Positions 1-64,000 of a stretch of 64,000 nt of DNA are shown piece by piece. Source of the stretch: Sphingomonas sp. SUN019 (lineage in GTDB: Bacteria; Pseudomonadota; Alphaproteobacteria; Sphingomonadales; Sphingomonadaceae); assembly GCF_024758705.1 (NCBI RefSeq), contig NZ_CP096971.1, positions 1,860,001 through 1,924,000 of the forward strand. Direction: 5' to 3'. Below the pieces are notes generated by a model. It saw nothing but the letters and a program-made list of their open reading frames with translations, did no database searches and was not told where the DNA came from. Each line of letters starts with the position of its first letter. The stretch's first letter is position 1. Both the position numbers and the translations under genes were made by a program.

Positions 1-1
1 G

Positions 2-265
2 CCGTGGACCGACGAAAGCCTGTCGATGGCGCTGCACAAGGACAATGTGTACATTGACCTCAGCGGCTGGTCGCCCAAATATTTCCCGAAGCAGGTGATC
101 CAATACGCCAACACGCAACTGAAGCATAAGATGATGTTCGGCAGCGACTGGCCGCTGATCCGCCCCGAAAAATGGATCGACGCGGCGAAAGAAGCGGGCT
201 TTCGCGACGAGGTGCTGCCGCTGATCATGAAGGACAATGCGGTGAAGCTGCTGGGGTTGGGGTGA
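2..265 (+). CDS. Amidohydrolase family protein, C-terminal fragment
   Basis: The last 87 residues of a gene that begins left of the window. The reading frame is open from base 2 and ends with TGA at 263-265. The motifs IDLSGWSPKYFP and MFGSDWPLI are typical of the C-terminal half of the amidohydrolase-2 (ACMSD-like) TIM-barrel family, with the metal-ligand Asp in GSDWP. Known members include decarboxylases, hydratases and 4-hydroxyphenyl-beta-ketoacyl-CoA hydrolases. In this setting the last role would be attractive, because it would release vanillate from a vanilloylacetyl-CoA, but that is inference from context only. The gene runs in the same direction as the downstream SDR and GST, with a 120-bp hairpin element between them. 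Confidence 0.8.
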   Translation, partial: PWTDESLSMALHKDNVYIDLSGWSPKYFPKQVIQYANTQLKHKMMFGSDWPLIRPEKWIDAAKEAGFRDEVLPLIMKDNAVKLLGLG

Positions 266-280
266 GCGCGCTTTTCGGCG

Positions 281-400
281 ATCCTCCCCTGCAAGGGGAG
301 GTGGCAGCCCGGAGGGCTGACGGAGGGGTGTCGCCCTATCCGGATACCGGGACACCCCTCCGTATCGCTGCGCGAGCCACCTCCCCTTGCAGGGGAGGAT
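281..400. repeat. Intergenic inverted-repeat element, copy 1
   Basis: A roughly 120-bp element whose outer arms (ATCCTCCCCTGCAAGGGGAG at the left, its complement at the right end) are inverted repeats. Each arm is itself a small hairpin. The inner part holds the pair GGAGGGGTGTC / GACACCCCTCC. The same layout recurs at 4531-4646, and related versions lie at 7694-7894, 25326-25449 and 48173-48196. The right arm ends 4 bp before the ATG of the next gene and supplies its GGGGAGG Shine-Dalgarno sequence. Confidence 0.85.
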
Positions 401-404
401 TCAG

Positions 405-1154
405 ATGAGCGATTTCACCGGGCATCACATCGTCGTCACCGGCGCGTCGTCGGGGATCGGGCGCGCGACCGCGCTGCTGCTGGCGAGCCGGGGCGCAAAA
501 ATGTCGTTGATCGCGCGGCGTGCTGAGACGCTGGCGGCAGTGCGCGAATTGGCGGGCGGCGAAACGTTCGCCGCACCCGCCGACGTATCCGACCGCGCGG
601 CGTTACTCGGCGCGATCGACGCGGCGGAGGCGGCGTTGGGCCCGATCGACGGCCTGTTCGCCAACGCCGGGACGGGCGGCACGTTCGCCGCCTTTACCGA
701 ATACGACGATGCGGTGTTCGAAGACGTTCTGCGCACCAACCTGCTCTCCCCGTTCTGGGCGATGAAGCGCGTCTTGCCCGGCATGATCGAACGACGCCGC
801 GGCGCGATTCTGGTTACCGGCAGTCTGGCGAGCGAGCGCGGGATGGCGCGCAATCCGGGCTATGTCGCGTCGAAGCACGGCGTGCTGGGCCTTGCCCGCG
901 CAGCCGCGCTGGAAGTCGCGCCGCACGGTGTTCGCGTCAACTGCATCGTGCCCGGCTTTGTAGAAACCGAGATGCTCGCGAACATCCCCTACGAAGCCCG
1001 CGCGACGATGGCGGCGCGGGTGCCGCAACGCCGTACCGGCAGCGCGGAGGAAGTCGCGGAGGTCGCGGCCTTCATGTTGTCCGACGCCGCCGCGCACGTC
1101 ACCGGCCAGTCCTGGGCGGTCGATGGCGGCATCCTGAATACGCTGACCGTCTGA
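405..1154 (+). CDS. SDR family NAD(P)-dependent oxidoreductase
   Basis: A classical short-chain dehydrogenase/reductase of 249 aa. The TGASSGIG cofactor loop is near residue 13, NAG follows the fourth strand, and the YVASK motif carries the catalytic Tyr/Lys. The C-terminus VTGQSWAVDGG is typical of the family. A TTG at 387 would extend the frame, but the ATG at 405 is preferred because GGGGAGG (393-399) precedes it at good spacing; that ribosome site lies inside the intergenic repeat arm. The gene ends 11 bp before the LigF-related GST, so the two are probably co-transcribed. Substrate unknown; oxidation of a side-chain alcohol or reduction of a ketone of a lignin monomer or dimer would fit the setting. 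Confidence 0.85.
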   Translation: MSDFTGHHIVVTGASSGIGRATALLLASRGAKMSLIARRAETLAAVRELAGGETFAAPADVSDRAALLGAIDAAEAALGPIDGLFANAGTGGTFAAFTEYDDAVFEDVLRTNLLSPFWAMKRVLPGMIERRRGAILVTGSLASERGMARNPGYVASKHGVLGLARAAALEVAPHGVRVNCIVPGFVETEMLANIPYEARATMAARVPQRRTGSAEEVAEVAAFMLSDAAAHVTGQSWAVDGGILNTLTV

Positions 1155-1165
1155 AGGGCTGCGCC

Positions 1166-1930
1166 ATGACGCTGAAATACTATCACGCCGAACCGCTCGC
1201 CAATTCGCTGAAGTCGATGGCGCCGCTGTTCGAAAAGGGGCTGGCGTTCGAGAGCGTGTACGTGAACCTGCACAAGTTCGAACAGCACGAACCGTGGTTC
1301 GTCGCGATCAATCCCGAGGGACAGGTGCCCGTGCTGGACCACGACGGCGCGATCATCACGCAGACGACCGTCATCAACGAATATCTCGAAGACGCCTTTC
1401 CCGACACGCCGCCGCTGCGACCCGCCACGCCGGAGGGCAAGGCGCGGATGCGATATTGGAACAAGTTCGTCGACGAACACGTGATGAACCACGTGTCGAT
1501 GCATGGCTGGCACCGAATGGTCGGCGTCATCGCGCGAGGGATCGAAAGCGGCGCGTTCGAGGAGATCATGGCGCGCATTCCGTTGCCCGATCAGCGCGCG
1601 AAGTGGAAGGCGGCGCGATCGGGCTTTTCCGACGAGCAACTGGCGCACGCGACCGGGAAGATCGACTATGCGCTGGACAAGGTCGAGGCGCAGCTTTCGC
1701 GAACGTCTTGGCTGGCGGGTGACGACTACACGCTAGCCGACATCAATTTCTATGCGCATTGCGGGATGATGGTGGAGCGGATGTTCCCCGACCTGAACGT
1801 CGCCGCGCGTTTTCCGCGGCTAATCGACTGGCGCGACCGCGTGACCGCACGGCCCGCGATGCAGCAGGCGCTCGCGATGCCGGACCACACCGAACCGGGG
1901 CTGCGGACGTGGTCGGGCGAGGTGCGTTAA
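1166..1930 (+). CDS. LigF-related glutathione S-transferase (beta-etherase paralogue)
   Basis: A 254-aa GST closely resembling beta-etherase LigF along its length: PLANSLKSMAPLFEKGL at the N-terminus, INPEGQVPVLDHDG, a central helix with VDEHVMNHVSMHGW, and WLAGDDYTLADI near the end. It is a diverged paralogue of the LigF at 9607. The glutathione-site pair Glu-Ser of LigF (TESTVICEYLED) is Gln-Thr here (TQTTVINEYLED). LigF enzymes cleave beta(S)-aryl ethers. N. aromaticivorans also has a heterodimeric LigF-related enzyme, BaeAB, for the beta(R) isomer, and this gene could be such a subunit. No partner is visible beside it. Its TAA overlaps the convergent VOC gene stop by 3-4 bp. GST assignment is firm; exact substrate is not. 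Confidence 0.85.
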   Translation: MTLKYYHAEPLANSLKSMAPLFEKGLAFESVYVNLHKFEQHEPWFVAINPEGQVPVLDHDGAIITQTTVINEYLEDAFPDTPPLRPATPEGKARMRYWNKFVDEHVMNHVSMHGWHRMVGVIARGIESGAFEEIMARIPLPDQRAKWKAARSGFSDEQLAHATGKIDYALDKVEAQLSRTSWLAGDDYTLADINFYAHCGMMVERMFPDLNVAARFPRLIDWRDRVTARPAMQQALAMPDHTEPGLRTWSGEVR

Positions 1931-2325
1931 CCGCCAAAGAAATTCAGTTCCAGCAGCACGCCGTCGGGATCGGTGACGAAGATCTGCCGCAGGCCCGCGG
2001 CGGCCACATCGTTCAGCCGGTGGTCGAGCCCCATCGCCGCGATCCGCGCGAGCACATCGCCGTGCCCGGCGCAGCGGAACGCGACGTGGTGCAGCGCGCC
2101 GGTCGGCCCCGCGGCCATGTCGCGGTCGAACAGCCGCGGCGCATCCAGGCCGTTCAGGTGCAGCACCGCGCGTCCGCCCGAATCATGCATCCACCGCGCG
2201 GTGGCGTGCGTCAGCGGCGGCGGGGCGGCACGTTCTTCCAGCGCCAGCAGGTCGCGATAGAAGGCCTCCGCACGATCGAGATCGCGTGTCACGATGTTGA
2301 TATGGTCCAGCGATTCCACCGTCAT
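1927..2325 (-). CDS. VOC (glyoxalase/dioxygenase fold) protein
   Basis: A 132-aa single-domain vicinal-oxygen-chelate protein. It opens with the family pattern LDHINIVTRDLDRAEAFY and ends with FVTDPDGVLLELN, whose His and Glu would be metal ligands. LHHVAFRC marks the second beta-alpha-beta unit. The start at 2325 was chosen because GGGAGAG lies 8 bp upstream; an in-frame ATG at 2349 has no such site. It is divergent from ligM, with a 19-bp operator-like palindrome in the shared promoter (2352-2370), so it may be co-regulated with vanillate demethylation. It could be a small extradiol-type or isomerase/lyase enzyme; the reaction cannot be told from sequence. Confidence 0.8.
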   Translation of the reverse strand: MTVESLDHINIVTRDLDRAEAFYRDLLALEERAAPPPLTHATARWMHDSGGRAVLHLNGLDAPRLFDRDMAAGPTGALHHVAFRCAGHGDVLARIAAMGLDHRLNDVAAAGLRQIFVTDPDGVLLELNFFGG

Positions 2326-2351
2326 GTACGGCTCTCCCGTCGATCGCAAAA

Positions 2352-2370
2352 TCGTTTGCGTAGCATACAG
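2352..2370. promoter_or_regulatory. Operator-like palindrome between VOC gene and ligM
   Basis: TCGTTTGCGTAGCATACAG, reverse complement CTGTATGCTACGCAAACGA, fits the pattern TGTAYGC-N3-GCAWACA. Near-identical sites lie at 13318, 31032, 32666 and 32693. It sits in the divergent promoter region 27 bp from the VOC start and about 74 bp from ligM. Confidence 0.6.
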
Positions 2371-2380
2371 ATTATCCTAA

Positions 2381-3850
<1,470 letters not shown>

Positions 3851-3860
3851 GGCGGGGTCG

Positions 3861-4532
3861 ATGACCAACTATGTGCTCGTCCACGGCGCGTGGGGCACGG
3901 CACGGATCTACGATCGGCTGGCGGGCGAATTGCGCGACGCGGGGCATCGCGTCGTCGCCGTCGCGCTGACCGGCCTCGGCGAGCGCGCCGGCGAACTGTC
4001 CCCCACGATCGACCTGTCGCGCCACGTCTCCGACGTGGTGCAACAGGTCGAGGCGGCGGGGATCGATCGCTTCGTGCTGGCCGGACATAGCTACGGCGGG
4101 ATGATCGTGACTGGCGTGGCGACGCGGCTGGGCGCACGGATCGACGCGTTGGTCTATATCGACGCTTTCCTGCCAGCCGATGGCCAATCCTTGTGGGACA
4201 TCACCGGCGAGTATGAGCATCGGCACTACATCAACGCACAGCGCGACACGCCGGGGCTGGTCGGGCCATTACCGGGGGTCACCGGCGTGGGCGTCGGCCA
4301 TCACCCGCTGCTGACGCTGATCGAGCCGGTGCGCTTCACCGGCGAGGAAGCGAAGGTCGGGCGGCGCGTCTACATCTTTGCCGAAAGCTGGCAGCCGACG
4401 CCGTTTGCGGGATTCCACGCCAGCGTCGCGGCGGACCCGGCGTGGGAGGTCCACCGTTCCGATGCGACACATGATGTGATGGGCGATCAGCCCGAGCAGT
4501 TGCTTGCGGTGATGCTGGCGCTGGCCGACTAA
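3861..4532 (+). CDS. Alpha/beta hydrolase
   Basis: A 223-aa single-domain alpha/beta-fold hydrolase without a signal peptide, so cytoplasmic. It opens with YVLVHGAWGTARIY (oxyanion-hole HG) and has the nucleophile elbow GHSYGG, Asp in a later loop, and a probable catalytic His in DATHDVMGDQP at the end. It resembles the small esterase/hydroxynitrile-lyase-like group often annotated as alpha/beta fold hydrolase. The ATG at 3861 follows GGCGGGG of the ligM stop region; translation is probably coupled to ligM, 10 bp upstream. A role in hydrolysing an ester or lactone of an aromatic intermediate is possible but unproven. The gene ends inside the left arm of the second intergenic repeat. Confidence 0.85.
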   Translation: MTNYVLVHGAWGTARIYDRLAGELRDAGHRVVAVALTGLGERAGELSPTIDLSRHVSDVVQQVEAAGIDRFVLAGHSYGGMIVTGVATRLGARIDALVYIDAFLPADGQSLWDITGEYEHRHYINAQRDTPGLVGPLPGVTGVGVGHHPLLTLIEPVRFTGEEAKVGRRVYIFAESWQPTPFAGFHASVAADPAWEVHRSDATHDVMGDQPEQLLAVMLALAD

Positions 4533-4646
4533 TCCTCCCCTGCAAGGGGAGGTGGCAGGCCGCAGGCCTGACGGAGGGGTGTCACCCTCTCGATGGCGCG
4601 ACACCCCTCCGGCGCTGCGCGCCACCTCCCCTTGCAGGGGAGGATT
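4531..4646. repeat. Intergenic inverted-repeat element, copy 2
   Basis: Same layout as 281-400: outer arms AATCCTCCCCTGCAAGGGGA and complement, inner GGAGGGGTGTC/GACACCCCTCC pair. It lies between convergent genes, its left arm overlapping the stop codon of the hydrolase and its right arm ending 10 bp before the SDR stop. It could act as a bidirectional terminator. Confidence 0.85.
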
Positions 4647-4655
4647 GAATTGCCG

Positions 4656-5540
4656 TCACCCCTCGACCTTCTTCCCGCCTGGCACGCCGTGCGCGGCGCG
4701 GGCTTCGTACTCCGGATCGTCCTCCGGGTTCGCCAGCGCGCCCATGACGCGCGCGTGGATGTCTTCCAGCGTGCCGCGGAATTCGGGATAGGGCAGGATG
4801 TAGAGCTGATCCGCCTCGACGCCCGCGAGCACGTAATTCGCCAGCGTTTCGGGTTCCATCCCGACCGAGATGACGCGTTTCAGATGCGCGAACATCTCGG
4901 GGTCGGCGCCGTAATAGCCAGTATTCTGCTGATGCGCCGGGCGGGTCAGGACGGCTTCGTGGATGTTGGTGTTGACCGCGCCGGGGCACAGCATCGACAC
5001 GCCGATCCCGTGTTCCTCCAAGTCGAGCGCGAGGCATTCGGTGAGGCCGCGGATCGCCATCTTCGACGTGCAGTAGATGCCAGTGCCCTTCAGCGCGACG
5101 AACGCCGACATCGACGCGGTATTGACGATATGCCCGCCGTTGCCGCGCGCGATTATCCGCGGCACGAAGGTCTGGATGCCGTTGATGACGCCTTTCAGAT
5201 TGACGTCCAGCTGCCAGTCCCAATCGTCGTAGGTGGCGTTCTGCAGCGGTCCGAAGATCGAGACGCCGGCGGTGTTGAACAGCAATTCGACCGGACCGAG
5301 CCGCGCCTCCACCGCATCCGCCGCGGCGGCGTAAGCGGCGCGATCGGTGATATCCAGTTTGACCGGCATCACCTCGAAATCGGTCGCGTCGAAATATTCC
5401 ATCGCCTCGTCGAGGTGATCTTGCCGGATGTCGGCGATCGCGACCTTGCACCCGGCCGCGGCGAATACCTTCGCCTGCCCCAGCGCCACGCCCGATCCGC
5501 CGCCGGTGATGAAGGCGGTGCGCCCTGCGACGCGGGTCAT
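4656..5540 (-). CDS. LigD-like C-alpha dehydrogenase (SDR)
   Basis: A 294-aa SDR resembling the C-alpha dehydrogenases (LigD, LigL, LigN, LigO) that oxidise the benzylic alcohol of beta-O-4 lignin dimers with NAD. Shared features include NTAGVSIFGPLQ followed by TYDDWDW, VNLKGVINGIQTFVPR, and an extended C-terminus with LYILPYPEFRGTLED. The catalytic YxxxK is YCTSK. The cofactor loop is TGGGSGVALG, so the usual last Gly is Ala, comparable to the unusual LigD loop TGGASGAGFG. It overlaps the upstream SDR by ATGA, so the pair is translationally coupled. Stereopreference (LigD-type R versus LigL/LigN-type S) cannot be read from sequence. Confidence 0.82.
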   Translation of the reverse strand: MTRVAGRTAFITGGGSGVALGQAKVFAAAGCKVAIADIRQDHLDEAMEYFDATDFEVMPVKLDITDRAAYAAAADAVEARLGPVELLFNTAGVSIFGPLQNATYDDWDWQLDVNLKGVINGIQTFVPRIIARGNGGHIVNTASMSAFVALKGTGIYCTSKMAIRGLTECLALDLEEHGIGVSMLCPGAVNTNIHEAVLTRPAHQQNTGYYGADPEMFAHLKRVISVGMEPETLANYVLAGVEADQLYILPYPEFRGTLEDIHARVMGALANPEDDPEYEARAAHGVPGGKKVEG

Positions 5541-6478
5541 GCCGCGGTCTCTGCGGGGCTGGTATGTCGCGCGAGTTGATCGTCGAACGCCTGGTTGCCG
5601 AGCAGGAAGCCGATCGCCTCGGCGCGTTCGTGGTTGATCGGCTCGTCAGGCATCGAGGCGAGGATCGCGTCGAAGCGCGTGCGCATGCCGGCGGCAAATT
5701 CGGGGTGCGTCAGGATGTACAGGTCGTTGGCGCGGATGCCCGCCAGCACGCGTTCGCCGACCTCGTCCGCCGACATCCACAGCGGCGAATTGGGGCGCTT
5801 CTCCAGCTGCGCCTCGCGCTCGGCGTAACCGCTGTCCTGCTTATATTCATCCGGCCGGAGTTCGCCCGACATCGCGATGTTCGATTGCACCGGGCCGGGC
5901 AGGAACGCCGAGACGCCGATGTTCTCCGCCGCCAGTTCGCCGCGGATCGATTCCATCAGGCCCAGCACCGCCGCCTTGGCCGCGGTATAAGTCGCGGTGA
6001 AGGGGATCGGGATCAGCGCCGATTGCGACGAGGTGGTGACGATCTGCCCGCCCTCGCCATGCGCCTTGATCCGCGGCAGGATCGTGACGAGGCCGTTGAT
6101 GACGCCGCCGAAATTGACCCCCATCGCCCAGTCCCAATCGTCGTATTTGGTATCGAGGATCGGCCCCATCACGCCGACCCCGGCATTGCCGATCAGCAGA
6201 TGGATCTTCCCGAACCGCGCCTCCGCCGCATCCGCCGCGCGCGCGAAGCCTGCACGGTCGGTCACGTCGAGCAGCACGGTTTCGACCTGCGCGTCGGCGC
6301 CCAGCGACGCCTTCGCCTCGGCCAGTGCGCTGTCGCGAATGTCGGCGATCACGACGTTCGCGCCCGCCTTCACCAGCGCGCGCGCGATGCCGAGGCCAAT
6401 GCCGTTCGCACCGCCGGTGACGAACGCGGTCCTGCCGCGCACGTCGGCCATCGGGGTCTTATTTGGCTCGTTGGCCAT
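5537..6478 (-). CDS. Second C-alpha-dehydrogenase-like SDR
   Basis: A 313-aa SDR with TGGANGIGLG, NAGVGVMGPILDTKYDDWDW, YTAAK and a C-terminal LYILTHPEF. This is the same long-C-terminus group as its neighbour and the LigD/L/N/O enzymes. The two probably cover different stereoisomers of arylglycerol-beta-aryl ethers, as the four enzymes do in SYK-6. Start at 6478 was chosen for GAGAGG 7 bp upstream; an internal ATG at 6451 lacks one. It is first in a two-gene operon (ATGA overlap at 5537-5540), divergent from an XRE regulator with a perfect inverted repeat between them, so that regulator probably controls it. Confidence 0.8.
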   Translation of the reverse strand: MANEPNKTPMADVRGRTAFVTGGANGIGLGIARALVKAGANVVIADIRDSALAEAKASLGADAQVETVLLDVTDRAGFARAADAAEARFGKIHLLIGNAGVGVMGPILDTKYDDWDWAMGVNFGGVINGLVTILPRIKAHGEGGQIVTTSSQSALIPIPFTATYTAAKAAVLGLMESIRGELAAENIGVSAFLPGPVQSNIAMSGELRPDEYKQDSGYAEREAQLEKRPNSPLWMSADEVGERVLAGIRANDLYILTHPEFAAGMRTRFDAILASMPDEPINHERAEAIGFLLGNQAFDDQLARHTSPAETAA

Positions 6479-6528
6479 TTCTTTCCTCTCCGTATTTCGT
6501 CTTGTCGATCGGGAGTCGCAGAACGCGC

Positions 6529-6550
6529 GCGACCGGACTAGACCGGTCGC
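6529..6550. promoter_or_regulatory. Inverted repeat in SDR/XRE divergent promoter
   Basis: GCGACCGG, 6-bp spacer, CCGGTCGC: perfect 8-bp arms, 32 bp from the XRE start and 51 bp from the SDR start. A likely operator for the adjacent regulator. Confidence 0.55.
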
Positions 6551-6581
6551 TGTGCCATCATTGGGAGTAACGGGATAAGCC

Positions 6582-7403
6582 ATGGCGCATCGTGAGGAAT
6601 TGTCGCGTTTCCTGAAATCGGCGCGCGCGCGGCTGTCGCCGACGGACGTCGGATTGCCCGCGGGGGAGCGGCGGCGCACGCAGGGGCTGCGCCGCGAGGA
6701 GGTCGCCGCGCTCGCCGGGATGAGCGTCACCTGGTACACCTGGTTCGAGCAGGGCCGCGAAGTGCAGCTATCGGTGCCGATGATCGAGCGGCTGGGCCGC
6801 ACGCTGCGGCTCGACGCGAACGAGCGCGAGTTCCTGTTCGCGCTGGCGCAGCACCGTCCCCCGCCGCTGGAAACGCAGATCGACGAGGACATTCGCCCCG
6901 CGACGCAACACATGATGGACAGCCTGTCGATCCCGGCGCTGATCATCGTCGAGGACTGGACGGTGATCGGCTGGAACCCGCTGGTAACGCGCGCCTTTCG
7001 CGATTACGCGCCGCTGCCGCGCAACCAGCGCAACCTGTTCAAGATCCTCATGCTGAGCGACCGGTATCGCAGCGACCCCGATCATTTTCGCGAGATGGGC
7101 CACCGTTTGGTCGCGCGCTTCAAATGGGATTACAGCCGCACGTCGAAGCCCGAGATATTCGACGCGATCATCGCCGAGATGATGGAGCAATCCGACCTGT
7201 TCCGCGAATGCTGGCAGGAATCGACCATCCTGCCCTATTCCGAACACGTCAACATCGCGCTGATGCCCGGCGTCGGCGACATCAGTTTCTGGCATTCGTC
7301 CTATGCGGTGGAAGGCGCGCCGGGCCAGCGGCTGATCCTGTTCGCCCCGCTGGACGAGGCGAGCGCGGCGCGGCTGACGAAGCTGGCCGCGGACACGCGG
7401 TGA
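6582..7403 (+). CDS. XRE-family regulator with MmyB-like ligand-binding domain
   Basis: A 273-aa regulator. Residues about 30-70 carry the helix-turn-helix pattern RTQGLRREEVAALAGMS followed by WYTWFEQG. The remainder matches the MmyB-like domain found after this HTH in many actinobacterial and alphaproteobacterial regulators (DWTVIGWNPLVTRAF, FWHSSYAVEGAPGQ). Such proteins usually sit divergent from a single SDR or oxidoreductase operon that they control; here it faces the two C-alpha-dehydrogenase-like SDRs, with a perfect inverted repeat at 6529-6550 in between. An effector in the aromatic or fatty-acid class is plausible. The downstream region contains a small hairpin (7443-7460). Confidence 0.88.
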   Translation: MAHREELSRFLKSARARLSPTDVGLPAGERRRTQGLRREEVAALAGMSVTWYTWFEQGREVQLSVPMIERLGRTLRLDANEREFLFALAQHRPPPLETQIDEDIRPATQHMMDSLSIPALIIVEDWTVIGWNPLVTRAFRDYAPLPRNQRNLFKILMLSDRYRSDPDHFREMGHRLVARFKWDYSRTSKPEIFDAIIAEMMEQSDLFRECWQESTILPYSEHVNIALMPGVGDISFWHSSYAVEGAPGQRLILFAPLDEASAARLTKLAADTR

Positions 7404-7906
7404 AATGACGGAAGGTTAGGCTAAGGTTAGGCCAAGAGGGCATTTCGGCGTGGGCCGAAAGTCACGATAAGTCGCACTTACGCGTCCGAGCCGAGCGAAT
7501 GGGGTTGTGTGCGAATGTTGCGAATGTTGAGACGCTGGCGTCGTTTTTCGTGAATGTTGAGACCAGCGGTTTGCGCGCTGATGACGGAAAAAATCGACGA
7601 AGTGAAAGAGCGTTCGATAGTTCGCGAGCCTTAGCAGATCAGCATCGTGTAGGAAAACGCGATGGCGGCTTCCGCCGCGAGCGGAGGCGTCTCATCCTCC
7701 CCCGCCAGGGGGAGGTGGCGCCGAAGGCGACGGAGGGGGAGGTCGGCAGAGCACTTTGATTGTGTCCTGTCGCACCATCGTTTCTCTGCGCAGATTTTTC
7801 CGTCTCAGCGCCGCGGCGTGGCCCCTTCCAAGCGCATCGCTTACCTCCCCCTCCGTCACGCTTCGCGTGCCACCTCCCCCTGGCGGGGGAGGATTGCGGA
7901 CGGGCG
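7404..7906. other. Gene-free intergenic stretch with hairpin and repeats
   Basis: No credible gene. It holds a perfect-stem hairpin TTTCGGC-GTGG-GCCGAAA at 7443-7460 without a T-run, tandem GGTTAGGC/AAGGTTAGGCC just before it, and a triple recurrence of GAATGTTG (about 7513-7560). From 7694 to 7894 it carries the large repeat described separately. Confidence 0.6.
7694..7894. repeat. Intergenic inverted-repeat element, copy 3 (long form)
   Basis: Outer arms ATCCTCCCCCGCCAGGGGGA and complement, separated by about 150 bp. Inner segments GACGGAGGGGGAGGT and ACCTCCCCCTCCGTC form a second inverted pair. The loop-closing arm sequence (CGCCA rather than TGCAA) matches the copy at 25326-25449, defining a second subtype. 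Confidence 0.8.
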
Positions 7907-8770
7907 TCACGCGCTGAAATACGCGATCGCCCGGAATTCGTAGCTTTCGCGCGTCACCGCATCGGGGCGGGTCGTGTCGTGGAAGGCGGTGTGCGGGGCG
8001 CGCCACGCGCGCGAATGGTCGCTGTCGTGGAATTTGATGAAGATCACCTCGTCCGCAGTCATGTCGGGGAAATACCACCAGCGGTGCGCGGGGTTGTGGT
8101 GGAAGATCGTCGCGGCGGTCATCTCCTCTTCGCCCGCGATCGGCGCGAACAGGGCGTCGCCGGTCGGGATTTCGTCGACGTCGACCTTCACGTTGGCGAC
8201 CGCATCCTCGTCCCCGACGCTGCCGAATTCGCATAAAGCAAGCGGCCAGTCCTGCGGCGGGGCCGAGAACGTGCGCCAGAGGCTGAACGCGATGAAGCGT
8301 GTGTAGCCCGGTCCTTCGGGCGCAGCCTTGTCGTACAGCGCGCGGGCGATTTTATGCGCGGTTTTCGTGTTGAAGTCGACGTGCGCCTCGGCCGCTGGCG
8401 GCTGGATTCCCGACCCCGAGATGATCGGCGAGCGGAGTTGCCCGCCCATCGGCACGACCAGGTCGCAACCGGTCAGCGTGCGCGCGATGGCGGCGACTTC
8501 ATCGGGGTAAGCCTTGACCGCTTCGGCATCGCGGAAGTCGGGGATCGCGCTCGGCTGGGGTGACAGGCAGAAACCGTGTTCGTCGAGCGTGAACGGCGCG
8601 GGGGCGAGCCGCGCGTTGCGGATCGTGACGGGGTAAGACTGGTAGGTGCCGGTGTTCACCTCCCGCCCCGGCGCCCAGAAGCGGCGGTTGATCTTCGAAT
8701 CGGGCGTCAGATAGTCGATCGTCGTTTCGATCGCTGCGCCCGCGTGGGCACGTTCCTGTACCGTCGCCAT
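7907..8770 (-). CDS. CmcJ/NvfI family protein
   Basis: A 287-aa protein of the CmcJ/NvfI family, recognised by its overall pattern: N-terminal TIDYLTPDSKINRRFWAPG and TYQSYPVTIRNAR, and C-terminal FKFHDSDHSRAWRAPHTAFHD plus TRESYEFRAIAYFS. The family is named after the cephamycin methoxylation protein CmcJ and the fungal endoperoxidase/isomerase NvfI. Most bacterial members are uncharacterised and some are oxidoreductases. Conserved His/Asp residues in HHNPAHRWWYFPDM and HDSDH could bind metal. A GGGAGAGGG ribosome site precedes the ATG. It lies 12 bp downstream of the Nu-class GST and is surely co-transcribed with it. Substrate unknown; a role on a GSH adduct or aromatic ketone is a guess from this pairing. 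Confidence 0.72.
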   Translation of the reverse strand: MATVQERAHAGAAIETTIDYLTPDSKINRRFWAPGREVNTGTYQSYPVTIRNARLAPAPFTLDEHGFCLSPQPSAIPDFRDAEAVKAYPDEVAAIARTLTGCDLVVPMGGQLRSPIISGSGIQPPAAEAHVDFNTKTAHKIARALYDKAAPEGPGYTRFIAFSLWRTFSAPPQDWPLALCEFGSVGDEDAVANVKVDVDEIPTGDALFAPIAGEEEMTAATIFHHNPAHRWWYFPDMTADEVIFIKFHDSDHSRAWRAPHTAFHDTTRPDAVTRESYEFRAIAYFSA

Positions 8771-8781
8771 CGGCCCTCTCC

Positions 8782-9450
8782 CTACGCCAGAATGTTCTTG
8801 CCCTGCGTCACGGTCTTCTCCGCCATTTCCTGCGGAGCGGGCGGGGTCGGGACCAGCAGCCCGCGCTGCACCGCGGGGCGCGCGGCGATCGCGTCGAACC
8901 AGCGTTGCAGATGCGGCAGGCCGTCGATCGGCACCTGCGCCCAGTCATGCCCGCGCACCCACGGGAAGCAGGCGATGTCGGCGATCGAGTAATCGCCCGC
9001 GAGCCACTCGTTGCCGGCCAGCCGCGCGTCCATCACCTCGAACAGACGGCGGCTTTCGCGCACGTAGCGGTCGATCACCGCGGGCAGTTTCTCGTCGAAA
9101 TAGCGGTTGAAGACCGTCGCCTGTCCCATCATCGGGCCGAGCGCGGACATCTGCCACATCAGCCACTGGATCACGCGGCTGCGGTCGGCCACGTCGGCGG
9201 GCAGGAAGCGTCCGAATTTCTCGGCGAGATAGATCAGGATCGCGCCCGATTCGAAGATCGCGAAATCGTCGGCGTCATGGTCGATCAGCGTGGGGATGCG
9301 GCCGTTGGGATTGAGCGCGACGTACCAATCCTCTTTCTGCACGCGGTCGGTCAGCGAGATCGGCGTGACCTTGTACGGAACGCCCAATTCCTCGAGCAGG
9401 ATCGCGACTTTCCAGCCGTTCGGGGTTTCCGACGTCAGCAGCTCGAGCAT
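8782..9450 (-). CDS. Nu-class glutathione S-transferase (probable glutathione lyase)
   Basis: A 222-aa GST with the Nu-class N-terminus [20 protein letters not shown], the GSH-binding [11 protein letters not shown] and [14 protein letters not shown], and C-terminal [17 protein letters not shown]. Nu-class enzymes such as YfcG/YghU bind two glutathiones. In N. aromaticivorans one serves as the glutathione lyase that removes GSH from the beta-ether cleavage product, acting on both stereoisomers. Its position divergent from ligF-ligG supports that role here. The start at 9450 follows AAGGAGAGG; an upstream in-frame ATG at 9522 lacks a site and would add an unrelated tail. Followed by the CmcJ-like gene at 12 bp. 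Confidence 0.87.
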
Positions 9451-9606
9451 TTGCCTCTCCTTCTTGCACACCGGTGAAGCATCGCGCGCGGCGGCGGACA
9501 AGCGCACGCGCCATGCTGTCATTGCGGGTGATAGTATCGCCAGACGACTTGCGGCGGTGCTGCGCGAGCGTCACTTCATCCAGCCAAACGGAGAGGAAAT
9601 GCGCGG

Positions 9607-10359
9607 ATGTTGACCCTGTACAGCTTCGGCCCGGCGGCCAATTCGCTGAAGCCGTTGCTCGCGCTCTATGAAAAGGGGCTCGCGTTCACTCCGCGCTTCA
9701 TCGACCCGCGCAAGTTCGAGCATCACGAGGCCTGGTTCAAGGCGATCAATCCGCGCGGACAGGTGCCGGCGCTGGACCATGACGGACACATCATCACCGA
9801 ATCGACCGTGATCTGCGAGTATCTGGAGGACGCCTTTCCCGATGCGCCGCGGCTGCGCCCGGCCGACCCGGTGGCGATCGCGGAGATGCGGGTGTGGACC
9901 AAATGGGTCGACGAATATTTCTGCTGGTGCGTGTCGACGATCGGCTGGGAACGGATGATCGGGCCGATGGCGCGCGCTTATTCGGATGCGGAATTCGAGG
10001 AAAAGGTCCGGCAGATCCCCGTCGTCGAGCAGCAGGTGAAATGGCGGAGTGCCCGCGCCGGATTCCCGCAGGCGACGCTGGACGAGGAAATGCGCAAGGT
10101 GCGCTTCTCGGTCGACCGGCTGGAGGCGCGGCTGGCGAAGAGCGAATGGCTGGCGGGGGCGGACTATACGCTGGCCGACGTGTGCAACTTTGCGATCGCC
10201 AACGGGATGCAGCACGGGTTCGCCGAGGTGGTGAACACTGACGCGACGCCGCATCTGGTGGCGTGGATCGAGCGCATCAACGCGCGCTCCGCAGCGCAGG
10301 CGATGTTCGCAAAGTCGAAGAGCGAGATGCCCGCGCGCGAACCGGCGCCAGCCGCATGA
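9607..10359 (+). CDS. ligF: Beta-etherase LigF (glutathione S-transferase)
   Basis: A 250-aa GST matching Sphingobium LigF throughout: LYSFGPAANSLKPLLALYEKG, INPRGQVPALDHDG, TESTVICEYLEDAFPD, MRVWTKWVDEYFCWCVSTIG and LADVCNFAIANGMQ. LigF uses GSH to displace the phenol from the beta-carbon of beta-aryl ether ketones such as MPHPV, giving guaiacol and a GSH conjugate; it is specific for the beta(S) form. The ATG at 9607 lies about 10 bp after GGAGAGG. A four-codon reading frame (ATG at 9599, TGA at 9611-9613) overlaps the start and might tune initiation. Overlaps ligG by ATGA. Divergent from the Nu-class GST across a 156-bp promoter region. Confidence 0.93.
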   Translation: MLTLYSFGPAANSLKPLLALYEKGLAFTPRFIDPRKFEHHEAWFKAINPRGQVPALDHDGHIITESTVICEYLEDAFPDAPRLRPADPVAIAEMRVWTKWVDEYFCWCVSTIGWERMIGPMARAYSDAEFEEKVRQIPVVEQQVKWRSARAGFPQATLDEEMRKVRFSVDRLEARLAKSEWLAGADYTLADVCNFAIANGMQHGFAEVVNTDATPHLVAWIERINARSAAQAMFAKSKSEMPAREPAPAA

Positions 10360-11177
10360 GCTGGGATCAGGAACCATCCGGCGGGCGCTTGCGGATGTAT
10401 CACATTCCGGGCTGCCCGTTTTCCGAACGCGTCGAATTGCTGCTCGACCTGAAGGGGCTGGGCGACGCGATGGCGGACCACGAGATCGACATCTCGAAAC
10501 CGCGTCCCGACTGGCTGCTGAAGAAGACCCGCGGGACGACCGCGCTGCCCGCGCTGGAGCTGGAAAATGGCGAGACGCTGAAAGAGAGCATGGTGCTCCT
10601 GCGCTATTTCGAGGATCGCTTTCCCGAAGTTCGCGTGGCGCGCGCCGATCCTTACGAGCACGCGGTCGAGGCGCTGTTATGCGCCACCGACGGCGCGTTC
10701 ACGGGGGCGGGATACCGCATGATCCTCAATCGCGACGCGGCGAAACGCGACGAGCTGCGCGCGGAGGTCGATGCGCAATATGCGCGGCTCGACGATTTCC
10801 TGCGGCACTATGCGCCTGATGGCGATTTCCTGTTCGAAGATTTCGGCTGGGCCGAGGTCGCGTTCGCGCCGATGTTCAAGCGGCTCGCGTTCCTGGAATA
10901 TTACGAGGATTACGAGGTGCCGCAGCATCTGACTCGCCTGCTGCGCTGGCGCGAGGCATGCGTGTCGCATCCAGTGGTGCAGCGCCACCACGGGCACCGT
11001 GAGCTAATGACGCTGTATTACGATTATTCGCAGGGCGGCGGGAACGGGAAGATCCCGGAGGGGCGCAGCGTGTCCACCTTCACGCTCGACCCGGCGTGGG
11101 ACACGCGCCCGATGCCGCCGCGCGACAAATGGGGCGCCCCCGCCACCGACCGCGAACTGGGACTGATCACCGCCTGA
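10356..11177 (+). CDS. ligG: Glutathione-dependent lyase LigG (omega-class GST)
   Basis: A 273-aa GST nearly colinear with LigG: MYHIPGCPFSERVELLL with the omega-class active-site Cys (residue 20), DISKPRPDWLLKKT, TTALPALELENGE, FTGAGYRMILNRDA, YYDYSQGGGNGKIPEGRS and RPMPPRDKWG. LigG removes glutathione from the LigF product GS-HPV to release beta-hydroxypropiovanillone, regenerating GSH (as GSSG). The start ATG (10356) overlaps the ligF stop by 4 bp, so it is translationally coupled; a 10-residue head precedes the fold as in relatives. In SYK-6 ligG also follows the etherase genes. LigG acts on the (R) adduct, which leaves room for the Nu-class GST on the other isomer. Confidence 0.93.
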   Translation: MSWDQEPSGGRLRMYHIPGCPFSERVELLLDLKGLGDAMADHEIDISKPRPDWLLKKTRGTTALPALELENGETLKESMVLLRYFEDRFPEVRVARADPYEHAVEALLCATDGAFTGAGYRMILNRDAAKRDELRAEVDAQYARLDDFLRHYAPDGDFLFEDFGWAEVAFAPMFKRLAFLEYYEDYEVPQHLTRLLRWREACVSHPVVQRHHGHRELMTLYYDYSQGGGNGKIPEGRSVSTFTLDPAWDTRPMPPRDKWGAPATDRELGLITA

Positions 11178-11199
11178 CGCATTTCCAAAGGAACACGCC

Positions 11200-12645
11200 A
11201 TGAAGAACTATCCGCAGCATTACATCGACGGCCGATGGGTCGACAGCAAGGGCGGGCGCGCGCACCAGGTGGTCAATCCTGCGACCGAGGGCGTGGCGTC
11301 GGAGATCACGCTGGGCACCGCGGCCGACGTCGACGACGCCGTGGTCGCCGCGCGTCGCGCTTTCGAGACGTTTTCGCAGACGACGAAGGCGGAGCGGATC
11401 GCGCTGCTCGGCCGCGTGATGGAGGAATATGGTAAACGCGTACCCGACATCGCGGAGGCGATCGCGACCGAAATGGGCTGCCCGATCTCGATCGCAAAGA
11501 CCGCGCAGGCGGGGTCGGGGATGGGGCATCTCGGCAATGCGCTGAAGGCGCTGCAGGACTATGAGTTTCGCGAGAAGATCGGCGACAACACCGTGGTCCG
11601 CGAACCGATCGGCGTCGTCGCGCTGATCACGCCGTGGAACTGGCCGATGAACCAGATCGTCGCGAAGGTCGGTCCGGCGCTGGCCGCAGGCTGCACGATG
11701 ATCCTGAAACCGAGCGAGGAAGCGCCGACATCGGCGGCGATCTTCGCCGAGGTGATGGACGCGGCGGGTGTTCCCGCGGGCGTGTTCAACCTGGTGCAGG
11801 GCGACGGCGAAGGGGTCGGCACCGCGCTGGCGAAGCATCCCGATATCGACATGGTCAGCTTCACCGGATCGACCCGTGCGGGGATCATGGTCGCGAAGAA
11901 CGCCGCCGACACGGTGAAGCGCGTCGCGCAGGAACTGGGCGGGAAATCGCCCAACATCATTCTGGAAGGCGCACCGCTCGATCAGGCGCTGCCCGGCGGG
12001 GTCGGCGGCGTGTTGCTCAATTCGGGGCAGAGCTGCGTCGCGCCGACGCGGATGCTGGTCCACACGTCGCAGCATGACGAGGCGGCGGAGAAGGTCGCGG
12101 CGATGTTCGGCGCGAAAGCGGTCGGCGAGCCGCTGGCGGAGGGCGACCACATCGGCCCGGTCGTCAACGAAAGCCAGTGGAAGCGCATCCAGGGCCTGAT
12201 CCAGACCGGCATCGACGAAGGCGCGACCTTGGTCGCGGGCGGGACCGGGCGGCCCGAGGGCAAGGACAGCGGCTTCTACGTGAAGCCGACCGTCTTCGCG
12301 AACGTCACCCCCGACATGACGATCGCGAAGGAGGAAATCTTCGGCCCGGTGCTGGTCATCATGCCGTACCGGGACGACGACGATGCGGTGCGCATCGCCA
12401 ACGACACGCCGTACGGCCTGGGCGCGTATATCGCGGGCGATCCGGCGCGGGCGAAGAAGATCGTCCCCCGCATCCGCGCGGGCGCGGTGTTCGTCAACGC
12501 GGGCGGGCTCGCCTTCGACATGCCGTTCGGCGGCTACAAGCAATCGGGCAACGGGCGCGAGTTCGGCAAGTTCGGGCTGGAGGAGTTCCTGGAGGTGAAA
12601 TCGGTCATCGGCGCTCTGCCCGAGGACGAACCGGTCGCCGCGTAA
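11200..12645 (+). CDS. NAD(P)-dependent aldehyde dehydrogenase
   Basis: A 481-aa ALDH with all catalytic features: ITPWNWPMNQ (oxyanion Asn147), SFTGSTRAG, ELGGKSPN (Glu245) and NSGQSCVAP (nucleophile Cys279), plus EIFGPVL and FGGYKQSGNGRE near the end. It lies 22 bp after ligG in the same operon and has its own AAAGGA site. The position fits oxidation of an aldehyde made after ether cleavage, for example vanilloyl acetaldehyde from beta-hydroxypropiovanillone, or vanillin from the nearby lignostilbene dioxygenase. Which one cannot be decided from sequence. A strong hairpin at 12659-12684 follows the stop. Confidence 0.9.
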   Translation: MKNYPQHYIDGRWVDSKGGRAHQVVNPATEGVASEITLGTAADVDDAVVAARRAFETFSQTTKAERIALLGRVMEEYGKRVPDIAEAIATEMGCPISIAKTAQAGSGMGHLGNALKALQDYEFREKIGDNTVVREPIGVVALITPWNWPMNQIVAKVGPALAAGCTMILKPSEEAPTSAAIFAEVMDAAGVPAGVFNLVQGDGEGVGTALAKHPDIDMVSFTGSTRAGIMVAKNAADTVKRVAQELGGKSPNIILEGAPLDQALPGGVGGVLLNSGQSCVAPTRMLVHTSQHDEAAEKVAAMFGAKAVGEPLAEGDHIGPVVNESQWKRIQGLIQTGIDEGATLVAGGTGRPEGKDSGFYVKPTVFANVTPDMTIAKEEIFGPVLVIMPYRDDDDAVRIANDTPYGLGAYIAGDPARAKKIVPRIRAGAVFVNAGGLAFDMPFGGYKQSGNGREFGKFGLEEFLEVKSVIGALPEDEPVAA

Positions 12646-12658
12646 GCCGCGGTGCGTC

Positions 12659-12684
12659 GGCGCGGCCCCGGGGGGAGCCGCGCC
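12659..12684. terminator. Hairpin terminator after ligFG-ALDH operon
   Basis: GGCGCGGC, 10-nt loop, GCCGCGCC, followed by GTTT. The perfect 8-bp GC stem lies between two convergent genes. The T-tract is short, so termination may be only partly intrinsic. Confidence 0.6.
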
Positions 12685-12692
12685 GTTTGCGT

Positions 12693-13301
12693 TCAGTAAC
12701 CGACCGTGAAGCGCGTGCGCGAATGGCGTGGCGTCTCGATCTCGTCGAGCAGCGCGATCGCATAATCCTCATAACTGATATGGCTCTGCCCGTCGGCGGC
12801 GGTCAGCAGCATATCCTTGCCGAGCCGGAAAGTGCCGGTCCGTTCGCCCGGGCCGAACATCATCGACGGCGAGATATAGGTCCAGTCGAGGTCGCTTTCG
12901 CTGCGCAGCATATCCAGCGCGGCGCGCGCGGGCGTCGCCTCGGGCTTGATGAAATCGGGGAATTCGGGCTGGTCGAGCAACATCTTGCCCGGCGCGATTT
13001 CCAGCGACGCCGCGCCGCCGACGACCAGCAATCGCGGGACACCCGACCGTCGCACGCCATCCAGCGCACGCGCGAAATCGGTGTTGCCGAACCGCACCGA
13101 CAGGACGGCCACGTCGTTGCCGGTCAGCGCCGCGGCGGTCGCGTCCGGATCGGCGAGATCGGCCGCCTTCCATGTCACGTCCGCGGGGGAATCGGTCGGT
13201 GCGGTACGCGCGATCGCGATGACCTGATGCCTGCGGGAGAGCGCCTCCGCGACGATCCTCTGCCCGACGTTGCCGCTTGCTCCGATGACCGCGATGCGCA
13301 T
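12693..13301 (-). CDS. NAD(P)-binding (NmrA/SDR-like) protein
   Basis: A 202-aa atypical SDR with the Rossmann start IAVIGASGNVGQRI, a nearby ADLADPD, and no classical YxxxK pair, like the NAD(P)H-binding/NmrA group (BVR-B-like). The sequence LVVGGAASLEIAPG and the C-terminal DGQSHISYEDYAIALLDEIE are typical. Start at 13301 follows GAGAG. Function may be redox sensing or reduction of a small ketone or flavin-type substrate. It is divergent from the lignostilbene dioxygenase, with a shared 19-bp operator-like site between them (13318-13336), and convergent with the ALDH. Confidence 0.82.
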   Translation of the reverse strand: MRIAVIGASGNVGQRIVAEALSRRHQVIAIARTAPTDSPADVTWKAADLADPDATAAALTGNDVAVLSVRFGNTDFARALDGVRRSGVPRLLVVGGAASLEIAPGKMLLDQPEFPDFIKPEATPARAALDMLRSESDLDWTYISPSMMFGPGERTGTFRLGKDMLLTAADGQSHISYEDYAIALLDEIETPRHSRTRFTVGY

Positions 13302-13317
13302 GGCTTTTCTCTCCATT

Positions 13318-13336
13318 TCGTTTGCTCTACATACGA
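13318..13336. promoter_or_regulatory. Operator-like palindrome upstream of lignostilbene dioxygenase
   Basis: TCGTTTGCTCTACATACGA; its complement TCGTATGTAGAGCAAACGA fits the shared pattern seen at 2352, 31032 and 32666 with one or two mismatches. It lies 17 bp from the NAD(P)-binding gene start and 49 bp from the dioxygenase start. Confidence 0.55.
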
Positions 13337-13384
13337 TATCGTCGCCGACGCCCAACGCAAGGCGATGATGTCAGGAGAGCGACG

Positions 13385-14851
13385 ATGCGCGGATTTCCGC
13401 AGACGATCCATTTCACCGGGCTCAATCAGCCGGTGCGGATGGAGGCGTCGATCCGCAACCTGCCCGTCATCGGCGACATCCCGGCCGAGATCGCGGGCGC
13501 GTTCTTTCGCGCGGTGCCCGATCCGGCGCACGTGCCGATGCACGAGGACGATGTGGTCCTGTCGGGCGACGGCATGGTGTCGCGGTTCCTGTTCGAGGAC
13601 GGGCAGGTCGATTACGATATCCGCTACGTGGAAACCGAACGCTACGTGCTGGAGCGCGACGCGCGGCGCGCCTTGTTCGGGCGCTATCGCAATCCGTTCA
13701 CCGACGATCCGACGGTCGCCGGGCGCGACCGGACCGTCGCCAACACCACGCCGGTGTGGCACGCCGGGCGCCTGTTCATGACCAAGGAGGATGGTCGCGC
13801 GTACGAGGTCGATCCCGCGACGCTCGACACGATCGGACGTTGGGATTTCTACGGCGCGCTCAGATCGGAGACCTTCACTGCGCATCCGCGGGTCGATCCC
13901 GCGACGGGCGAGATGTTCTTCTTCGGCTACGAGGCGGGCGGACTGTGCACGCGCGACATCGCTTACGGCATCGCCGACGCCGGCGGCAACCTGGTGTCCG
14001 AACAATGGTTCGAGGCGCCCTATTGCGCGAGCGTCCACGATTTCGCGATCACCGAGACACGCGCGATCTTCCCGATCTTTCCGACCACCGCGAACATCGA
14101 CCGGCTGAAGGCGGGCGGCGCGCATTGGGCGCACCAGCAGGATCTGGAAAGCTGGGTCGGCGTCATGCCGCGCTATGGCAAAGTGGACGAGATGCGCTGG
14201 TTCCGCGGACCGAAGGGCGTCTCCGCGTTTCATTTGGTCAACGCGTACGACGAGGGCGACCGGGTTCATCTCGACCTGTGCCTGACCGACACCAACGCCT
14301 TCGCCTTCATGCGCGAAGCGGGCGGGATTCATCGCCAGCCGTGGGAGATCGAGGGCGCATTGACGCGCTGGACATTCGACCTGACCAGCAACGACGACGG
14401 CTTCGTCGAGCGCCCGATCGGTCCGCCGGGCGATCTGCCGCGGGTGCGCGACGTGGATCAGGGACGGCCGTATCCGTTCGCATTCTATTGCAGCATGAAC
14501 CCGGCGGGCGGGCCGCCGTTGCCCGGCGGGCCGGTCGGCGCGGCGTTCAATGCGTTGATCCGGATCGAGCCCGACAGCGGCCGCGTCGCGATGATGACGC
14601 TGGGGCCGGACATGGCGGTGAGCGAGCCGGTGCATATCGCGTCCGCGCGTGATGGGCACGACGGCTGGCTGCTGGCGGTGGTCGACCGGCGCACCGCGGA
14701 CGAAAAGTTCGAATCCGAGCTGTGGGTGATCGACGCGGGCGACGTCGCCGCAGGCGCAGTCGCGCGCGTGCCGGTGCCGGTCAGGCTGCGTCCGCAGGTC
14801 CACGGCGCGTGGGTGTCGGCGGCGCAACTGGCGGCGCGCGCCGGGCGGTAG
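13385..14851 (+). CDS. Lignostilbene-alpha,beta-dioxygenase (carotenoid oxygenase family)
   Basis: A 488-aa carotenoid-cleavage-oxygenase-fold enzyme. The four iron-binding histidines are visible at His167 (TAHPRVD), His218 (SVHDFA), His283 (AFHLVNAYDEGD) and His473 (VHGAWV). Tyr101 and Lys134 (MTKEDG) fall at the positions that bind the 4-hydroxyl of stilbenes in lignostilbene dioxygenases LsdA and NOV1, which points to phenolic stilbenes rather than carotenoids. Such enzymes split the central double bond of lignostilbenes, formed from diarylpropane or phenylcoumaran lignin units, into two aromatic aldehydes such as vanillin. ATG 13385 follows AGGAGAG. The 3' end overlaps the convergent HAD gene by 71 bp. 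Confidence 0.9.
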   Translation: MRGFPQTIHFTGLNQPVRMEASIRNLPVIGDIPAEIAGAFFRAVPDPAHVPMHEDDVVLSGDGMVSRFLFEDGQVDYDIRYVETERYVLERDARRALFGRYRNPFTDDPTVAGRDRTVANTTPVWHAGRLFMTKEDGRAYEVDPATLDTIGRWDFYGALRSETFTAHPRVDPATGEMFFFGYEAGGLCTRDIAYGIADAGGNLVSEQWFEAPYCASVHDFAITETRAIFPIFPTTANIDRLKAGGAHWAHQQDLESWVGVMPRYGKVDEMRWFRGPKGVSAFHLVNAYDEGDRVHLDLCLTDTNAFAFMREAGGIHRQPWEIEGALTRWTFDLTSNDDGFVERPIGPPGDLPRVRDVDQGRPYPFAFYCSMNPAGGPPLPGGPVGAAFNALIRIEPDSGRVAMMTLGPDMAVSEPVHIASARDGHDGWLLAVVDRRTADEKFESELWVIDAGDVAAGAVARVPVPVRLRPQVHGAWVSAAQLAARAGR

Positions 14852-15665
14852 CGCCACCCTCGAACAGAAGCGTGGCGAGGTCGGCCACGCCCGCGATCAC
14901 CGCGGTGGGACGCTCTGCGTCCGGCACCGCCGCCCATTCCGCTGCGCTGGTCGTGCCGGTCGTGACGCCGATCCCGATCGCGCCGCCGGTGCGCGCCATG
15001 ATCGTCTCGACCTTCGGGTCGTCGCCGACCACCGCGACACGGTCCACCGGAACGCCGAGCTTCCCCGCGACGAAGCGCAGCGCGGCTTGTGACGGTTTTC
15101 CGGTGACTTCGGGTTCGACGCCCGTGACGCGCGCGACCGCACCGCCGATCGCGCAGCTATAGCCGAACGCGCGGCCCGATTTGCTGGCGAAGAACGGCAC
15201 GTCCGATGCGCTGTAGAGCGCCGCGCCGTCCAGGACCGCGGCGCAGGCGGCGTGGATATCGGCCATCGCGCAGTCGGGATGCCACGCGATATAGACCGCG
15301 TCCGCTCGCGCGTCGCCGGGCGCGCAGGTCGAAATCCCCTCTCCCTCCAGCGCATCGCGGACCCCTTCGGTGCCCAGCACCATGACGCGGCGAAGCCCGC
15401 GCCCCGCGAACAGCCCGGCGGCGACGCTGTTCGGCGTGAACAGGCGATCGTCGGGGATCGGCAGCCCCAGCGCGCGGAGCCGCGGTCCCTGTTGCGACGC
15501 CGGATACGCACTGCCGTTGGTCAGCGCGACGAACGGCATCCCGCGTCGATCCAGATCGTGTAGCAGGTCGACCGCGCCGGGCAGCACCTGATATCCGCCA
15601 AGCGCGCGGTCGCTGAGGATCAGCGTCCCGTCGAGATCGAACATCACGCCGTCCGCGGCGATCAT
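14781..15665 (-). CDS. HAD-superfamily phosphatase (AcvF-like candidate)
   Basis: A 294-aa HAD-IIA type phosphatase (NagD/4-nitrophenylphosphatase-like). Motif I is MFDLDGTLI, motif II LTNGSAYPASQQG, motif III Lys in VTGKPSQAAL, motif IV VVGDDPKVE; the large cap lies between. It overlaps the carboxyltransferase stop by ATGA, so it is the last member of the phosphorylation-carboxylation operon. In the acetovanillone system of SYK-6, as I recall it, a HAD phosphatase (AcvF) removes the 4-phosphate after carboxylation; this gene has the right family and position. The C-terminus is Pro/Ala-rich and overlaps the convergent dioxygenase gene by 71 bp. Aryl phosphate specificity is inferred. Confidence 0.83.
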   Translation of the reverse strand: MIAADGVMFDLDGTLILSDRALGGYQVLPGAVDLLHDLDRRGMPFVALTNGSAYPASQQGPRLRALGLPIPDDRLFTPNSVAAGLFAGRGLRRVMVLGTEGVRDALEGEGISTCAPGDARADAVYIAWHPDCAMADIHAACAAVLDGAALYSASDVPFFASKSGRAFGYSCAIGGAVARVTGVEPEVTGKPSQAALRFVAGKLGVPVDRVAVVGDDPKVETIMARTGGAIGIGVTTGTTSAAEWAAVPDAERPTAVIAGVADLATLLFEGGATARRAPPVAPPTPTRRGPADAA

Positions 15666-17128
15666 GCGTCCGTTTCCAGTTCCAGCCGGAAGCCGGGTTT
15701 TTCCACCGTGACGCGGGTCAGGTCGGTGCGGGCGAGCAATTGCTCGACCAGCGCCATCACCGGCCGCACCGCGGGATCATAGTCACGCGGCGCCGGACCC
15801 GCCGCCTGCACCGCATCGACCATCGCCCCCGGCATCGTCGCGCGCAGCAGAAATTCCTCATCCGATAGCTGCGCGCCGACCCGTCGCCGCAGGTCGGCCA
15901 GCGGAGCCATTTCGGGTTCCGACTGCAATTCGCGCGCGCGCGGCGACGACAGGATGCGGTCCATCACGTATGCCGCGATCGGACGGTTGGGGCGGCCGAA
16001 GCGGCCGAGCGCATAGCGCACGATCTCGTCCGGGATCGTGGCGTAGCGTTCGGCCCCGGTCACGTTCATCACCGCCTGCGTCTGCAGCATCTGCGCGAAC
16101 GGCGTCATCACGATCGGCCAGCCGAGTTCCTCGCGCACGCGGCCGAGTTCCTCGATCACCGCGCCCTCCAGATGCGGCACGCGGTGGTCGGCCAGGTGCC
16201 GCCGCATCGTTCCGACCATTCCGCCGGGCAATTGATGCCGCACATAGCCCGCGTCATAGGCCATCGGCGCACCGGTCGGCAGCCCGTCCGCCGCGGCCAG
16301 ATCGGCGAAGTATCGCCCGACCTGCGCCAACGCGTCGTCGTCGACGTCGACTTTGTGGCCCTGTTCGCGCAGGTTGCGTACGGTCCGCTCGATCGGCGGA
16401 TTGGAGGTTCCGTCGGCCGCCCCGCCGCTGGCGCACTGCAACGCCGCCACGCCCAGCGCAGCGCCCGCCAGATAGGTGCGATCGCCGAGGCCGATGGTGT
16501 TGTGCGCGTGGAGTTCGAGCGGCTTGCCGCCGATTTCGGCCAGGATCGCGGGGATCAGCGTCCGCGCGCGTTCGGGGGTCAGCAACCCGCCCGGATCCTT
16601 GATGTACAGCGCGTCGATGTCGGGGCACGCGGCCATCGTCCGCGCGGCGTCGGCGTAATGCGCGTCGTCGTGGATCGGGCTGAGCGTGAAGACGAGCGCG
16701 CCGATGACCTGCTCTCCCCCGCCCTGCTTCACCAGCCGCGCCGCCGCTGCGTTGGCGACGGCGTCGTTGGTCGGATCGGCCAGCGCAAAGCGGCGAATGC
16801 CGTTTCGGGTCAGCGTGGCGAAGGCCAGCGCCATGAATTCGGGGCTCGCGGTCTCCCATGAGATGAAGCGGAAGCCGGTCGACAGGAATTGCAGCGGGGT
16901 CGTCTGGCAGGCCGCGGCCATCAGCCGGATACGTTCCCACGGATCCTGCTGCTTGTAGCGCACCGCGACGCCCATATGGGTCGAGGTGGTGAAGTCGATC
17001 GCAGCATAACCGACGCGCTCCATCACGGGCGCGATCGACAATGTCCGCGCGGTATCGACGCCCAGCGCACCCCACAGGCATTGGTTGCCGTCGCGCAGGC
17101 TTGTCTCGACCAGGCGGATCGCGGCCAT
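15662..17128 (-). CDS. Biotin-dependent carboxyltransferase subunit (HMGL-like)
   Basis: A 488-aa TIM-barrel carboxyltransferase related to the alpha chain of oxaloacetate decarboxylase and pyruvate carboxylase subunit B. ETSLRDGNQCLWG opens the barrel, LYIKDPGGLL carries the likely active-site Lys, and LELHAHNTIGLG holds the metal-binding His-x-His. PGGMVGTMRRHL and VTPFAQMLQTQAV are typical of the post-barrel part. The start at 17128 overlaps the biotin carboxylase stop by one base (TGATG). Because it sits with separate biotin carboxylase, carrier and PEP-synthase-like genes, the acceptor is probably not pyruvate but an aryl methyl ketone such as (phospho)acetovanillone, giving a vanilloylacetate. 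Confidence 0.85.
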   Translation of the reverse strand: MAAIRLVETSLRDGNQCLWGALGVDTARTLSIAPVMERVGYAAIDFTTSTHMGVAVRYKQQDPWERIRLMAAACQTTPLQFLSTGFRFISWETASPEFMALAFATLTRNGIRRFALADPTNDAVANAAAARLVKQGGGEQVIGALVFTLSPIHDDAHYADAARTMAACPDIDALYIKDPGGLLTPERARTLIPAILAEIGGKPLELHAHNTIGLGDRTYLAGAALGVAALQCASGGAADGTSNPPIERTVRNLREQGHKVDVDDDALAQVGRYFADLAAADGLPTGAPMAYDAGYVRHQLPGGMVGTMRRHLADHRVPHLEGAVIEELGRVREELGWPIVMTPFAQMLQTQAVMNVTGAERYATIPDEIVRYALGRFGRPNRPIAAYVMDRILSSPRARELQSEPEMAPLADLRRRVGAQLSDEEFLLRATMPGAMVDAVQAAGPAPRDYDPAVRPVMALVEQLLARTDLTRVTVEKPGFRLELETDA

Positions 17129-18489
17129 CAGGCAGCGATCCTTTGGTCGAGAAAGCGCGCGAGGAACCCGGTGTCGACGCCGCCGCGCGCGAAGTCGGCG
17201 TCGGCGAGGATCGCGGTCTGGAAGGCGAGGTTGGTGGCGATGCCCTCGATCCGTGTGTTCGCCAGCGCGGCGCGGAGCCGGGCCAGCGCCTCGGCGCGGT
17301 CGGCGCCGTGAGCGATGACCTTTGCGATCATCGAATCGTAGAAGGGCGGGATGCGCGCGCCGTCGATGATATGGGTGTCGACGCGGATGCCCTCGCCGGT
17401 CGGCCAGCGCACCGTTGAAACCGTGCCCGGCGAAGGCGCGAAGTCGCGCGCCGGGTCTTCGGCGTTGATGCGGCATTCGATCGCCGCGCCAGCGCACGAC
17501 ACGTCCTCCTGTGCGAACCGCAGCCCCCGCCCTTCAGCGATCGCGATCTGTTCGGCGATCAGATCAATCCCCGTCACCGCCTCGGTCACCGGATGCTCGA
17601 CCTGGATGCGCGCGTTCATTTCGAGGAAGTAGAAGGCGTCGCGCGGGACGTCGTAGAGGAATTCGACCGTTCCCGCCCCACGGTATGACAGCCGCGCGGC
17701 GAACCGCACCGCCGCGGCGTGCAGCGCGTCGCGCGTCACTGCGGGCAAATGCGGCGCGGGGGTTTCCTCGATCAGTTTCTGGTAGCGGCGCTGGACCGAA
17801 CAGTCGCGTTCGCCGAGGTGGATCACGCCCCCCGCGCCGTCGCCCAGCACCTGCACCTCGATATGCCGCCCGGTCGCGACATAATGTTCGAGATAGACCC
17901 GCGCGTCGCCGAACGCGGCCCCCGCTTCGGCGCTGGCCATGTCCATCGTCGCGGCGAGATCGCGCGCGTCTTCGACCAGCTTCATCCCGCGCCCGCCACC
18001 GCCGCCCGCCGCCTTGACCAGGATCGGCACGCCGATCGCCGCGGCCAGCGCACGCGCTTCGTCGGGCGTGCCGGCCGCGCCGCCGGGGATTACGGGCACG
18101 CCCGCCTCCTCGGCCGCGGCGCGCGCGCGCAACTTGTCGCCGACCGCCTCGATCTGCTCGGCGGTCGGTCCGACGAAGATCACGCCCTCCGCCTCACACA
18201 GTCGCGCAAGGTCGGCGCGTTCGGACAGGAAGCCATAGCCGGGGTGAATCGCGTCGCACCCCGAGCCGAGCGCGGCCTGCACGATCGTCTCGACCCGCAG
18301 GTAACTGAGCGCAGGTTGCGCGGGGCCGATGCACAGGACGCGATCGGCCAGATGCGCGCCGAGCGATCCGCGATCGGCCTCCGACACGCCGAGTACGGTT
18401 TCGATCCCGAGCGCGCGGCAGGTGCGGATGATGCGCACCGCGATCTCGCCGCGGTTGGCGATGAACAGGCGGCGGATCGCCACGGTCAA
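17128..18489 (-). CDS. Biotin carboxylase subunit (AccC-like)
   Basis: A 453-aa stand-alone biotin carboxylase. RRLFIANRGEIAVRIIRT opens the N-terminal domain, HPGYGFLSE follows, KAAGGGGGRGMKLV is the ATP-grasp loop, ERDCSVQRRYQKLIEETP and FLEMNARIQVEHPVTE are the hallmark catalytic segments. It carboxylates the biotin of a carrier protein with ATP and bicarbonate. Start overlaps the biotin carrier gene by 4 bp and its stop overlaps the carboxyltransferase, so the three subunits are made together. Not the housekeeping AccC, which would be beside AccB and lack a carboxyltransferase partner of the HMGL type. Confidence 0.9.
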   Translation of the reverse strand: MTVAIRRLFIANRGEIAVRIIRTCRALGIETVLGVSEADRGSLGAHLADRVLCIGPAQPALSYLRVETIVQAALGSGCDAIHPGYGFLSERADLARLCEAEGVIFVGPTAEQIEAVGDKLRARAAAEEAGVPVIPGGAAGTPDEARALAAAIGVPILVKAAGGGGGRGMKLVEDARDLAATMDMASAEAGAAFGDARVYLEHYVATGRHIEVQVLGDGAGGVIHLGERDCSVQRRYQKLIEETPAPHLPAVTRDALHAAAVRFAARLSYRGAGTVEFLYDVPRDAFYFLEMNARIQVEHPVTEAVTGIDLIAEQIAIAEGRGLRFAQEDVSCAGAAIECRINAEDPARDFAPSPGTVSTVRWPTGEGIRVDTHIIDGARIPPFYDSMIAKVIAHGADRAEALARLRAALANTRIEGIATNLAFQTAILADADFARGGVDTGFLARFLDQRIAA

Positions 18490-18920
18490 TCCGGCCGGAC
18501 GAGCAGCAGCGTCTCGCCGTGTTCGACCATCTCGCCGTTCGCGGCGACGATCTCCACCACCTCGCCCGTCACGCCGGCGCGTGCGGTGTTCATCAGCTTC
18601 ATCACCTCGATGATGCCGATGATCGTGTCGGGTTCGACCCGTGCGCCGACCTCGACGAACGGCGGCTCGCCGGGACGCGGCGCGCGGTAGTAGATGCCGA
18701 GCAGGGGTGATTTTACCTCGACCAGCCCGTCGCGCGCGACGGGCGGCGGTGGCGGGGGTGCGATCTCGACTGGCGGCGGTGCGGCGCGTGGGGCGGACGG
18801 TGTAGCGCCGCTACGCACCAGATCAAGCTTCAGCCCGTCCATCTCGAGGCTCAGCCGGTCGAAGCGTGATCCTTCCAGCAAAGCGATAATGCGATCCACC
18901 TCGGCGCGGGTCAGCGTCAT
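18486..18920 (-). CDS. Biotin carboxyl carrier protein
   Basis: A 144-aa carrier. An N-terminal acidic helix region (residues 1-35) is joined by an Ala/Pro-rich linker (about 40-62) to a C-terminal biotinyl domain with IIEVMKLMN; the biotin Lys is residue 108. Layout is that of AccB-type carriers. It is tied by ATGA overlaps to the ATP-grasp gene upstream and the biotin carboxylase downstream, so it serves this operon's carboxylase. Confidence 0.9.
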   Translation of the reverse strand: MTLTRAEVDRIIALLEGSRFDRLSLEMDGLKLDLVRSGATPSAPRAAPPPVEIAPPPPPPVARDGLVEVKSPLLGIYYRAPRPGEPPFVEVGARVEPDTIIGIIEVMKLMNTARAGVTGEVVEIVAANGEMVEHGETLLLVRPD

Positions 18921-19957
18921 GGCCGTCTCCCGAACACGCCCAGCACATGCGCGAAGGGATTGTCAGTCGGTGCGGCGACGGGCGCGGTGGTGCGGTTCGA
19001 CCAGATCGTTTCGGGGCGGCTCTGCAGCAGCAATACACGGCCGTCGCGGTCGACCGCCCATTCGATGTCCTGCGCCGCGCCATAATGGCGTTCGACCTTG
19101 CGGCCGATCTCGCGCAGTTGCTGCAGTGTCGCGTCGTCGACGCAGGCGATGCGGCGGCGGTCGTCGGGCACCGCGCGTTCCTCCACGCCGCCGCTGGCGA
19201 CCGGGCGGTGTTCGATGTGCTTGTCGGAAATGTCGCGGGTGGAGATTTCGCCGGTGATCTTGCCGATCACCCAGCGGTCGGGCGTGACCTCGCCCGACAC
19301 TACGGAGGATCCCAGCCCCCACGCGCCCTCGATCGTGACGACCGATTTGTCGCCGGTCGTCGGGCTGCGCGTGAACATCACTCCGGCGACCGAGGCATCG
19401 ACCATCCGTTGCACCACCACCGCCATCGCAACGCCGCTTTCGGGAAACGCCTGTCGGCGGCGATAGGTGATGCTCTCGACCGAATAGAGGCTGCCCCAGC
19501 ATTCCCGCACGCGTGCGACCAGATCGGCGGGGTCGATCACCCACAGGAACGTGTCCTGCAATCCGGCGAAGCTGGCGTCGGCGGCATCCTCGGTCGTGGC
19601 GGATGAGCGCACCGCGACCGGCGCTCCATCGCCGCCGCACAGTTCGTGGTGCGCCGCCAACAACGCGCCTTCCACCTCGGGGGGAAGCGGCTCTTCCACG
19701 ACGCGCGTGCGCATTTCCTGCGACAGCGCGGTGACCGCGTCCAGATCGTCCGCATCGCACGTCTCGATCCGCGCGCGGACCGGCGCGCGCGCCTCCAGTG
19801 CGGCGAGGAACAGTTCGAACGCGCGCGTGGTCACGACGAAGCCGGGCGGGACCGCGATCCCCGCGCGGGTCAGTTCGCCGAGACTCGCGCCCTTGCCGCC
19901 AACGGTCGGGCGATCGGCAAGGCCGACGTCGGCGAACCACGCGATCGCCTCACGCAT
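18917..19957 (-). CDS. PEP/pyruvate-binding (ATP-grasp) subunit of a split phosphotransferase
   Basis: A 346-aa protein equal to the N-terminal nucleotide-binding domain of PEP synthase. It has VGGKGASLGELTRAGIAVPPG, VAVRSSATTEDAADASFAGLQ, AGVMFTRSP, GLGSSVVSGEVTPD and VLLLQSRPET. No swivelling His domain is present; that lies on the overlapping upstream gene. Split two-protein dikinases of this type phosphorylate phenols: phenylphosphate synthase in Thauera, AcvAB in SYK-6 and HpeHI in Rhodococcus on 4-hydroxyacetophenones. Overlaps the His-domain gene by 8 bp and the biotin carrier by 4 bp. Phosphorylation of acetovanillone is the best guess because a biotin carboxylase and a HAD phosphatase follow. 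Confidence 0.87.
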   Translation of the reverse strand: MREAIAWFADVGLADRPTVGGKGASLGELTRAGIAVPPGFVVTTRAFELFLAALEARAPVRARIETCDADDLDAVTALSQEMRTRVVEEPLPPEVEGALLAAHHELCGGDGAPVAVRSSATTEDAADASFAGLQDTFLWVIDPADLVARVRECWGSLYSVESITYRRRQAFPESGVAMAVVVQRMVDASVAGVMFTRSPTTGDKSVVTIEGAWGLGSSVVSGEVTPDRWVIGKITGEISTRDISDKHIEHRPVASGGVEERAVPDDRRRIACVDDATLQQLREIGRKVERHYGAAQDIEWAVDRDGRVLLLQSRPETIWSNRTTAPVAAPTDNPFAHVLGVFGRRP

Positions 19958-21782
19958 CCGCCAGCACCTCGTCGAGTATCGTCACCACCCCGCGGCCGCC
20001 ATCGACGCGGATGCGCTGCCCGGTGCGGATGCGCTGCGTCGCGGACCCCGTGCCGACCACCGCGGGCAGGCCGTATTCGCGCGCGACGATCGCCATGTGG
20101 CTCATCGATCCGCCGATGTCGGATACCGCGGCGGCGATCTTCTGGAAGATCGGCGCCCAGCTCGGGTTGGTGACCTGACACACCAGGATCTCGCCCTGCC
20201 GGAGCGTGCCGATCTCCGCCGCGGAGGTGACGACGCGCGCCGGTCCTTCGACAACGCCCGACGATGCGGCGAACCCCTTCAGCTCGCGGCCATCGTCGTC
20301 GCCGTCGTCGTCCAGCCAGCGGTCGAGATTCTCGCGCGTGATGCCCCACAGCATGACGATCGCAGGGTCGTCGATCACGTCGGGCACGACGCCCAGCGCC
20401 GGGGGCACGCGGTGGTCGCCCCACGCCGCGATCGCCGCCTTGCGCTCCGCGACGATGCCGGGCCAGCGCTTTGGTCCCAGCGGCGGCGATCCGCTCGACC
20501 ACGCGAGCGACAGGTCGACGATCGCGCTTTCGACCTCGTAATGCGTCAGGTGGAACACGTCGGCTTCCTCCGCGAAGAAGCCGTGGGTAGCGAGCAGCGC
20601 CCCGAATTCCCTGATCTTGTTGAAAAACAGGTTGGTGTACCAATGCTCGCAGTAGAATTTATGCCCCTCGACATAGGGGAAGACGCGGTGCGCCAGCGTA
20701 ATGAGCTGATCGTATGTGGCGCGGTCGGCGTCGCTGTCGAGCAGGTCGCGGTAGTCGGCGACCAATTGATCGCGCTCGCGGATCAGTTGTTCGACCGGGC
20801 GATCGATCGTCTCCCCGGCGCGGACCTTGGCGATATAGCCGGGCAATGCCGAGAAGGGCATCGACAGATCATCGTTCCACGACCGGTGATAGTGATAGAA
20901 GCCGTCGCCGACGTTGACGTTGAACCACGGATCGCGGCTGGCCTGAAGCTCGTCGCGCCACGCCGCCCCGCTGTTACCCTGCGCGTCCAGCCCGGCGAAC
21001 ATCTCTTCGACGCTCATCCCTTCGCCGAACGCGCCGTCGACGCCGAGTTCGACCGCACGCCGCGCGAGGCGCCGCACTTCCTCGTCGGGGCGGAATATCT
21101 CCGCCTCCATTCCGGCGACCATGCGGCTGATCGTCTGGTCCGAAATCTCGGGAAAGGCGCGCTTGCAGAAATCGAAGAAGGTCAGATACGCGCCATAGCC
21201 GAGCAGCAGGAATTCGAAATGATGCTGCCACATCCGGTAATAGCCCTCGAGCTGACGCCGGTACGTGTCGAGCAACGCATGGTTCGACGCGACGCCCTTT
21301 CCGGTGTGCGTCGTCTCGATCGGTTCCCAGTCGGGGAGCTCGACCGGCGGCAGGGCCTGCGCCTCACCGATCAGCGCCTTCATCTTGACCTTCCACTGGT
21401 CGTACAGGCGCTCCCAATGTTCGTAATAATAGAAAGCGCGCTGCTGGAAGAGCTCCTGCCGCTCGGCGATCTCGACCGGATCGGTCACCGGCACGCCGCC
21501 GATATAGACCCGGCCGTTGACGATGCGGTGGTCGATGCCCTTGGTCGTCGGCAGGACGTGGACGCGGGTGTTGAACGCCCCCAGCGCGCAATAGGCGGCC
21601 TCGGCGGTGATCATGTCGAAATGATGCATCGGCTCGGGAAAATGCATCGAATTGTAGAACCAGAAGCGCGCGTCGTCGTCGGGGCCGAATTGCGTGTAGT
21701 AGGGATAGGCCGCCTGCGCCGCCTCCGTGCCCGGCACGACCGCCACCGAACTCGGCAGCGGAAAGCTTTTCTGCCCGGTCAT
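19950..21782 (-). CDS. PEP-utilising-enzyme mobile-domain subunit of the split phosphotransferase
   Basis: A 610-aa protein whose C-terminal approximately 90 residues are the phosphohistidine swivelling domain, with GGSMSHMAIVAREYGLPAVV (His562) and GQRIRVDGGRGVVTIL. The first 450 residues are rich in aromatic residues (FWFYNSMHFPEPMHHFD, FYYYEHWERLYDQW) and probably bind the aromatic substrate, as in related phenol- and rifampicin-type phosphotransferase subunits. It would take phosphate from ATP via the ATP-grasp partner at 18917-19957 and pass it to a phenolic hydroxyl. It is 10 bp downstream of a zinc ADH gene. Similar split pairs act in acetovanillone degradation. Confidence 0.86.
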   Translation of the reverse strand: MTGQKSFPLPSSVAVVPGTEAAQAAYPYYTQFGPDDDARFWFYNSMHFPEPMHHFDMITAEAAYCALGAFNTRVHVLPTTKGIDHRIVNGRVYIGGVPVTDPVEIAERQELFQQRAFYYYEHWERLYDQWKVKMKALIGEAQALPPVELPDWEPIETTHTGKGVASNHALLDTYRRQLEGYYRMWQHHFEFLLLGYGAYLTFFDFCKRAFPEISDQTISRMVAGMEAEIFRPDEEVRRLARRAVELGVDGAFGEGMSVEEMFAGLDAQGNSGAAWRDELQASRDPWFNVNVGDGFYHYHRSWNDDLSMPFSALPGYIAKVRAGETIDRPVEQLIRERDQLVADYRDLLDSDADRATYDQLITLAHRVFPYVEGHKFYCEHWYTNLFFNKIREFGALLATHGFFAEEADVFHLTHYEVESAIVDLSLAWSSGSPPLGPKRWPGIVAERKAAIAAWGDHRVPPALGVVPDVIDDPAIVMLWGITRENLDRWLDDDGDDDGRELKGFAASSGVVEGPARVVTSAAEIGTLRQGEILVCQVTNPSWAPIFQKIAAAVSDIGGSMSHMAIVAREYGLPAVVGTGSATQRIRTGQRIRVDGGRGVVTILDEVLADA

Positions 21783-21792
21783 CGGCTAATCC

Positions 21793-22794
21793 TCATGGCG
21801 CGATCAGCACCTTGCAATCGTGCGTGCGGCGTTTCAGCGCCTCGAAGCGGTCGGGGGTGTCGGCGAGCGCGATCGTGTCGGTTACCAGATGGCGCGGTTC
21901 GGCCGCGCCCGCGTCGAGCGCGTCGAGCGCGGCTTCATATTCCTGGACCGTGAAGAAGGCGGAGGTGACCAGCCGCACCTCCTTCGACAGCATCGCAAAG
22001 CTGTTGAACGTGTCGGGGCGGGTGCATAGCCCGAGCAGCAGGATCGTGCCGCGCGGGCGGACCTGTTCCACCGCCTGCGCGATCAGTCCGGGCAGGCCGA
22101 CGCATTCGAACACCACGTCGGCCTTGCCGCCCAGCGCGCGTTCCGCTGCGGCGACCGGATCGTCCACGTCGACGACGAAGCCCGACGCGCCCATCGCGAT
22201 CGCGCGGGTCTGCTGATGGTCGGCGATGTCCTGCACCACCACGTGCGCCGCACCCATGCGGCGCGCCCAGAACGCGACCGCCAGGCCGATCGGCCCCGCG
22301 CCAAGGATCAGTACGCGGTCGCCGGTACGCATCCCGCTCATGTTCACACCGTGCAGCGCCACCGCGAGCGGTTCGATGATCGCGCCGTCGGCGAGACTGG
22401 CGGATTTCGGCAGCAGCACGCACTGGTTCGGGCGCGTCACGGCATATTCGGCATAGCCGCCGCCCTGCAGCCCGAAGTGCGCGCACCACGCCGGTTCGCC
22501 CGCGAGACAGGAGGCGCATTCGCCACAGCTCGCCAGCGGGATCACTGACACCAGATCGCCGAGCGCGAGGCGTTCGACCCCGCGGCCCAGCGCGACGACC
22601 TCGCCGGCAAATTCGTGGCCCAGCACGTCGCCCGCCTTGCGCCCGTAGGTGGCGTCCTCGGTCATGTGCAGGTCCGATCCGCAGATGCCGCAGCGCGCGA
22701 CGCGGACGACCACCTCGCCGTCCTGCGGCGTCGGGTCGGGGAGGGTTTCCACCGCCAGCGGCCGGTGCAGCCCCTGCATCACCGCGGCGCGCAT
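21793..22794 (-). CDS. Zinc-dependent alcohol dehydrogenase (MDR family)
   Basis: A 333-aa medium-chain dehydrogenase. Catalytic zinc ligands: CGICGSDLH, GHEFAGEV. Structural zinc motif: CGECASCLAGEPAWC. Rossmann loop: LILGAGPIGLAVAFWARRMG. It resembles the 2,3-butanediol/threonine/sorbitol-dehydrogenase-like group. Start at 22794 overlaps the preceding ADH stop by one base (TGATG). Placed in the ten-gene operon, it could oxidise an aryl 1-ethanol or 1,2-diol side chain to the ketone that feeds the phosphorylation-carboxylation steps, but the alcohol is not known. Confidence 0.86.
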   Translation of the reverse strand: MRAAVMQGLHRPLAVETLPDPTPQDGEVVVRVARCGICGSDLHMTEDATYGRKAGDVLGHEFAGEVVALGRGVERLALGDLVSVIPLASCGECASCLAGEPAWCAHFGLQGGGYAEYAVTRPNQCVLLPKSASLADGAIIEPLAVALHGVNMSGMRTGDRVLILGAGPIGLAVAFWARRMGAAHVVVQDIADHQQTRAIAMGASGFVVDVDDPVAAAERALGGKADVVFECVGLPGLIAQAVEQVRPRGTILLLGLCTRPDTFNSFAMLSKEVRLVTSAFFTVQEYEAALDALDAGAAEPRHLVTDTIALADTPDRFEALKRRTHDCKVLIAP

Positions 22795-23915
22795 CAGCCC
22801 TCCGCCGCCATGCGCAATACCGGCTTCACCACCTGCCCGCTTTCGCTCGCCGCAATCGCGGCGTCGATGTCGGCGAAGTCGAAATAGCCGATCAGCCGCT
22901 CGAACGGGAAACGCCCGGCGAGATGGAGGTCGATGAGTTCGGTCAGGAACGGGCCGACGTCGCTGTCGCCGCCGAGGATGCCCTTTACCGTCCGCCCGCC
23001 GCCCATGAACTGGCTTTCGTTGAAGACCAATTTGTCGGCCGGGTCGGACGCGCCGACGATGCCGAGCACGCCCTTTGGCGCGAGCAGGCCGAACGCATCC
23101 TCGATCACGCGTTTGATGCCGGTCGTGTCGAACGCATAGCCGACCCCCGTGGGGCAGAGGTCGCGGATCTTCGCGGGCGCATCCGCCTTGCCGTTGAACG
23201 CGTGCGTCGCGCCGAGCTCGCGCGCGAGCGCCAGCCGGTCGTCGTTCACGTCGACCGCGATGATCGGGTCCGCGCCGGCCACCTTCGCCGCCATGATCGC
23301 CGCCATCCCGACGGTTCCGGTGCCGAACACGACGATCGGCAGCCCCGCGCGCACCTTCATGCTGCGCAGCACCGCGCCCGCGCCGGTCATCAGCCCGCAG
23401 CCGATCGGCGCGAGCTGTTCCAGCGGCAGGTGCGCCGCGCGATCGGGCACGCGGACGACGTTGCGCTGGTGCGCGATCGCGTGCGTCGCGAACGCCGACT
23501 GGCCGAAGAAATTGGCGTTCATCGCCGCGCCGTCCGCGAACATCGTCGGCGTGCCGTCGGCGCGTGTTCCGGCCCAGTTTTCTGGGAAGAAATTGTAGCA
23601 ATAGGTCGGCGCGTCGACGTCGCAGCTGGGACAATGACCGCAGCTGTTGAAACTCATCACGACGCGGTCGCCGGGTTTCGCGACGGTCACCTCTGCGCCG
23701 ACCGCCTCGACGATGCCAGCGCCCTCATGGCCCAGCACGACCGGCAGCGGTACGGGCAGTTGCCCGTCGCGCACCGCCAGATCGGTGTGGCAGATGCCGC
23801 ACGCGACGATGCGGATGCGCAGCTCGTCGGCGCGCAGCTCGTCGAGTTCGACCGTCTGGATCGCAAACGGCTGATCCTTGCCGCGGCAGATCGCGGCCTG
23901 TGCCCGGGTCGTCAT
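22794..23915 (-). CDS. Zinc-dependent alcohol dehydrogenase (aryl-alcohol/class III-like)
   Basis: A 373-aa zinc ADH of the long-chain group that includes aryl-alcohol and S-(hydroxymethyl)glutathione dehydrogenases. [13 protein letters not shown] and GHEGAG give the catalytic zinc site, [15 protein letters not shown] the structural zinc, and [20 protein letters not shown] the NAD fold. The first N-terminal segment [19 protein letters not shown] is typical of benzyl-alcohol dehydrogenases. It starts 1 bp after the SDR stop and overlaps the next ADH. Role probably benzylic or side-chain alcohol oxidation. A formaldehyde/GSH-dependent role is less likely because the class III GSH motif is not obvious. 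Confidence 0.86.
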
Positions 23916-23916
23916 G

Positions 23917-24756
23917 TCAATCCAGTGGCTTGACGGGGCCGAGCTGCATCCCGCCGTCGATCATCACATGGCTGCCGGTCATGTAGCTCGACGCGTCGGA
24001 GGCGAGCAGCAAAGCGAGCGGCTTGATCTGGTGCGTCTCCGCGACGCGGCCGACCGGCACCAGTTCGTCCCACGCTTTCCGCGCAGCCGGATTCTTCTTC
24101 AGCCAGCCGCCGCCGATGTTGGTGACGAACGGCCCCGGCGCGATCGCGTTGACGCGGATGCCATAGGCGGCGAGTTCGAACGCGGCGTGGCGCATGAAAT
24201 GCTTCACCCCGGCCTTCGCCGCCATGTACGGCACGCCGACGATCGCCTCGTTCACCTCCGCCGCGTTCGACGAGGTGCAGACGATCGATCCGCCGCGACG
24301 ATGCGCGTTCGCCTTCATCACGCGCGCCGCTTCGCGCACGGTATGGAACACGCCGGTCAGGTTGATCGCGATCGAGCGGTTCCAGCGTTCGGGATCGTAC
24401 ATGTCGATCTGCCCGTCGGGATTGCGCTTGTTTTCCGGCGACCAGAAGCCGTTGCCTGCGTCCCAGCCCGCATTGGCGAACGCGATGTCGCACCCGCCAT
24501 AGGCCGCGACATGGCCATCGAAGGCGGCGGCGACCTGCGCGAGATCGCTCACGTCGCACGCCACCGCGCGCGCCTCGAACCCCTCGCCGCGCAACCGTGC
24601 CGCCTCGCGCTCCGCGCCTTCCGCATCGAGATCGGCGAGCGTCACCTTCGCCCCCGCCTCCGCCATTGCCTCGGTGTAGGCCAGCCCGATGCCAGACGCC
24701 GCGCCGGTGATCAGCGCCGAGCGTCCCGCGATGTCGAACTGGTCTAGCGTCTTCAC
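23917..24756 (-). CDS. SDR family oxidoreductase (GTG start)
   Basis: A 279-aa SDR with TGAASGIGLAYTEAMAEAG, the acceptor loop NAGWDAGNGFWSPEN, the catalytic YMAAK and the C-terminal SSYMTGSHVMIDGGMQLG. The insertion after NAG resembles that of mycofactocin-type and carveol-type SDRs. The GTG at 24756 is preferred: it forms a GTGA overlap with the stop of the cupin gene upstream, the standard coupling in this operon. An ATG at 24798 would overlap that gene by 46 bp. Likely oxidises or reduces a side-chain hydroxyl/keto group of an aromatic intermediate. Confidence 0.83.
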   Translation of the reverse strand: MKTLDQFDIAGRSALITGAASGIGLAYTEAMAEAGAKVTLADLDAEGAEREAARLRGEGFEARAVACDVSDLAQVAAAFDGHVAAYGGCDIAFANAGWDAGNGFWSPENKRNPDGQIDMYDPERWNRSIAINLTGVFHTVREAARVMKANAHRRGGSIVCTSSNAAEVNEAIVGVPYMAAKAGVKHFMRHAAFELAAYGIRVNAIAPGPFVTNIGGGWLKKNPAARKAWDELVPVGRVAETHQIKPLALLLASDASSYMTGSHVMIDGGMQLGPVKPLD

Positions 24757-25286
24757 AGGTACAATTGCTTGTTCGGCGTCAGCCCGTGTTCGCGGCAATA
24801 CGTCTCATAGTGATTCATGAACCACCACACGTCGAGCGTCTCGACGTGATTGCCGTCGCCGTCGTAGAATTCGTTCGCGCCCTGCATCCAGAACAGCGCC
24901 TTCATCCCGTTCGGATCGTCGGTGACGAGCGTGTGCGCGGTGCCCGGCGTTTCGGTGATGAAGTCACCGGGGCGGCACACCCAGTCGTATTCGAGATAGC
25001 GGAACGACCCCTCCAGCCCGATCGCCCACACCGGCCCGCGGTGCTTGTGCGTGCCGATCACGCCGGGCGATTTGATCCACAGGATGTTGCAATAGGTGTT
25101 CTGGCGCACGTCGAACGACAGATGCCGGATCGCGGCATTGTCGCCGAACGGCACCCACGGGCTCTCCGCCTCGGACGATCCGACGTACGTACCCTCCTGC
25201 CCCTTGTCGCGGATCAGGTTCAGATACGGCTCGGCGATGTCGACGATCTTGTACGCGCTCGACGGCGGCGCGGTCATGGTGGCCAT
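24753..25286 (-). CDS. DAD-like cupin (2,4'-dihydroxyacetophenone dioxygenase family), first copy
   Basis: A 177-aa cupin of the 2,4'-dihydroxyacetophenone dioxygenase (DAD)/ChrR-like family. The metal site is seen in GVIGTHKHRG and a downstream His in GTAHTLV; WVPFGDNAAIRHLSFDV and a C-terminal WWFMNHYETYCREHG are shared with the second copy. DAD cleaves the bond between carbonyl and hydroxymethyl carbon of a hydroxyacetophenone to 4-hydroxybenzoate and formate. It heads the ten-gene operon ending with the carboxylase and phosphatase, so an acetophenone-like substrate would fit the context. Its exact substrate is not shown. Confidence 0.78.
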   Translation of the reverse strand: MATMTAPPSSAYKIVDIAEPYLNLIRDKGQEGTYVGSSEAESPWVPFGDNAAIRHLSFDVRQNTYCNILWIKSPGVIGTHKHRGPVWAIGLEGSFRYLEYDWVCRPGDFITETPGTAHTLVTDDPNGMKALFWMQGANEFYDGDGNHVETLDVWWFMNHYETYCREHGLTPNKQLYL

Positions 25287-25325
25287 GATGTTCCTCGTTG
25301 ACGTGCGATAAAACGCATTTTCTAA

Positions 25326-25449
25326 ATCCTCCCCCGCCAGGGGGAGGTGCCGCCGACGGCGGCGGAGGGGGAGGTGAGCGACGACTTCGGTCGGGAGTCC
25401 GCCCCCTCCGACGCGCTACGCGCGCCACCTCCCCCTGGCGGGGGAGGAT
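25326..25449. repeat. Intergenic inverted-repeat element, copy 4
   Basis: Outer arms ATCCTCCCCCGCCAGGGGGA and complement, of the CGCCA-loop subtype also present at 7694-7894. It separates the two cupin paralogues, 40 bp upstream of the first cupin's start and 42 bp downstream of the second's stop. It may act as a processing or partial termination point between them. Confidence 0.8.
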
Positions 25450-25491
25450 TGCTTGGTGTCGCCGGCGACCGGATGTCGACGCAATCCGATG

Positions 25492-26025
25492 TCACAGGTA
25501 GAGCTTTGGATTGAGTGGGATGCCGTGCTCGCGGCAGTAGCTCTCGTAATGGTGGATGAACCACCAGACGTCGGTGGTGTCGATCAGCACGGCGTTTTCG
25601 TCGTAGAATTCGATCGGTCCCTGCATCCAGCCGAACAGCTTGCATCCGGTGTCGGTGACGAGCGTGTGGCTCTCGCCCGGCACCTCGAGGATCAATCCGC
25701 CCGGCGAGGCGACCCAGTCATATTCGAGGTATTTCACGCTGCCTTCCAGGCAGACCATCATGATCGTGCCGCGGTGGAAATGCGTGCCGATGACGCCCGG
25801 CTCCTTGATCCACAGGATGTTGGAAAAGATGCCGGTGCGCACGTCGAACGCGAGATGCTTGATTGCGGCATTGTCGCCGAACGGCACCCACGGGCTGTCG
25901 ACGTCGCTCTGCGCATCGATATAACGCCCGCCGGGGCTGAGCCGCGCAACGATCTCGCGGTGCGCGAAGGGGACGTCGACGATCTCGGCTTTCGACGAGG
26001 GCGGGGCGGTCATCACGGTGGCCAT
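25492..26025 (-). CDS. DAD-like cupin, second copy
   Basis: A 177-aa paralogue of the cupin at 24753-25286, same length, with SPWVPFGDNAAIKHLAFDV, GVIGTHFHRGTIM, ESHTLVTD and WWFIHHYESYCREHG. Differences cluster around the metal/substrate pocket (HKHRGPVWAIG in one, HFHRGTIMMVC here), which suggests different substrates after duplication. It may form a hetero-oligomer with its paralogue or act on a different side chain. It begins 68 bp after the TBDR, so TBDR and cupins may share a transcript, with the repeat in between. Confidence 0.78.
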   Translation of the reverse strand: MATVMTAPPSSKAEIVDVPFAHREIVARLSPGGRYIDAQSDVDSPWVPFGDNAAIKHLAFDVRTGIFSNILWIKEPGVIGTHFHRGTIMMVCLEGSVKYLEYDWVASPGGLILEVPGESHTLVTDTGCKLFGWMQGPIEFYDENAVLIDTTDVWWFIHHYESYCREHGIPLNPKLYL

Positions 26026-26093
26026 GGGGAGGCTCCTTTCGAGGTCGGTTGGTGGCGGGCTTACATATTATGATCGGCGCCGCCCCGGGCCGG

Positions 26094-28655
26094 TCAGAAC
26101 TTGAACCCGAGCCGCGCGTACCATTCGGCCGGACGGCTGTAGGTGCCGTAGATCTGCCCGCCCGCGATCTGCGCCTGACCCGTCACCAGATAACGTTCGT
26201 CGGTCAGGTTCGTGCCGCCGATGGTCAGGTTCCAGTGTTCGTCGGGCGGGGTGTAGGTGACGCTGGCGTTGACGATGTCGGTGGTCGGCCGCAGCAGCAG
26301 GAACGTCCCCTCGGTATCGTTGCGCATCCCCGTGGTGTGGGTCCAGTCGCCCAGCAGCAGCAGCGTCCCGTCACCGACCGGCAGTTCGAGCCGCGGCGAG
26401 ACGTTGATCTTCCAGTGCGGGGCCTTGGGCAGCGCAGAGCCGTCGCCCACGCCTTGCTGGAACGGGTTCGGCGCGACCTGCGCCGGGGCGAGCACCGTGG
26501 TGTAATAAGCGTCGAGGTAACCGACCGATCCGTTGATCGTGAAGCCGTCGGTCGGCGCGACCACCGCCTCCAGCTCGACGCCCTTGATCCGCGCATCGCC
26601 CGCATTCTGGATCGTCGGCGACACGCCCTGCTGGAAGTTCAGCTGGATGCCATTGTATTCGGTCGTGAAGGCGGCGAGGTTCAGCTGCAACCGGCGATCG
26701 AGCAGCGTCGATTTGACGCCGATCTCGTAAGTTTCAGCCTCCTCCTCGCCGAACGTCGGGGCGAACGGCAGCGGGTTCGACAGCCGCGTCGTCCAGCCGC
26801 CGGTCTTATACCCTTGCGCATACGAACCATACGCCATCACGTCGTCGGTCGGATACACCTGCGCGCCGACCTTAAACGAGAAGTTGTTGAACTTCTGCTT
26901 GTTGGGCGTGCCGGGATAGTAACGGAACGGCTGATCGGGGAACGGGAACCCCAGCGCGGTCGCACACGCGGCGCTCGGCGGGGTGCAGTTGAACAGTTTG
27001 TAGTTGAACCCGTTCACGTCGGACTGAAAGCCGTCGTAGCTCTTGTCCTCCTCGGTATAGCGGCCGCCGGCGGTGATCCCGAACAATTGGCTGATGCGCC
27101 AGTCGACCTGGCCGAACCCGGCATAAGCGTTGGTGTCGACATCGCCCGGCCCGTCCACTTGCAACAGTCCGGCCGAGAAGGTGACGTAATCGTTCAGCTT
27201 GCCCTTTTCCTTGAAGGCGTAGGCGCCGACGACGAAGTTCAATGTATCGTTCAGCAGGCTGCCCGACAGCTGCAGTTCCTGGCTCAGCTGATATTGCTTC
27301 ACGCGGAAGCTGGTCTGCAGGATCGGCAGCGGCGAATTGTCGAGATCGACGCCCGCGGCGAACTTGATCCGGCGATAGGACGAGATCGATTTGACCAGCA
27401 GATCGGGCGTCACGTCGAATTCGAGCGAGAGCGCGACGCCGCCCTGTTTCAGCCGCGAGAAATTGTTGCCGTTGGCGAAGCTCTTGTCCTTGTCGGTGTT
27501 CACCCAGCGGCTGTCGTACGGCAGCAGATCGTTGTTGGGATCGGCGTCGACGTTGACGCTGCCGAGACCCGGCAGCGTGTTGTACCCGTTCACGCTGGAT
27601 CGCGGACCGCACAGATTGGTCGCATTGCGCGCCGCGATCTGCGCCGGCGTCGCGCCGATGCAGAAATTGTAGAGCCCGGCGAACAGGAAGCCAGAACTGC
27701 CTGTCACCACGTCCAGCGCGGTGCCGGGGATGTTGTTCTGCGCCTCGCCCGCGAACGGACCCGGTATCGGGGTGACCGCCAGCACGGTGTTGGCGGTCGA
27801 TTCCTGATCGATGTTGGTATAGTCGCCGGTCAGCGTCGCGCGGAACGTGCCGCCATTGTCCCAGTGCAGCTTCCCGCGCAGGTTCCACGCATTGTCGCCG
27901 CCCTGCCGATCGCGCGTTTCGTAATCCGCCGCGACGAAGCGCGTGAAGGAATCGGTCGCGCTGGGCGTATTCGGAAACTGTTCGCGCTTCTGATATCCCT
28001 TGCGGTTCATGATGCCGAACGCGAGCGAGGAGCTGAGCCCCTTGGCCAGCGGGATCTCCACTACGCCGCGCGCCTGCAGCCGTTCGAAACTGCCGCCGGT
28101 CACGTCGCCCTTGGCCTTGAACGTGTCGCCCGGCGTCGTGGTGACGATCGAGATCGCGCCGCCGATCGTGTTGCGCCCGAACAGCGTGCCCTGCGGCCCC
28201 TTCAGCACCTCGATCCGTTCGACGTCGAGCAGATCCTGGTTCGCGCCGATCGAGCGCCCGAGATAGACGCCATCGAGATACACGCCAACCGCGGGATCGA
28301 TGTTGAACGCAAAGTCGCTCGCGCCGATGCCGCGGATCGTCGCGCCCAGCACCGCCGACGACCCCGAGAACGGGGTCGACGCGTCGAGCGTGACGTTGGG
28401 CGTGATCGCCGACAGGCCAGACACGTTGCCGATCGCGCGTTCCTGCAACGCCTCGCTGGTGAACGCGCTGATCGCGATCGGCACGTCTTGGACGCTTTCC
28501 GACCGGCGCTGCGCGGTGACGACGACGTCCTGGATGCCGCTGGCTTCGGCGGGCGGGGTGGCGGCGGGCGGCGCGTCCTGCGCCTGCGCCACGCCCGGCA
28601 TCAGCAGCGCCACAGCCAATGCCCCCAACGAAACGTTGATTCTTGGATCGCGCAT
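26094..28655 (-). CDS. TonB-dependent receptor (probable aromatic/lignin-dimer importer)
   Basis: An 853-aa outer-membrane TBDR. A signal peptide (LGALAVALLMPGVAQAQ) ends near residue 26; the plug includes DVVVTAQRRSESVQDVPIAI and VLKGPQGTLFGRNTIGGAI, and the C-terminus is YARLGFKF, a typical beta-barrel end. No N-terminal signalling (FecR-like) extension. Sphingomonads use such receptors to import lignin-derived biaryls and other aromatics. It lies just upstream of the DAD-like cupin and ten-gene operon and downstream of an AraC gene, with a 21-bp-spaced direct repeat in its promoter. Substrate: likely a lignin-derived ketone or dimer. Confidence 0.92.
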   Translation of the reverse strand: MRDPRINVSLGALAVALLMPGVAQAQDAPPAATPPAEASGIQDVVVTAQRRSESVQDVPIAISAFTSEALQERAIGNVSGLSAITPNVTLDASTPFSGSSAVLGATIRGIGASDFAFNIDPAVGVYLDGVYLGRSIGANQDLLDVERIEVLKGPQGTLFGRNTIGGAISIVTTTPGDTFKAKGDVTGGSFERLQARGVVEIPLAKGLSSSLAFGIMNRKGYQKREQFPNTPSATDSFTRFVAADYETRDRQGGDNAWNLRGKLHWDNGGTFRATLTGDYTNIDQESTANTVLAVTPIPGPFAGEAQNNIPGTALDVVTGSSGFLFAGLYNFCIGATPAQIAARNATNLCGPRSSVNGYNTLPGLGSVNVDADPNNDLLPYDSRWVNTDKDKSFANGNNFSRLKQGGVALSLEFDVTPDLLVKSISSYRRIKFAAGVDLDNSPLPILQTSFRVKQYQLSQELQLSGSLLNDTLNFVVGAYAFKEKGKLNDYVTFSAGLLQVDGPGDVDTNAYAGFGQVDWRISQLFGITAGGRYTEEDKSYDGFQSDVNGFNYKLFNCTPPSAACATALGFPFPDQPFRYYPGTPNKQKFNNFSFKVGAQVYPTDDVMAYGSYAQGYKTGGWTTRLSNPLPFAPTFGEEEAETYEIGVKSTLLDRRLQLNLAAFTTEYNGIQLNFQQGVSPTIQNAGDARIKGVELEAVVAPTDGFTINGSVGYLDAYYTTVLAPAQVAPNPFQQGVGDGSALPKAPHWKINVSPRLELPVGDGTLLLLGDWTHTTGMRNDTEGTFLLLRPTTDIVNASVTYTPPDEHWNLTIGGTNLTDERYLVTGQAQIAGGQIYGTYSRPAEWYARLGFKF

Positions 28656-28750
28656 ATCGGTTCCTCCCCAGCAGCCTCGCCCAGCGGCCTCGCTATTATC
28701 GCGATGGTCCGTGGGACTGATTCTAGGCGAGCGTTACGACGCGGTCTTGC

Positions 28751-28784
28751 ACTGGCGCGAAATAGGGCCGGACTGGCGCGAAAT
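28751..28784. promoter_or_regulatory. AraC-type direct-repeat operator upstream of TBDR
   Basis: ACTGGCGCGAAAT occurs at 28751-28763 and again at 28772-28784, 21 bp start to start (two helical turns), the usual arrangement for AraC-family dimers. It lies about 96-129 bp upstream of the TBDR start and between it and the AraC gene. Confidence 0.62.
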
Positions 28785-28798
28785 CGCTGCCGCCCGGA

Positions 28799-29731
28799 TT
28801 ATGCCCCCGCGCGATAGGCGCTGGGGGTCCGGCCGTAGCGTTGACGGAAGCAGCGCGCGAAATAGGCGCTGTCGTTGAAGCCGAGGTCGAACGCGATCTC
28901 GGTCACGCTGATCGCGGAGTTGGAGGTCAGTATCTCCGCCGCACGCTCGAGCCGCTGTTCGGCGACATGCCCGGCCGGGGTGGTGCCCATCGCGGCGAAG
29001 ACGTTCTGCACCGTGCGCGGGCTGATCCCCAGTTCCTCCGCGATCGTCGCAGCGCGCAGATCGGGATCGCCGAGCCGCGTGTCGACCAGCGCCAGCACAC
29101 GCTCCCGCAAATGCCCGCCCCCCGCCAGCGGCCGTCCCACCGGCGCAATGTTGACCGCCAGCGCGGCGAGGTCGGCGAATACCGTCGCGACACCCGCCTG
29201 CCAATCGGGATCGGCGTGGCTCTGGTCGCCCTGATGCCACAGCGACAGCAGGAAATCGTGGAACACGCGTCCGCCCGCGCCCGCGCCCGAGATTGTCGTG
29301 CCCAGCCGGTCGTCCAATCCGCGTATCTTGTGTTCGATCAGCCGCCGCGGGAATTGCACGACCAGCAGTTCGTGCATGGCGAGATCGACGAGATACGGCC
29401 GCGCCGCCGACATGAGGACGAAATCGCCGGGATTGAGCAGCGCCTCGCGGCCGTTCTGCCGGTGACAACTGGTCCCGCGCCGCTGCAGGTGGAGCACGAT
29501 CTGCTCTTCGTCGGCCGCCCGATCGGCGTCGCGGCCGACCTGCGCCGGGTCCGATCGCGGGCGGATCATGTTCAGGTCGCCGACCTTCCAGCGCCACATT
29601 TCGGCGGCGAAATCGGGCTTCGCGGTGTTGACCCAGGTGCCGGTATAGACGCGGTCGACCAGCTCATTCCAGAACGGCAGGCGTTCGGCCGGGGCAAGAC
29701 CGAGCGTGTCGAATTTCTGCACTGCATTCAT
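28799..29731 (-). CDS. AraC-family transcriptional regulator
   Basis: A 310-aa regulator. An N-terminal AraC-binding-2-like domain (AERLPFWNELVDRVYTG, HLQRRGTSCHRQNGREA) is followed by a C-terminal double HTH with LGISPRTVQNVFA and SVTEIAFDLGFNDSAYFARC. This domain pair is seen in FeaR/NahS-like activators of aromatic catabolism. The start at 29731 overlaps the MFS gene stop by ATGA and follows a GGGAGG site, so transporter and regulator are one operon. A direct repeat just past its 3' end, in front of the TBDR, is the likely binding site; the MFS-AraC operon itself has a different palindrome at 31032. Confidence 0.9.
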   Translation of the reverse strand: MNAVQKFDTLGLAPAERLPFWNELVDRVYTGTWVNTAKPDFAAEMWRWKVGDLNMIRPRSDPAQVGRDADRAADEEQIVLHLQRRGTSCHRQNGREALLNPGDFVLMSAARPYLVDLAMHELLVVQFPRRLIEHKIRGLDDRLGTTISGAGAGGRVFHDFLLSLWHQGDQSHADPDWQAGVATVFADLAALAVNIAPVGRPLAGGGHLRERVLALVDTRLGDPDLRAATIAEELGISPRTVQNVFAAMGTTPAGHVAEQRLERAAEILTSNSAISVTEIAFDLGFNDSAYFARCFRQRYGRTPSAYRAGA

Positions 29732-30984
29732 GCCGTCGCCTCCCGCAGCGCAGCCCCGCGCCGCGCCACGATCCGCGGCGCGGTCTCCCGCAGGCCGATC
29801 GCGACCAGGCCGCCCAGGATGGTCAGGACCAGCATGATCCACAGCGGTGCGGCGAGACTCGTGGCATCGGCCCAGCGGCCCGCGATCCACGGCGCCAGCA
29901 CGCCACCCAGCACCTCGCCCGATCCCATGCACAGTCCAAGCGCGGTGGCGGTGCGGCGCGGATCTACGCTTTCCGACGGGACGGTCGCCATGAACAACGG
30001 GAAGATGCCGTTCAGGCCCCAGCCGAGGAAGAAGATCAGCGCCAGCCCCCATGCCGACCCACCGAAGAACATCGCCCCCAGCGGCAGGATTGCGCCGAGC
30101 AGCGGCATCGCGATCATCACCGGGCGGCGGCCGATACGGTCCGACAGGCCGGAGATCGCGAAGCTGCCGATCGTCGCCGATATGCCGAGCGTCCCCATCA
30201 GCCATTGCATCGTGCTGGGCGCATAGCCGCGCACCTCGGTCAGGTAGAGCGGCATGAACGCCCAGCAGGTGACGAGGTACGACACCATGATCACAGACAT
30301 CGCGCAGCACAGCGCGACATTGCGATCGCGCAGCACCGCCCACGGCGATTCCTTTTCGGCTGCGGGATCCACCGGCGGCGGCGCGGCGGGCTCGCGAATC
30401 AAAAACCAGATCAATCCGGCGCTGATCAGGCCGGGAATCCCCGCTAGATAGAACGCCTCGCGCCAGCCGTAGGCGGCGGCGAACGACACCAGCAGCACCG
30501 GTGCGACGAACGATCCGAGCAGGTTGGAGCCGAAGTTCTGCGCGATGCCCTGCGCCAGGCCACGCCGTTCGGGCGTCACCTCGCTCGCCACCATCGCATG
30601 GCTGATCGGCATCACGCCGCCCTCCGCCGCGCCCATCAGCAGCCGCGCGCCGAGCAGCAACGCGAAGCTTTGCGCCAGACCGGTCAGGAACGAGCAGACC
30701 GAGAAGATCAATGTCGCCAGCACGAGCAACAGCTTGCGATTGCCGATCCGGTCGGACAGCCGCCCGATCCCGAACGCCGCCAATGCCCAGGTCAGCGACA
30801 GCGCGCTCTGCAGGATGCCGACCTGTTCGTTGCTCAGGCCCAGTTCGGGCTTCACGAACGGCATGAGGAAGTTGAGCGAATTGCGGTCGAAGAAGACGAT
30901 GCCGAAGTTCAGGCTGAGCAACCCGACCAGCAACACCTGGTATGATGCGGATCGATTGCCGGCCTTGGTCGCCATCCTGTCCAT
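29728..30984 (-). CDS. MFS transporter (aromatic acid type candidate)
   Basis: A 418-aa major facilitator with about 12 predicted membrane helices; the loop motif IGRLSDRIGNRKLLLVLA lies between helices 2 and 3 and repeats as GLSDRIGRRPVMIA between helices 8 and 9. The helix-1 DRNSLNFLMP motif is typical of the anion/cation symporter (ACS) family, which includes carriers for aromatic acids and DdvK-like 5,5'-dehydrodivanillate uptake. Inner-membrane partner for the TBDR downstream would make sense. Its promoter contains the best copy of the shared 17-bp palindrome (31032-31050). Confidence 0.87.
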   Translation of the reverse strand: MDRMATKAGNRSASYQVLLVGLLSLNFGIVFFDRNSLNFLMPFVKPELGLSNEQVGILQSALSLTWALAAFGIGRLSDRIGNRKLLLVLATLIFSVCSFLTGLAQSFALLLGARLLMGAAEGGVMPISHAMVASEVTPERRGLAQGIAQNFGSNLLGSFVAPVLLVSFAAAYGWREAFYLAGIPGLISAGLIWFLIREPAAPPPVDPAAEKESPWAVLRDRNVALCCAMSVIMVSYLVTCWAFMPLYLTEVRGYAPSTMQWLMGTLGISATIGSFAISGLSDRIGRRPVMIAMPLLGAILPLGAMFFGGSAWGLALIFFLGWGLNGIFPLFMATVPSESVDPRRTATALGLCMGSGEVLGGVLAPWIAGRWADATSLAAPLWIMLVLTILGGLVAIGLRETAPRIVARRGAALREATA

Positions 30985-31031
30985 CCCCTGATCCGCTGGT
31001 TTCGGGGCGTCACCCCGTCAGCGCGTCATTT

Positions 31032-31050
31032 TTGTACGCATAGCATACAA
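31032..31050. promoter_or_regulatory. Operator-like palindrome upstream of MFS-AraC operon
   Basis: TTGTACGCATAGCATACAA: the most symmetrical copy of TGTAYGC-N3-GCRTACA. It lies 47 bp upstream of the MFS start, in the gap to the VOC gene. Confidence 0.65.
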
Positions 31051-31080
31051 TATCGCCTGCGGTTCGACAAGTCCGCCGCC

Positions 31081-31641
31081 TCACGCGAACGGACGGATCG
31101 GATCGGCGCCATCCCAGCCGATCGACGCGCGCCTGAAGGCGGTGAACGCGGCGTCCATACCGGGGGTGGCGGGGATCAGTTCGACGAAGTGCGGATGCTG
31201 TGGACCGCCATCGAGGTACGCGACGTGGCCGCCGGTCGGCACGCCGGCGGTGAAGGCGAGCGTATAGCCGCGCGCGACATAGGCGGCGGTTTCTGCCTCC
31301 ACGTCGTCGACCGCGATCCCGACATGATGGAAACCGTATCCGCGCCGCTCGATCATCTCGCGATACACCGACGGGCAGTCGTCCTTCGGCTGGATCAGCT
31401 CGATCTGCATATGCCCCGCAAATGCCATCGCGATGCGCACGTCGGCGCGCGATGGCGCCCCGCGATAGACGTGATCGGGGCCGATGAAGCTATCGAGCAG
31501 GAACCACGGCCCGGTGCGCAGATCGCGTACCCACCAATCGATCGCCGCCTCCATGTCTTCCACGACATAGGCCATCTGCGCGATCCCGCCGACGCGCTGG
31601 CCGAAGCCGAGCAACCGGCCCGCGTGCGGATCAGTCGACAC
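31081..31641 (-). CDS. VOC family protein (glyoxalase-4-like)
   Basis: A 186-aa VOC-fold protein. IAQMAYVVEDMEAAIDWWV and GFHHVGIAVDDVEAETAAY are the two beta-alpha-beta units, and HPHFVELIP would provide the final metal ligand. Similar proteins are annotated as methylmalonyl-CoA-epimerase-like or lactoylglutathione-lyase-like; substrate unknown. It overlaps the quinone-oxidoreductase gene by 11 bp and is the second gene of that two-gene operon. Not related closely to the VOC protein at 1927-2325. Confidence 0.8.
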   Translation of the reverse strand: MSTDPHAGRLLGFGQRVGGIAQMAYVVEDMEAAIDWWVRDLRTGPWFLLDSFIGPDHVYRGAPSRADVRIAMAFAGHMQIELIQPKDDCPSVYREMIERRGYGFHHVGIAVDDVEAETAAYVARGYTLAFTAGVPTGGHVAYLDGGPQHPHFVELIPATPGMDAAFTAFRRASIGWDGADPIRPFA

Positions 31642-32647
31642 GGATCACCACCTTTCCGAACAGATCGGGCGAGGATTGATAGTCGTAGGCCTGCCGCGCT
31701 TCGTCGAACGCGAACACGCGGTCGATCGCAGGCTTGATCCCGGTCGTGTCGATCGCGCGGTTGAGCGCGATCGCCATCGCGGCCGATCCGACGAAGATGC
31801 CGCGCAGCGATGCGCCCTTAAACATCAGCGCGTGCGGGCCGGTTTCGCCGCTGCGCGTCAGCACGCCGATCAGCGCGACTTCGCCGTTGAAGCCGACCGC
31901 GGCCATCGATTGCGCCAGTGTTCCCGCCCCGCCGACCTCGACGACATGATCGACGCCGCCGCCCGCCAGCGTCGCCGCCGCCGCGCCCCAATCGGGCGTG
32001 GTGCGATAATTGATCGTCTCGTCCGCCCCCAGCGCACGGATGCGCGCCAGCTTCTCGTCCGACGACGATGTCGCGACGACGCGCGCGCCGGCTGCCTTCG
32101 CGATCGCCAGCGCGAGCAGCGACACGCCGCCGGTGCCGAGCACCAGCACGCTGCGCCCCGGCCCGACCGCGCGTGGCCCCTCCATCAGCGCATTCCACGC
32201 GGTGACGCCCGCGCACGGCAGGGTCGCGGCCTCCTCGAACGACAGGCTCGCCGCGATCGGCACGACGCCGCGTTCAGGCAGGACGACATATTCGCTCAAC
32301 ATCCCCGCCGCGGGCGGTGCGCCGAGCGCGACGCCGGGATTGGGATTGGGCGGTCCGGCCAGCCAGTTCTGGAAGAACGTCCCCGCGACGCGATCACCGG
32401 GCGCAAAGGCCGTGACGCCCTCGCCGACCGCTTCCACCTCGCCCGCGCCGTCGGACAGCGGCGTCAGGTCGCGGTCGATCGCGCCGCCGAAATACTGGCC
32501 CTTCACGATCAGCTGGTCGCGGTAGTTGAGCGAACACGCACGCACCCGGATCAGCACCTCGCCGGGGCCGAGCGCGGGCTTCGCCGCTTCCACCAGCGCC
32601 AGATCATCGAGCGAACCCGCGCCTGCCGCCAATCGCCACGTCTTCAT
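31631..32647 (-). CDS. NAD(P)-dependent zinc-free MDR oxidoreductase (quinone reductase-like)
   Basis: A 338-aa MDR protein without catalytic or structural zinc cysteines. SLNYRDQLIVKGQY, SDGAGEVEAVGEGV and VLGTGGVSLLALAIAKAAG mark the fold; it belongs with quinone reductase/enoyl reductase-type enzymes rather than alcohol dehydrogenases. The start at 32647 follows GGGAGAGGG. Its promoter contains two copies of the shared palindrome (32666-32684, 32693-32711), which links it to the ligM/lignostilbene-dioxygenase regulon and suggests reduction of an unsaturated ketone or quinone in aromatic breakdown. Confidence 0.86.
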   Translation of the reverse strand: MKTWRLAAGAGSLDDLALVEAAKPALGPGEVLIRVRACSLNYRDQLIVKGQYFGGAIDRDLTPLSDGAGEVEAVGEGVTAFAPGDRVAGTFFQNWLAGPPNPNPGVALGAPPAAGMLSEYVVLPERGVVPIAASLSFEEAATLPCAGVTAWNALMEGPRAVGPGRSVLVLGTGGVSLLALAIAKAAGARVVATSSSDEKLARIRALGADETINYRTTPDWGAAAATLAGGGVDHVVEVGGAGTLAQSMAAVGFNGEVALIGVLTRSGETGPHALMFKGASLRGIFVGSAAMAIALNRAIDTTGIKPAIDRVFAFDEARQAYDYQSSPDLFGKVVIRVD

Positions 32648-32665
32648 CACCCTCTCCCATTTTTT

Positions 32666-32711
32666 CTGTACGCCACGCAAACAATCGCTAGATTGTATGC
32701 AAGGCAAGCGA
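32666..32711. promoter_or_regulatory. Tandem operator-like palindromes upstream of quinone oxidoreductase
   Basis: CTGTACGCCACGCAAACAA at 32666-32684 and TTGTATGCAAGGCAAGCGA at 32693-32711. The centres are 27 bp apart. Both fit TGTAYGC-N3-GCAWRCR; the first differs from the ligM-promoter site at only three positions. Confidence 0.6.
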
Positions 32712-32747
32712 ATTCATGCACCGACGGACAAGGAGTGGACCTCGGAA

Positions 32748-32987
32748 ATGATACCCGATCGCGCGCGCGCCACGCCTCCATCCGGACACGATTTTGCGTC
32801 CCGCCCGGTACTTGCCTTGGTTCCGGACAATCTTGAGACGTTGCTGACCGGCGTCATCGCACGGCTCCGGTCGCTGCCCGACGCAAGCCCCGATTGTCGC
32901 CGCGACGCGATGGCCGCAATCGCGATCGGTCGTGCGACGGGGTTGCTCAAGCCGCGGGCGCAGCTTGCGGCGGTCGAGTCGCGGTAG
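32748..32987 (+). CDS. Hypothetical small protein
   Basis: A 79-aa open frame with a plausible AAGGAG site upstream (though distant, 12 bp) and an ATG at 32748. No recognised domain; the middle (PDNLETLLTGVIARLRSL) could be a helix. It ends 4 bp before the convergent FdsD stop. It could be a real small gene transcribed from the same divergent promoter as the quinone oxidoreductase, or a chance frame in GC-rich DNA. Confidence 0.35.
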   Translation: MIPDRARATPPSGHDFASRPVLALVPDNLETLLTGVIARLRSLPDASPDCRRDAMAAIAIGRATGLLKPRAQLAAVESR

Positions 32988-32990
32988 AAC

Positions 32991-33254
32991 CTACCCAGCG
33001 TCGGATCCGCCCGCGAACACCGTCGCCGCGCTCTGCGCATCGGGCGTTCCGCGGTCCCGCAACAGCCGTACCGCGTCCGCCGCGATCGGCTCCAGTCCGT
33101 CCTCCACCGCGATGATCTGCGCGCGCATCCGTGGATCCCAGAACGCCGCGATATGGTCCGCGGTGGCCAGCGCCGCCGCCGCATCGCCCTGCACCGCCAG
33201 GTTCCGCGCGATCTGATTGGCCATGTAAATCAGGCGCTGGTCGGGCGACATCAT
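32991..33254 (-). CDS. fdsD: Formate dehydrogenase delta subunit
   Basis: An 87-aa protein matching the FdsD family: MANQIARNLAVQGDAAAALATADH followed by IAAFWDPRMRAQI. FdsD is a small subunit or assembly factor of the soluble NAD-dependent molybdenum formate dehydrogenase. Its ATG overlaps the fdsA stop (ATGA), consistent with the order in other fds operons. Cytoplasmic. Confidence 0.88.
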   Translation of the reverse strand: MMSPDQRLIYMANQIARNLAVQGDAAAALATADHIAAFWDPRMRAQIIAVEDGLEPIAADAVRLLRDRGTPDAQSAATVFAGGSDAG

Positions 33255-36094
33255 TCCGCGGCGACCGTATCGATGCGGCGCGCGCGTTCCGCCTGCCGCG
33301 CATACGCCTCCTGCCAGTCGGACGGGCCGTTCGACGACGACACCTGCACCGCCGTCACCTTGTACTCAGGGCAATTGGTCGCCCAGTCCGAATAATCGGT
33401 GGTGATGACGTTGGCCTGCGTCACCGGATGGTGGAACGTCGTATAGACGACGCCCGGCGCGACGCGTTCGGTGACCAGCGCGCGCAGCGTCGTTTCCCCC
33501 GCGCGACTCTTCAGATTGACCCAGTCGCCGTCGCGAAGCCCGCGGTTCTCGGCATCGACCGGATGGATTTCCAGCCGGTCCTCCGGATGCCACACGACGT
33601 TGTCGGTCCGCCGCGTCTGCGCGCCGACATTGTAATGGCTGAGGATGCGCCCGGTCGTCAGCAGCAACGGATAGCGCGGGCCGGTCTTCTCGTCGGTCGG
33701 GATATAGTCGGTGACGACGAAATGCCCCTTGCCGCGCACGAACGCGTCGATGTGCATCGTCGGCGTGCCCGCCGGGTTCGCGTCGGTCGCGGGCCATTGC
33801 AGCGAGCCATGTTCGTCGAGCGCGGCATAGCTCACGCGCGCGAAGGTGGGCGTCAGCGCGGCGATCTCGTCCATGATCTCCGACGGGTGCGCATAGTCCC
33901 ACGCAAGCCCCATCGCTTGCGCGACCAGTTGCACGATCGCCCAGTCGGCATGACCGTTCTTCGGCTGCATCACCTGCCGCACGCGCTGGATGCGGCGTTC
34001 GGCGTTGGTGAACGTCCCGTCTTTCTCCAGAAAGGTGGAGCCGGGCAGGAAAACATGCGCGTAATTGGCGGTTTCGTTCAGGAACAGATCCTGCACCACG
34101 ACGCATTCCATCGCCGCCAGCCCCGCCGCGACATGCTGCGTGTTCGGGTCGGACTGGAGGATATCCTCGCCCTGGATGAACAACGCCTTGAACGTCCCGT
34201 CGGTCGCGGCGTCGAGCATGTTGGGGATGCGCAGGCCCGGTTCGGCGTCGAGCGACACGCCCCACGCCTGCTCGAACAGCGCGCGTGTTTCCGGGTCCGA
34301 GACGTGGCGATAGCCCGAATATTCGTGCGGGAAGCTGCCCATGTCGCACGCGCCCTGAACATTGTTCTGCCCGCGCAGCGGGTTCACCCCCGCGCCCTCG
34401 ATCCCGACATTGCCGGTCGCCATCGCCAGGTTGGCGATCGCGATGACGGTCGACGATCCCTGGCTGTGTTCGGTCACGCCGAGGCCATAATAGATCGCGG
34501 CCTTGCCGCCCGTCGCATACAGCCGCGCGGCGGCGCGAAGGTCGGCGGCGGGGACGTTCGTCAGCGCCTCGGTCGCCTCGGGAGAACGCTCGGGTTGCGC
34601 GACGAAGGCGGCCCATTCGCTGAATTCGTCCCAGTCGCAGCGGGTGCGGACATAGTCTTCGTCCGCCAGCCCCTCGGTCACCACGACATGCGCCATCGCG
34701 GTCAGGACCGCGACGTTGGTGCCAGGCTTCAGCGGCAGATGATGCTCGGCCTCGACGTGTGGGGTGCGCACGATGTCGGTGCGGCGCGGATCGATCACGA
34801 TCAGCCGCGCGCCTTCTCGCAATCGCTGCTTCATCCGGCTGGCGAACACCGGATGCCCGTCAGTCGGGTTGGCGCCGATCACGACGATCACGTCGGCGGC
34901 CATCACGCTGTCGAAATCCTGCGTGCCGGCCGACGTGCCGAACGTCGTCTTCAGGCCATAGCCGGTCGGCGAATGGCAGACGCGCGCGCAGGTATCGACG
35001 TTGTTGTTGCCGAACCCCTGCCGGATCAGTTTCTGAACGAGGTACGTTTCTTCGTTGGTGCAGCGCGACGAAGTGATCCCGCCGACGCTGCGCGTGCCGT
35101 ATTTCGCCTGGATGCGGCGAAATTCGTGTGCCGTATGCGCGATCGCCGCCTCCCACGACACTTCGCGCCACGGTTGATCGACACTTTCGCGGATCATCGG
35201 GTTCAGCACGCGCTCGGCGTGGTTGGCGTAGCCCCAGGCGAAGCGACCCTTCACGCAGCTATGCCCGCGATTGGCCTTCCCCTCCTTCCACGGCACCATC
35301 CGGACGAGCTGTTCACCGCGCATTTCCGCGCGGAACGTGCAGCCGACCCCGCAATAGGCGCAGGTGGTGACGACAGCGCGATCGGGCGTGCCGACCTTTT
35401 CGACTTCCTTCTCGATCAGCGCGGAGGTCGGGCACGCCTGCACGCACGCGCCGCACGACACGCATTCGGAGCTGAGGAACCCTTCGTCCTGGCTGGCCGC
35501 AATGTGGCTCGCGAAGCCGCGCCCGTCGACGGTCAGCGCGAACGTCCCCTGCACTTCATCGCACGCGCGGACGCAACGCGAACAGACGATGCATTTGGTC
35601 GGGTCGAAGGTGAAATAGGGGTTCGTCTCGTCCTTGCATCCTTCGAGATGGTTCTCGCCGTCATAACCGTAGCGGACGTCGCGCAAGCCCACCGCACCCG
35701 CGACATCCTGCAATTCGCAATCGCCGTTCGCCGAACACGTCAGGCAATCGAGCGGGTGGTCGGAGATGTAGAGCTCCATCACGCCGCGGCGTAGCTGCGT
35801 CAGCCGCTCGCTCTGCGTGCTGACGCGCATGCCGGGCGCGACCGGCGTGGTGCAGGATGCGGGATAGCCCGTGCGGCCCTCGATCTCGACCAGGCAGACG
35901 CGGCACGATCCGAACGCCTCCAGATTGTCCGACGCGCACAGTTTCGGGATGGTCGTGCCCGCCAGCGCGGCGGCGCGCATCACCGACGTTCCTTCGGGCA
36001 CTGCGATCGTCTGACCGTCGATGGTCAGCGTCACCGTCGCGGCCGCAGGAGCCGCCGCCTTTGTGCCGAGGTCGATTTCGCCGAGCCATGCCAT
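33251..36094 (-). CDS. fdsA: NAD-dependent formate dehydrogenase alpha subunit (molybdenum)
   Basis: A 947-aa molybdoenzyme. The N-terminal [2Fe-2S] domain has Cys53, Cys64, Cys67 and Cys81 (FGSCRVCLVE region), then the His/Cys3 cluster HPLDCLTCSANGDC, two [4Fe-4S] ferredoxin motifs (CIVCSRCVRACDE, CVSCGACVQACPT) and CAYCGVGC of the molybdopterin domain. The molybdenum ligand is Cys in ARVCHSPTGYG, not selenocysteine. Oxidises formate to CO2 and passes electrons to FdsB/NAD. Start 36094 was chosen for GGAG nine bases upstream. It lies 5 bp after the fused FdsG-FdsB gene. Formate from tetrahydrofolate-bound C1 (LigM) or from cupin cleavage would be its natural source here. Confidence 0.93.
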   Translation of the reverse strand: MAWLGEIDLGTKAAAPAAATVTLTIDGQTIAVPEGTSVMRAAALAGTTIPKLCASDNLEAFGSCRVCLVEIEGRTGYPASCTTPVAPGMRVSTQSERLTQLRRGVMELYISDHPLDCLTCSANGDCELQDVAGAVGLRDVRYGYDGENHLEGCKDETNPYFTFDPTKCIVCSRCVRACDEVQGTFALTVDGRGFASHIAASQDEGFLSSECVSCGACVQACPTSALIEKEVEKVGTPDRAVVTTCAYCGVGCTFRAEMRGEQLVRMVPWKEGKANRGHSCVKGRFAWGYANHAERVLNPMIRESVDQPWREVSWEAAIAHTAHEFRRIQAKYGTRSVGGITSSRCTNEETYLVQKLIRQGFGNNNVDTCARVCHSPTGYGLKTTFGTSAGTQDFDSVMAADVIVVIGANPTDGHPVFASRMKQRLREGARLIVIDPRRTDIVRTPHVEAEHHLPLKPGTNVAVLTAMAHVVVTEGLADEDYVRTRCDWDEFSEWAAFVAQPERSPEATEALTNVPAADLRAAARLYATGGKAAIYYGLGVTEHSQGSSTVIAIANLAMATGNVGIEGAGVNPLRGQNNVQGACDMGSFPHEYSGYRHVSDPETRALFEQAWGVSLDAEPGLRIPNMLDAATDGTFKALFIQGEDILQSDPNTQHVAAGLAAMECVVVQDLFLNETANYAHVFLPGSTFLEKDGTFTNAERRIQRVRQVMQPKNGHADWAIVQLVAQAMGLAWDYAHPSEIMDEIAALTPTFARVSYAALDEHGSLQWPATDANPAGTPTMHIDAFVRGKGHFVVTDYIPTDEKTGPRYPLLLTTGRILSHYNVGAQTRRTDNVVWHPEDRLEIHPVDAENRGLRDGDWVNLKSRAGETTLRALVTERVAPGVVYTTFHHPVTQANVITTDYSDWATNCPEYKVTAVQVSSSNGPSDWQEAYARQAERARRIDTVAAE

Positions 36095-36099
36095 CGTCG

Positions 36100-38100
36100 T
36101 TACTCCGCCGCCTGCTGAATCGGCGCGTGCCCGAAATCCTCCGGGAAATGTTCCAGCGCGCTCAGCACCGGATAGGGCGTGAAGCCGCCCAGCGCGCACA
36201 GCGAGCCGAACTTCATCGTATCGCACAGATCGCGCAGCAATTGCACCTCGTCCGCCGCGCTGCGCGATTTCGCGCGCGCGTTGCGCATCTGCGGCAGCGC
36301 CTCCACCTCATCGCCGTCGCGCCCGGCCCCGGCGATGATGCGGTCGATCAATTCCACCCCGCGGGTCGATCCGATCCGGCACGGCGTGCATTTGCCGCAG
36401 CTCTCGACCGCGCAGAATTCCATCGCGAACCGCGCCATCCGCGCCATGTCGACGCTGTCGTCGAACACCGTGATCCCGGCGTGCCCGATCAGCCCGCCCG
36501 CCGCGGCGAACGTCTCGTAATCGAACGGCAGATCGAACGCGGACGGCGGGAAATACGCGCCGAGCGGGCCGCCGACCTGCACCGCCCGCACCGGCCGGCC
36601 GCTCGCCGTCCCGCCGCCGATATCCTCGACCAGTTCGCGCAAGCTTATGCCGAAACCAACCTCGAACAGCCCGCCGTGCTTCACGTTACCGGCAAGCTGC
36701 ACCGGCATCGTCCCGCGCGACCGGCCGAAGCCGACCGCGGCATAACGCTCCGGTCCCTCGGCCAGGATGAACGGGACCGCGGCGAGGCTCAGCACGTTGT
36801 TGATGACGGTCGGCCGGCCGAACAGTCCGGCGATCGCGGGCAGCGGCGGCTTCGCGCGCACCTGCCCGCGCTTGCCCTCGATCGAATCGAGCAGCGCGGT
36901 TTCCTCGCCGCAGACATACGCGCCTGCACCCACGCGCACCTCCAGCGTGAACGGCGCGACGACGGCCGCGCTGGCGCGGATCGCCGCCTCCATCGCACGG
37001 ATCGCGTGAGGATATTCGGAGCGGATATAGATGTAGCCGTGGCCTGCGCCGACCGCGTATGCGGCGATCGCCATGCCCTCGATCAGGCAGAACGGATCGC
37101 CCTCCATCAGCATCCGGTCCGCGAAGGTGCCACTGTCGCCCTCGTCCGCGTTGCACACGATGAACTTCTCTTGCGCAGGCGTATCGAGCACGGTCTGCCA
37201 TTTGATCCCGGTCGGGAACCCCGCACCGCCGCGCCCGCGCAGGCCGGACTGCTTCACCGCATCGACCACCGCCTGCGGCGACGCCGCGCGCGCCGCGTCC
37301 AGTCCCGCCCAGCCGCCATGCGCGGCATAATCGTCGAGGCTCAGCGGATCGATGACGCCGACACGCGCGAAGGTGAAACGCTGCTGGCGCGCGAAGAACG
37401 GCAGCGCGGCGACGTCGCCGATCCGGTTCGGGTGGCTGCCGTCGAGGATGCGATCGACGTCGTCCGCGGTGACCGGACCGTAACCGATCCGGCCTTCGGG
37501 GGTCTCGACTTCGACCAAAGGCTCGATCGAGAACAGCCCGCGGCTGCCGGTGCGCACGACGCTCGCACCGGCAAGCGCAAACGCGTCCGCCACCGCATCC
37601 GCGCCGAGCGCGACCGACGCCATATCACCCGAGATGTAGACGCGCGTGCCCGGTGCGACGGTCGCCGGGGGCACGGCGTCACGGGAGGGCATCAGATCAT
37701 CGGCATCGCCGACGCCCGCCACCGGCACACCGTCGACCAGCGCCGACGGTCCGATCGCGCACAGTCCAAGGCAATAGACCGGTTCGGTCGCGACCCCCGC
37801 CGCCGCAATCCGCGCCGCCGCCGCGTCGACGCCGCGCGCTTGGCACGCCTCTGCGCGGCACAATTTGATGACTGGCCCCGCGGCCTTCTCGGCGCGGAAA
37901 TCGTGGTAGAAACTGATGACGCCGTGCACTTCGGCGCGGCTCAGGTTCAGCGCGTGTGCGATGATCGGCACCGCATCGGCGGGAACATGGCCGAGCGATT
38001 GCTGGATCGCATGAAGCAGCGGCAGCAACGCGCCGCGCTCGGTCGCATAACGCGCCGCCAGCGTCTCGACTTCCGCACGGTCCTGTGGCGTCAGCGCCAT
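36100..38100 (-). CDS. Fused formate dehydrogenase gamma-beta subunit (FdsG-FdsB)
   Basis: A 666-aa fusion. Residues about 1-150 are the NuoE/FdsG thioredoxin-like [2Fe-2S] domain (LSRAEVHGVISFYHDF, CRAEACQARG, CLGLCAIGPS). The rest is the NuoF/FdsB part with FMN/NAD motifs GRGGAGFPTGIKW and CNADEGDSGTFADR and the [4Fe-4S] ESCGKCTPCRIG. In most fds operons these are separate genes. The fusion resembles HoxF-like diaphorase architecture. It starts at 38100, and the TBDR at 38171 ends 70 bp upstream. It passes electrons from FdsA to NAD. Fusion should fix 1:1 stoichiometry. Confidence 0.9.
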   Translation of the reverse strand: MALTPQDRAEVETLAARYATERGALLPLLHAIQQSLGHVPADAVPIIAHALNLSRAEVHGVISFYHDFRAEKAAGPVIKLCRAEACQARGVDAAAARIAAAGVATEPVYCLGLCAIGPSALVDGVPVAGVGDADDLMPSRDAVPPATVAPGTRVYISGDMASVALGADAVADAFALAGASVVRTGSRGLFSIEPLVEVETPEGRIGYGPVTADDVDRILDGSHPNRIGDVAALPFFARQQRFTFARVGVIDPLSLDDYAAHGGWAGLDAARAASPQAVVDAVKQSGLRGRGGAGFPTGIKWQTVLDTPAQEKFIVCNADEGDSGTFADRMLMEGDPFCLIEGMAIAAYAVGAGHGYIYIRSEYPHAIRAMEAAIRASAAVVAPFTLEVRVGAGAYVCGEETALLDSIEGKRGQVRAKPPLPAIAGLFGRPTVINNVLSLAAVPFILAEGPERYAAVGFGRSRGTMPVQLAGNVKHGGLFEVGFGISLRELVEDIGGGTASGRPVRAVQVGGPLGAYFPPSAFDLPFDYETFAAAGGLIGHAGITVFDDSVDMARMARFAMEFCAVESCGKCTPCRIGSTRGVELIDRIIAGAGRDGDEVEALPQMRNARAKSRSAADEVQLLRDLCDTMKFGSLCALGGFTPYPVLSALEHFPEDFGHAPIQQAAE

Positions 38101-38170
38101 TCCCGTTCCCTTCGCCCCCAGGATAGAGGACGCCCGGGCGAGCGACAATCGCGCTCGCACGGGCGCCGCA

Positions 38171-40600
38171 TCAAAAGGTGTAGCCGAGCGACAAACCATA
38201 GGTCCGCGGCGGCAGGTACGTCACGCCGATCAGCCGCCCGGTGGCGAGCGCGAAGGTGCTCGACGGGCGGAACACGTTGAACGCATTTTTGACGAACGCA
38301 TCCACCTTGATCCGGCGATCCGCGGTGCGATACGTCAGCGCGCCGTCGACCATCGTGTAGGCGCGCGATCCTTCGATCAGGCGCTGGAATTCGCTGAAGT
38401 ACGTCGTCGACTTGTACGACACGTCGACCGACGGGGTCAGCACGCCGTTCAGCATCGTATCCGCCCCCGGCACGTCCCATTCGCCGTGCAGATTCCACGA
38501 CCAGCGCGGGCTGTTGCGCACGTCGTTACCGGCAAGCTGGATATTCCCGCTCCCCGGCGCGCCGAACGCCGTCGGATCGGGGTTCGTCACGGCATTATAC
38601 GGCGGCGCGCCCGGTGTCTGGACGTTGGCGGGGTTTAGCGGATCAAGCGTCAGATAATCCTCGAAATGCGCATCGGTGTAGGACAATGCGCCCGACAGCC
38701 GCAGGTTCGGCGCGGGCCGCGCAAATACCTCCAGCTCGACGCCGTTCGCCTGCGTGCTCGCCGCATTCTGGAAGATCGTGGTATAGCCGGTCGGCCCGCC
38801 CGCGATCGTCTTGTTCAGCTGCAACCCGTCCAGTTTGTAGGTGTAGGCCGCGACGTTGACGGTGAAGCCGGGCGCGAGCGACGCCTTTACGCCCGCTTCG
38901 TGGTTCTGGATCGTCTCGGGATCGACGATCGTGGTCGACCCCGACGCATTCTCGCCCGACCCCGCCTTGAAGCCCTCGGAATAGGTGTAATACAGCAGGA
39001 TGTCGGAGTTGACCTTGTATTCCAGCCCCGCTTCGGGCGTGAAATCCTTGAACGTGCGCGCCCGCCGCGTCTGATCGGCGGTGAAGCGCAGCACGGGGCC
39101 GATACCGTTGCGCGTGATAACGATCGACGGGTTTTCCGACGACGCGCGTTCGTTGCTGTAGCGCCCGCCGAGTTTCAGCGAGAGCCCGGTCAGCCCCGCC
39201 ACCGTGCCGAGGTCGATGTTGGCCTGCCCGAAGATCGCGAACGCGCGCGTGCCGAGATTCGATTTGGTGCAAACCCGTTTCGGGGCGATGATCGTGCCGT
39301 TGGTCAGCGTTCCGGGTCCGTAACCGCACAGATTATATGCCTCGGCCAGATCGATCCCGGCCGCCTGCAGCACCGCGATGTTGCTCGCCATGCCGTTGCG
39401 CGGGGCGAGGCCGACATTGTCGATCGGGCGCTGGCGTTCGTGGAAATAATAACCGCCCAGCACGACGCTGCCGAGCGCGGACTGATAGTTGAACTGCAGC
39501 TCGTTGCTGAACTGCTTGCTGTCGATCCGGCGTTCCTGATTGGTCGTCGCGAGGCCCGTCGTCTGCAGGCTGTTGACCACTGCCGACAGATCGAGATCCT
39601 GGAACAGCGAGCTTTTGAAATTGCGGTAGTTGGCGATGTTGGTGACGCTGAGATTGTCGGTCAGGTCGGCGGTCAGCTTACCGGTGAAGGCATAGGTTTC
39701 GGTGTCGGTCCCGACCTGGCTTTCGCTCGCCAGATCGCGCGGGCGCGCCGCATAGCCGCCGACGCCGAGCGGCGCGAGCCGCGGGACGCCGGGGAAGGAC
39801 GCGCGGCGATAATGGATCGCGCCCGACGAATCGTTTTGCCGGAAATATTCGCCGGTCAGCGAAAGCTCGACCGCCGGCGCCAGATCGACCGCGATCTGCC
39901 CGCGCACCATGCGGCGGTTCAGGTCGTCGACATCGCGCCCGGTGACCGGATTGACGCCGAACCCGTCGCGATCCTCGGTCCGCACCGCCAGCCGCGCGCG
40001 GATGCCATTGGTGATCGCACCGCTGATCGCGCCTTCGGTGACGATCGAATTGTACGCGCCGTACGTCGCGCGCGCGTAGCCCGACAGTTCCTCGGTCGGG
40101 CGCGCGGTGATCAGGTTGATCGACCCGCCGACCGCGTTGCGGCCATACAGCGTGCCCTGCGGCCCGCGCAGCACCTCGACCCGCTCAAGATCGAACAGCG
40201 AGGTCAGTTGCGCCTCGGCGCGCGCAACGTACGCGCCGTCGACGTGGAAGGCGACGCCGGTCGAGCTACCCGTGGTCGAGGTATTCGCCCCGACGCCGCG
40301 GATGAAGATCTTCGCCTGGTTGAAATCGCTGCCGAAGTTCACAGACGGGACGATCGTCTGCAAATCCTGAAGGCTGGCCACCTGCGCGGTCGACAGGCGA
40401 TCGGCGCTGATCGCGGTGACCGCAGCGCTGACGTCCTGCAGCGACTGTTCGCGTTTCTGCGCGGTGACGATGATGTCGGCGGGGTCTTCGCTCTGCGCGG
40501 CAGCGGAAGGCGCTTCGGCGGTATCCTGCGCGGCGACGGTCTGCGCATGGGCGCTGGTCGATGCGAGCAACGTGGCGACCAATGCGGTGGCGATCTTCAT
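38171..40600 (-). CDS. TonB-dependent receptor
   Basis: An 809-aa TBDR. Signal peptide KIATALVATLLASTSAHAQ at the N-terminus; plug with DIIVTAQKREQSLQDVSAAV and VEVLRGPQGTLYGRNAVGGS; C-terminus TYGLSLGYTF. Start 40600 follows AGGGAGGAATAAT; an in-frame ATG at 40654 lies in the preceding gene's end. It lies 37 bp downstream of benzoylformate decarboxylase and probably shares its transcript, so the substrate could be an aromatic keto acid or its parent. Also upstream of formate dehydrogenase. Confidence 0.92.
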   Translation of the reverse strand: MKIATALVATLLASTSAHAQTVAAQDTAEAPSAAAQSEDPADIIVTAQKREQSLQDVSAAVTAISADRLSTAQVASLQDLQTIVPSVNFGSDFNQAKIFIRGVGANTSTTGSSTGVAFHVDGAYVARAEAQLTSLFDLERVEVLRGPQGTLYGRNAVGGSINLITARPTEELSGYARATYGAYNSIVTEGAISGAITNGIRARLAVRTEDRDGFGVNPVTGRDVDDLNRRMVRGQIAVDLAPAVELSLTGEYFRQNDSSGAIHYRRASFPGVPRLAPLGVGGYAARPRDLASESQVGTDTETYAFTGKLTADLTDNLSVTNIANYRNFKSSLFQDLDLSAVVNSLQTTGLATTNQERRIDSKQFSNELQFNYQSALGSVVLGGYYFHERQRPIDNVGLAPRNGMASNIAVLQAAGIDLAEAYNLCGYGPGTLTNGTIIAPKRVCTKSNLGTRAFAIFGQANIDLGTVAGLTGLSLKLGGRYSNERASSENPSIVITRNGIGPVLRFTADQTRRARTFKDFTPEAGLEYKVNSDILLYYTYSEGFKAGSGENASGSTTIVDPETIQNHEAGVKASLAPGFTVNVAAYTYKLDGLQLNKTIAGGPTGYTTIFQNAASTQANGVELEVFARPAPNLRLSGALSYTDAHFEDYLTLDPLNPANVQTPGAPPYNAVTNPDPTAFGAPGSGNIQLAGNDVRNSPRWSWNLHGEWDVPGADTMLNGVLTPSVDVSYKSTTYFSEFQRLIEGSRAYTMVDGALTYRTADRRIKVDAFVKNAFNVFRPSSTFALATGRLIGVTYLPPRTYGLSLGYTF

Positions 40601-40637
40601 ATTATTCCTCCCTATGACGCTGCTGAGCGTCTGGTTT

Positions 40638-42242
40638 TTATTCTTGTACGACAATTACTTCGAGCAAACGGGGTCCGGTTCCCCGAAACAAATCGGCAAT
40701 CGCGGCGTCGAGCGCGGCGGGGTCGTCGACCCGCGCCGCGGGAACGCCCTGCCCCTCGGCCAGCGCGACGAAATCGATGCCGGGCAGCTTGCTGCCGACC
40801 ACGTCGATCCCGAACAGCGCGCCGAACTGGTCGAGTGCGGCATAACCGCCGTTGTTGACGACGACGAAGCGCACGTCGGCAGCGTGATGCCCCGCCGACC
40901 ACAGTCCTTGGATCGCGTACATCGCGGAGCCGTCGCCGAGCAGGCACAGCACCGGTTCGCCGGGCCGCGCCAGCGCCACGCCGATCGCCGCGGGCAGACC
41001 GTGGCCGAGCCCGCCGCTGGCGCAGGTGTGAAATTCGTCCCCCGCGCGTACGGGGAAGAAATCGTGCAGCGGCCCGCGCGTGCTCGGCGCTTCCTCGACG
41101 ATCGCGATCCCCGGCGGGCGGAGGGCCGAGAGTCGGGCCATCAGCAAGGCGTCGGTCAGCCAGTCGGCGGCTGGCGGCGGCAGCGGCGCGACCGCCGCCA
41201 GCGCAGGCGTCGATCGGGTCGGCACGCGCGCGAGCAGCGCCGCGATCGCCAGCGCGGCGTCACCGACGATCGCCAGCCCTTCCGGCGTGCGCGCGGCCTT
41301 GGCCGGATCGTCGTCGATCTGGATCAGCGTCGCCCCGGCCGGAACGAACGGCCCCGCGCCCTCGACATGATAAGTGAAGGCGGGCGCGCCGAGCACCAGC
41401 ACGCAATCGGCGTCGCCCAGATCGCGCACGATCGCCTCACGCGACGCGGGGAGGAAGCCGCGGAACAATGCGTGATCCTCGGGAAACGGATTGCGCGCCG
41501 CCATCGGCGCGATCCGCACCGCAGCGCCCAGCCGTTCGGCAAACGTCACCAACGCGTCCCGCGCCTTGTTGTTGGCGACGCCCGCGCCCGCGACGATCGC
41601 GATCCGGTTCGCCGCCGTCAGGATCGCCGCGGCCTCGTCCATCGCCAGCGGATCGGGTCCGACGCGGCCGCTGACGCGCGCAGGCGTGAGCGACGCACAT
41701 GGCCGCTCCCAATCGTCGATCGGGATCGACACGAACGCCGGTCCGCGCGGGGCCTGCATCGCGACGTGGAACGCGCGCGCGATCGCCAGCGGCACGTCCT
41801 CCGCGCGTGCGGGCTCGACCGCCCATTTGACGAACGGCCGCGGAAATTCGGTCGCGCGCTCGGCATACAGGAACGGCTCATGCGGCAGGATCGATCGCGC
41901 CTGCTGCCCGGCGGTGACGACCAACGGCGTATTGTTGCGGTATGCGGTGAACAGATTGCCCATCGCATGACCAAGGCCAGCCGAGCTGTGGAGATTGACC
42001 AGCGCCGCACGCCCGGTCGCCTGCGCATAGCCGTCCGCCATGCCGACGACGGCCGATTCCTGCAGACCCAGGATATAGCGGAATTGGTAGGGCAGATCAC
42101 GGAACATCGGCAATTCGGTCGACCCCGGATTGCCGAAGATAGTCGTCATGCCGAGATCGGCGAGCAACCGCATCACTGCGTCGCGCACGGTCGATCCTTC
42201 GGAGCGGGGGAGCGGTGCGACGTGGAGCGAGCGCGCGGTCAT
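40638..42242 (-). CDS. mdlC: Benzoylformate decarboxylase (ThDP-dependent)
   Basis: A 534-aa thiamine-diphosphate enzyme very like Pseudomonas putida benzoylformate decarboxylase. Active-site residues correspond: Ser41 (GNPGSTE), Glu62 (LQES), His85 (NLHSSAGLG) and His in FTYHVEG, equal to Ser26, Glu47, His70 and His281 of the putida enzyme. The GDG...NN cofactor motif is GDGSAMYAIQGL ... NNGGY. It decarboxylates aromatic 2-keto acids to aldehydes, for instance vanilloylformate to vanillin. It is upstream of a TBDR and downstream of a region with palindromes (42313-42338). An N-terminal extension of about 15 residues over the family. Substituted rather than plain benzoylformate is likely in this context. 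Confidence 0.88.
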   Translation of the reverse strand: MTARSLHVAPLPRSEGSTVRDAVMRLLADLGMTTIFGNPGSTELPMFRDLPYQFRYILGLQESAVVGMADGYAQATGRAALVNLHSSAGLGHAMGNLFTAYRNNTPLVVTAGQQARSILPHEPFLYAERATEFPRPFVKWAVEPARAEDVPLAIARAFHVAMQAPRGPAFVSIPIDDWERPCASLTPARVSGRVGPDPLAMDEAAAILTAANRIAIVAGAGVANNKARDALVTFAERLGAAVRIAPMAARNPFPEDHALFRGFLPASREAIVRDLGDADCVLVLGAPAFTYHVEGAGPFVPAGATLIQIDDDPAKAARTPEGLAIVGDAALAIAALLARVPTRSTPALAAVAPLPPPAADWLTDALLMARLSALRPPGIAIVEEAPSTRGPLHDFFPVRAGDEFHTCASGGLGHGLPAAIGVALARPGEPVLCLLGDGSAMYAIQGLWSAGHHAADVRFVVVNNGGYAALDQFGALFGIDVVGSKLPGIDFVALAEGQGVPAARVDDPAALDAAIADLFRGTGPRLLEVIVVQE

Positions 42243-42312
42243 GCCGGTGACGTCACAGAGACGGTTTCGCGACCGGCAGCCATCACCCTCTCCAATTCTT
42301 ATATACGAACAA

Positions 42313-42338
42313 TTCGCCTATGCGAAGCGCACATATGT
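42313..42338. promoter_or_regulatory. Palindromic elements upstream of mdlC
   Basis: TTCGC-CTAT-GCGAA at 42313-42326 and ACATATGT at 42331-42338. Within it, CCTATGC-GAA-GCGCACA (42317-42333) is a weak match (10 of 14 half-site bases) to the palindrome found at 2352 and 31032. It lies 71-96 bp upstream of mdlC. Confidence 0.4.
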
Positions 42339-42386
42339 AAGGATAGCCGCGGTGGCAAGGCTTCTATTGGTGCCGGCACCACCCGG

Positions 42387-43247
42387 TCAGGGCGATCGCG
42401 CGATCACACGCTGACGAGCATCGATCAGGAATGTCAGATCGGCGCGATCCGGCATTTCCGCGAACATGGCGCGGGTCAACCGCTCATAATGCTGGACGAA
42501 TCGCGCCACTTCGTCAGTCGTCATGCCGCGCCCGGTTCGCGCGCGCAGCTTCGTCTCCTGCGCCTGCCGATTGGCGAGCACCGCGGCAAAATCGGGCGGG
42601 CGGAGCATCACGAGACGGTCGATCTCAGCGAACCAGCGCGCATAGCCTGCCGAAAGCACATCGTTCACATGACCACGCCACCGGCCATCGCGATCCTCTT
42701 CGGCCTCCAATGCGTTGATCGGTTTAGACAAGGCTTCGGCCGGTTGCGGCGACGCGCCGACGCACCAGCCCTCGAACAGGATGACGTCGGCGTCCGCTAT
42801 GATCGCGCGCGGGGTGGCGGCGCGGTCGTCGCGGCTCTTGTCGAAGACCGGGAATTCGACCGTTCTTCCGTCGCCCGTCTTCAGCGCATCCAGCACCGCG
42901 ATACCGGCCGCAACATCGTGCGTTCCCGGCACACCGCGCGTCGCCAGCAACGGATGGATGTCGCGCGCGAGCGCACCCCGTTCGGCGCGCGGAAGATAGA
43001 AATCGTCGAGCGCCAGCGTCACTGCGGTCAGCCCAAGTTCGGGTAGAAGGATTTCGGTCAGGAACGCGCACAGCGTCGTCTTTCCGCTGCCCTGCGCGCC
43101 GTTGATCCCGACCACCAGCGGACGTCCGGCCGCACGCCGCCACGCCGCAATCTCCGCCGCCAGCGGCCGCCACCAACGTGCGACCTGATCGCGGTACTCC
43201 CCGGGCAGCCCCTCGCGCGCGATCAGCACGGTGAGCGCATCGGTCAT
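42387..43247 (-). CDS. Glycerate kinase-like P-loop protein
   Basis: A 286-aa P-loop kinase. Walker A is VVGINGAQGSGKTTLCAF; LDDFYLPRAER and VILFEGWCVG follow, as in the D-glycerate 3-kinase (GLYK/YggB-like) family, where GxNGxQGSGKST is typical. It would phosphorylate D-glycerate to 3-phosphoglycerate. C-terminal LTFLIDARQRV. Distance of 144 bp to mdlC suggests a separate unit. Role in this catabolic region is unclear; a housekeeping gene in an accessory neighbourhood is possible. Confidence 0.8.
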   Translation of the reverse strand: MTDALTVLIAREGLPGEYRDQVARWWRPLAAEIAAWRRAAGRPLVVGINGAQGSGKTTLCAFLTEILLPELGLTAVTLALDDFYLPRAERGALARDIHPLLATRGVPGTHDVAAGIAVLDALKTGDGRTVEFPVFDKSRDDRAATPRAIIADADVILFEGWCVGASPQPAEALSKPINALEAEEDRDGRWRGHVNDVLSAGYARWFAEIDRLVMLRPPDFAAVLANRQAQETKLRARTGRGMTTDEVARFVQHYERLTRAMFAEMPDRADLTFLIDARQRVIARSP

Positions 43248-43513
43248 GCGATACCGTCAGCCGACCGCCGGGCGACAGACCACGGCTCCAGATTCATCCC
43301 CATCGCCTCGCTAGCGTCGCGCTCCCGGGATGCGGCAGCAGGACGGCGTTGTCGAGTGCGGCCAACGCAGGCGACACAACCGGTTCGCCGGCCTTCCGTG
43401 ACGCGCGTCGTTTCCGGTCATCCCAAACGAGATAATGCGTGGCCGGACAGGCCCCCGCGCGCCATGCTTCCGATCATCGGCTAGGCATCGGCAGGCCAGC
43501 CGCCGGAGGGTAT

Positions 43514-44062
43514 ATGGACCGAAACGAAGACGTCATCGGTGCGCTTTACGACCGCGAGATGATCCGTGATTGCCTGTTCCGTTATTGCCGCGGCATCGAC
43601 CGCGCCGACGAAGCGGCGTTGCGATCGGCCTATTGGCCCGACGGCACCGACACGCACGGCCCCTATCAGGGCAGCGCCTCCGGCTTCATCGACTGGGCGA
43701 TGAAGACCCTGCCGTCGATCGAGCGCGGTATCCACCAGATCCACAACATCCTGATCGAACTGCGCGGCGCGCAGGCGGCGGTCGAAACCTATTTCACCGC
43801 GCTGCAGCGGCAGCCGGGCGCGGACGGCGCGATGGCGGACGTGCACATGGCGGGCCGCTATCTCGACCGCTTCGAGAAGCGCGGCGAGGAATGGCGCGTG
43901 GCCGACCGCCTCGTCGTGTTCGACTGGGTCAGCGAGACGCCCGCTGCGCCCGATACGGAGGCGCAGCGGTTCGGGCGGCGGCGGCCGATCGGCGGCCGCT
44001 GGCCCGAGGATCCGGTCTACGGATTGCTCGCCAGCGTTCCGTCCGCGCCACCGGTGAAATGA
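43514..44062 (+). CDS. SnoaL/NTF2-like protein
   Basis: A 182-aa protein with the cone fold of the SnoaL/ring-hydroxylating dioxygenase beta-like family: DREMIRDCLFRYCRGIDRADEA, GTDTHGPYQGSASGFIDWA, then HQIHNILIEL and EEWRVADRLVVFDWV. Members act as small hydratases, isomerases or dehydratases; the conserved Arg/Tyr/Asp/His of the pocket are present. Start 43514 follows GGAGGG. Its 3' end overlaps the convergent acyl-CoA synthetase by 46 bp. Function unknown; such proteins often occur with steroid, aromatic or terpenoid catabolic genes. Confidence 0.8.
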   Translation: MDRNEDVIGALYDREMIRDCLFRYCRGIDRADEAALRSAYWPDGTDTHGPYQGSASGFIDWAMKTLPSIERGIHQIHNILIELRGAQAAVETYFTALQRQPGADGAMADVHMAGRYLDRFEKRGEEWRVADRLVVFDWVSETPAAPDTEAQRFGRRRPIGGRWPEDPVYGLLASVPSAPPVK

Positions 44063-45660
44063 TCCCGGTACTCCTCGCGCAGCTTCGTCTTCAACAGCTT
44101 GCCCGTCCCCGTATGCGGCAGGTCGGCAACGAACAGCACGTCGTCGGGCAGCCACCAGCGCGCGACCTTGTCGGTCAGATGATCCAGAATCTCGCGCGCC
44201 TCGCACGTCGCTCCGGGATGCAGCCGCACCAGCATCAACGGCCGCTCCTGCCAGCGCGGATGCGCGATGCCGATCACCGCGGCCTCGGCCACCTTGACGT
44301 GCGAGGTCGCGGCATTCTCCAGATCGATCGATGAAATCCATTCGCCGCCCGATTTGATGACGTCCTTCGCCCGGTCGGTGAGTTGGAGGAAACCGTCGGC
44401 GTCGATCCGCGCGACGTCGCCGGTATCGAACCAGCCGTCGGCGTCGATCGCCGATCCCGCCTCCGCGCCGAAATAACCGCTCAGCACCCACGGCCCGCGC
44501 ACCTTCAGCAGGCCCGATGCCGCGCCGTCGTGCGCCAAAGCATTCCCCGCCTCGTCCTCGATCCTGAGTTCGATGCCGAACACCGCCCGCCCCTGACGCG
44601 CGCGCAGATCGACCGCTTCCTGCCGCTCAAGATCATCCTGATGCGGAAGCGGACGGCAGACCGTTGCGACCGGACTGGTCTCGCTCATCCCCCACGCCTG
44701 GATCGTCTCGACGCCGAGCAGGTCGCGAAACCGCTCGATCAACGACCGCGGCGTCGCCGCCCCGCCGGTGAACACGCGGTTCAGGCGCAACGCCGCGCGT
44801 TCCTCCGCGCTGCGATCGCGCTCCAGATGATCGCAAAAGCCGAACCAGACGGTCGGCACGCCGAGCGAGAAGGTCGCCGCCTCACCCAGCGCCAGATCGT
44901 ACAGCGACGCCGGATCGAGCGCCGATCCGGGCAGCACCAGCTTCGCGCCGCAAATCGCCGCGGCATAGGGAATGCCCCAGGCGTTGACGTGGAACAACGG
45001 CGTCACGAGCAGCACCGAATCGCGCGCCGCCAGCGCCATCGAATCCGCCGCCAACGCGCTCATCGCGTGCAGCACGGTCGATCGGTGGCTGTACAGCACA
45101 CCTTTCGGATTGCCCGTCGTGCCCGAGGTATAGCACAGCGAACTCGCCGCCTGTTCGTCCAGCTCGGGCCAGTCCTCGACCGGCGCGGCGTCGGCGACCA
45201 GCGCGTCGTAGCTGACGAAACCCGCCGCATCCCCGCCCAGCACGATCACGTGGCGCACGCGCGGCAGGTGCGGCAGCAACGGCTCGACGATCGGCAGCAG
45301 ATCGGGGTCGACGCACAGCACCTCCGCGCCGCCGTGATCGACGATGTAGCGGATCTGTTCGGGAAACAGCCGCGGGTTGACGGTGTGCAGCACCATGCCC
45401 GCCGCGCTGACGCCGTAATACAGCTCGAGGTGCGGCAGGCGATTCCACGCGAGCGTCACGACCCGGTCGCCCTGCTTCACCCCCAGCCCGGCGAGCGCCG
45501 CGGCGACGCACCGTGCGCGCCGTTCGACCGTGCCCCAGTTCGACCGCACGATCCGGCCGTCGAAGGTTCGCGACACGATCTCGCGCCGCGGATGGTTGGT
45601 CGCGGCGTGGCGGATGATCGCGCCGATCGTCAACTGCCGCGTCTGCATCAGGCCGTGCAT
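44017..45660 (-). CDS. AMP-forming acyl-CoA synthetase
   Basis: A 547-aa adenylate-forming enzyme of the long-chain/medium-chain fatty-acid type. The P-loop is [35 protein letters not shown] and [15 protein letters not shown] are the A5-A10 core motifs; [12 protein letters not shown] carries the C-terminal catalytic Lys. It activates a carboxylic acid to its CoA thioester. Divergent from two acyl-CoA dehydrogenase genes at 45842, which would act on the product. Resembles FadD-like ligases more than benzoate-CoA ligases; aliphatic side chain of an aromatic or a cyclic terpenoid acid is possible. Confidence 0.88.
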
Positions 45661-45841
45661 CGCCTGTCTCTCCGTATCCGCTGTTTATCGCAAAGGATCG
45701 GCGCGGGCGACGTTGCTGCGAAGTCCCCCGGCCTCGCCGCGCCGCTTATCGCCACCATGATTTTCCGCGACGCCACGCCCGCGGACGCCCTTCGCCGCGC
45801 GAAGACGGCTATCACCAGGCAAAGACACAGGAGAGCGCCCG

Positions 45842-47035
45842 ATGGATCTGGACCTCGCTCCGGCGGATTTGTCCTTTCGCGACGAGGTGCGCGCCTTCTT
45901 CGCCGACAGCATCCCGGATGAATGGAAGACGACGGTGCGCGCCGGGCTGCGCCTGCCCGCGGACACGCTGACCGCCTATCAGCGGCGGCTGGCGGCGCGC
46001 GGCTGGGGCGCGCCGACCTGGCCGGTCGAATATGGCGGCACCGGCTGGACCCCGACCCAGCTCCACATTTTCTGGTCGGAGGCGTCGGCCGCCGATGCAC
46101 CCGCGCAATATCATCAGGGGCTGGAACTGATCGGCCCGATCATCTTCACCTATGGCAGCCAGGCGCAGAAGGATTTCTACCTGCCGCGGATCATCAGCGG
46201 CGAAGATTGGTGGTGCCAGGGCTATTCGGAGCCGGGCGCAGGATCGGACCTCGCCGCGCTACGCACCCGGGCGGAGCGCGACGGCGGCGATTACGTGCTG
46301 AACGGGCAGAAGATGTGGACCAGCTACGCCCATGTCTCGACCCGCATGTTCGTGCTGGCGCGCACGTCGGTGGAGGCGAAACGGCAGGCGGGGATTTCGC
46401 TGATCCTGGTCGACATGGACACGCCGGGCCTGCGCATCCGCCCGATCCACACGCTTGACGAAAAGCACCACACCAACGAGGTGTTCCTGGACGACGTCCG
46501 CGTCCCCGCCGCCAATCTGGTCGGCGAGGAGGGGATGGGCTGGAATTACGGCAAGGTGCTGCTCGACCGCGAACGGATGGTGGCGGCCGCCACCGCGATG
46601 TTCCTGCCGCAAACGCTGCGTGCGGTGCGCGCGGCGGCGAAGCGGCGGCGGGTCGGGGCTGCGACCCTGTTCGATCAGCCCGGCTTTCGCGGCAAGCTGG
46701 CGCAGCTCGAGATCGAATCGCTGGCGTTGCAGGCGATGGTGATGCGGCTGGTCGCCGATGCCGCGGCGGGCATGGATTCCGGCCCGCGCGGATCGATGGT
46801 CAAGCTGCGCTGGTCCGAACTGATCCAGCAGTCGACGGCGCTCTGGGTGGAGGCGCTGGGGTCCGCCGCGCAGCATTACGAGGCGCTGGACGCCAAGGGA
46901 GAAGGGAGCGGGGACACGCCCCCCGACATGCCGCTCGCGCTGCAGGGCGCGCTCTATTCCCGCGTGACCTCGATCTACGGCGGATCGAGCGAGATTCAAC
47001 GCAACATCATCGCGCGCCGCGCGCTCGGGCTCTGA
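45842..47035 (+). CDS. Acyl-CoA dehydrogenase (subunit 1 of a probable pair)
   Basis: A 397-aa FAD-dependent acyl-CoA dehydrogenase. Typical segments: GWGAPTWPVEYGGTGW, CQGYSEPGAGSDLAAL, NGQKMWTSYAHV and the C-terminal YGGSSEIQRNIIARRALG. Length and layout match the larger chain of heteromeric dehydrogenases of steroid/pimeloyl-CoA type, where two different subunits share the FAD sites. Followed 11 bp later by a second, shorter dehydrogenase. The catalytic base is not obvious in this chain, which is usual for such pairs. Likely a short- or branched-chain acyl-CoA substrate. Confidence 0.88.
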   Translation: MDLDLAPADLSFRDEVRAFFADSIPDEWKTTVRAGLRLPADTLTAYQRRLAARGWGAPTWPVEYGGTGWTPTQLHIFWSEASAADAPAQYHQGLELIGPIIFTYGSQAQKDFYLPRIISGEDWWCQGYSEPGAGSDLAALRTRAERDGGDYVLNGQKMWTSYAHVSTRMFVLARTSVEAKRQAGISLILVDMDTPGLRIRPIHTLDEKHHTNEVFLDDVRVPAANLVGEEGMGWNYGKVLLDRERMVAAATAMFLPQTLRAVRAAAKRRRVGAATLFDQPGFRGKLAQLEIESLALQAMVMRLVADAAAGMDSGPRGSMVKLRWSELIQQSTALWVEALGSAAQHYEALDAKGEGSGDTPPDMPLALQGALYSRVTSIYGGSSEIQRNIIARRALGL

Positions 47036-47046
47036 AGGAAACGACG

Positions 47047-48153
47047 ATGGAGTTCGCGTACAGCGACGAGCAGCAGATGCTGCGCGACAGCGCCGACCGG
47101 TTCGGCGATCAGCATATGGGCGCGGCCGACCGGCTGGCGCGGCTGGCCGAAGGACTGGAGGGTTCGCGCCGCCGCTGGAGCGAGATGGCCGCGCTCGGCT
47201 GGCTGATGCTGCCGATCGCGGAAGGCGACGGCGGCCTCGGCGGTGGTCCGGTCGAGGTGATGGCGATCATGGAGGGGTTCGGCCGCCACCTGATGATCGA
47301 ACCCTATGTCACCTGCTGCGTCCTGACCCCCGCATTGCTGCACGGCGGCGGCGCGCTGGCGGACGAATTGCTTCCTAAGATCGGCACGGGCGAAATCCGC
47401 GTCGCGACCGCGCTGTTCGAGGACGACGGCTATGCCGTGTTCGGCGTCGCCACCCGCGCCGACGACGGCGCGCGGCTGACGGGCGTGAAGACGCATGTCG
47501 AGGATGGCGCCGACGCCGACTGGTTCGTCGTTTCCGCGCGCACCGCCGGCGATCATGGCGATCGCACGGGGATCAGCCTGTTCCTGGTTCCCGCCGATGC
47601 CGAAGGGCTGACGGTTCGGCGCTACCGGTCGAGCGACGGCCACCGCCATTGCAGCCTGACGCTCGACAACGTCCCCGCCACCTTGCTGGGAGAACGCGAT
47701 ACCGCCGCGCCACGCATCGCCGCCGCCGCCGACCGCGCGATCGTCGCGCATCTGGCGGAAGCAGTCGGATCGATGGAGGCCGCGACCGCCGCGACGCTCG
47801 ACTACGTTCGCACGCGCCAGCAGTTCGGCGTCGCGATCGGCACCTTCCAGGTCATCCAGCACAAACTGGTCGACATGAGCATCGCCTGTGAAGAGGCGCG
47901 CGCGATCACCAGCGTCGCCGCGCGCAGCCTGATGAGCGACACCCCCGACCGCGCGCTGATCGCCGCGGCGCGGGTGCGCGTCTCGCAATGCGGCGTGGTG
48001 GTAACGCAGGCCGCGGTCCAGCTGCACGGCGGCGTCGGCACCAGCGACGAGCTGGTCGTCAGCCATCATCTGCGCCGCCAGATGATGCTCGACCTGATCC
48101 TGGGCGACCGCGACTATCACCGCGGCCGCTTCATCATGCTGTCGGATCGTTAG
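47047..48153 (+). CDS. Acyl-CoA dehydrogenase (subunit 2 of a probable pair)
   Basis: A 368-aa second dehydrogenase, more diverged: MEFAYSDEQQMLRDSADRFG, GWLMLPIAEGDGGLGG, and near the end LHGGVGTSDELVVSHHLRR, where the usual Glu/Arg pattern is modified. It starts 11 bp after the first and has an AAGGAAACG site. Together with its partner it resembles alpha2beta2 dehydrogenases of cholesterol side-chain and dicarboxylate degradation. Function: alpha,beta-desaturation of an acyl-CoA made by a nearby synthetase. Confidence 0.86.
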   Translation: MEFAYSDEQQMLRDSADRFGDQHMGAADRLARLAEGLEGSRRRWSEMAALGWLMLPIAEGDGGLGGGPVEVMAIMEGFGRHLMIEPYVTCCVLTPALLHGGGALADELLPKIGTGEIRVATALFEDDGYAVFGVATRADDGARLTGVKTHVEDGADADWFVVSARTAGDHGDRTGISLFLVPADAEGLTVRRYRSSDGHRHCSLTLDNVPATLLGERDTAAPRIAAAADRAIVAHLAEAVGSMEAATAATLDYVRTRQQFGVAIGTFQVIQHKLVDMSIACEEARAITSVAARSLMSDTPDRALIAAARVRVSQCGVVVTQAAVQLHGGVGTSDELVVSHHLRRQMMLDLILGDRDYHRGRFIMLSDR

Positions 48154-48172
48154 AATCGATCGGCATCCAGCA

Positions 48173-48196
48173 ATCCTCCCCTGCAAGGGGAGGATC
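48173..48196. repeat. Short hairpin of the intergenic repeat family
   Basis: ATCCTCCCC-TGCAA-GGGGAGGAT, a single arm of the larger element, forming a perfect 9-bp hairpin between two convergent genes. It would terminate or protect both transcripts. Confidence 0.8.
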
Positions 48197-48209
48197 ACCG
48201 AACTGATTG

Positions 48210-49547
48210 TCAATTCGACATTGCCCGCCGCTCGTCTTCGCCAATCCGGCGACCGGCGAGCCAGAACAGCGCCGAACCCAGCGCCAGCGGCGCCACCACC
48301 AGCGCCATCGCCACGCGCAGCCCCATCTCCGCGCCCAAAGTCGGCGCGAGCAGGTCGCTGGCCACGCCGACGAACAGCGGCCCCAGCGCAAGGCCGATCG
48401 CATTGACGATGAACAACTGCACCGCCGACGCCATCGCGCGGATCGACGGATGAACCAGCGTCTGCACCGCCGCGAACACCGACCCGTAGTTCAGCGCATG
48501 GACGAAGATCGCCAGGCCCAGCAGCACGAACGACCAGCCGATCGTCCCGGCCAGCGCCGCGCCTGCGAACAGCGGCGCGGCGATGACGAGGGCGACCGAT
48601 GGCACGCGCGTGTAACCGGCGATTCCCCCTCGCCCCGCGCGATCCGCGAGCAGGCCGCCGACCAGGGTTCCCGCCATGCCGACCACGCCCACCATCAGCC
48701 CGAGCGCTAGGCCGAGCGCAACGCTGGGCGCGACCCCGAACGTCGCGGCAAGCGACGCCAGCCCGGACGTGTGGGTGCGCATATACAGCGCGCCGAAAAA
48801 GGCGGCCTGGCCGAAATAGCCGAACCCGCCCATCGCGGTGCCGAACGACACCAGCCAGAAACTCGGCAGCCGCCGCAGCGTGGCGATCACCGCACGGAGC
48901 GGCAGTTGCCTGGCCGGCGTCGCAACGGCCTCCCGGCGCCGTGGTTCGGGAATCGAGAACCACACGATGATCGCCAGCACCACGCCCGGCAATCCCGCGA
49001 TCAGGAACGCGGCGCGCCATCCGAGCGTCGCCAGCAGCACGCCGCCCAATATCAGGCCCGCGAGCGAACCCACGGGCGTCCCGAGCGAATAGAGCGACAG
49101 CGCCCATGCGCGCTGTTCGCGCGGCACGAAATCGGTGATCAGGCTGTGCGCCGCTGGCGTGCATCCGGCCTCGCCGACACCGACGCCGGTGCGCGCCAGC
49201 AGCAGTTCGCCGAAATTTCGCGCAAGGCCGCACAAGGCGGTGAAGACGCTCCAGATCGTGAGCGACACCGCGATCATCGCCACCCGGTTGCCGCGGTCGG
49301 CGACGCGCGCCAGCGGGATGCCCAACAACGTGTAGAACAACGCGAAGGCGAGACCGCTGATCGCGCCGATCTGACCATCCGACAGCGACAGGTCGCGCTT
49401 CATCGGCTCGACCAGGATCGTCACGATCTGCCGGTCGAGCATGTTGAAGGCATAAACGATCATCAGCAGGAACAGCACGCCATAGGGCAGCGGCGACACG
49501 TCCGGCTTTTCGGCCGGAACGGATAGATTGAGGGTTCGATCGGTCAT
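48210..49547 (-). CDS. MFS transporter
   Basis: A 445-aa transporter with 12 predicted helices. MIVYAFNMLDRQIVTILV opens helix 1; PLARVADRGNRVAMIAVS is the loop 2-3 motif; helix 4-5 carries GVGEAGCTPAAHSLI (the VGEA motif of the spinster-like/ACS-related carriers common in sphingomonads). Start 49547 fits the first hydrophobic segment; an in-frame ATG at 49625 is not needed. Divergent from an IclR-type regulator with a perfect palindrome between them. Substrate unknown; uptake of an acid or ketone degraded by the following genes is plausible. Confidence 0.87.
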   Translation of the reverse strand: MTDRTLNLSVPAEKPDVSPLPYGVLFLLMIVYAFNMLDRQIVTILVEPMKRDLSLSDGQIGAISGLAFALFYTLLGIPLARVADRGNRVAMIAVSLTIWSVFTALCGLARNFGELLLARTGVGVGEAGCTPAAHSLITDFVPREQRAWALSLYSLGTPVGSLAGLILGGVLLATLGWRAAFLIAGLPGVVLAIIVWFSIPEPRRREAVATPARQLPLRAVIATLRRLPSFWLVSFGTAMGGFGYFGQAAFFGALYMRTHTSGLASLAATFGVAPSVALGLALGLMVGVVGMAGTLVGGLLADRAGRGGIAGYTRVPSVALVIAAPLFAGAALAGTIGWSFVLLGLAIFVHALNYGSVFAAVQTLVHPSIRAMASAVQLFIVNAIGLALGPLFVGVASDLLAPTLGAEMGLRVAMALVVAPLALGSALFWLAGRRIGEDERRAMSN

Positions 49548-49684
49548 GCGCCGCTCCGCTGTGCACGCGGGATCGGCGCGTGCGATGGAGGACGTTAATG
49601 CCGCGCGCCCATAGCGCATCCGCACCGCCGACCCGGTCGCACTTATCCCGCATGGGATTCGATGCGGGCGCGCGTGACCGCGTC

Positions 49685-49698
49685 ATCACATATGTGAT
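49685..49698. promoter_or_regulatory. Perfect palindrome between MFS and IclR-type genes
   Basis: ATCACATATGTGAT, 14 bp, fully self-complementary. It lies 138 bp from the MFS start and 130 bp from the regulator start, so it could serve either promoter. Confidence 0.55.
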
Positions 49699-49827
49699 AT
49701 CGGATGGCTGTGCGGCGGAATGGCGATCGGACACACCTTCGCGTGGCATGTTGATCTTCCCGCGACTGTCCGAACAGCCGGAACCGAACCGCTAGACTGG
49801 CCACAGACGCCAAGAGGGACGGAGAGG

Positions 49828-50649
49828 ATGAAGAGAAGGCCCGTCAAGTCGGCATCGCGCACCTTCGAAGTGCTCGAACTGTTCCGCGATCGCCGCAAGC
49901 CGCTCAGGCTCAACGAAATCTATCCCGCGCTCGGCTATCCCCAGTCGAGCACGACCAACCTGTTGAAATGCATGGTGATCGACGGGTATCTCAACTACAA
50001 TCGCACGTCGCGCACCTATCTGCCGACGCTGCAGGTCGCGTCGCTCGGCAGCTGGCTCTACGGCCATATCGCGTCGGGCAACGGCTATACCTGGCTGATC
50101 GACGAGCTTTTCCGGCTGAGCGACGAGACCGTCGTGCTGGTCACGCAGAACGACCTGTTCATCCAATATATGATGATGCGGGTGCCCGATCACCCGCACA
50201 AACGGCCGCCGTCGCCCGGCGACATGCGGCTGATGCTCGATGCGACCTCTGGCATGGCGCTGATGAGCCAGATGCGCGACCGCGAGATCGACAAGATCTA
50301 TCGCTATTCCAATTATTACGAGCTCAACACCGATCCGCGCATGACCTTCGACGAGGTGATGCAGCGCATCCGCTGGATCAGGCATACCGGCTATTGCTAC
50401 TGGCCCGAACATCCGGTGCCGGGCATCGCATCGATGGCGATGCCGCTGGGGCAGAGCGTCCACGGCATCCCGCTGGTGATCGGGATCGGCGGCACGACCG
50501 AGCGCCTGTCGCCGCGCCGCGCCGAACTGGTCGATCTCATGCGCAGCAAGATCGCCGAATATCATGAGCGGTTTCCGCAGGGCGAGGCGCTGCCCGACGG
50601 CGACGCCGACACCAACGAATTCGAGGGCTATCTCGCCGCCGCCGAGTGA
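49828..50649 (+). CDS. IclR-family transcriptional regulator
   Basis: A 273-aa regulator. The N-terminal winged HTH begins SASRTFEVLELFRDRRKPLRL and LGYPQSSTTNLLKCMV (recognition helix); the C-terminal effector domain has MALMSQMRDREIDKIY and GIASMAMPLG. IclR proteins bind palindromes and respond to small acids, often aromatic. ATG 49828 follows GAGGGACGGAGAGG. It faces the MFS gene and precedes the SMP-30, SDR and TBDR genes, and is probably the local regulator. Confidence 0.88.
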   Translation: MKRRPVKSASRTFEVLELFRDRRKPLRLNEIYPALGYPQSSTTNLLKCMVIDGYLNYNRTSRTYLPTLQVASLGSWLYGHIASGNGYTWLIDELFRLSDETVVLVTQNDLFIQYMMMRVPDHPHKRPPSPGDMRLMLDATSGMALMSQMRDREIDKIYRYSNYYELNTDPRMTFDEVMQRIRWIRHTGYCYWPEHPVPGIASMAMPLGQSVHGIPLVIGIGGTTERLSPRRAELVDLMRSKIAEYHERFPQGEALPDGDADTNEFEGYLAAAE

Positions 50650-50683
50650 CGCGGCCGGCTCCTCCCACCTTCAAGGAAACTTC

Positions 50684-51550
50684 ATGCCGGTCACGGTCGA
50701 TCTGTTGCCCGCCGCGCCCGCGGCGCTGGGCGAAAGTCCGCTATGGGATCATCGCCACGGCCGATTGTGGTGGGTGGATGCGATCGCGGGCCTATTGCGG
50801 TCGACCGACGCCGAGGGACTTGGGGCCCGCGAATGGCGGTTCGAACAATCGCTCGGCAGCGTCGGGCTGGCGAGCGACGGCCTGATCCTGGCGCTGGCCG
50901 ACGGCTTCCATCGCTTCGATCCCGGCAGCGGCGCGACCCGGCCGGTCGCACGGCCGGCGATGCAGCCCGACACGCGCCTGAACGACGGCAAGGCCGACCG
51001 CCACGGCCGCTTCCTCGCCGCATCGATGCGCTTGGGCGACGAAGGCGCGCCGGGCAGCCTGTTCCGGCTCGATGCCGACGGGCAGATCGCGGCGCTGGAG
51101 CACGGCATCGCGATCGGCAACGCCTTGTGCTTCTCGCCCGCTGGGGATGCGCTGCATTTCGCCGACAGCATGGACGGGATGTTGCGCCGCTACGCCTACG
51201 ATGCAGAGACCGGCGCGATCGGCGCGCGCGCGAACATCGCCGATTGCCGCGACCAGGGCTCCGGTCCCGACGGCGCGACGGTCGATGCCGAAGGACGGAT
51301 CTGGGTCGCGCTGGTGCTGGCGCAGGCCATCGCCTGCTACACGCCCGACGGCGCGCTGATCCGCACGATCCCGGTGCCGGTGCCCTACCCGTCCTGCCCG
51401 GCGTTCGGCGGCGCGGACCTCGGCACGCTCTACGTCACGACGATCGCCAATTCGGGCCACCGGCTGGTCGCCGACCATCCCGACGCCGGTCGCGTGATCG
51501 CGATCAACGGCCTGGATGCGGTCGGCATCGGCGAGGGCGTCTATCGCTAG
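50684..51550 (+). CDS. SMP-30/gluconolactonase-like lactonase
   Basis: A 288-aa six-bladed beta-propeller of the SMP-30/gluconolactonase/LRE-like family. GESPLWDHRHGRLWWVDAIAG gives the metal-binding Glu; RLNDGKADRHGRFLA has the conserved Asn/Asp; GNALCFSP and YVTTIA are blade motifs. Calcium- or zinc-dependent hydrolysis of a lactone is the family role. It lies 34 bp after the regulator with AAGGA upstream, and overlaps the convergent SDR by 4 bp. With the BVMO-like gene nearby it could open a lactone produced from a cyclic ketone. Confidence 0.85.
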   Translation: MPVTVDLLPAAPAALGESPLWDHRHGRLWWVDAIAGLLRSTDAEGLGAREWRFEQSLGSVGLASDGLILALADGFHRFDPGSGATRPVARPAMQPDTRLNDGKADRHGRFLAASMRLGDEGAPGSLFRLDADGQIAALEHGIAIGNALCFSPAGDALHFADSMDGMLRRYAYDAETGAIGARANIADCRDQGSGPDGATVDAEGRIWVALVLAQAIACYTPDGALIRTIPVPVPYPSCPAFGGADLGTLYVTTIANSGHRLVADHPDAGRVIAINGLDAVGIGEGVYR

Positions 51551-52293
51551 CGCAGCGCGATCGAGATGCCGCCGTCGACCAGCAGCGACTGGCCGGTGAT
51601 GAAGCCCGATCGCGCGCCGTCGGCGAGGAACAGCACCGCTTCGGCGATATCCGCCGTTTCGCCCAGCCGGCCGAGCGGCGTGCTGGCGACGCGCGCCGCG
51701 AACGTCGCGTCGTCCAGCATCGCGCGAACGCCCTCGGTCGCCACGGTCGAGGGCGCGACCGCATTCACCCGGATGCGCTGCGGGGCCAGTTCGATCGCGC
51801 TCGCGCGGGTCATGCCCTCGACCGCCGCCTTCACCCCGCAATAGACCATCGCGTTCGGCAGCCCGAGCGTCGCGGAAACCGACGCGATGTTGACGATCGC
51901 CCCGCCCCGCCCCTGCATCTGCGCCGCCGCCGCCTGCGTGCCCCACACGATCGCCGCGACGCCGACGCCGAGCATCCGGTCGACCGTCTCCTGATCGATC
52001 TCGGGGATCGGCGCATAGCGCGTCCACATCGCATTGTTGACGACGATATCGAGCGGGCCGAGCGCCGTCGCCGCCTCGGCGAACGCGGCGTGCAGCGCAT
52101 CGCGATCCGCCACGTCGCAGCCGAGCGCGATCGCCCGGCCGCCCGCGTCCTCGATCTCACGCACAGCCTCCGCCGACCACTGCGCCTTGCGATCGAGCAA
52201 CGCGACCGCCGCTCCTTCAGCGGCGAACCGGCGGGCGATCTCGCGTCCCAGCCCGCGCGAAGCGCCGGTGACGAGCGCGACGCGGCCCCGCAT
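51547..52293 (-). CDS. SDR family oxidoreductase
   Basis: A 248-aa SDR: TGASRGLGREIARRFA, active-site YCGVK, NNAMWTRYAP in place of NNAG, and C-terminal FITGQSLLVDGGI. Start overlaps the TBDR stop by one base, so it is co-transcribed with the receptor (TBDR then SDR). The NNAM loop is a small change from the family. Substrate unknown. Confidence 0.87.
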   Translation of the reverse strand: MRGRVALVTGASRGLGREIARRFAAEGAAVALLDRKAQWSAEAVREIEDAGGRAIALGCDVADRDALHAAFAEAATALGPLDIVVNNAMWTRYAPIPEIDQETVDRMLGVGVAAIVWGTQAAAAQMQGRGGAIVNIASVSATLGLPNAMVYCGVKAAVEGMTRASAIELAPQRIRVNAVAPSTVATEGVRAMLDDATFAARVASTPLGRLGETADIAEAVLFLADGARSGFITGQSLLVDGGISIALR

Positions 52294-54482
52294 CAGAACT
52301 TGTATCCCACTTCGACGCCGTACACGCGCCCCTTGCTCAACGGGGAAAAGGTCGATCCCGGAAAGAACGGCAATGGCGCTTCGGTGCCGAACGTCGCCTC
52401 GTTCAGCAGGTTGGCGCCATATACCGACAGCCGCATCGCCCCGCGCGACACGCCGATGCTGGCGTCGACCATCGTCGCGGCGTTCAGCAGGCCGGTGTTC
52501 TGATCGTTGTAGAACGCCGCGTCGCGGTGATTGGCGCCGACCCGCGCATCGGCCGAGACGTCGTCGGTCACACGCGTCTCATAGGCGATCGACCCGCCAT
52601 AGCTCCACGGCGACAGGCGCGGCAGTTTCAGCCGGAAATCGCGGTCGTCGATAACGCCGTCGGCGTTAAGGTCGAACAGAATCTTGTCGTACTGGCCGTC
52701 GGTATAGCCGACCTGCGCCGAGATCGTCAGCCCGCGAACCGGCGTCAGCGTCAGTTCGCCCTCCAGCCCCTTGATCGACACGTCGGCGGCGTTGGTGATG
52801 ACCTGGAAATTGCCGAACGGCGGGAACGGCGCCTGGAATTCGCGCTGGGTGCCATCGATCTTGTTGTAGAACCCCGCGACGTTGATCCGCGCGACGCGGC
52901 CGAACTGCTGCTTCAGCCCCAGCTCATAGGCGTCCTGCCGTTCCTGATCGAACGGCCCCGGCGCGACGTTGGGATTGAGGTTGCGGAAATTATAGCCGCC
53001 GCTGCGAAACCCTTGCGAGAACGAGGCATAGAGCATCGTGTCGTCAGTGGGCTTGTATTGCACCCCGACGCGCGGGGTGAAGCCGTTCCAGCGCTTGCTG
53101 TCGCTGAAATTATAGCTGCAGTTGATCGTGTCGAGATTGCAGCCGCCGACGCCGATCGAGCGCACCTGGACCGCCTTGCTCTCGGTCGAATAGCGCGCGC
53201 CGACACTGAGCGTCACCGTGTCCAGCACACGCCAGTCGACGGTCGTGAAGATGCCGATCGTGTCCTGTTCCTGACGCCCACCGCCCGACACCAGCAACGC
53301 ACCGCCCGACAGCAGCCGGGATTCGGCATATTTGATGTCCTGATCGAAATAGAACAGCCCGCTCGTCACATCGAACCGGCCGAATGTGCCGGCGTAACGC
53401 AGCTCGTTGCTGAACTGCCACTGTTCGGTATTGTTGCGCGAATGCAGCGCCGTCACCGGGGACGCGTCCACATCGGTCGCCGCATCGTTCGACAGCGCGC
53501 GGACCGCGGCGATGTTGGTGATCTTGCCGTCGCCGAACGCGACGTCGACGTTCACCTCGGCGATGCCCTGATCCCAGTCGGATCGGATGAACCCGCGGAA
53601 ATTCTGGTTCACGCGGAAACTGTCGCGCGGAAACAGGCCGTGGTTGGTCGACGCCGGACCGTCGCCGCGGATGCGGCCGTGTTCGTACCGCAGGATCAGC
53701 TCGAAATCGTCCGCCGGGGTGAAACGCAGCGCGGGGCGGACGATCAGCGTTTCAGACCCGCCGATCTTGCGTCCGTCGAAATCGTTGCGGAACCAGCCGG
53801 CGTCGTCGTTATAATATACCGCCAGCTTGGCGCTCAGCTTGTCCTCGATCACCGGCCCGGAAACCGAGATGCTGGCGCGCTTTTCCAGACCCGTCGACAG
53901 CCCCGCCTTGGCGTCGACATGAAATACGTTGGACGGCGTGGTGGTGCGCAGCACGACTGCGCCGCCGGTCACGTTGCGGCCGAACAGCAGCCCCTGCGGC
54001 CCGCGCAGCACCTCTACCCCGGCAAGGTCGAACGTGTCGAACAGGACGCCCGCGCTGACCCCCAGATAGACGCCGTCGACGAACACGCCGACGGTCGGGT
54101 CGATCGACGGGATCGAACTGTTGATGCCGAGCCCGCGGATCGAGAAATTGGCATAGCCCGGTGTAGTGCCCACGCTTTCCAGCGACGCGTTCGGGACGTT
54201 GTAACTGAGACTGGCGATCGACCGGGCGTGCAGCGCGTCGAGCTGGTCCGATCCGAATGCGGTGATCGCGATCGGCACGTCCTGAACGTTCTGCGCCTGC
54301 CCGCGTTTGGTCGCGGTCACGACGATATCGCTAAGCCCGCCCTTGTCGTCGGAAGGTGTTTCGGCCTGCGCTTCGGCGGCTGTCGGGGTGCGCTCGCTCG
54401 CCGCCGTCTGCGCATGGAGCGGAGCCGCGATCAACAGCGCGGCCAGACTGCCGCCGCCCAACAATGTTCTGGAATACCTCAT
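52293..54482 (-). CDS. TonB-dependent receptor
   Basis: A 729-aa TBDR with signal peptide SLAALLIAAPLHAQ, plug motifs DIVVTATKRGQAQNVQDVPI and VEVLRGPQGLLFGRNVTGGA, and a C-terminal VYGVEVGYKF. ATG 54482 is preferred over 54488: both follow GGGGAGG, but 54482 has the right spacing. It is overlapped at its 3' end by the SDR. Divergent from the enoyl-CoA hydratase-acyl-CoA synthetase-BVMO operon, whose substrate it may import. Shorter than the other receptors in the window. Confidence 0.92.
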   Translation of the reverse strand: MRYSRTLLGGGSLAALLIAAPLHAQTAASERTPTAAEAQAETPSDDKGGLSDIVVTATKRGQAQNVQDVPIAITAFGSDQLDALHARSIASLSYNVPNASLESVGTTPGYANFSIRGLGINSSIPSIDPTVGVFVDGVYLGVSAGVLFDTFDLAGVEVLRGPQGLLFGRNVTGGAVVLRTTTPSNVFHVDAKAGLSTGLEKRASISVSGPVIEDKLSAKLAVYYNDDAGWFRNDFDGRKIGGSETLIVRPALRFTPADDFELILRYEHGRIRGDGPASTNHGLFPRDSFRVNQNFRGFIRSDWDQGIAEVNVDVAFGDGKITNIAAVRALSNDAATDVDASPVTALHSRNNTEQWQFSNELRYAGTFGRFDVTSGLFYFDQDIKYAESRLLSGGALLVSGGGRQEQDTIGIFTTVDWRVLDTVTLSVGARYSTESKAVQVRSIGVGGCNLDTINCSYNFSDSKRWNGFTPRVGVQYKPTDDTMLYASFSQGFRSGGYNFRNLNPNVAPGPFDQERQDAYELGLKQQFGRVARINVAGFYNKIDGTQREFQAPFPPFGNFQVITNAADVSIKGLEGELTLTPVRGLTISAQVGYTDGQYDKILFDLNADGVIDDRDFRLKLPRLSPWSYGGSIAYETRVTDDVSADARVGANHRDAAFYNDQNTGLLNAATMVDASIGVSRGAMRLSVYGANLLNEATFGTEAPLPFFPGSTFSPLSKGRVYGVEVGYKF

Positions 54483-54748
54483 CGTCATCCTCCCCGCGAT
54501 CCGGCTCGACGGCCGATTTGTCGCTACCAATCGCGAAGTCGTGCGATCTGACCCCTCGATCCGGAATTGGACCCTCCGCAGCAATCGGAAGGCCCGTTCG
54601 CAGCGGATAATCACAAACGGGATTCGGCGAACACGACGGGTTGGCCCGCTTATTCGCGGATGAGATTTTCGCAGCGAGGACGCCGTTTGTCCTGCCGCGA
54701 CCGCGCGTCCGGGGCATGATCGCGGGCAATCATAAGAGAGGACAGCGA

Positions 54749-55513
54749 ATGGGCTCTGTACGCACCGACGTCGCCGATCACGTTGCAGTGGTCACGCTCG
54801 ACAATCCACCGGTCAACGCCGCCGCGATGGACATGCTGCAGGAACTGACCGACGTTTTCGACAGCTTCAACGACCGTGACGACGTGCGCGTCGCCATCCT
54901 GACCGGGGCGGGCCGCTGTTTCAGCGCGGGCGCGGACCTAAAGAACCGGCCCGACCTCAGCATCCCCGGCAAGCGCTGGAACCGCAACCGCATCGTCCGC
55001 GAAGTCGCCTATTCGATCGCCGATTGCGGCAAACCCGTCATCGCGGCGGTCAACGGCGCGGCGCTCGGCGCGGGCCTGGGGCTGGTCGCGGCGTGCGACA
55101 TCATCGTCGCGTCCGAAAACGCGGTGTTCGGCCTGCCCGAAATCGACGTCGGCCTGATGGGCGGCGGAAAGCACGCCGCGCGCATCCTGCCGCATTCGCT
55201 GGCGCGCCGGATGATGCTGACCGGTTACCGTGCGCCCGCCGCGGAACTCTATCGCCGCGGCGTGATCGAGGCGTGCCTGCCCGCCGGCGAACTGATGCCG
55301 TGGGCGCTGGATCTGGCGCGCACGATCGCTTCCAAGAGCCCGCTCGCGACGCGCTACGCCAAGGACAGCATGCGCACGATCGAGAACATGACGTTGCGCG
55401 ACGGCTATATCTACGAACAGGGCAATACCGCGAAGCTGTCGACCTCGCACGACGCGCAGGAGGCGGTCGCAGCGTTCGTCGAAAAGCGCGCACCCGTCTT
55501 CCTTGGCCGCTAG
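54749..55513 (+). CDS. Enoyl-CoA hydratase/isomerase family protein
   Basis: A 254-aa crotonase-fold protein. VVTLDNPPVNAAAMDML opens it, GRCFSAGADLKN and ALGAGLGLVAACDI form the oxyanion holes, and FGLPEIDVGLMGGGKHAAR contains a likely catalytic Glu. It starts the ECH-synthetase-BVMO operon, 3 bp before the acyl-CoA synthetase. AGAGAGG precedes its ATG. Could act as hydratase, or as a side-chain lyase like FerB; the active-site pattern does not settle it. Confidence 0.88.
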   Translation: MGSVRTDVADHVAVVTLDNPPVNAAAMDMLQELTDVFDSFNDRDDVRVAILTGAGRCFSAGADLKNRPDLSIPGKRWNRNRIVREVAYSIADCGKPVIAAVNGAALGAGLGLVAACDIIVASENAVFGLPEIDVGLMGGGKHAARILPHSLARRMMLTGYRAPAAELYRRGVIEACLPAGELMPWALDLARTIASKSPLATRYAKDSMRTIENMTLRDGYIYEQGNTAKLSTSHDAQEAVAAFVEKRAPVFLGR

Positions 55514-55516
55514 AAA

Positions 55517-57103
55517 ATGGACTGGAACTTCGGCGACCTGCTCGACGCGACCGGCGCGGCGGTGCCCGGCGACCGGCCTGCGATCGTCCGCGGCGATCAT
55601 GTCGTGTCGTGGGCCGATTTCGACGCGCGCACCAACCGCGTCGCGCGCGCGATGCTGGCCGCCGGATTGCAGCCCGGCGACCGCGTCGCGATCCTGGCGC
55701 GCAACATTCCCGAATTCATCGAGACCGCTGCGGCTGCGTTCAAGGCGCGCGTCACCCACGTCAACGTCAACTACCGCTATACGACCGCCGAAATCGAATA
55801 CGTGCTGCGCGACTGTCAGGCCGCGGCGCTGTTCTACCAGGACGATTTCGCCGCGGTCGCAGCGCCGCTGATCGGCGGTGGAATCGATCATCTGATCCTG
55901 GCGGTGAAGATCGGCGGCGACGGCGACTATGCGCGGATGGCGGCTGACGGCGACGCCTCACCGCTCGGCATCGCGCGCTCGCCCGACGACGGCTATCTGC
56001 TCTACACCGGCGGCACGACCGGCCGTCCGAAGGGCGTGATGTGGCGATCCGCCGATGCGCGCCGGTCGCAGCTTGAATCCCCCGTCGCCGCCGCGACGCC
56101 CGCCAGCATGGACGATCATGTCGCGCAGGTCCGGCGCGGCACGGCCGGGCGCGTGCTGCCCGCCTGCCCACTAATGCACGGCGCCGGCCTCAACAGCTGC
56201 ATCGCCGAACTGCTGATCGGCGGCACCGCGGTGCTGCTCGCCTCCGACCGGTTCGATCCCGAACAATTGTGGGATGAGGTCGCGCGCAACCAAGTGACGC
56301 GCGTGCTGATCGTCGGCGACGCCTTCGCCCGGCCGATGGCCGACACGCTGGCCGCGCATCCCGGACGTTGGGATCTGTCGTCGCTCAAGCTGATCTCGTC
56401 CGCCGGGCTGATGTGGAGCGAGGAGGTCAAGGCGCAACTGCTGGCGGCGATCCCGCACCTGACCCTGCTCGACATCCTCGGCGCGTCGGAAGCATCCGGC
56501 TTCGGCTATGCGATCACCAATCGCGATCGCGCGACGCCGACCGGGCTGTTCGAGCGCGGACCGCAGACCGTCATCATCGCACAGGACGACGATCGCATTC
56601 TCGCAACCGGCGAACCCGGCGCGGGCTGGCTGGCGCGGCGGCCGCCGTTTGGTGCTGGCTATCACGGCGATCCCGCCAAGTCCGCGACCGTCTATCGCAC
56701 GATCGGCGGCGAGGCGTTCGCGATCCCGGGTGATATGGCCGAATGGCTGCCCGACGGCCGCTTCCGCCTGCTCGGACGTGGCAGCATGTGCATCAACACC
56801 GGCGGCGAAAAGGTGTTCGTCGAGGAGGTCGAGGAGGCGCTGAAGCGCGTTCCCGGCATCGCCGATGCGGTCGTGTTCGGCGTCCCCGACCCGCGCTTCG
56901 GCAACGCGGTGACCGCGCTCGTTCAGGCCGGGCCGGACCCCGACGACACTGCGATCCGCGCGGCGCTGGCGACCGACCTCGCGACCTACAAACTGCCGCG
57001 GCGGATCGTGCGCACCGACGCCGTGCCGCGCCACGCCAGCGGCAAGAGCGACTATCGCCGCGCGCTGGAAATCGCGCGCGAGCTATCAGGAACAGACGTA
57101 TGA
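55517..57103 (+). CDS. AMP-forming acyl-CoA synthetase
   Basis: A 528-aa adenylate-forming ligase. YTGGTTGRPKGVMWR is the P-loop; LTLLDILGASEASG, the A7 DMAEWLPDGRFRLLGRG and INTGGEKVFVEEVEEAL are core motifs; ASGKSDYR supplies the terminal catalytic Lys. Of the fatty-acid/steroid CoA-ligase group common in sphingomonads. Starts 3 bp after the ECH and overlaps the monooxygenase by ATGA, so a substrate acid is activated and then processed beside an oxygenation. Exact substrate unknown. Confidence 0.9.
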   Translation: MDWNFGDLLDATGAAVPGDRPAIVRGDHVVSWADFDARTNRVARAMLAAGLQPGDRVAILARNIPEFIETAAAAFKARVTHVNVNYRYTTAEIEYVLRDCQAAALFYQDDFAAVAAPLIGGGIDHLILAVKIGGDGDYARMAADGDASPLGIARSPDDGYLLYTGGTTGRPKGVMWRSADARRSQLESPVAAATPASMDDHVAQVRRGTAGRVLPACPLMHGAGLNSCIAELLIGGTAVLLASDRFDPEQLWDEVARNQVTRVLIVGDAFARPMADTLAAHPGRWDLSSLKLISSAGLMWSEEVKAQLLAAIPHLTLLDILGASEASGFGYAITNRDRATPTGLFERGPQTVIIAQDDDRILATGEPGAGWLARRPPFGAGYHGDPAKSATVYRTIGGEAFAIPGDMAEWLPDGRFRLLGRGSMCINTGGEKVFVEEVEEALKRVPGIADAVVFGVPDPRFGNAVTALVQAGPDPDDTAIRAALATDLATYKLPRRIVRTDAVPRHASGKSDYRRALEIARELSGTDV

Positions 57104-58725
57104 GCAAGCCCGACACTTTGGAAACCCGGCAGCCGGTCCGGCGGCTCGACGCGCTGGTGATCGGGATGGGCTTCGGGGGCATGTACGCGCTGCATCGCAC
57201 CCGCGGCATGGGGCTCGACGTGCTGGGAATCGAGGCTGGCGACGATGTCGGCGGCACCTGGTACTGGAACCGCTATCCCGGCGCGCGCTGCGACGTAATG
57301 AGCATCGATTACAGCTATTCCTTCTCCGACGAGATCCAGCAGGAATGGACTTGGTCCGAACAATTCTCCGCGCAGCCCGAAATCCTCTCCTACGCGCGAT
57401 TCGTGGCCGACAAGCTCGACCTCAAACGCGACATCCGCTTCGAAACGCGCGCGACCCGCGTCGCCTATGACGACGACGCGTGCCTGTGGCGCGTGGAGAC
57501 CGACCGCGGCGACCGGTTCGAGGCGACGTACCTCCTGATGGCGACCGGCCCGCTGTCGGTGCCCAAGCCGATCGACATCCCCGGCGCGGACATGTTCAAG
57601 GGCGAGCTCCACTTGTCGGGCAAATACCCGCACCGGCCGGTCGACCTTTCCGGCAAGCGGGTCGCAGTGATCGGCACCGGATCGTCGGGCATTCAGATCG
57701 TCCCCGTCGTCGCCGAACAGGCCGACCACCTCTACGTCTTTCAGCGCACGCCCAGCTTCACGCTGCCGATGCGCAACCGCCCGCTAGACGCCGCCTATGT
57801 CGCGCACATCAAGCAACATTATCCCGGCCTGCGCGCCGCCGCGCGATATTCGCTGACCGGTGGGTCGCGGCCGATGTCCAGCCGCCCGCTGTTCAGCATC
57901 CCGCCCGCCGAACGCGAGGAACTGCTGGAAGAGGCATGGGCCTATGGCGGCCTGCGTTTCCTCGGGTTGTTCTCGGACCTGCTCACCAACGCCGAAGCGA
58001 ATGAAGTCGTCGCCGAATTCGTGCGCGGCAAGATCGCCGAGGTGGTCGAAGACCCCGACACCGCGCGCCGCCTGACGCCGCAGGGCTACCCGATTTTCGC
58101 GCGCCGCCCGTGCCTCGACAGCGGCTATTACGAGGCGTTCAACCGCGACAACGTGACGCTGATGGACTGTCTCGAAGACCCGATCACCGCCTTCACCGAA
58201 ACCGGCATCCGCACCGCCACGCGCGAAGTCGCGGTCGACGTCGTCATCGCCGCGACCGGCTATGACGCGCTGACCGGCGCGATGCTGTCGATCGACATCA
58301 CCGGCAAGAACGGCCGCAGCCTGAAAGAGAAATGGGCCGACGGCGGCCGCTCCTATCTCGGCCTCGCGATGGAGGGCTTTCCGAACCTGTTTATCATCGC
58401 TGGCGCGAACGGACCGTCCGCGCTCGCCAACTTCATCCTGCTGAACGAACAGAATGTCGACTGGATCTGCGACTGCATCGACCATCTGCGAACCAACGGC
58501 CTGCGCGCGATCGAGGCGGACGGCGCCGCAGAGGATCGCTGGATGCGCAAGGTGACCGAACTCGGCGCACGCTCGCTCTATCCGACCGCCAACACCTGGT
58601 ACACCGGCGCGAACGTCCCCGGAAAGCCGCGCACCTTCCCGGTCTATATCGGTGGATTGGGCCGGTATCGCGAGATCTGCACGGATGCGGCGACCGATGG
58701 ATATGCCGGCTTCCACATCGTCTGA
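57100..58725 (+). CDS. Flavin-containing monooxygenase (Baeyer-Villiger-type, atypical fingerprint)
   Basis: A 541-aa FAD/NADPH enzyme of the cyclohexanone monooxygenase group. VIGMGFGGMYALHRTRGMG binds FAD, GGTWYWNRYPGARCDVMS and YVFQRTPSFTLP are typical, and VAVIGTGSSGIQIVP binds NADPH. The BVMO fingerprint FxGxxxHxxxWP appears as FKGELHLSGKYP: the His is one position early and Trp is Tyr. That makes Baeyer-Villiger activity likely but not certain; an N- or S-oxidase or a C-C-cleaving variant is possible. ATGA overlap with the CoA ligase. With the SMP-30 lactonase it could form a ketone-to-lactone-to-acid route. Confidence 0.86.
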   Translation: MSKPDTLETRQPVRRLDALVIGMGFGGMYALHRTRGMGLDVLGIEAGDDVGGTWYWNRYPGARCDVMSIDYSYSFSDEIQQEWTWSEQFSAQPEILSYARFVADKLDLKRDIRFETRATRVAYDDDACLWRVETDRGDRFEATYLLMATGPLSVPKPIDIPGADMFKGELHLSGKYPHRPVDLSGKRVAVIGTGSSGIQIVPVVAEQADHLYVFQRTPSFTLPMRNRPLDAAYVAHIKQHYPGLRAAARYSLTGGSRPMSSRPLFSIPPAEREELLEEAWAYGGLRFLGLFSDLLTNAEANEVVAEFVRGKIAEVVEDPDTARRLTPQGYPIFARRPCLDSGYYEAFNRDNVTLMDCLEDPITAFTETGIRTATREVAVDVVIAATGYDALTGAMLSIDITGKNGRSLKEKWADGGRSYLGLAMEGFPNLFIIAGANGPSALANFILLNEQNVDWICDCIDHLRTNGLRAIEADGAAEDRWMRKVTELGARSLYPTANTWYTGANVPGKPRTFPVYIGGLGRYREICTDAATDGYAGFHIV

Positions 58726-58752
58726 AAACGTCATCGCCCGGCGCGCGTCCCG

Positions 58753-59595
58753 CTACAAGTCGCGCACCAGCCTGAATCCGAGCAGGAAGCTGTGGTAGCC
58801 GGGCTTCGTGCCGATGCGAAAACTGGTCCGCTCATAATGCGGATAATAGCCGAAACCACCACCGCGCAGCGATCGCTGCGCGCAATCGTCCAGCACGCGC
58901 GCGCTGCCGTCGGCAGGCTGGCGATCGTTCGTTTCGTTGAAACAGTCTGCCGTCCATTCATAAACGTTGCCCTGCGTATCGTGGAGGCCGAACGCATTTG
59001 GCTTGAAGCTGCCGACCGGGGCATAGGCCGCATGGCCGTCGGTGCAGATGAATTCGTACTGCGGGTCGTCACGCCACGCGAACGCGCTTTGCGCGGTGCG
59101 ATCGCCGATGTTCGAATATTGGCACGCGCGGTCGCGGTCGCCGCCCCAGAAGCGCGCGGTGGTCGATCCGGCGCGGGCGGCATATTCCCATTCGCCTTCG
59201 CTGGGCAGGCGATACGCCTTGCCGGTCTTCTTCGACAGCCATGCCGCATAAGCGGTCGCGTCGTTCCACGAAATACAGGCGACCGGATGATCGTCGCGCG
59301 GCGTCACCGCCGGAGCTTTCGCGACGGTCACCTCATATTTGCCGATCGCGAACGGTTTCGCGATGGTGACCCGGCATTACGGTTTGTCGCGGTTGATCCA
59401 CTTGTCGCCGGTCACGCCCTCGCGCGTCGTTTCCGCAGTGGTCGATCCGAGGATTGCCGATCCGGCGGGGACGACGATCATGTCCGGACAGATGGTGCGG
59501 CAATCGCGCAAGGTTGCGCCGGGCCGCGGTTCGCGCGCCTCGCCCGGGCCGCCAACCGCCAGCAGCGCCGCCGCTGCGATGCCAGAACCAAACAA
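58753..59595 (-). pseudogene. Formylglycine-generating-enzyme-like (SUMF1/PvdO) gene, interrupted
   Basis: Two pieces of one SUMF1-like protein in the same frame. The N-terminal piece (a TTG at 59595 with signal-like FGSGIAAAALLAVGG, then MIVVPAGSAILGS) ends at an in-frame TAA (59377-59379) after INRDKP. The frame resumes at once with RVTIAKPFAIGKYEVT and runs on to SWNDATAYAAWLSKKTGK, YRLPSEGEWEYAARAG, GNVYEWTADC and GFRLVRDL. A short segment usual after KYEVT also seems missing. The remaining C-terminal piece could start at GTG 59331. Either a true stop mutation or an error in the read. The gene sits directly after the tannase-like gene, within its operon. Confidence 0.62.
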
Positions 59596-59600
59596 CGCCG

Positions 59601-61277
59601 TTACGGCATCGTCTTTCGCCAGTTCTCGGGCCTGGCCGGATCGCCCCTGCCGGAATAGCGCGCGGTCGCCGGCCACAGATAGACGGGGCGGGCGCGATCG
59701 TAATATGCTGGCGACAACGGGTGGCGGCCGAATTTGGAATACACCGATCCATAATCCTCCATCGCCCGCGGCGCGGTGGGGTAAGGCGCCCTGGGCCGAT
59801 AGGCGATGACCTGGTCGGGCGCTTTGCCGCGCTCCACCCAATCCTCGATCGCGGTGATCCAGTCGATTTCACCACCGCCCTCGCCGCCGCGGCAATGATT
59901 GACGCCGGGCGGGGTGAAGAAGCGGAAGAACTGCCGCGTCGCCGCCGGGCCGCCGTTGGCGCGCTCCGCCTTTTGATAATAATCGATCGACGCTTCGACG
60001 GGGATATTGTTGTCGTTCCAGCCGTGGAACAGGATCAGCTTGCCGCCCGCATCGCGCAGCCGCGACAGATCGGGATTGACGGGATTGAAGATCGGCCCCG
60101 TCAGGTCGAGCCGTTCGGGATCGCGATCGTAATCGAAATCGGCGGCGCGAAACGCCGGACCGGACGGTGGGCCGCCAGCATAACCGACATAGCCGGTGAT
60201 CGAATAACCCGAGCCGGCATATTGCTTCCCGGTCGGATTGACCCAGCCGAAGTAATTCACCCACTGGTCCTCGGACCCCCACGGCATGCCCCAATAGAGC
60301 TTCTCGCCCTTTGAATTGCGCGCGCCATCGCGGAATTTCTGCGCGACGTCGGCCTGCTCGGGCGTCAGGCATTGTGCTGCATCCTGGCCGGGCTTGCAGA
60401 TCAACGACTTGGGATCGAACGCGCACGCCGCCGGATTGGTCAGCAATCCGTCCTTCAGTCCGTCCCGCGCGTCGCATTGTTTCAGGACCGCGCTGCGGAT
60501 CAGGTCGACCTTGGGCGCGGTCAGGATCGTGCTGCCGTCCGACGCGGTGTTCACCCGCGTGTTCCATTCGAGGAAATAGGGCGTGTCTCCGACCTCGTCA
60601 TACACCGGCGCGCCGGCGACGATGCCGTCGAAGTCCTTCGGGAAACGCTGCGCCTCGATCATCGCCTGGCGTCCGCCGGTCGAGCAGCCGATGAAATAGT
60701 TCAGCTTCGCCCGCGCGCCGTAAAATGCCGCGACCAGTTCCTTGGCGACCTTTGCGGTCAGATGCGTCGCGCGATAGGCGAAATCGAGCTGGCCCTGCGG
60801 ATTGTTGTACGCGAACAGCCAGCCGCCGCCCTTGTGCCCCATGTCGGTGGTGACGACGGCGTATTTGCGCACCAACGCGTGATCGATGCGGTCCTCCAAG
60901 TAATTGCCGCACGGGCCGCCGCAGCCCCCCATCATGAACTTGCCGTTCCAGTCGCTGGTCGGCATTCGCAACAGAAAGCCGACCGTCGGACTGATCGTCC
61001 CCTCCACCCGGCAGATTTCGGGCAGGTCGTTATCGGCGACGCCGTGCGTGCCGCCGGCGGGCACGATCCGCGCCGAATTGATTGCGGTCGGCGCGTCGGG
61101 AAATTTGGCGAAGGCCTCGCCATTCTCGCGGCTCGTCAGTCCGGCGCAGGCTGCCGCGATCGCGGGCGTCGCCTGTACCGGTGCAGCCGGAGAGGATCCC
61201 GGCGATTGCGCGAGAACCGCGGCTGCGGCGAGACTGCCGCCCATGGTGACGCCGATCAGAACAACACCCGATTTCAT
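59601..61277 (-). CDS. Tannase/feruloyl esterase family protein
   Basis: A 558-aa secreted esterase. A signal peptide (VVLIGVTMGGSLAAAAVLAQ) is at the N-terminus. The nucleophile is in YFIGCSTGGRQAM (Cys-Ser-x-Gly-Gly), and NHCRGG near the C-terminus carries the catalytic His with the partner Cys of the CS-D-HC disulfide motif. LILFHGWNDNNIP holds the Asp region. The family hydrolyses feruloyl or galloyl esters, releasing hydroxycinnamates from hemicellulose-lignin or gallate from tannin. ATG 61277 follows GGAGAG. It lies 39 bp after a TBDR, which could import the released product. Confidence 0.9.
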   Translation of the reverse strand: MKSGVVLIGVTMGGSLAAAAVLAQSPGSSPAAPVQATPAIAAACAGLTSRENGEAFAKFPDAPTAINSARIVPAGGTHGVADNDLPEICRVEGTISPTVGFLLRMPTSDWNGKFMMGGCGGPCGNYLEDRIDHALVRKYAVVTTDMGHKGGGWLFAYNNPQGQLDFAYRATHLTAKVAKELVAAFYGARAKLNYFIGCSTGGRQAMIEAQRFPKDFDGIVAGAPVYDEVGDTPYFLEWNTRVNTASDGSTILTAPKVDLIRSAVLKQCDARDGLKDGLLTNPAACAFDPKSLICKPGQDAAQCLTPEQADVAQKFRDGARNSKGEKLYWGMPWGSEDQWVNYFGWVNPTGKQYAGSGYSITGYVGYAGGPPSGPAFRAADFDYDRDPERLDLTGPIFNPVNPDLSRLRDAGGKLILFHGWNDNNIPVEASIDYYQKAERANGGPAATRQFFRFFTPPGVNHCRGGEGGGEIDWITAIEDWVERGKAPDQVIAYRPRAPYPTAPRAMEDYGSVYSKFGRHPLSPAYYDRARPVYLWPATARYSGRGDPARPENWRKTMP

Positions 61278-61316
61278 TACGATGCTCTCCACCCAACGCC
61301 CCGAACCGGACACCCT

Positions 61317-63803
61317 CTAAAATTTGTATCCCAACCGCACGCCGACCTGCCGTGGACGACGCGCGGTATCGGCGAAGCTCTGGTTGCCCGCGGCACCCGC
61401 CGGGAACGTACCGAGCGGCGTTGTGATCGTGGGGTAACTGCCGACCGGACATACCGCCCCGACCGCACAGGACGTGCCGCCCACGCCGGTGAAGCTGACG
61501 CGCGTCGTACGTGCGGAATGATCGTCGTTCAGCAGGTTGCGGACGAACCCCTCGACCGTGATCCGACCGGTTTGGACGCCGATGCGCAGCCCGGCGAGGT
61601 TCGCCGCCCCCATCCAGGCGTCGTTCCACTCGTCCAGATAGATCTTGCTCTGATGCTGATAATCGGCCCGGATGTAGCCGTTCACCGTGTCCGTCAGCGG
61701 GAAATCATAGTCGGCGAACAACGAAAGTTGCAGCGCCGGCGTCCCTTCCTGCTGGAACCCCGCGACCGAGCGGCAGCCGAAACCCGTAGCGATGCCGGTC
61801 AGCGCGAAATAGTTGGTCGAGCACAGTTCCTTGTACTTCGCCTTTCCGTAGGACGCCGTCGCGCGCAGGTTCAGGCCCTCCGCGGGCAGCGCTTCGAGTT
61901 CGGCTTCGAACCCGGTCACGGTCGATCTGGACGAGGCGGTCGTGAACACCGTCGTCGCGCCGGGCTGTGGAAAGTTGGTGAGCGTCGCCTGGGGAACCTG
62001 CTGGTTCTTCCAGTTCATGTGATAGACCGCGGCGTTGAAGATCAGCCGCCCGTCCAGCCACGTCGATTTGAGGCCGCCTTCGTAATTATACAGTTTCTCT
62101 TCGCCGAACGCGCGATCGACGCCGGTCGGCAGCGGAAAACTGGTCGGCACGTTGGCGTTGAACCCGCCCGGATTGTTGCCGACCGAATAGATCGCGTAGA
62201 ATTGCAGGTCGTCATTGACCTTGTACTGAATGTTCAGGCGCGGCAGCGTCGCCTTGAACGACGCTTCGAGGAAGGCCGGATTGGGGGTCGGTGCGAACGC
62301 GGTCGGCAGCTGCGTAAGCGAAATCTTGTCCCACTGTTGCCGAAGCTCGGCGCTGATCGTTAGCTGATCGGTGACGTCGAAATACAATCCGCCGAAAATG
62401 CCGTGCGTCTGCGACGGGTTGGTGAGAACGGTGTTGCGGTTGTTCGTCACGACGATGGGCGCCGCGTTGACCTTGAGCCCTGCGGGCGTGACCGGATCGA
62501 ACAGCGCTCGCGTGCTGCCGTATATCTTCGTGTAATTGTAACCGAACGTATAGCGCAGCCGCTGATCCTGCGGCGCGGTCAGCCGAAGTTCGTATTGCTG
62601 GTCCTTGGTCCGCACGAAGCTTGCGAAATTGCTGGCGTTGAAGCTGTAGGCGGTCGGCACGTCGGCTGCGTTGGGGGCGATCACACCGGCGCGGGCGCCC
62701 AGGTAGCTGGCGTCGAAACGGTTCGCCAGCTTCTCGTCGGAATAAGCCGCAAAGCCGCTCAGCGACGACCCGCCCAGGTCGGCGTCGAAGCTGAACACCG
62801 AACGATATTGGTTGCGGGTCACACCGGGGTCGGTGATGTAGCCCTTGATGAATTGCTGATACAGATTCGGCGCATTCGCCCGGCTGTGATCGATGTTCAC
62901 GCTGCCCTTGTAGTAATAGGACACGGTGCCGTCGGGCCGCACGATCCGGCTGTTGCGCGTGTTGATCGGCGCGTACGACGTCTGCGGGATGGCGTCGCGG
63001 TCGTGGACATACGATCCGTACCAGCGGATTTTCAGCCAGTCGGTGGGCGTGAAAACCAGCTTGTTGGTGACCGCGACCGTCTTCTGATCGCCGAAATGAT
63101 AACCGTCGCGGTTCACCCAGGCGTCGGGACCGCCATATTCGAAGTATCGCGCCGCGATGGTGTTCGACAGCACGCCCTTGACGATCGGCGTCGTCAGATA
63201 GCCGGAGATGTCATATTCGCCATCGGTCGCGGTGATCGCGTCGATCTTTCCGGCGAACACGTCGCCCGGATCCTTGGTGACGAAGTTCACCGCACCGACG
63301 AAGGTGGAGCGTCCGAAATACGCGCTCTGCGGCCCCTTCAGGACTTCGATCCGCTCAAGGTTGGCGAGCGCGGTGCTGGAATAATCGCCCGACATGAATA
63401 CGCCGTCGATGAACACCGACGCCTTCGATCCGCCCGACGTGCCGGTCGACAAATTACGGATCTGCAGCTTGTTGCCGCCGTTGCGGCCGCCCGTCGTCCC
63501 GAAATACAGGCCGGGCGTGCGCGTTGCGAGATCGAAGATCGTCTTGGTGTCGGTCTTCTCCAGCGTTTCGGCGGTCAGCGCGGTGATGGTCAGCGGCACG
63601 TCCTGCAGGCGCTCGCCGGTCTTGCGCGCGGTGACGATGACGTCGCCGATTCCGGCCGGTTGCGCATCCGTCGCGGGCTGATCGGCGGCGTCGGCAGGGC
63701 CCGCCGCGCTTTGCGCCAACGCCGGTGTCGCGAACCACGGCGCAAGCATCGTGGCCGCCAGCAAGACGTTACGGGATGCGTGAAATGCCGAACCCTTGAC
63801 CAT
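61317..63803 (-). CDS. TonB-dependent receptor linked to tannase/feruloyl esterase
   Basis: An 828-aa TBDR. Signal peptide LLAATMLAPWFATPALAQ; plug with DVIVTARKTGERLQDVPLTI and IEVLKGPQSAYFGRSTFVGA (a Ser-Ala-Tyr variant of the usual GTLFGR); C-terminus GVRLGYKF. GGGGGAG precedes its start. First gene of an operon with the esterase and the interrupted SUMF1-like gene, consistent with uptake of aromatic esters or acids freed outside the cell. Confidence 0.92.
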   Translation of the reverse strand: MVKGSAFHASRNVLLAATMLAPWFATPALAQSAAGPADAADQPATDAQPAGIGDVIVTARKTGERLQDVPLTITALTAETLEKTDTKTIFDLATRTPGLYFGTTGGRNGGNKLQIRNLSTGTSGGSKASVFIDGVFMSGDYSSTALANLERIEVLKGPQSAYFGRSTFVGAVNFVTKDPGDVFAGKIDAITATDGEYDISGYLTTPIVKGVLSNTIAARYFEYGGPDAWVNRDGYHFGDQKTVAVTNKLVFTPTDWLKIRWYGSYVHDRDAIPQTSYAPINTRNSRIVRPDGTVSYYYKGSVNIDHSRANAPNLYQQFIKGYITDPGVTRNQYRSVFSFDADLGGSSLSGFAAYSDEKLANRFDASYLGARAGVIAPNAADVPTAYSFNASNFASFVRTKDQQYELRLTAPQDQRLRYTFGYNYTKIYGSTRALFDPVTPAGLKVNAAPIVVTNNRNTVLTNPSQTHGIFGGLYFDVTDQLTISAELRQQWDKISLTQLPTAFAPTPNPAFLEASFKATLPRLNIQYKVNDDLQFYAIYSVGNNPGGFNANVPTSFPLPTGVDRAFGEEKLYNYEGGLKSTWLDGRLIFNAAVYHMNWKNQQVPQATLTNFPQPGATTVFTTASSRSTVTGFEAELEALPAEGLNLRATASYGKAKYKELCSTNYFALTGIATGFGCRSVAGFQQEGTPALQLSLFADYDFPLTDTVNGYIRADYQHQSKIYLDEWNDAWMGAANLAGLRIGVQTGRITVEGFVRNLLNDDHSARTTRVSFTGVGGTSCAVGAVCPVGSYPTITTPLGTFPAGAAGNQSFADTARRPRQVGVRLGYKF

Positions 63804-64000
63804 CGAACTCCCCCATCAGGCGATCGTGGCTGCCTGCCACGTCAGTCCGCCGATCGACGCGGCCTTGCGCCGCCCGATCAGGCGTAATCGGTCAGCGCCG
63901 TGGCCTTGCCGGCGCCTATCCGCTGCGGTTCGATGGTGTGTCGCCAAGGCTTGGGTAGAAAGCGCCAAATGCGCCGGCCGCATTGACTTAATGTCATCAC
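63804..64000. other. Upstream region of the TBDR-esterase operon
   Basis: About 200 bp to the window edge with no supported gene. It should hold the promoter of the TBDR. AT content rises near 63940-64000 (GGTAGAAAGC and TTGACTTAATGTCATC). TGACTTAATGTCA is a near-palindrome close to the right edge, a possible operator. Confidence 0.4.

Follow-up and report, generated by a model that had tools for sequence, protein, structure and literature searches.

A sphingomonad operon joining an acetovanillone-type carboxylase module to a candidate aroylacetate-cleaving cupin

Acetovanillone and beta-HPV are breakdown products of lignin, and vanilloylacetate is regarded as an intermediate in the degradation of either compound. 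According to published work, the acvABCDEF genes are syntenous with hpeHICBAD and needed for growth on acetovanillone. Conversion of vanilloylacetate in Sphingobium SYK-6 involves an enzyme reported as unidentified, while VceB has been described as a CoA thioesterase. Novosphingobium aromaticivorans F199 has neither VceA nor VceB, and its route of vanilloylacetate cleavage has been reported as unknown. Here, we analysed a window of the soil-type bacterium Sphingomonas sp. SUN019 (the whole stretch of DNA studied, 64 kb). One of its operons combines the known phosphorylate-carboxylate-dephosphorylate pathway for acetovanillone with a cupin that resembles iron oxygenases and is a candidate for the enzyme cutting the product of this pathway.

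Ten tightly packed minus-strand genes were located between 14781 and 25286 as the original prediction had stated, and the domains it foresaw for them were found in profile searches (Table 1). CUP1 and the SDR gene overlap by 4 nt if the latter starts at GTG 24756; the alternative mechanical start, TTG 24798, gives a 46-nt overlap. The following junctions are a 1-nt gap (SDR-ADH1), a 1-nt overlap (ADH1/ADH2, ATG 22794), a 10-nt gap (ADH2-HpeH), an 8-nt overlap (HpeH/HpeI), 4-nt overlaps (HpeI/BCCP, BCCP/BC and CT/HAD) and a 1-nt overlap (BC/CT, ATG 17128). A simple scan of the minus strand from 13200 to 29800 returned no terminator-like and no sigma-70-like site. Directly upstream and on the same strand lie two genes absent from the original prediction, a second cupin (CUP2) and a TonB-dependent receptor; the 205-nt gap between CUP2 and CUP1 contains a palindromic repeat. 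The receptor was putatively named from sequence features typical of such proteins and from an annotated TonB receptor that adjoins one cupin. A receptor gene is kept beside the cupins in relatives, and a role in aromatic uptake is likely.

Table 1. Features of the window, with coordinates, strand and supporting observations.
Feature	Coordinates	Strand	Remarks
LigM vanillate/3-O-methylgallate O-demethylase	2414..3850	+	NF047885 925.6 bits, cut-off 580
Aldehyde dehydrogenase	11200..12645	+	context gene
Carotenoid/lignostilbene dioxygenase family protein	13322..14851	+	PF03055
HAD-IIA phosphatase, HpeD/AcvF type	14781..15665	-	74% to SYK-6 over 86% of length
Carboxyltransferase (CT), HMGL/PYC_OADA type	15662..17128	-	78% to SYK-6
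Biotin carboxylase (BC)	17128..18489	-	80% to SYK-6
Biotin carboxyl carrier protein (BCCP), EVMKLM	18486..18920	-	54% to SYK-6
HpeI/AcvB-type ATP-grasp subunit	18917..19957	-	67% to SYK-6
HpeH/AcvA-type substrate-binding and swivel subunit, two-component dikinase	19950..21782	-	80% to SYK-6
ADH2, zinc alcohol dehydrogenase	21793..22794	-	profile matches
ADH1, zinc alcohol dehydrogenase, benzyl-alcohol-dehydrogenase type	22794..23915	-	5tnx, 1f8f
Short-chain dehydrogenase (SDR)	23917..24756	-	profile matches; GTG start preferred
CUP1 cupin	24753..25286	-	DAD match E 2e-21; separate clade, Fe ligands kept; structure model
Palindromic intergenic repeat, CUP2-CUP1	25328..25447	.	z -8.65
CUP2, second cupin, same type as CUP1	25492..26025	-	56% identity to CUP1
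TonB-dependent receptor	26094..28655	-	ORF; 77% to F199 locus (tblastn to L303)
MFS transporter, glyoxalase-fold protein, MDR dehydrogenase	29728..32707	-	accompany cupin operon in relatives
NAD-type formate dehydrogenase set (FdsD, FdsA, fused FdsG-FdsB)	32991..38199	-	profile matches
Benzoylformate decarboxylase-type ThDP enzyme	40638..42242	-	relative follows ADH2 in SYK-6

The last six genes had been read as an Acv/Hpe acetovanillone module, and our comparison bears this out. They follow the same order as acvABCDEF of SYK-6 with protein identities of 54-80%, the SYK-6 genome holds a single HpeH match at E <= 1e-50, and the HpeI crystal structure 9GOJ is the best of 19 PDB sequences for the ATP-grasp subunit (E 5e-78). 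The HpeH-type subunit scores 787 bits against NF006153 (cut-off 578) and carries the swivel histidine motif T/SxxGGxxxH as SDIGGSMSH (His562); the three-part biotin carboxylase and the HAD phosphatase adjoin the kinase genes. Since the six genes are orthologous to acvABCDEF, the acetovanillone reading is well supported. Nor is their grouping a matter of chance, as CT lies beside the kinase in 63 of the 80 fetched HpeH loci, and 16 of the 17 remaining loci end within 3.4 kb of HpeH. Pyruvate- or PEP-type enzymes, named as the counter-case in the original prediction, are not the closest homologues: with the ATP-grasp subunit, no PEP synthase model reaches its curated cut-off, and CT was rejected as a pyruvate carboxylase or oxaloacetate decarboxylase with every such model under its curated cut-off. 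Only the biotin carboxylase exceeds the cut-off of a general model, that of the AccC subfamily (NF006367, 609 versus 597 bits). HpeH of Sphingomonas oligophenolica, one of the nearest relatives, is 89% identical to that of the window; among 295 genomes of the genus, no further one has HpeH.

By orthology, we thus consider the following course very probable for 4-hydroxyaryl methyl ketones (acetovanillone, 4-hydroxyacetophenone, possibly acetosyringone): the HpeH/HpeI-type kinase would phosphorylate the 4-OH, the biotin carboxylase would carboxylate the methyl group of the phosphorylated ketone, and the HAD phosphatase would take off the phosphate to yield an aroylacetate such as vanilloylacetate.

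But what do the cupins contribute? The original prediction regarded CUP1 as DAD-like (DAD, 2,4'-dihydroxyacetophenone dioxygenase); closer comparison does not support its being a DAD. True DAD orthologues in related genomes (the CUP3 clade, 24 seen) are 61-73% identical to DAD 4P9G and form another clade, whereas CUP1 and CUP2 reach 34% and 30%, and their clades 30-39%. The DAD iron ligands His76, His78 and His114, as well as Tyr93 and Glu108, are conserved in 85/85 aligned CUP1/CUP2-type sequences. The phenol-binding residues of DAD are replaced, Trp61 by Tyr or Phe (Val in 3/85), Ser49 by Ile (Leu in 1/85) and Asp63 by Asn (85/85); the last exchange, Pro79 to Arg (83/85) and Met156 to His (85/85) set this type apart from the 24 DAD orthologues. 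Tree and pocket residues together rule out CUP1 as a DAD orthologue. Plasmid cupins annotated as '2,4'-dihydroxyacetophenone dioxygenase family' are 57% identical to CUP1 and may not be DADs. In the structural comparison, the CUP1 model (pLDDT 92.7) has DAD and acetylacetone (beta-diketone) dioxygenase as Foldseek neighbours.

Cupin, SDR and ADHs had jointly been assigned to feeding the ketone; for the SDR and ADHs this stands as a possibility, whereas the genomic context of the cupin favours a place on the product side of the pathway. The cupin-SDR-ADH-ADH block is a separate conserved operon in sphingomonads, which the window fuses to the acv module. In SYK-6, a cupin-SDR-ADH-ADH-BFD-BKACE cluster lies elsewhere in the genome than the acv locus, and its operon runs into the BKACE gene, that strain having both cupin and BKACE; in the window, by contrast, the block heads the same operon as the acv-type genes. 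Pseudosulfitobacter and Halomonas carry a cupin-SDR-ADH block without the carboxylase in the stretch covered. A cupin sits between HpeH and HpeI in eight loci on acidobacterial MAG contigs (L076, L082, L083, L086, L092, L093, L103, L104), and the stretches covered there gave no match to the SDR, ADH1 or ADH2 of the window. In the alphaproteobacterial locus L162, CUP1 follows 62 nt behind the HAD phosphatase, and L166 has a CUP2-type gene in a divergent neighbouring operon. HpeH was found in 14 of 396 genomes of the order, all 14 with a cupin of at least 54% identity. On the opposing side, a CUP1/2-type cupin is missing from 24 of 50 HpeH genomes, all 24 being MAGs by title. Among the Novosphingobium genomes examined, the carboxyltransferase occurs in 19/23 with cupins and 0/20 without; in 18 of these 19 its distance to the cupins is 6-12 kb, and in G714 it is on another contig. 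F199 (G698) is devoid of BKACE, and its CUP1 and CUP2 genes are separated from the carboxylase by about 11 kb.

We therefore suggest, tentatively, that an acv module and aroylacetate-cleaving cupins act in one pathway, a reading that comes somewhat short of probable. CUP1, with the help of CUP2 or in parallel to it, may cleave ArCO-CH2-COOH with O2 at a three-histidine iron site to ArCOOH and glyoxylate, a step to which we give slightly less weight than to the reading as a whole; to our knowledge, no cupin cleaves a beta-keto acid in this way. The window also encodes LigM, the O-demethylase that would take over the resulting aryl acid (vanillate). With a similarly modest degree of confidence, we propose that SDR and ADHs, together with an aldehyde dehydrogenase, convert alcohols of the side chain, for example beta-hydroxypropiovanillone or 1-aryl ethanols, so that they arrive at this aroylacetate point as well.

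Another reading, closer to the original prediction and rather unlikely in our estimate, makes the cupins DAD-like alpha-hydroxyketone dioxygenases, which would convert ArCO-CH2OH or arylglycerone-type ketols supplied by SDR and ADHs to ArCOOH and formate or glycolate, parallel to the acv branch. DAD is the best PDB match of CUP1, with the catalytic residues kept, and in Novosphingobium MBES04 both beta-HPV and 2,4'-dihydroxyacetophenone induce the DAD-like gene. DAD, the closest characterised relative, cleaves alpha-hydroxyketones to formate, and the window holds a formate dehydrogenase set; both observations speak against cleavage of an aroylacetate. However, O-demethylation also yields formate and provides another source. 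Many genomes have real DAD orthologues (CUP3) arranged tandemly with CUP1/CUP2, so that the latter would be redundant; the altered phenol-binding residues and the eight loci with a cupin inside the kinase-carboxylase module, where the stretches covered gave no window-type SDR, ADH1 or ADH2 match, likewise argue against this reading. It is more doubtful still that the block works solely for an upstream branch acting on C3 side chains (beta-HPV or similar), with CoA-dependent enzymes encoded elsewhere cleaving the aroylacetate. Beta-HPV is the strongest inducer of the DAD-like cluster of MBES04, the block forms its own operon in SYK-6 and others, and SUN019 has one divergent BKACE, yet the acidobacterial MAGs with a cupin inserted between HpeH and HpeI, as well as aroylacetate cleavage in BKACE-free F199, would be left unexplained. 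An accessory or sensory role, as suggested by a ChrR cupin domain match in Pfam (CUP1 just at cut-off, 27 bits), is very improbable given the iron ligands, Tyr93 and Glu108 kept throughout and a model fold nearest to C-C-cleaving dioxygenases.

Returning to cupins that cleave aroylacetates, the distribution data do not show that they replace VceA-type enzymes. No anticorrelation with a strong BKACE (E below 1e-75) was seen among HpeH genomes (14/26 cupin-positive versus 11/24 cupin-negative) or in Novosphingobium (14/23 versus 9/20 cupin-free). Neighbouring AACS, amidohydrolase or BKACE genes were found at 0/10 loci with an in-operon cupin versus 17/90 others (not significant, p = 0.20; flanks are short in several loci, and Fisher p-values ignore the relatedness of genomes). 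In L076, L086, L092 and L093, four of the eight loci with an embedded cupin, another CoA-ligase gene, similar to feruloyl-CoA synthetase, is located near HpeH, and CoA chemistry is therefore available there. The MAG origin of all eight such loci, the carboxylase-free blocks of Pseudosulfitobacter and Halomonas and the presence of both cupin and BKACE in SYK-6 also weigh against aroylacetate-cleaving cupins.

HpeHICBADEF of Rhodococcus rhodochrous GD02 shares the two-component kinase, the three-part carboxylase and the NagD-like phosphatase; unlike in GD02, the biotin carboxylase gene of the window precedes the carboxyltransferase gene, and a cupin is present instead of the terminal CoA ligase HpeE and hydrolase HpeF. 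Queries of AACS, amidohydrolase and BKACE type, used in place of the GD02 proteins, gave no match in the whole 64 kb at the thresholds applied, and the further CoA-ligase genes of the window, at 44017 and 55517, lie outside the operon. Tm-1-like (UPF0261)-BCCP-BC-CT-HAD operons (bisphenol A plasmid pBAR1, P. putida YC-AE1, F199) have a carboxylase and phosphatase of the same kind, with a UPF0261 protein where the window has HpeHI; BKACE and thioesterase genes flank the pBAR1 operon, AACS and amidohydrolase genes that of P. putida. As a mere guess, the UPF0261 protein encoded next to the carboxylase of F199 might be MarK. DAD (4P9G/5BPX) has the cupin fold, 3-His iron site, Tyr93 and Glu108 in common with the window cupins, which differ in clade and substrate pocket. 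Dke1 (3BAL), the acetylacetone dioxygenase, cleaves a beta-dicarbonyl with O2; its fold matches the CUP1 model at rank 9, but identity is 16% and the sequence search against the PDB did not return it. VceA, which we take to be a BKACE, and VceB would share vanilloylacetate as substrate with the proposed cupin reaction, although both are CoA-dependent and unrelated to the window cupins. The comparison singles out CUP1/CUP2 as a candidate small-protein pair for vanilloylacetate cleavage in F199. If correct, the O2-driven cut would spare the cell the ATP and CoA that HpeE or VceA/VceB consume, and strains for lignin upgrading could use it as a compact part. It is conceivable, and we hold this a shade more cautiously than the steps above, that CUP1/CUP2 represent a new oxygenase function, an aroylacetate dioxygenase ranging from sphingomonads to Acidobacteria, which might be a missing vanilloylacetate-cleaving enzyme of F199 and perhaps the one sought in SYK-6. 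Next to HpeE/HpeF and VceA/VceB, to which it would correspond without using CoA, it would constitute a third, CoA- and ATP-free finish of aryl-ketone catabolism.

The ten genes predicted to form one minus-strand operon were found as described, from 25286 to 14781, and their tight packing held as well: with the SDR starting at GTG 24756 and the carboxyltransferase (CT) at ATG 17128, junctions range from an 8-nt overlap to a 10-nt gap. Pfam domains of the first four genes are cupin (CUP1), SDR, zinc ADH and zinc ADH (ADH1, ADH2), and those of the last six are PEP-utilisers swivel, PPDK_N, biotinyl carrier (BCCP), biotin carboxylase (BC), HMGL/PYC_OADA (CT) and HAD-IIA type. A second cupin gene (CUP2) and a TonB receptor gene precede the operon on the same strand. 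The host genome is a single contig of 3.8 Mb, with the window at 1860001-1924000, and is the only one of 295 genus genomes examined that encodes an HpeH-type kinase (E <= 1e-50). A second CT paralogue (36%) is found elsewhere in this genome.

The assignment of the last six genes to an acetovanillone-type (acv) module in the original prediction is supported by two lines of evidence. SYK-6 has a single match to the kinase subunit HpeH, in a locus with all six module genes (identity to the window: HpeH 80%, HpeI 67%, BCCP 54%, BC 80%, CT 78%, HAD 74%), and the best PDB sequence match of the HpeI-type ATP-grasp subunit is 9GOJ (E 5e-78), which is HpeI according to a JBC 2025 paper (PMC12167813). 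The HpeH swivel motif SDIGGSMSH with His562 fits the pattern T/SxxGGxxxH given in the same source. The acvABCDEF genes are syntenous with hpeHICBAD of strain GD02 and needed for growth on acetovanillone (PNAS 2022, PMC9618137), and the kinase, carboxylase and phosphatase reactions were reported for GD02 in that paper. Since the six genes match the SYK-6 locus and the reactions are those reported for GD02, the same three steps are assigned to the window by orthology and would proceed likewise.

Among the best 80 of 192 HpeH relatives in named genomes, CT adjoins the kinase at 63 loci, in contrast to 52 of 836 for a broader set (AEM 2026, PMC13101465); 16 of the remaining 17 end at most 3.4 kb from HpeH, and L065 has 10 kb without CT. 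LigM/LigA/LigB-type O-demethylase or protocatechuate dioxygenase genes occur up to 10 kb a side at 28 of the 80 loci, which fits methoxylated phenols as substrates; LigM is also present in the window. BC (at least 50%) was not found in the stretch seen of 36 of the 63 CT-bearing loci (e.g. L029, L033, L043), so that BC may be shared from elsewhere.

Cupin and module are linked in several arrangements. A CUP1-type gene separates HpeH from HpeI in seven loci from Acidobacteria-type MAGs and one from a Hyphomonadaceae MAG (L104), or follows HAD at 62 nt, ahead of SDR-ADH2 (L162). In L166 the operon that runs divergently from the module includes a CUP2-type gene, and in L064, L069 and L084 the distance between module and cupin is 2.8-6.4 kb. 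In Novosphingobium, 61 of 195 genomes searched gave a cupin match, and among 43 genomes CT (48-53%) was found in 19 of 23 cupin-bearing versus none of 20 cupin-free ones (p 2e-8, relatedness ignored), one of the latter having CT paralogues of 32-36% only. By coordinates, cupin and CT are 6-12 kb apart in 18 of these 19 genomes and on separate contigs in G714. An order-wide draw of 396 genomes yielded 35 with a cupin match of at least 54%, including all 14 with HpeH. In a check of 50 HpeH genomes, a CUP1/2-type cupin was absent from 24.

In many sphingomonads the cupin-SDR-ADH1-ADH2 block, whole or partial, stands apart from the kinase, accompanied by TonB receptor, MFS, glyoxalase-fold and MDR genes as at 26-33 kb of the window; among the loci read, only the window has the whole block heading a kinase-carboxylase operon. 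Cupin-SDR blocks of Pseudosulfitobacter and Halomonas have no carboxylase in the stretch seen. SYK-6 continues the block with a benzoylformate decarboxylase-type gene, BKACE and IclR, beyond which a DesA/LigM-type gene lies on the opposite strand. We take SLG_24960 to be vceA and SLG_25000 to be desA, in which case the BKACE of the cupin block would be VceA. The window also encodes a benzoylformate decarboxylase-type enzyme, whose relative follows ADH2 in SYK-6 (L165); this placement suggests that the same regulon includes a step on an arylglyoxylate.

The cupin of the operon was originally called DAD-like, after 2,4'-dihydroxyacetophenone dioxygenase (DAD), and this did not hold. In a tree of 110 cupins and a DAD fragment, CUP1 (34% identical to DAD) and CUP2 (30%) are separate from a clade of 24 sequences (CUP3), often encoded upstream of CUP2-CUP1, with 61-73% identity to authentic DAD. 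All 85 CUP1/2-type sequences keep the DAD iron ligands, Tyr93 and Glu108; Asp63 is replaced by Asn (85/85), Pro79 by Arg (83/85) and Met156 by His (85/85). Tree and replacements together rule out CUP1 and CUP2 as DAD orthologues. Phenol binding in DAD was assigned to Trp61 and Asp63 (PMC4219425), and the new Arg may bind a carboxylate. The top structure match of the CUP1 model (pLDDT 92.7) is DAD, and acetylacetone dioxygenase comes ninth.

Judging four readings against each other, we tentatively favour cleavage of aroylacetate by CUP1 and CUP2, because aroylacetate is the final known product of the six genes (PMC9618137, PMC13101465) and other operons place genes possibly acting on it beside the module: GD02 has HpeE/F there (PMC9618137), R. 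leguminosarum and P. putida YC-AE1 have AACS and an amidohydrolase, and the bisphenol A plasmid pBAR1 carries BKACE with a thioesterase. RHA1 strains given just the six hpe/acv genes produce beta-ketopropionates (PMC13101465). The flanks seen, some short, of ten operons with an internal cupin gave no AACS, amidohydrolase or BKACE match (0/10 versus 17/90 others, not significant). In N. aromaticivorans F199, CUP3-CUP2-CUP1-SDR-ADH2 is present with the carboxylase about 11 kb off, and BKACE was not found. A DAD-type cleavage of alpha-hydroxyketones is possible, with somewhat lower probability: the altered pocket residues set these cupins apart from DAD, and the formate dehydrogenase set of the window would suit such a formate-releasing reaction equally well. 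The gene with the highest induction on GGE and lignin in Novosphingobium MBES04 was a DAD-like one, which responded most to beta-HPV and also to 2,4'-dihydroxyacetophenone (PMC10866074). It appears unlikely that the block serves a C3 side-chain branch only, leaving aroylacetate to CoA-dependent enzymes. Several results count against the favoured aroylacetate reading: no trade-off was seen between cupin presence and strong BKACE matches, and a CoA route is possible in four of eight cupin-embedded loci (L076, L086, L092, L093), where a CoA-ligase gene that we take from its sequence to be feruloyl-CoA-synthetase-like lies near HpeH. The HpeH genomes without a cupin and the Pseudosulfitobacter and Halomonas blocks point the same way. 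An accessory or sensory role is improbable for cupins that retain all iron ligands.

Further observations concern other module types and repeats. At five loci, a UPF0261/Tm-1-like ATP-binding protein takes the place of HpeHI directly ahead of BCCP-BC-CT-HAD; it is perhaps an unrelated ketone-activating kinase, and possibly MarK. On pBAR1 (Sphingomonas bisphenolicum AO1), carotenoid oxygenase, ALDH, thioesterase, BKACE and the Tm-1-like carboxylase operon form a ready-looking 4-hydroxyacetophenone route. A palindromic intergenic repeat family gave 13 pattern matches in the window versus 0.3 expected (at most 3 mismatches, palindromes counted on both strands), and its CUP2-CUP1 copy folds with -109 kcal/mol (z -8.65).

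Positions of features outside the ten-gene operon
Feature	Sequence	Position	Remark
UPF0261/Tm-1-like gene	L162	4462-5682	
UPF0261/Tm-1-like gene	L185	6374-7597	
UPF0261/Tm-1-like gene	L303	769-1989	F199
UPF0261/Tm-1-like gene	L341	4963-6195	pBAR1
UPF0261/Tm-1-like gene	L342	5874-7121	
Palindromic repeat	window	25328-25447	CUP2-CUP1 gap; pattern search
Palindromic repeat	window	283-398	pattern search
Palindromic repeat	window	4534-4643	pattern search
Palindromic repeat	window	7696-7892	pattern search
Palindromic repeat	window	48175-48193	pattern search
Benzoylformate decarboxylase-type gene	window	40638-42242	
Second CT paralogue	host genome	3409587-3410963	

In literature largely outside subscription journals, vanilloyl acetic acid with dioxygenase and DAD with acetovanillone led to PMC6307125 alone, which draws no link in its accessible part, and keto acids with cupins led to none. 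The acv module itself has been described before. Within the literature covered, the novel points are the joining of this module to a cupin-dehydrogenase operon, the repeated linkage of cupin and carboxylase, and the separation of CUP1/CUP2-type cupins from DAD.
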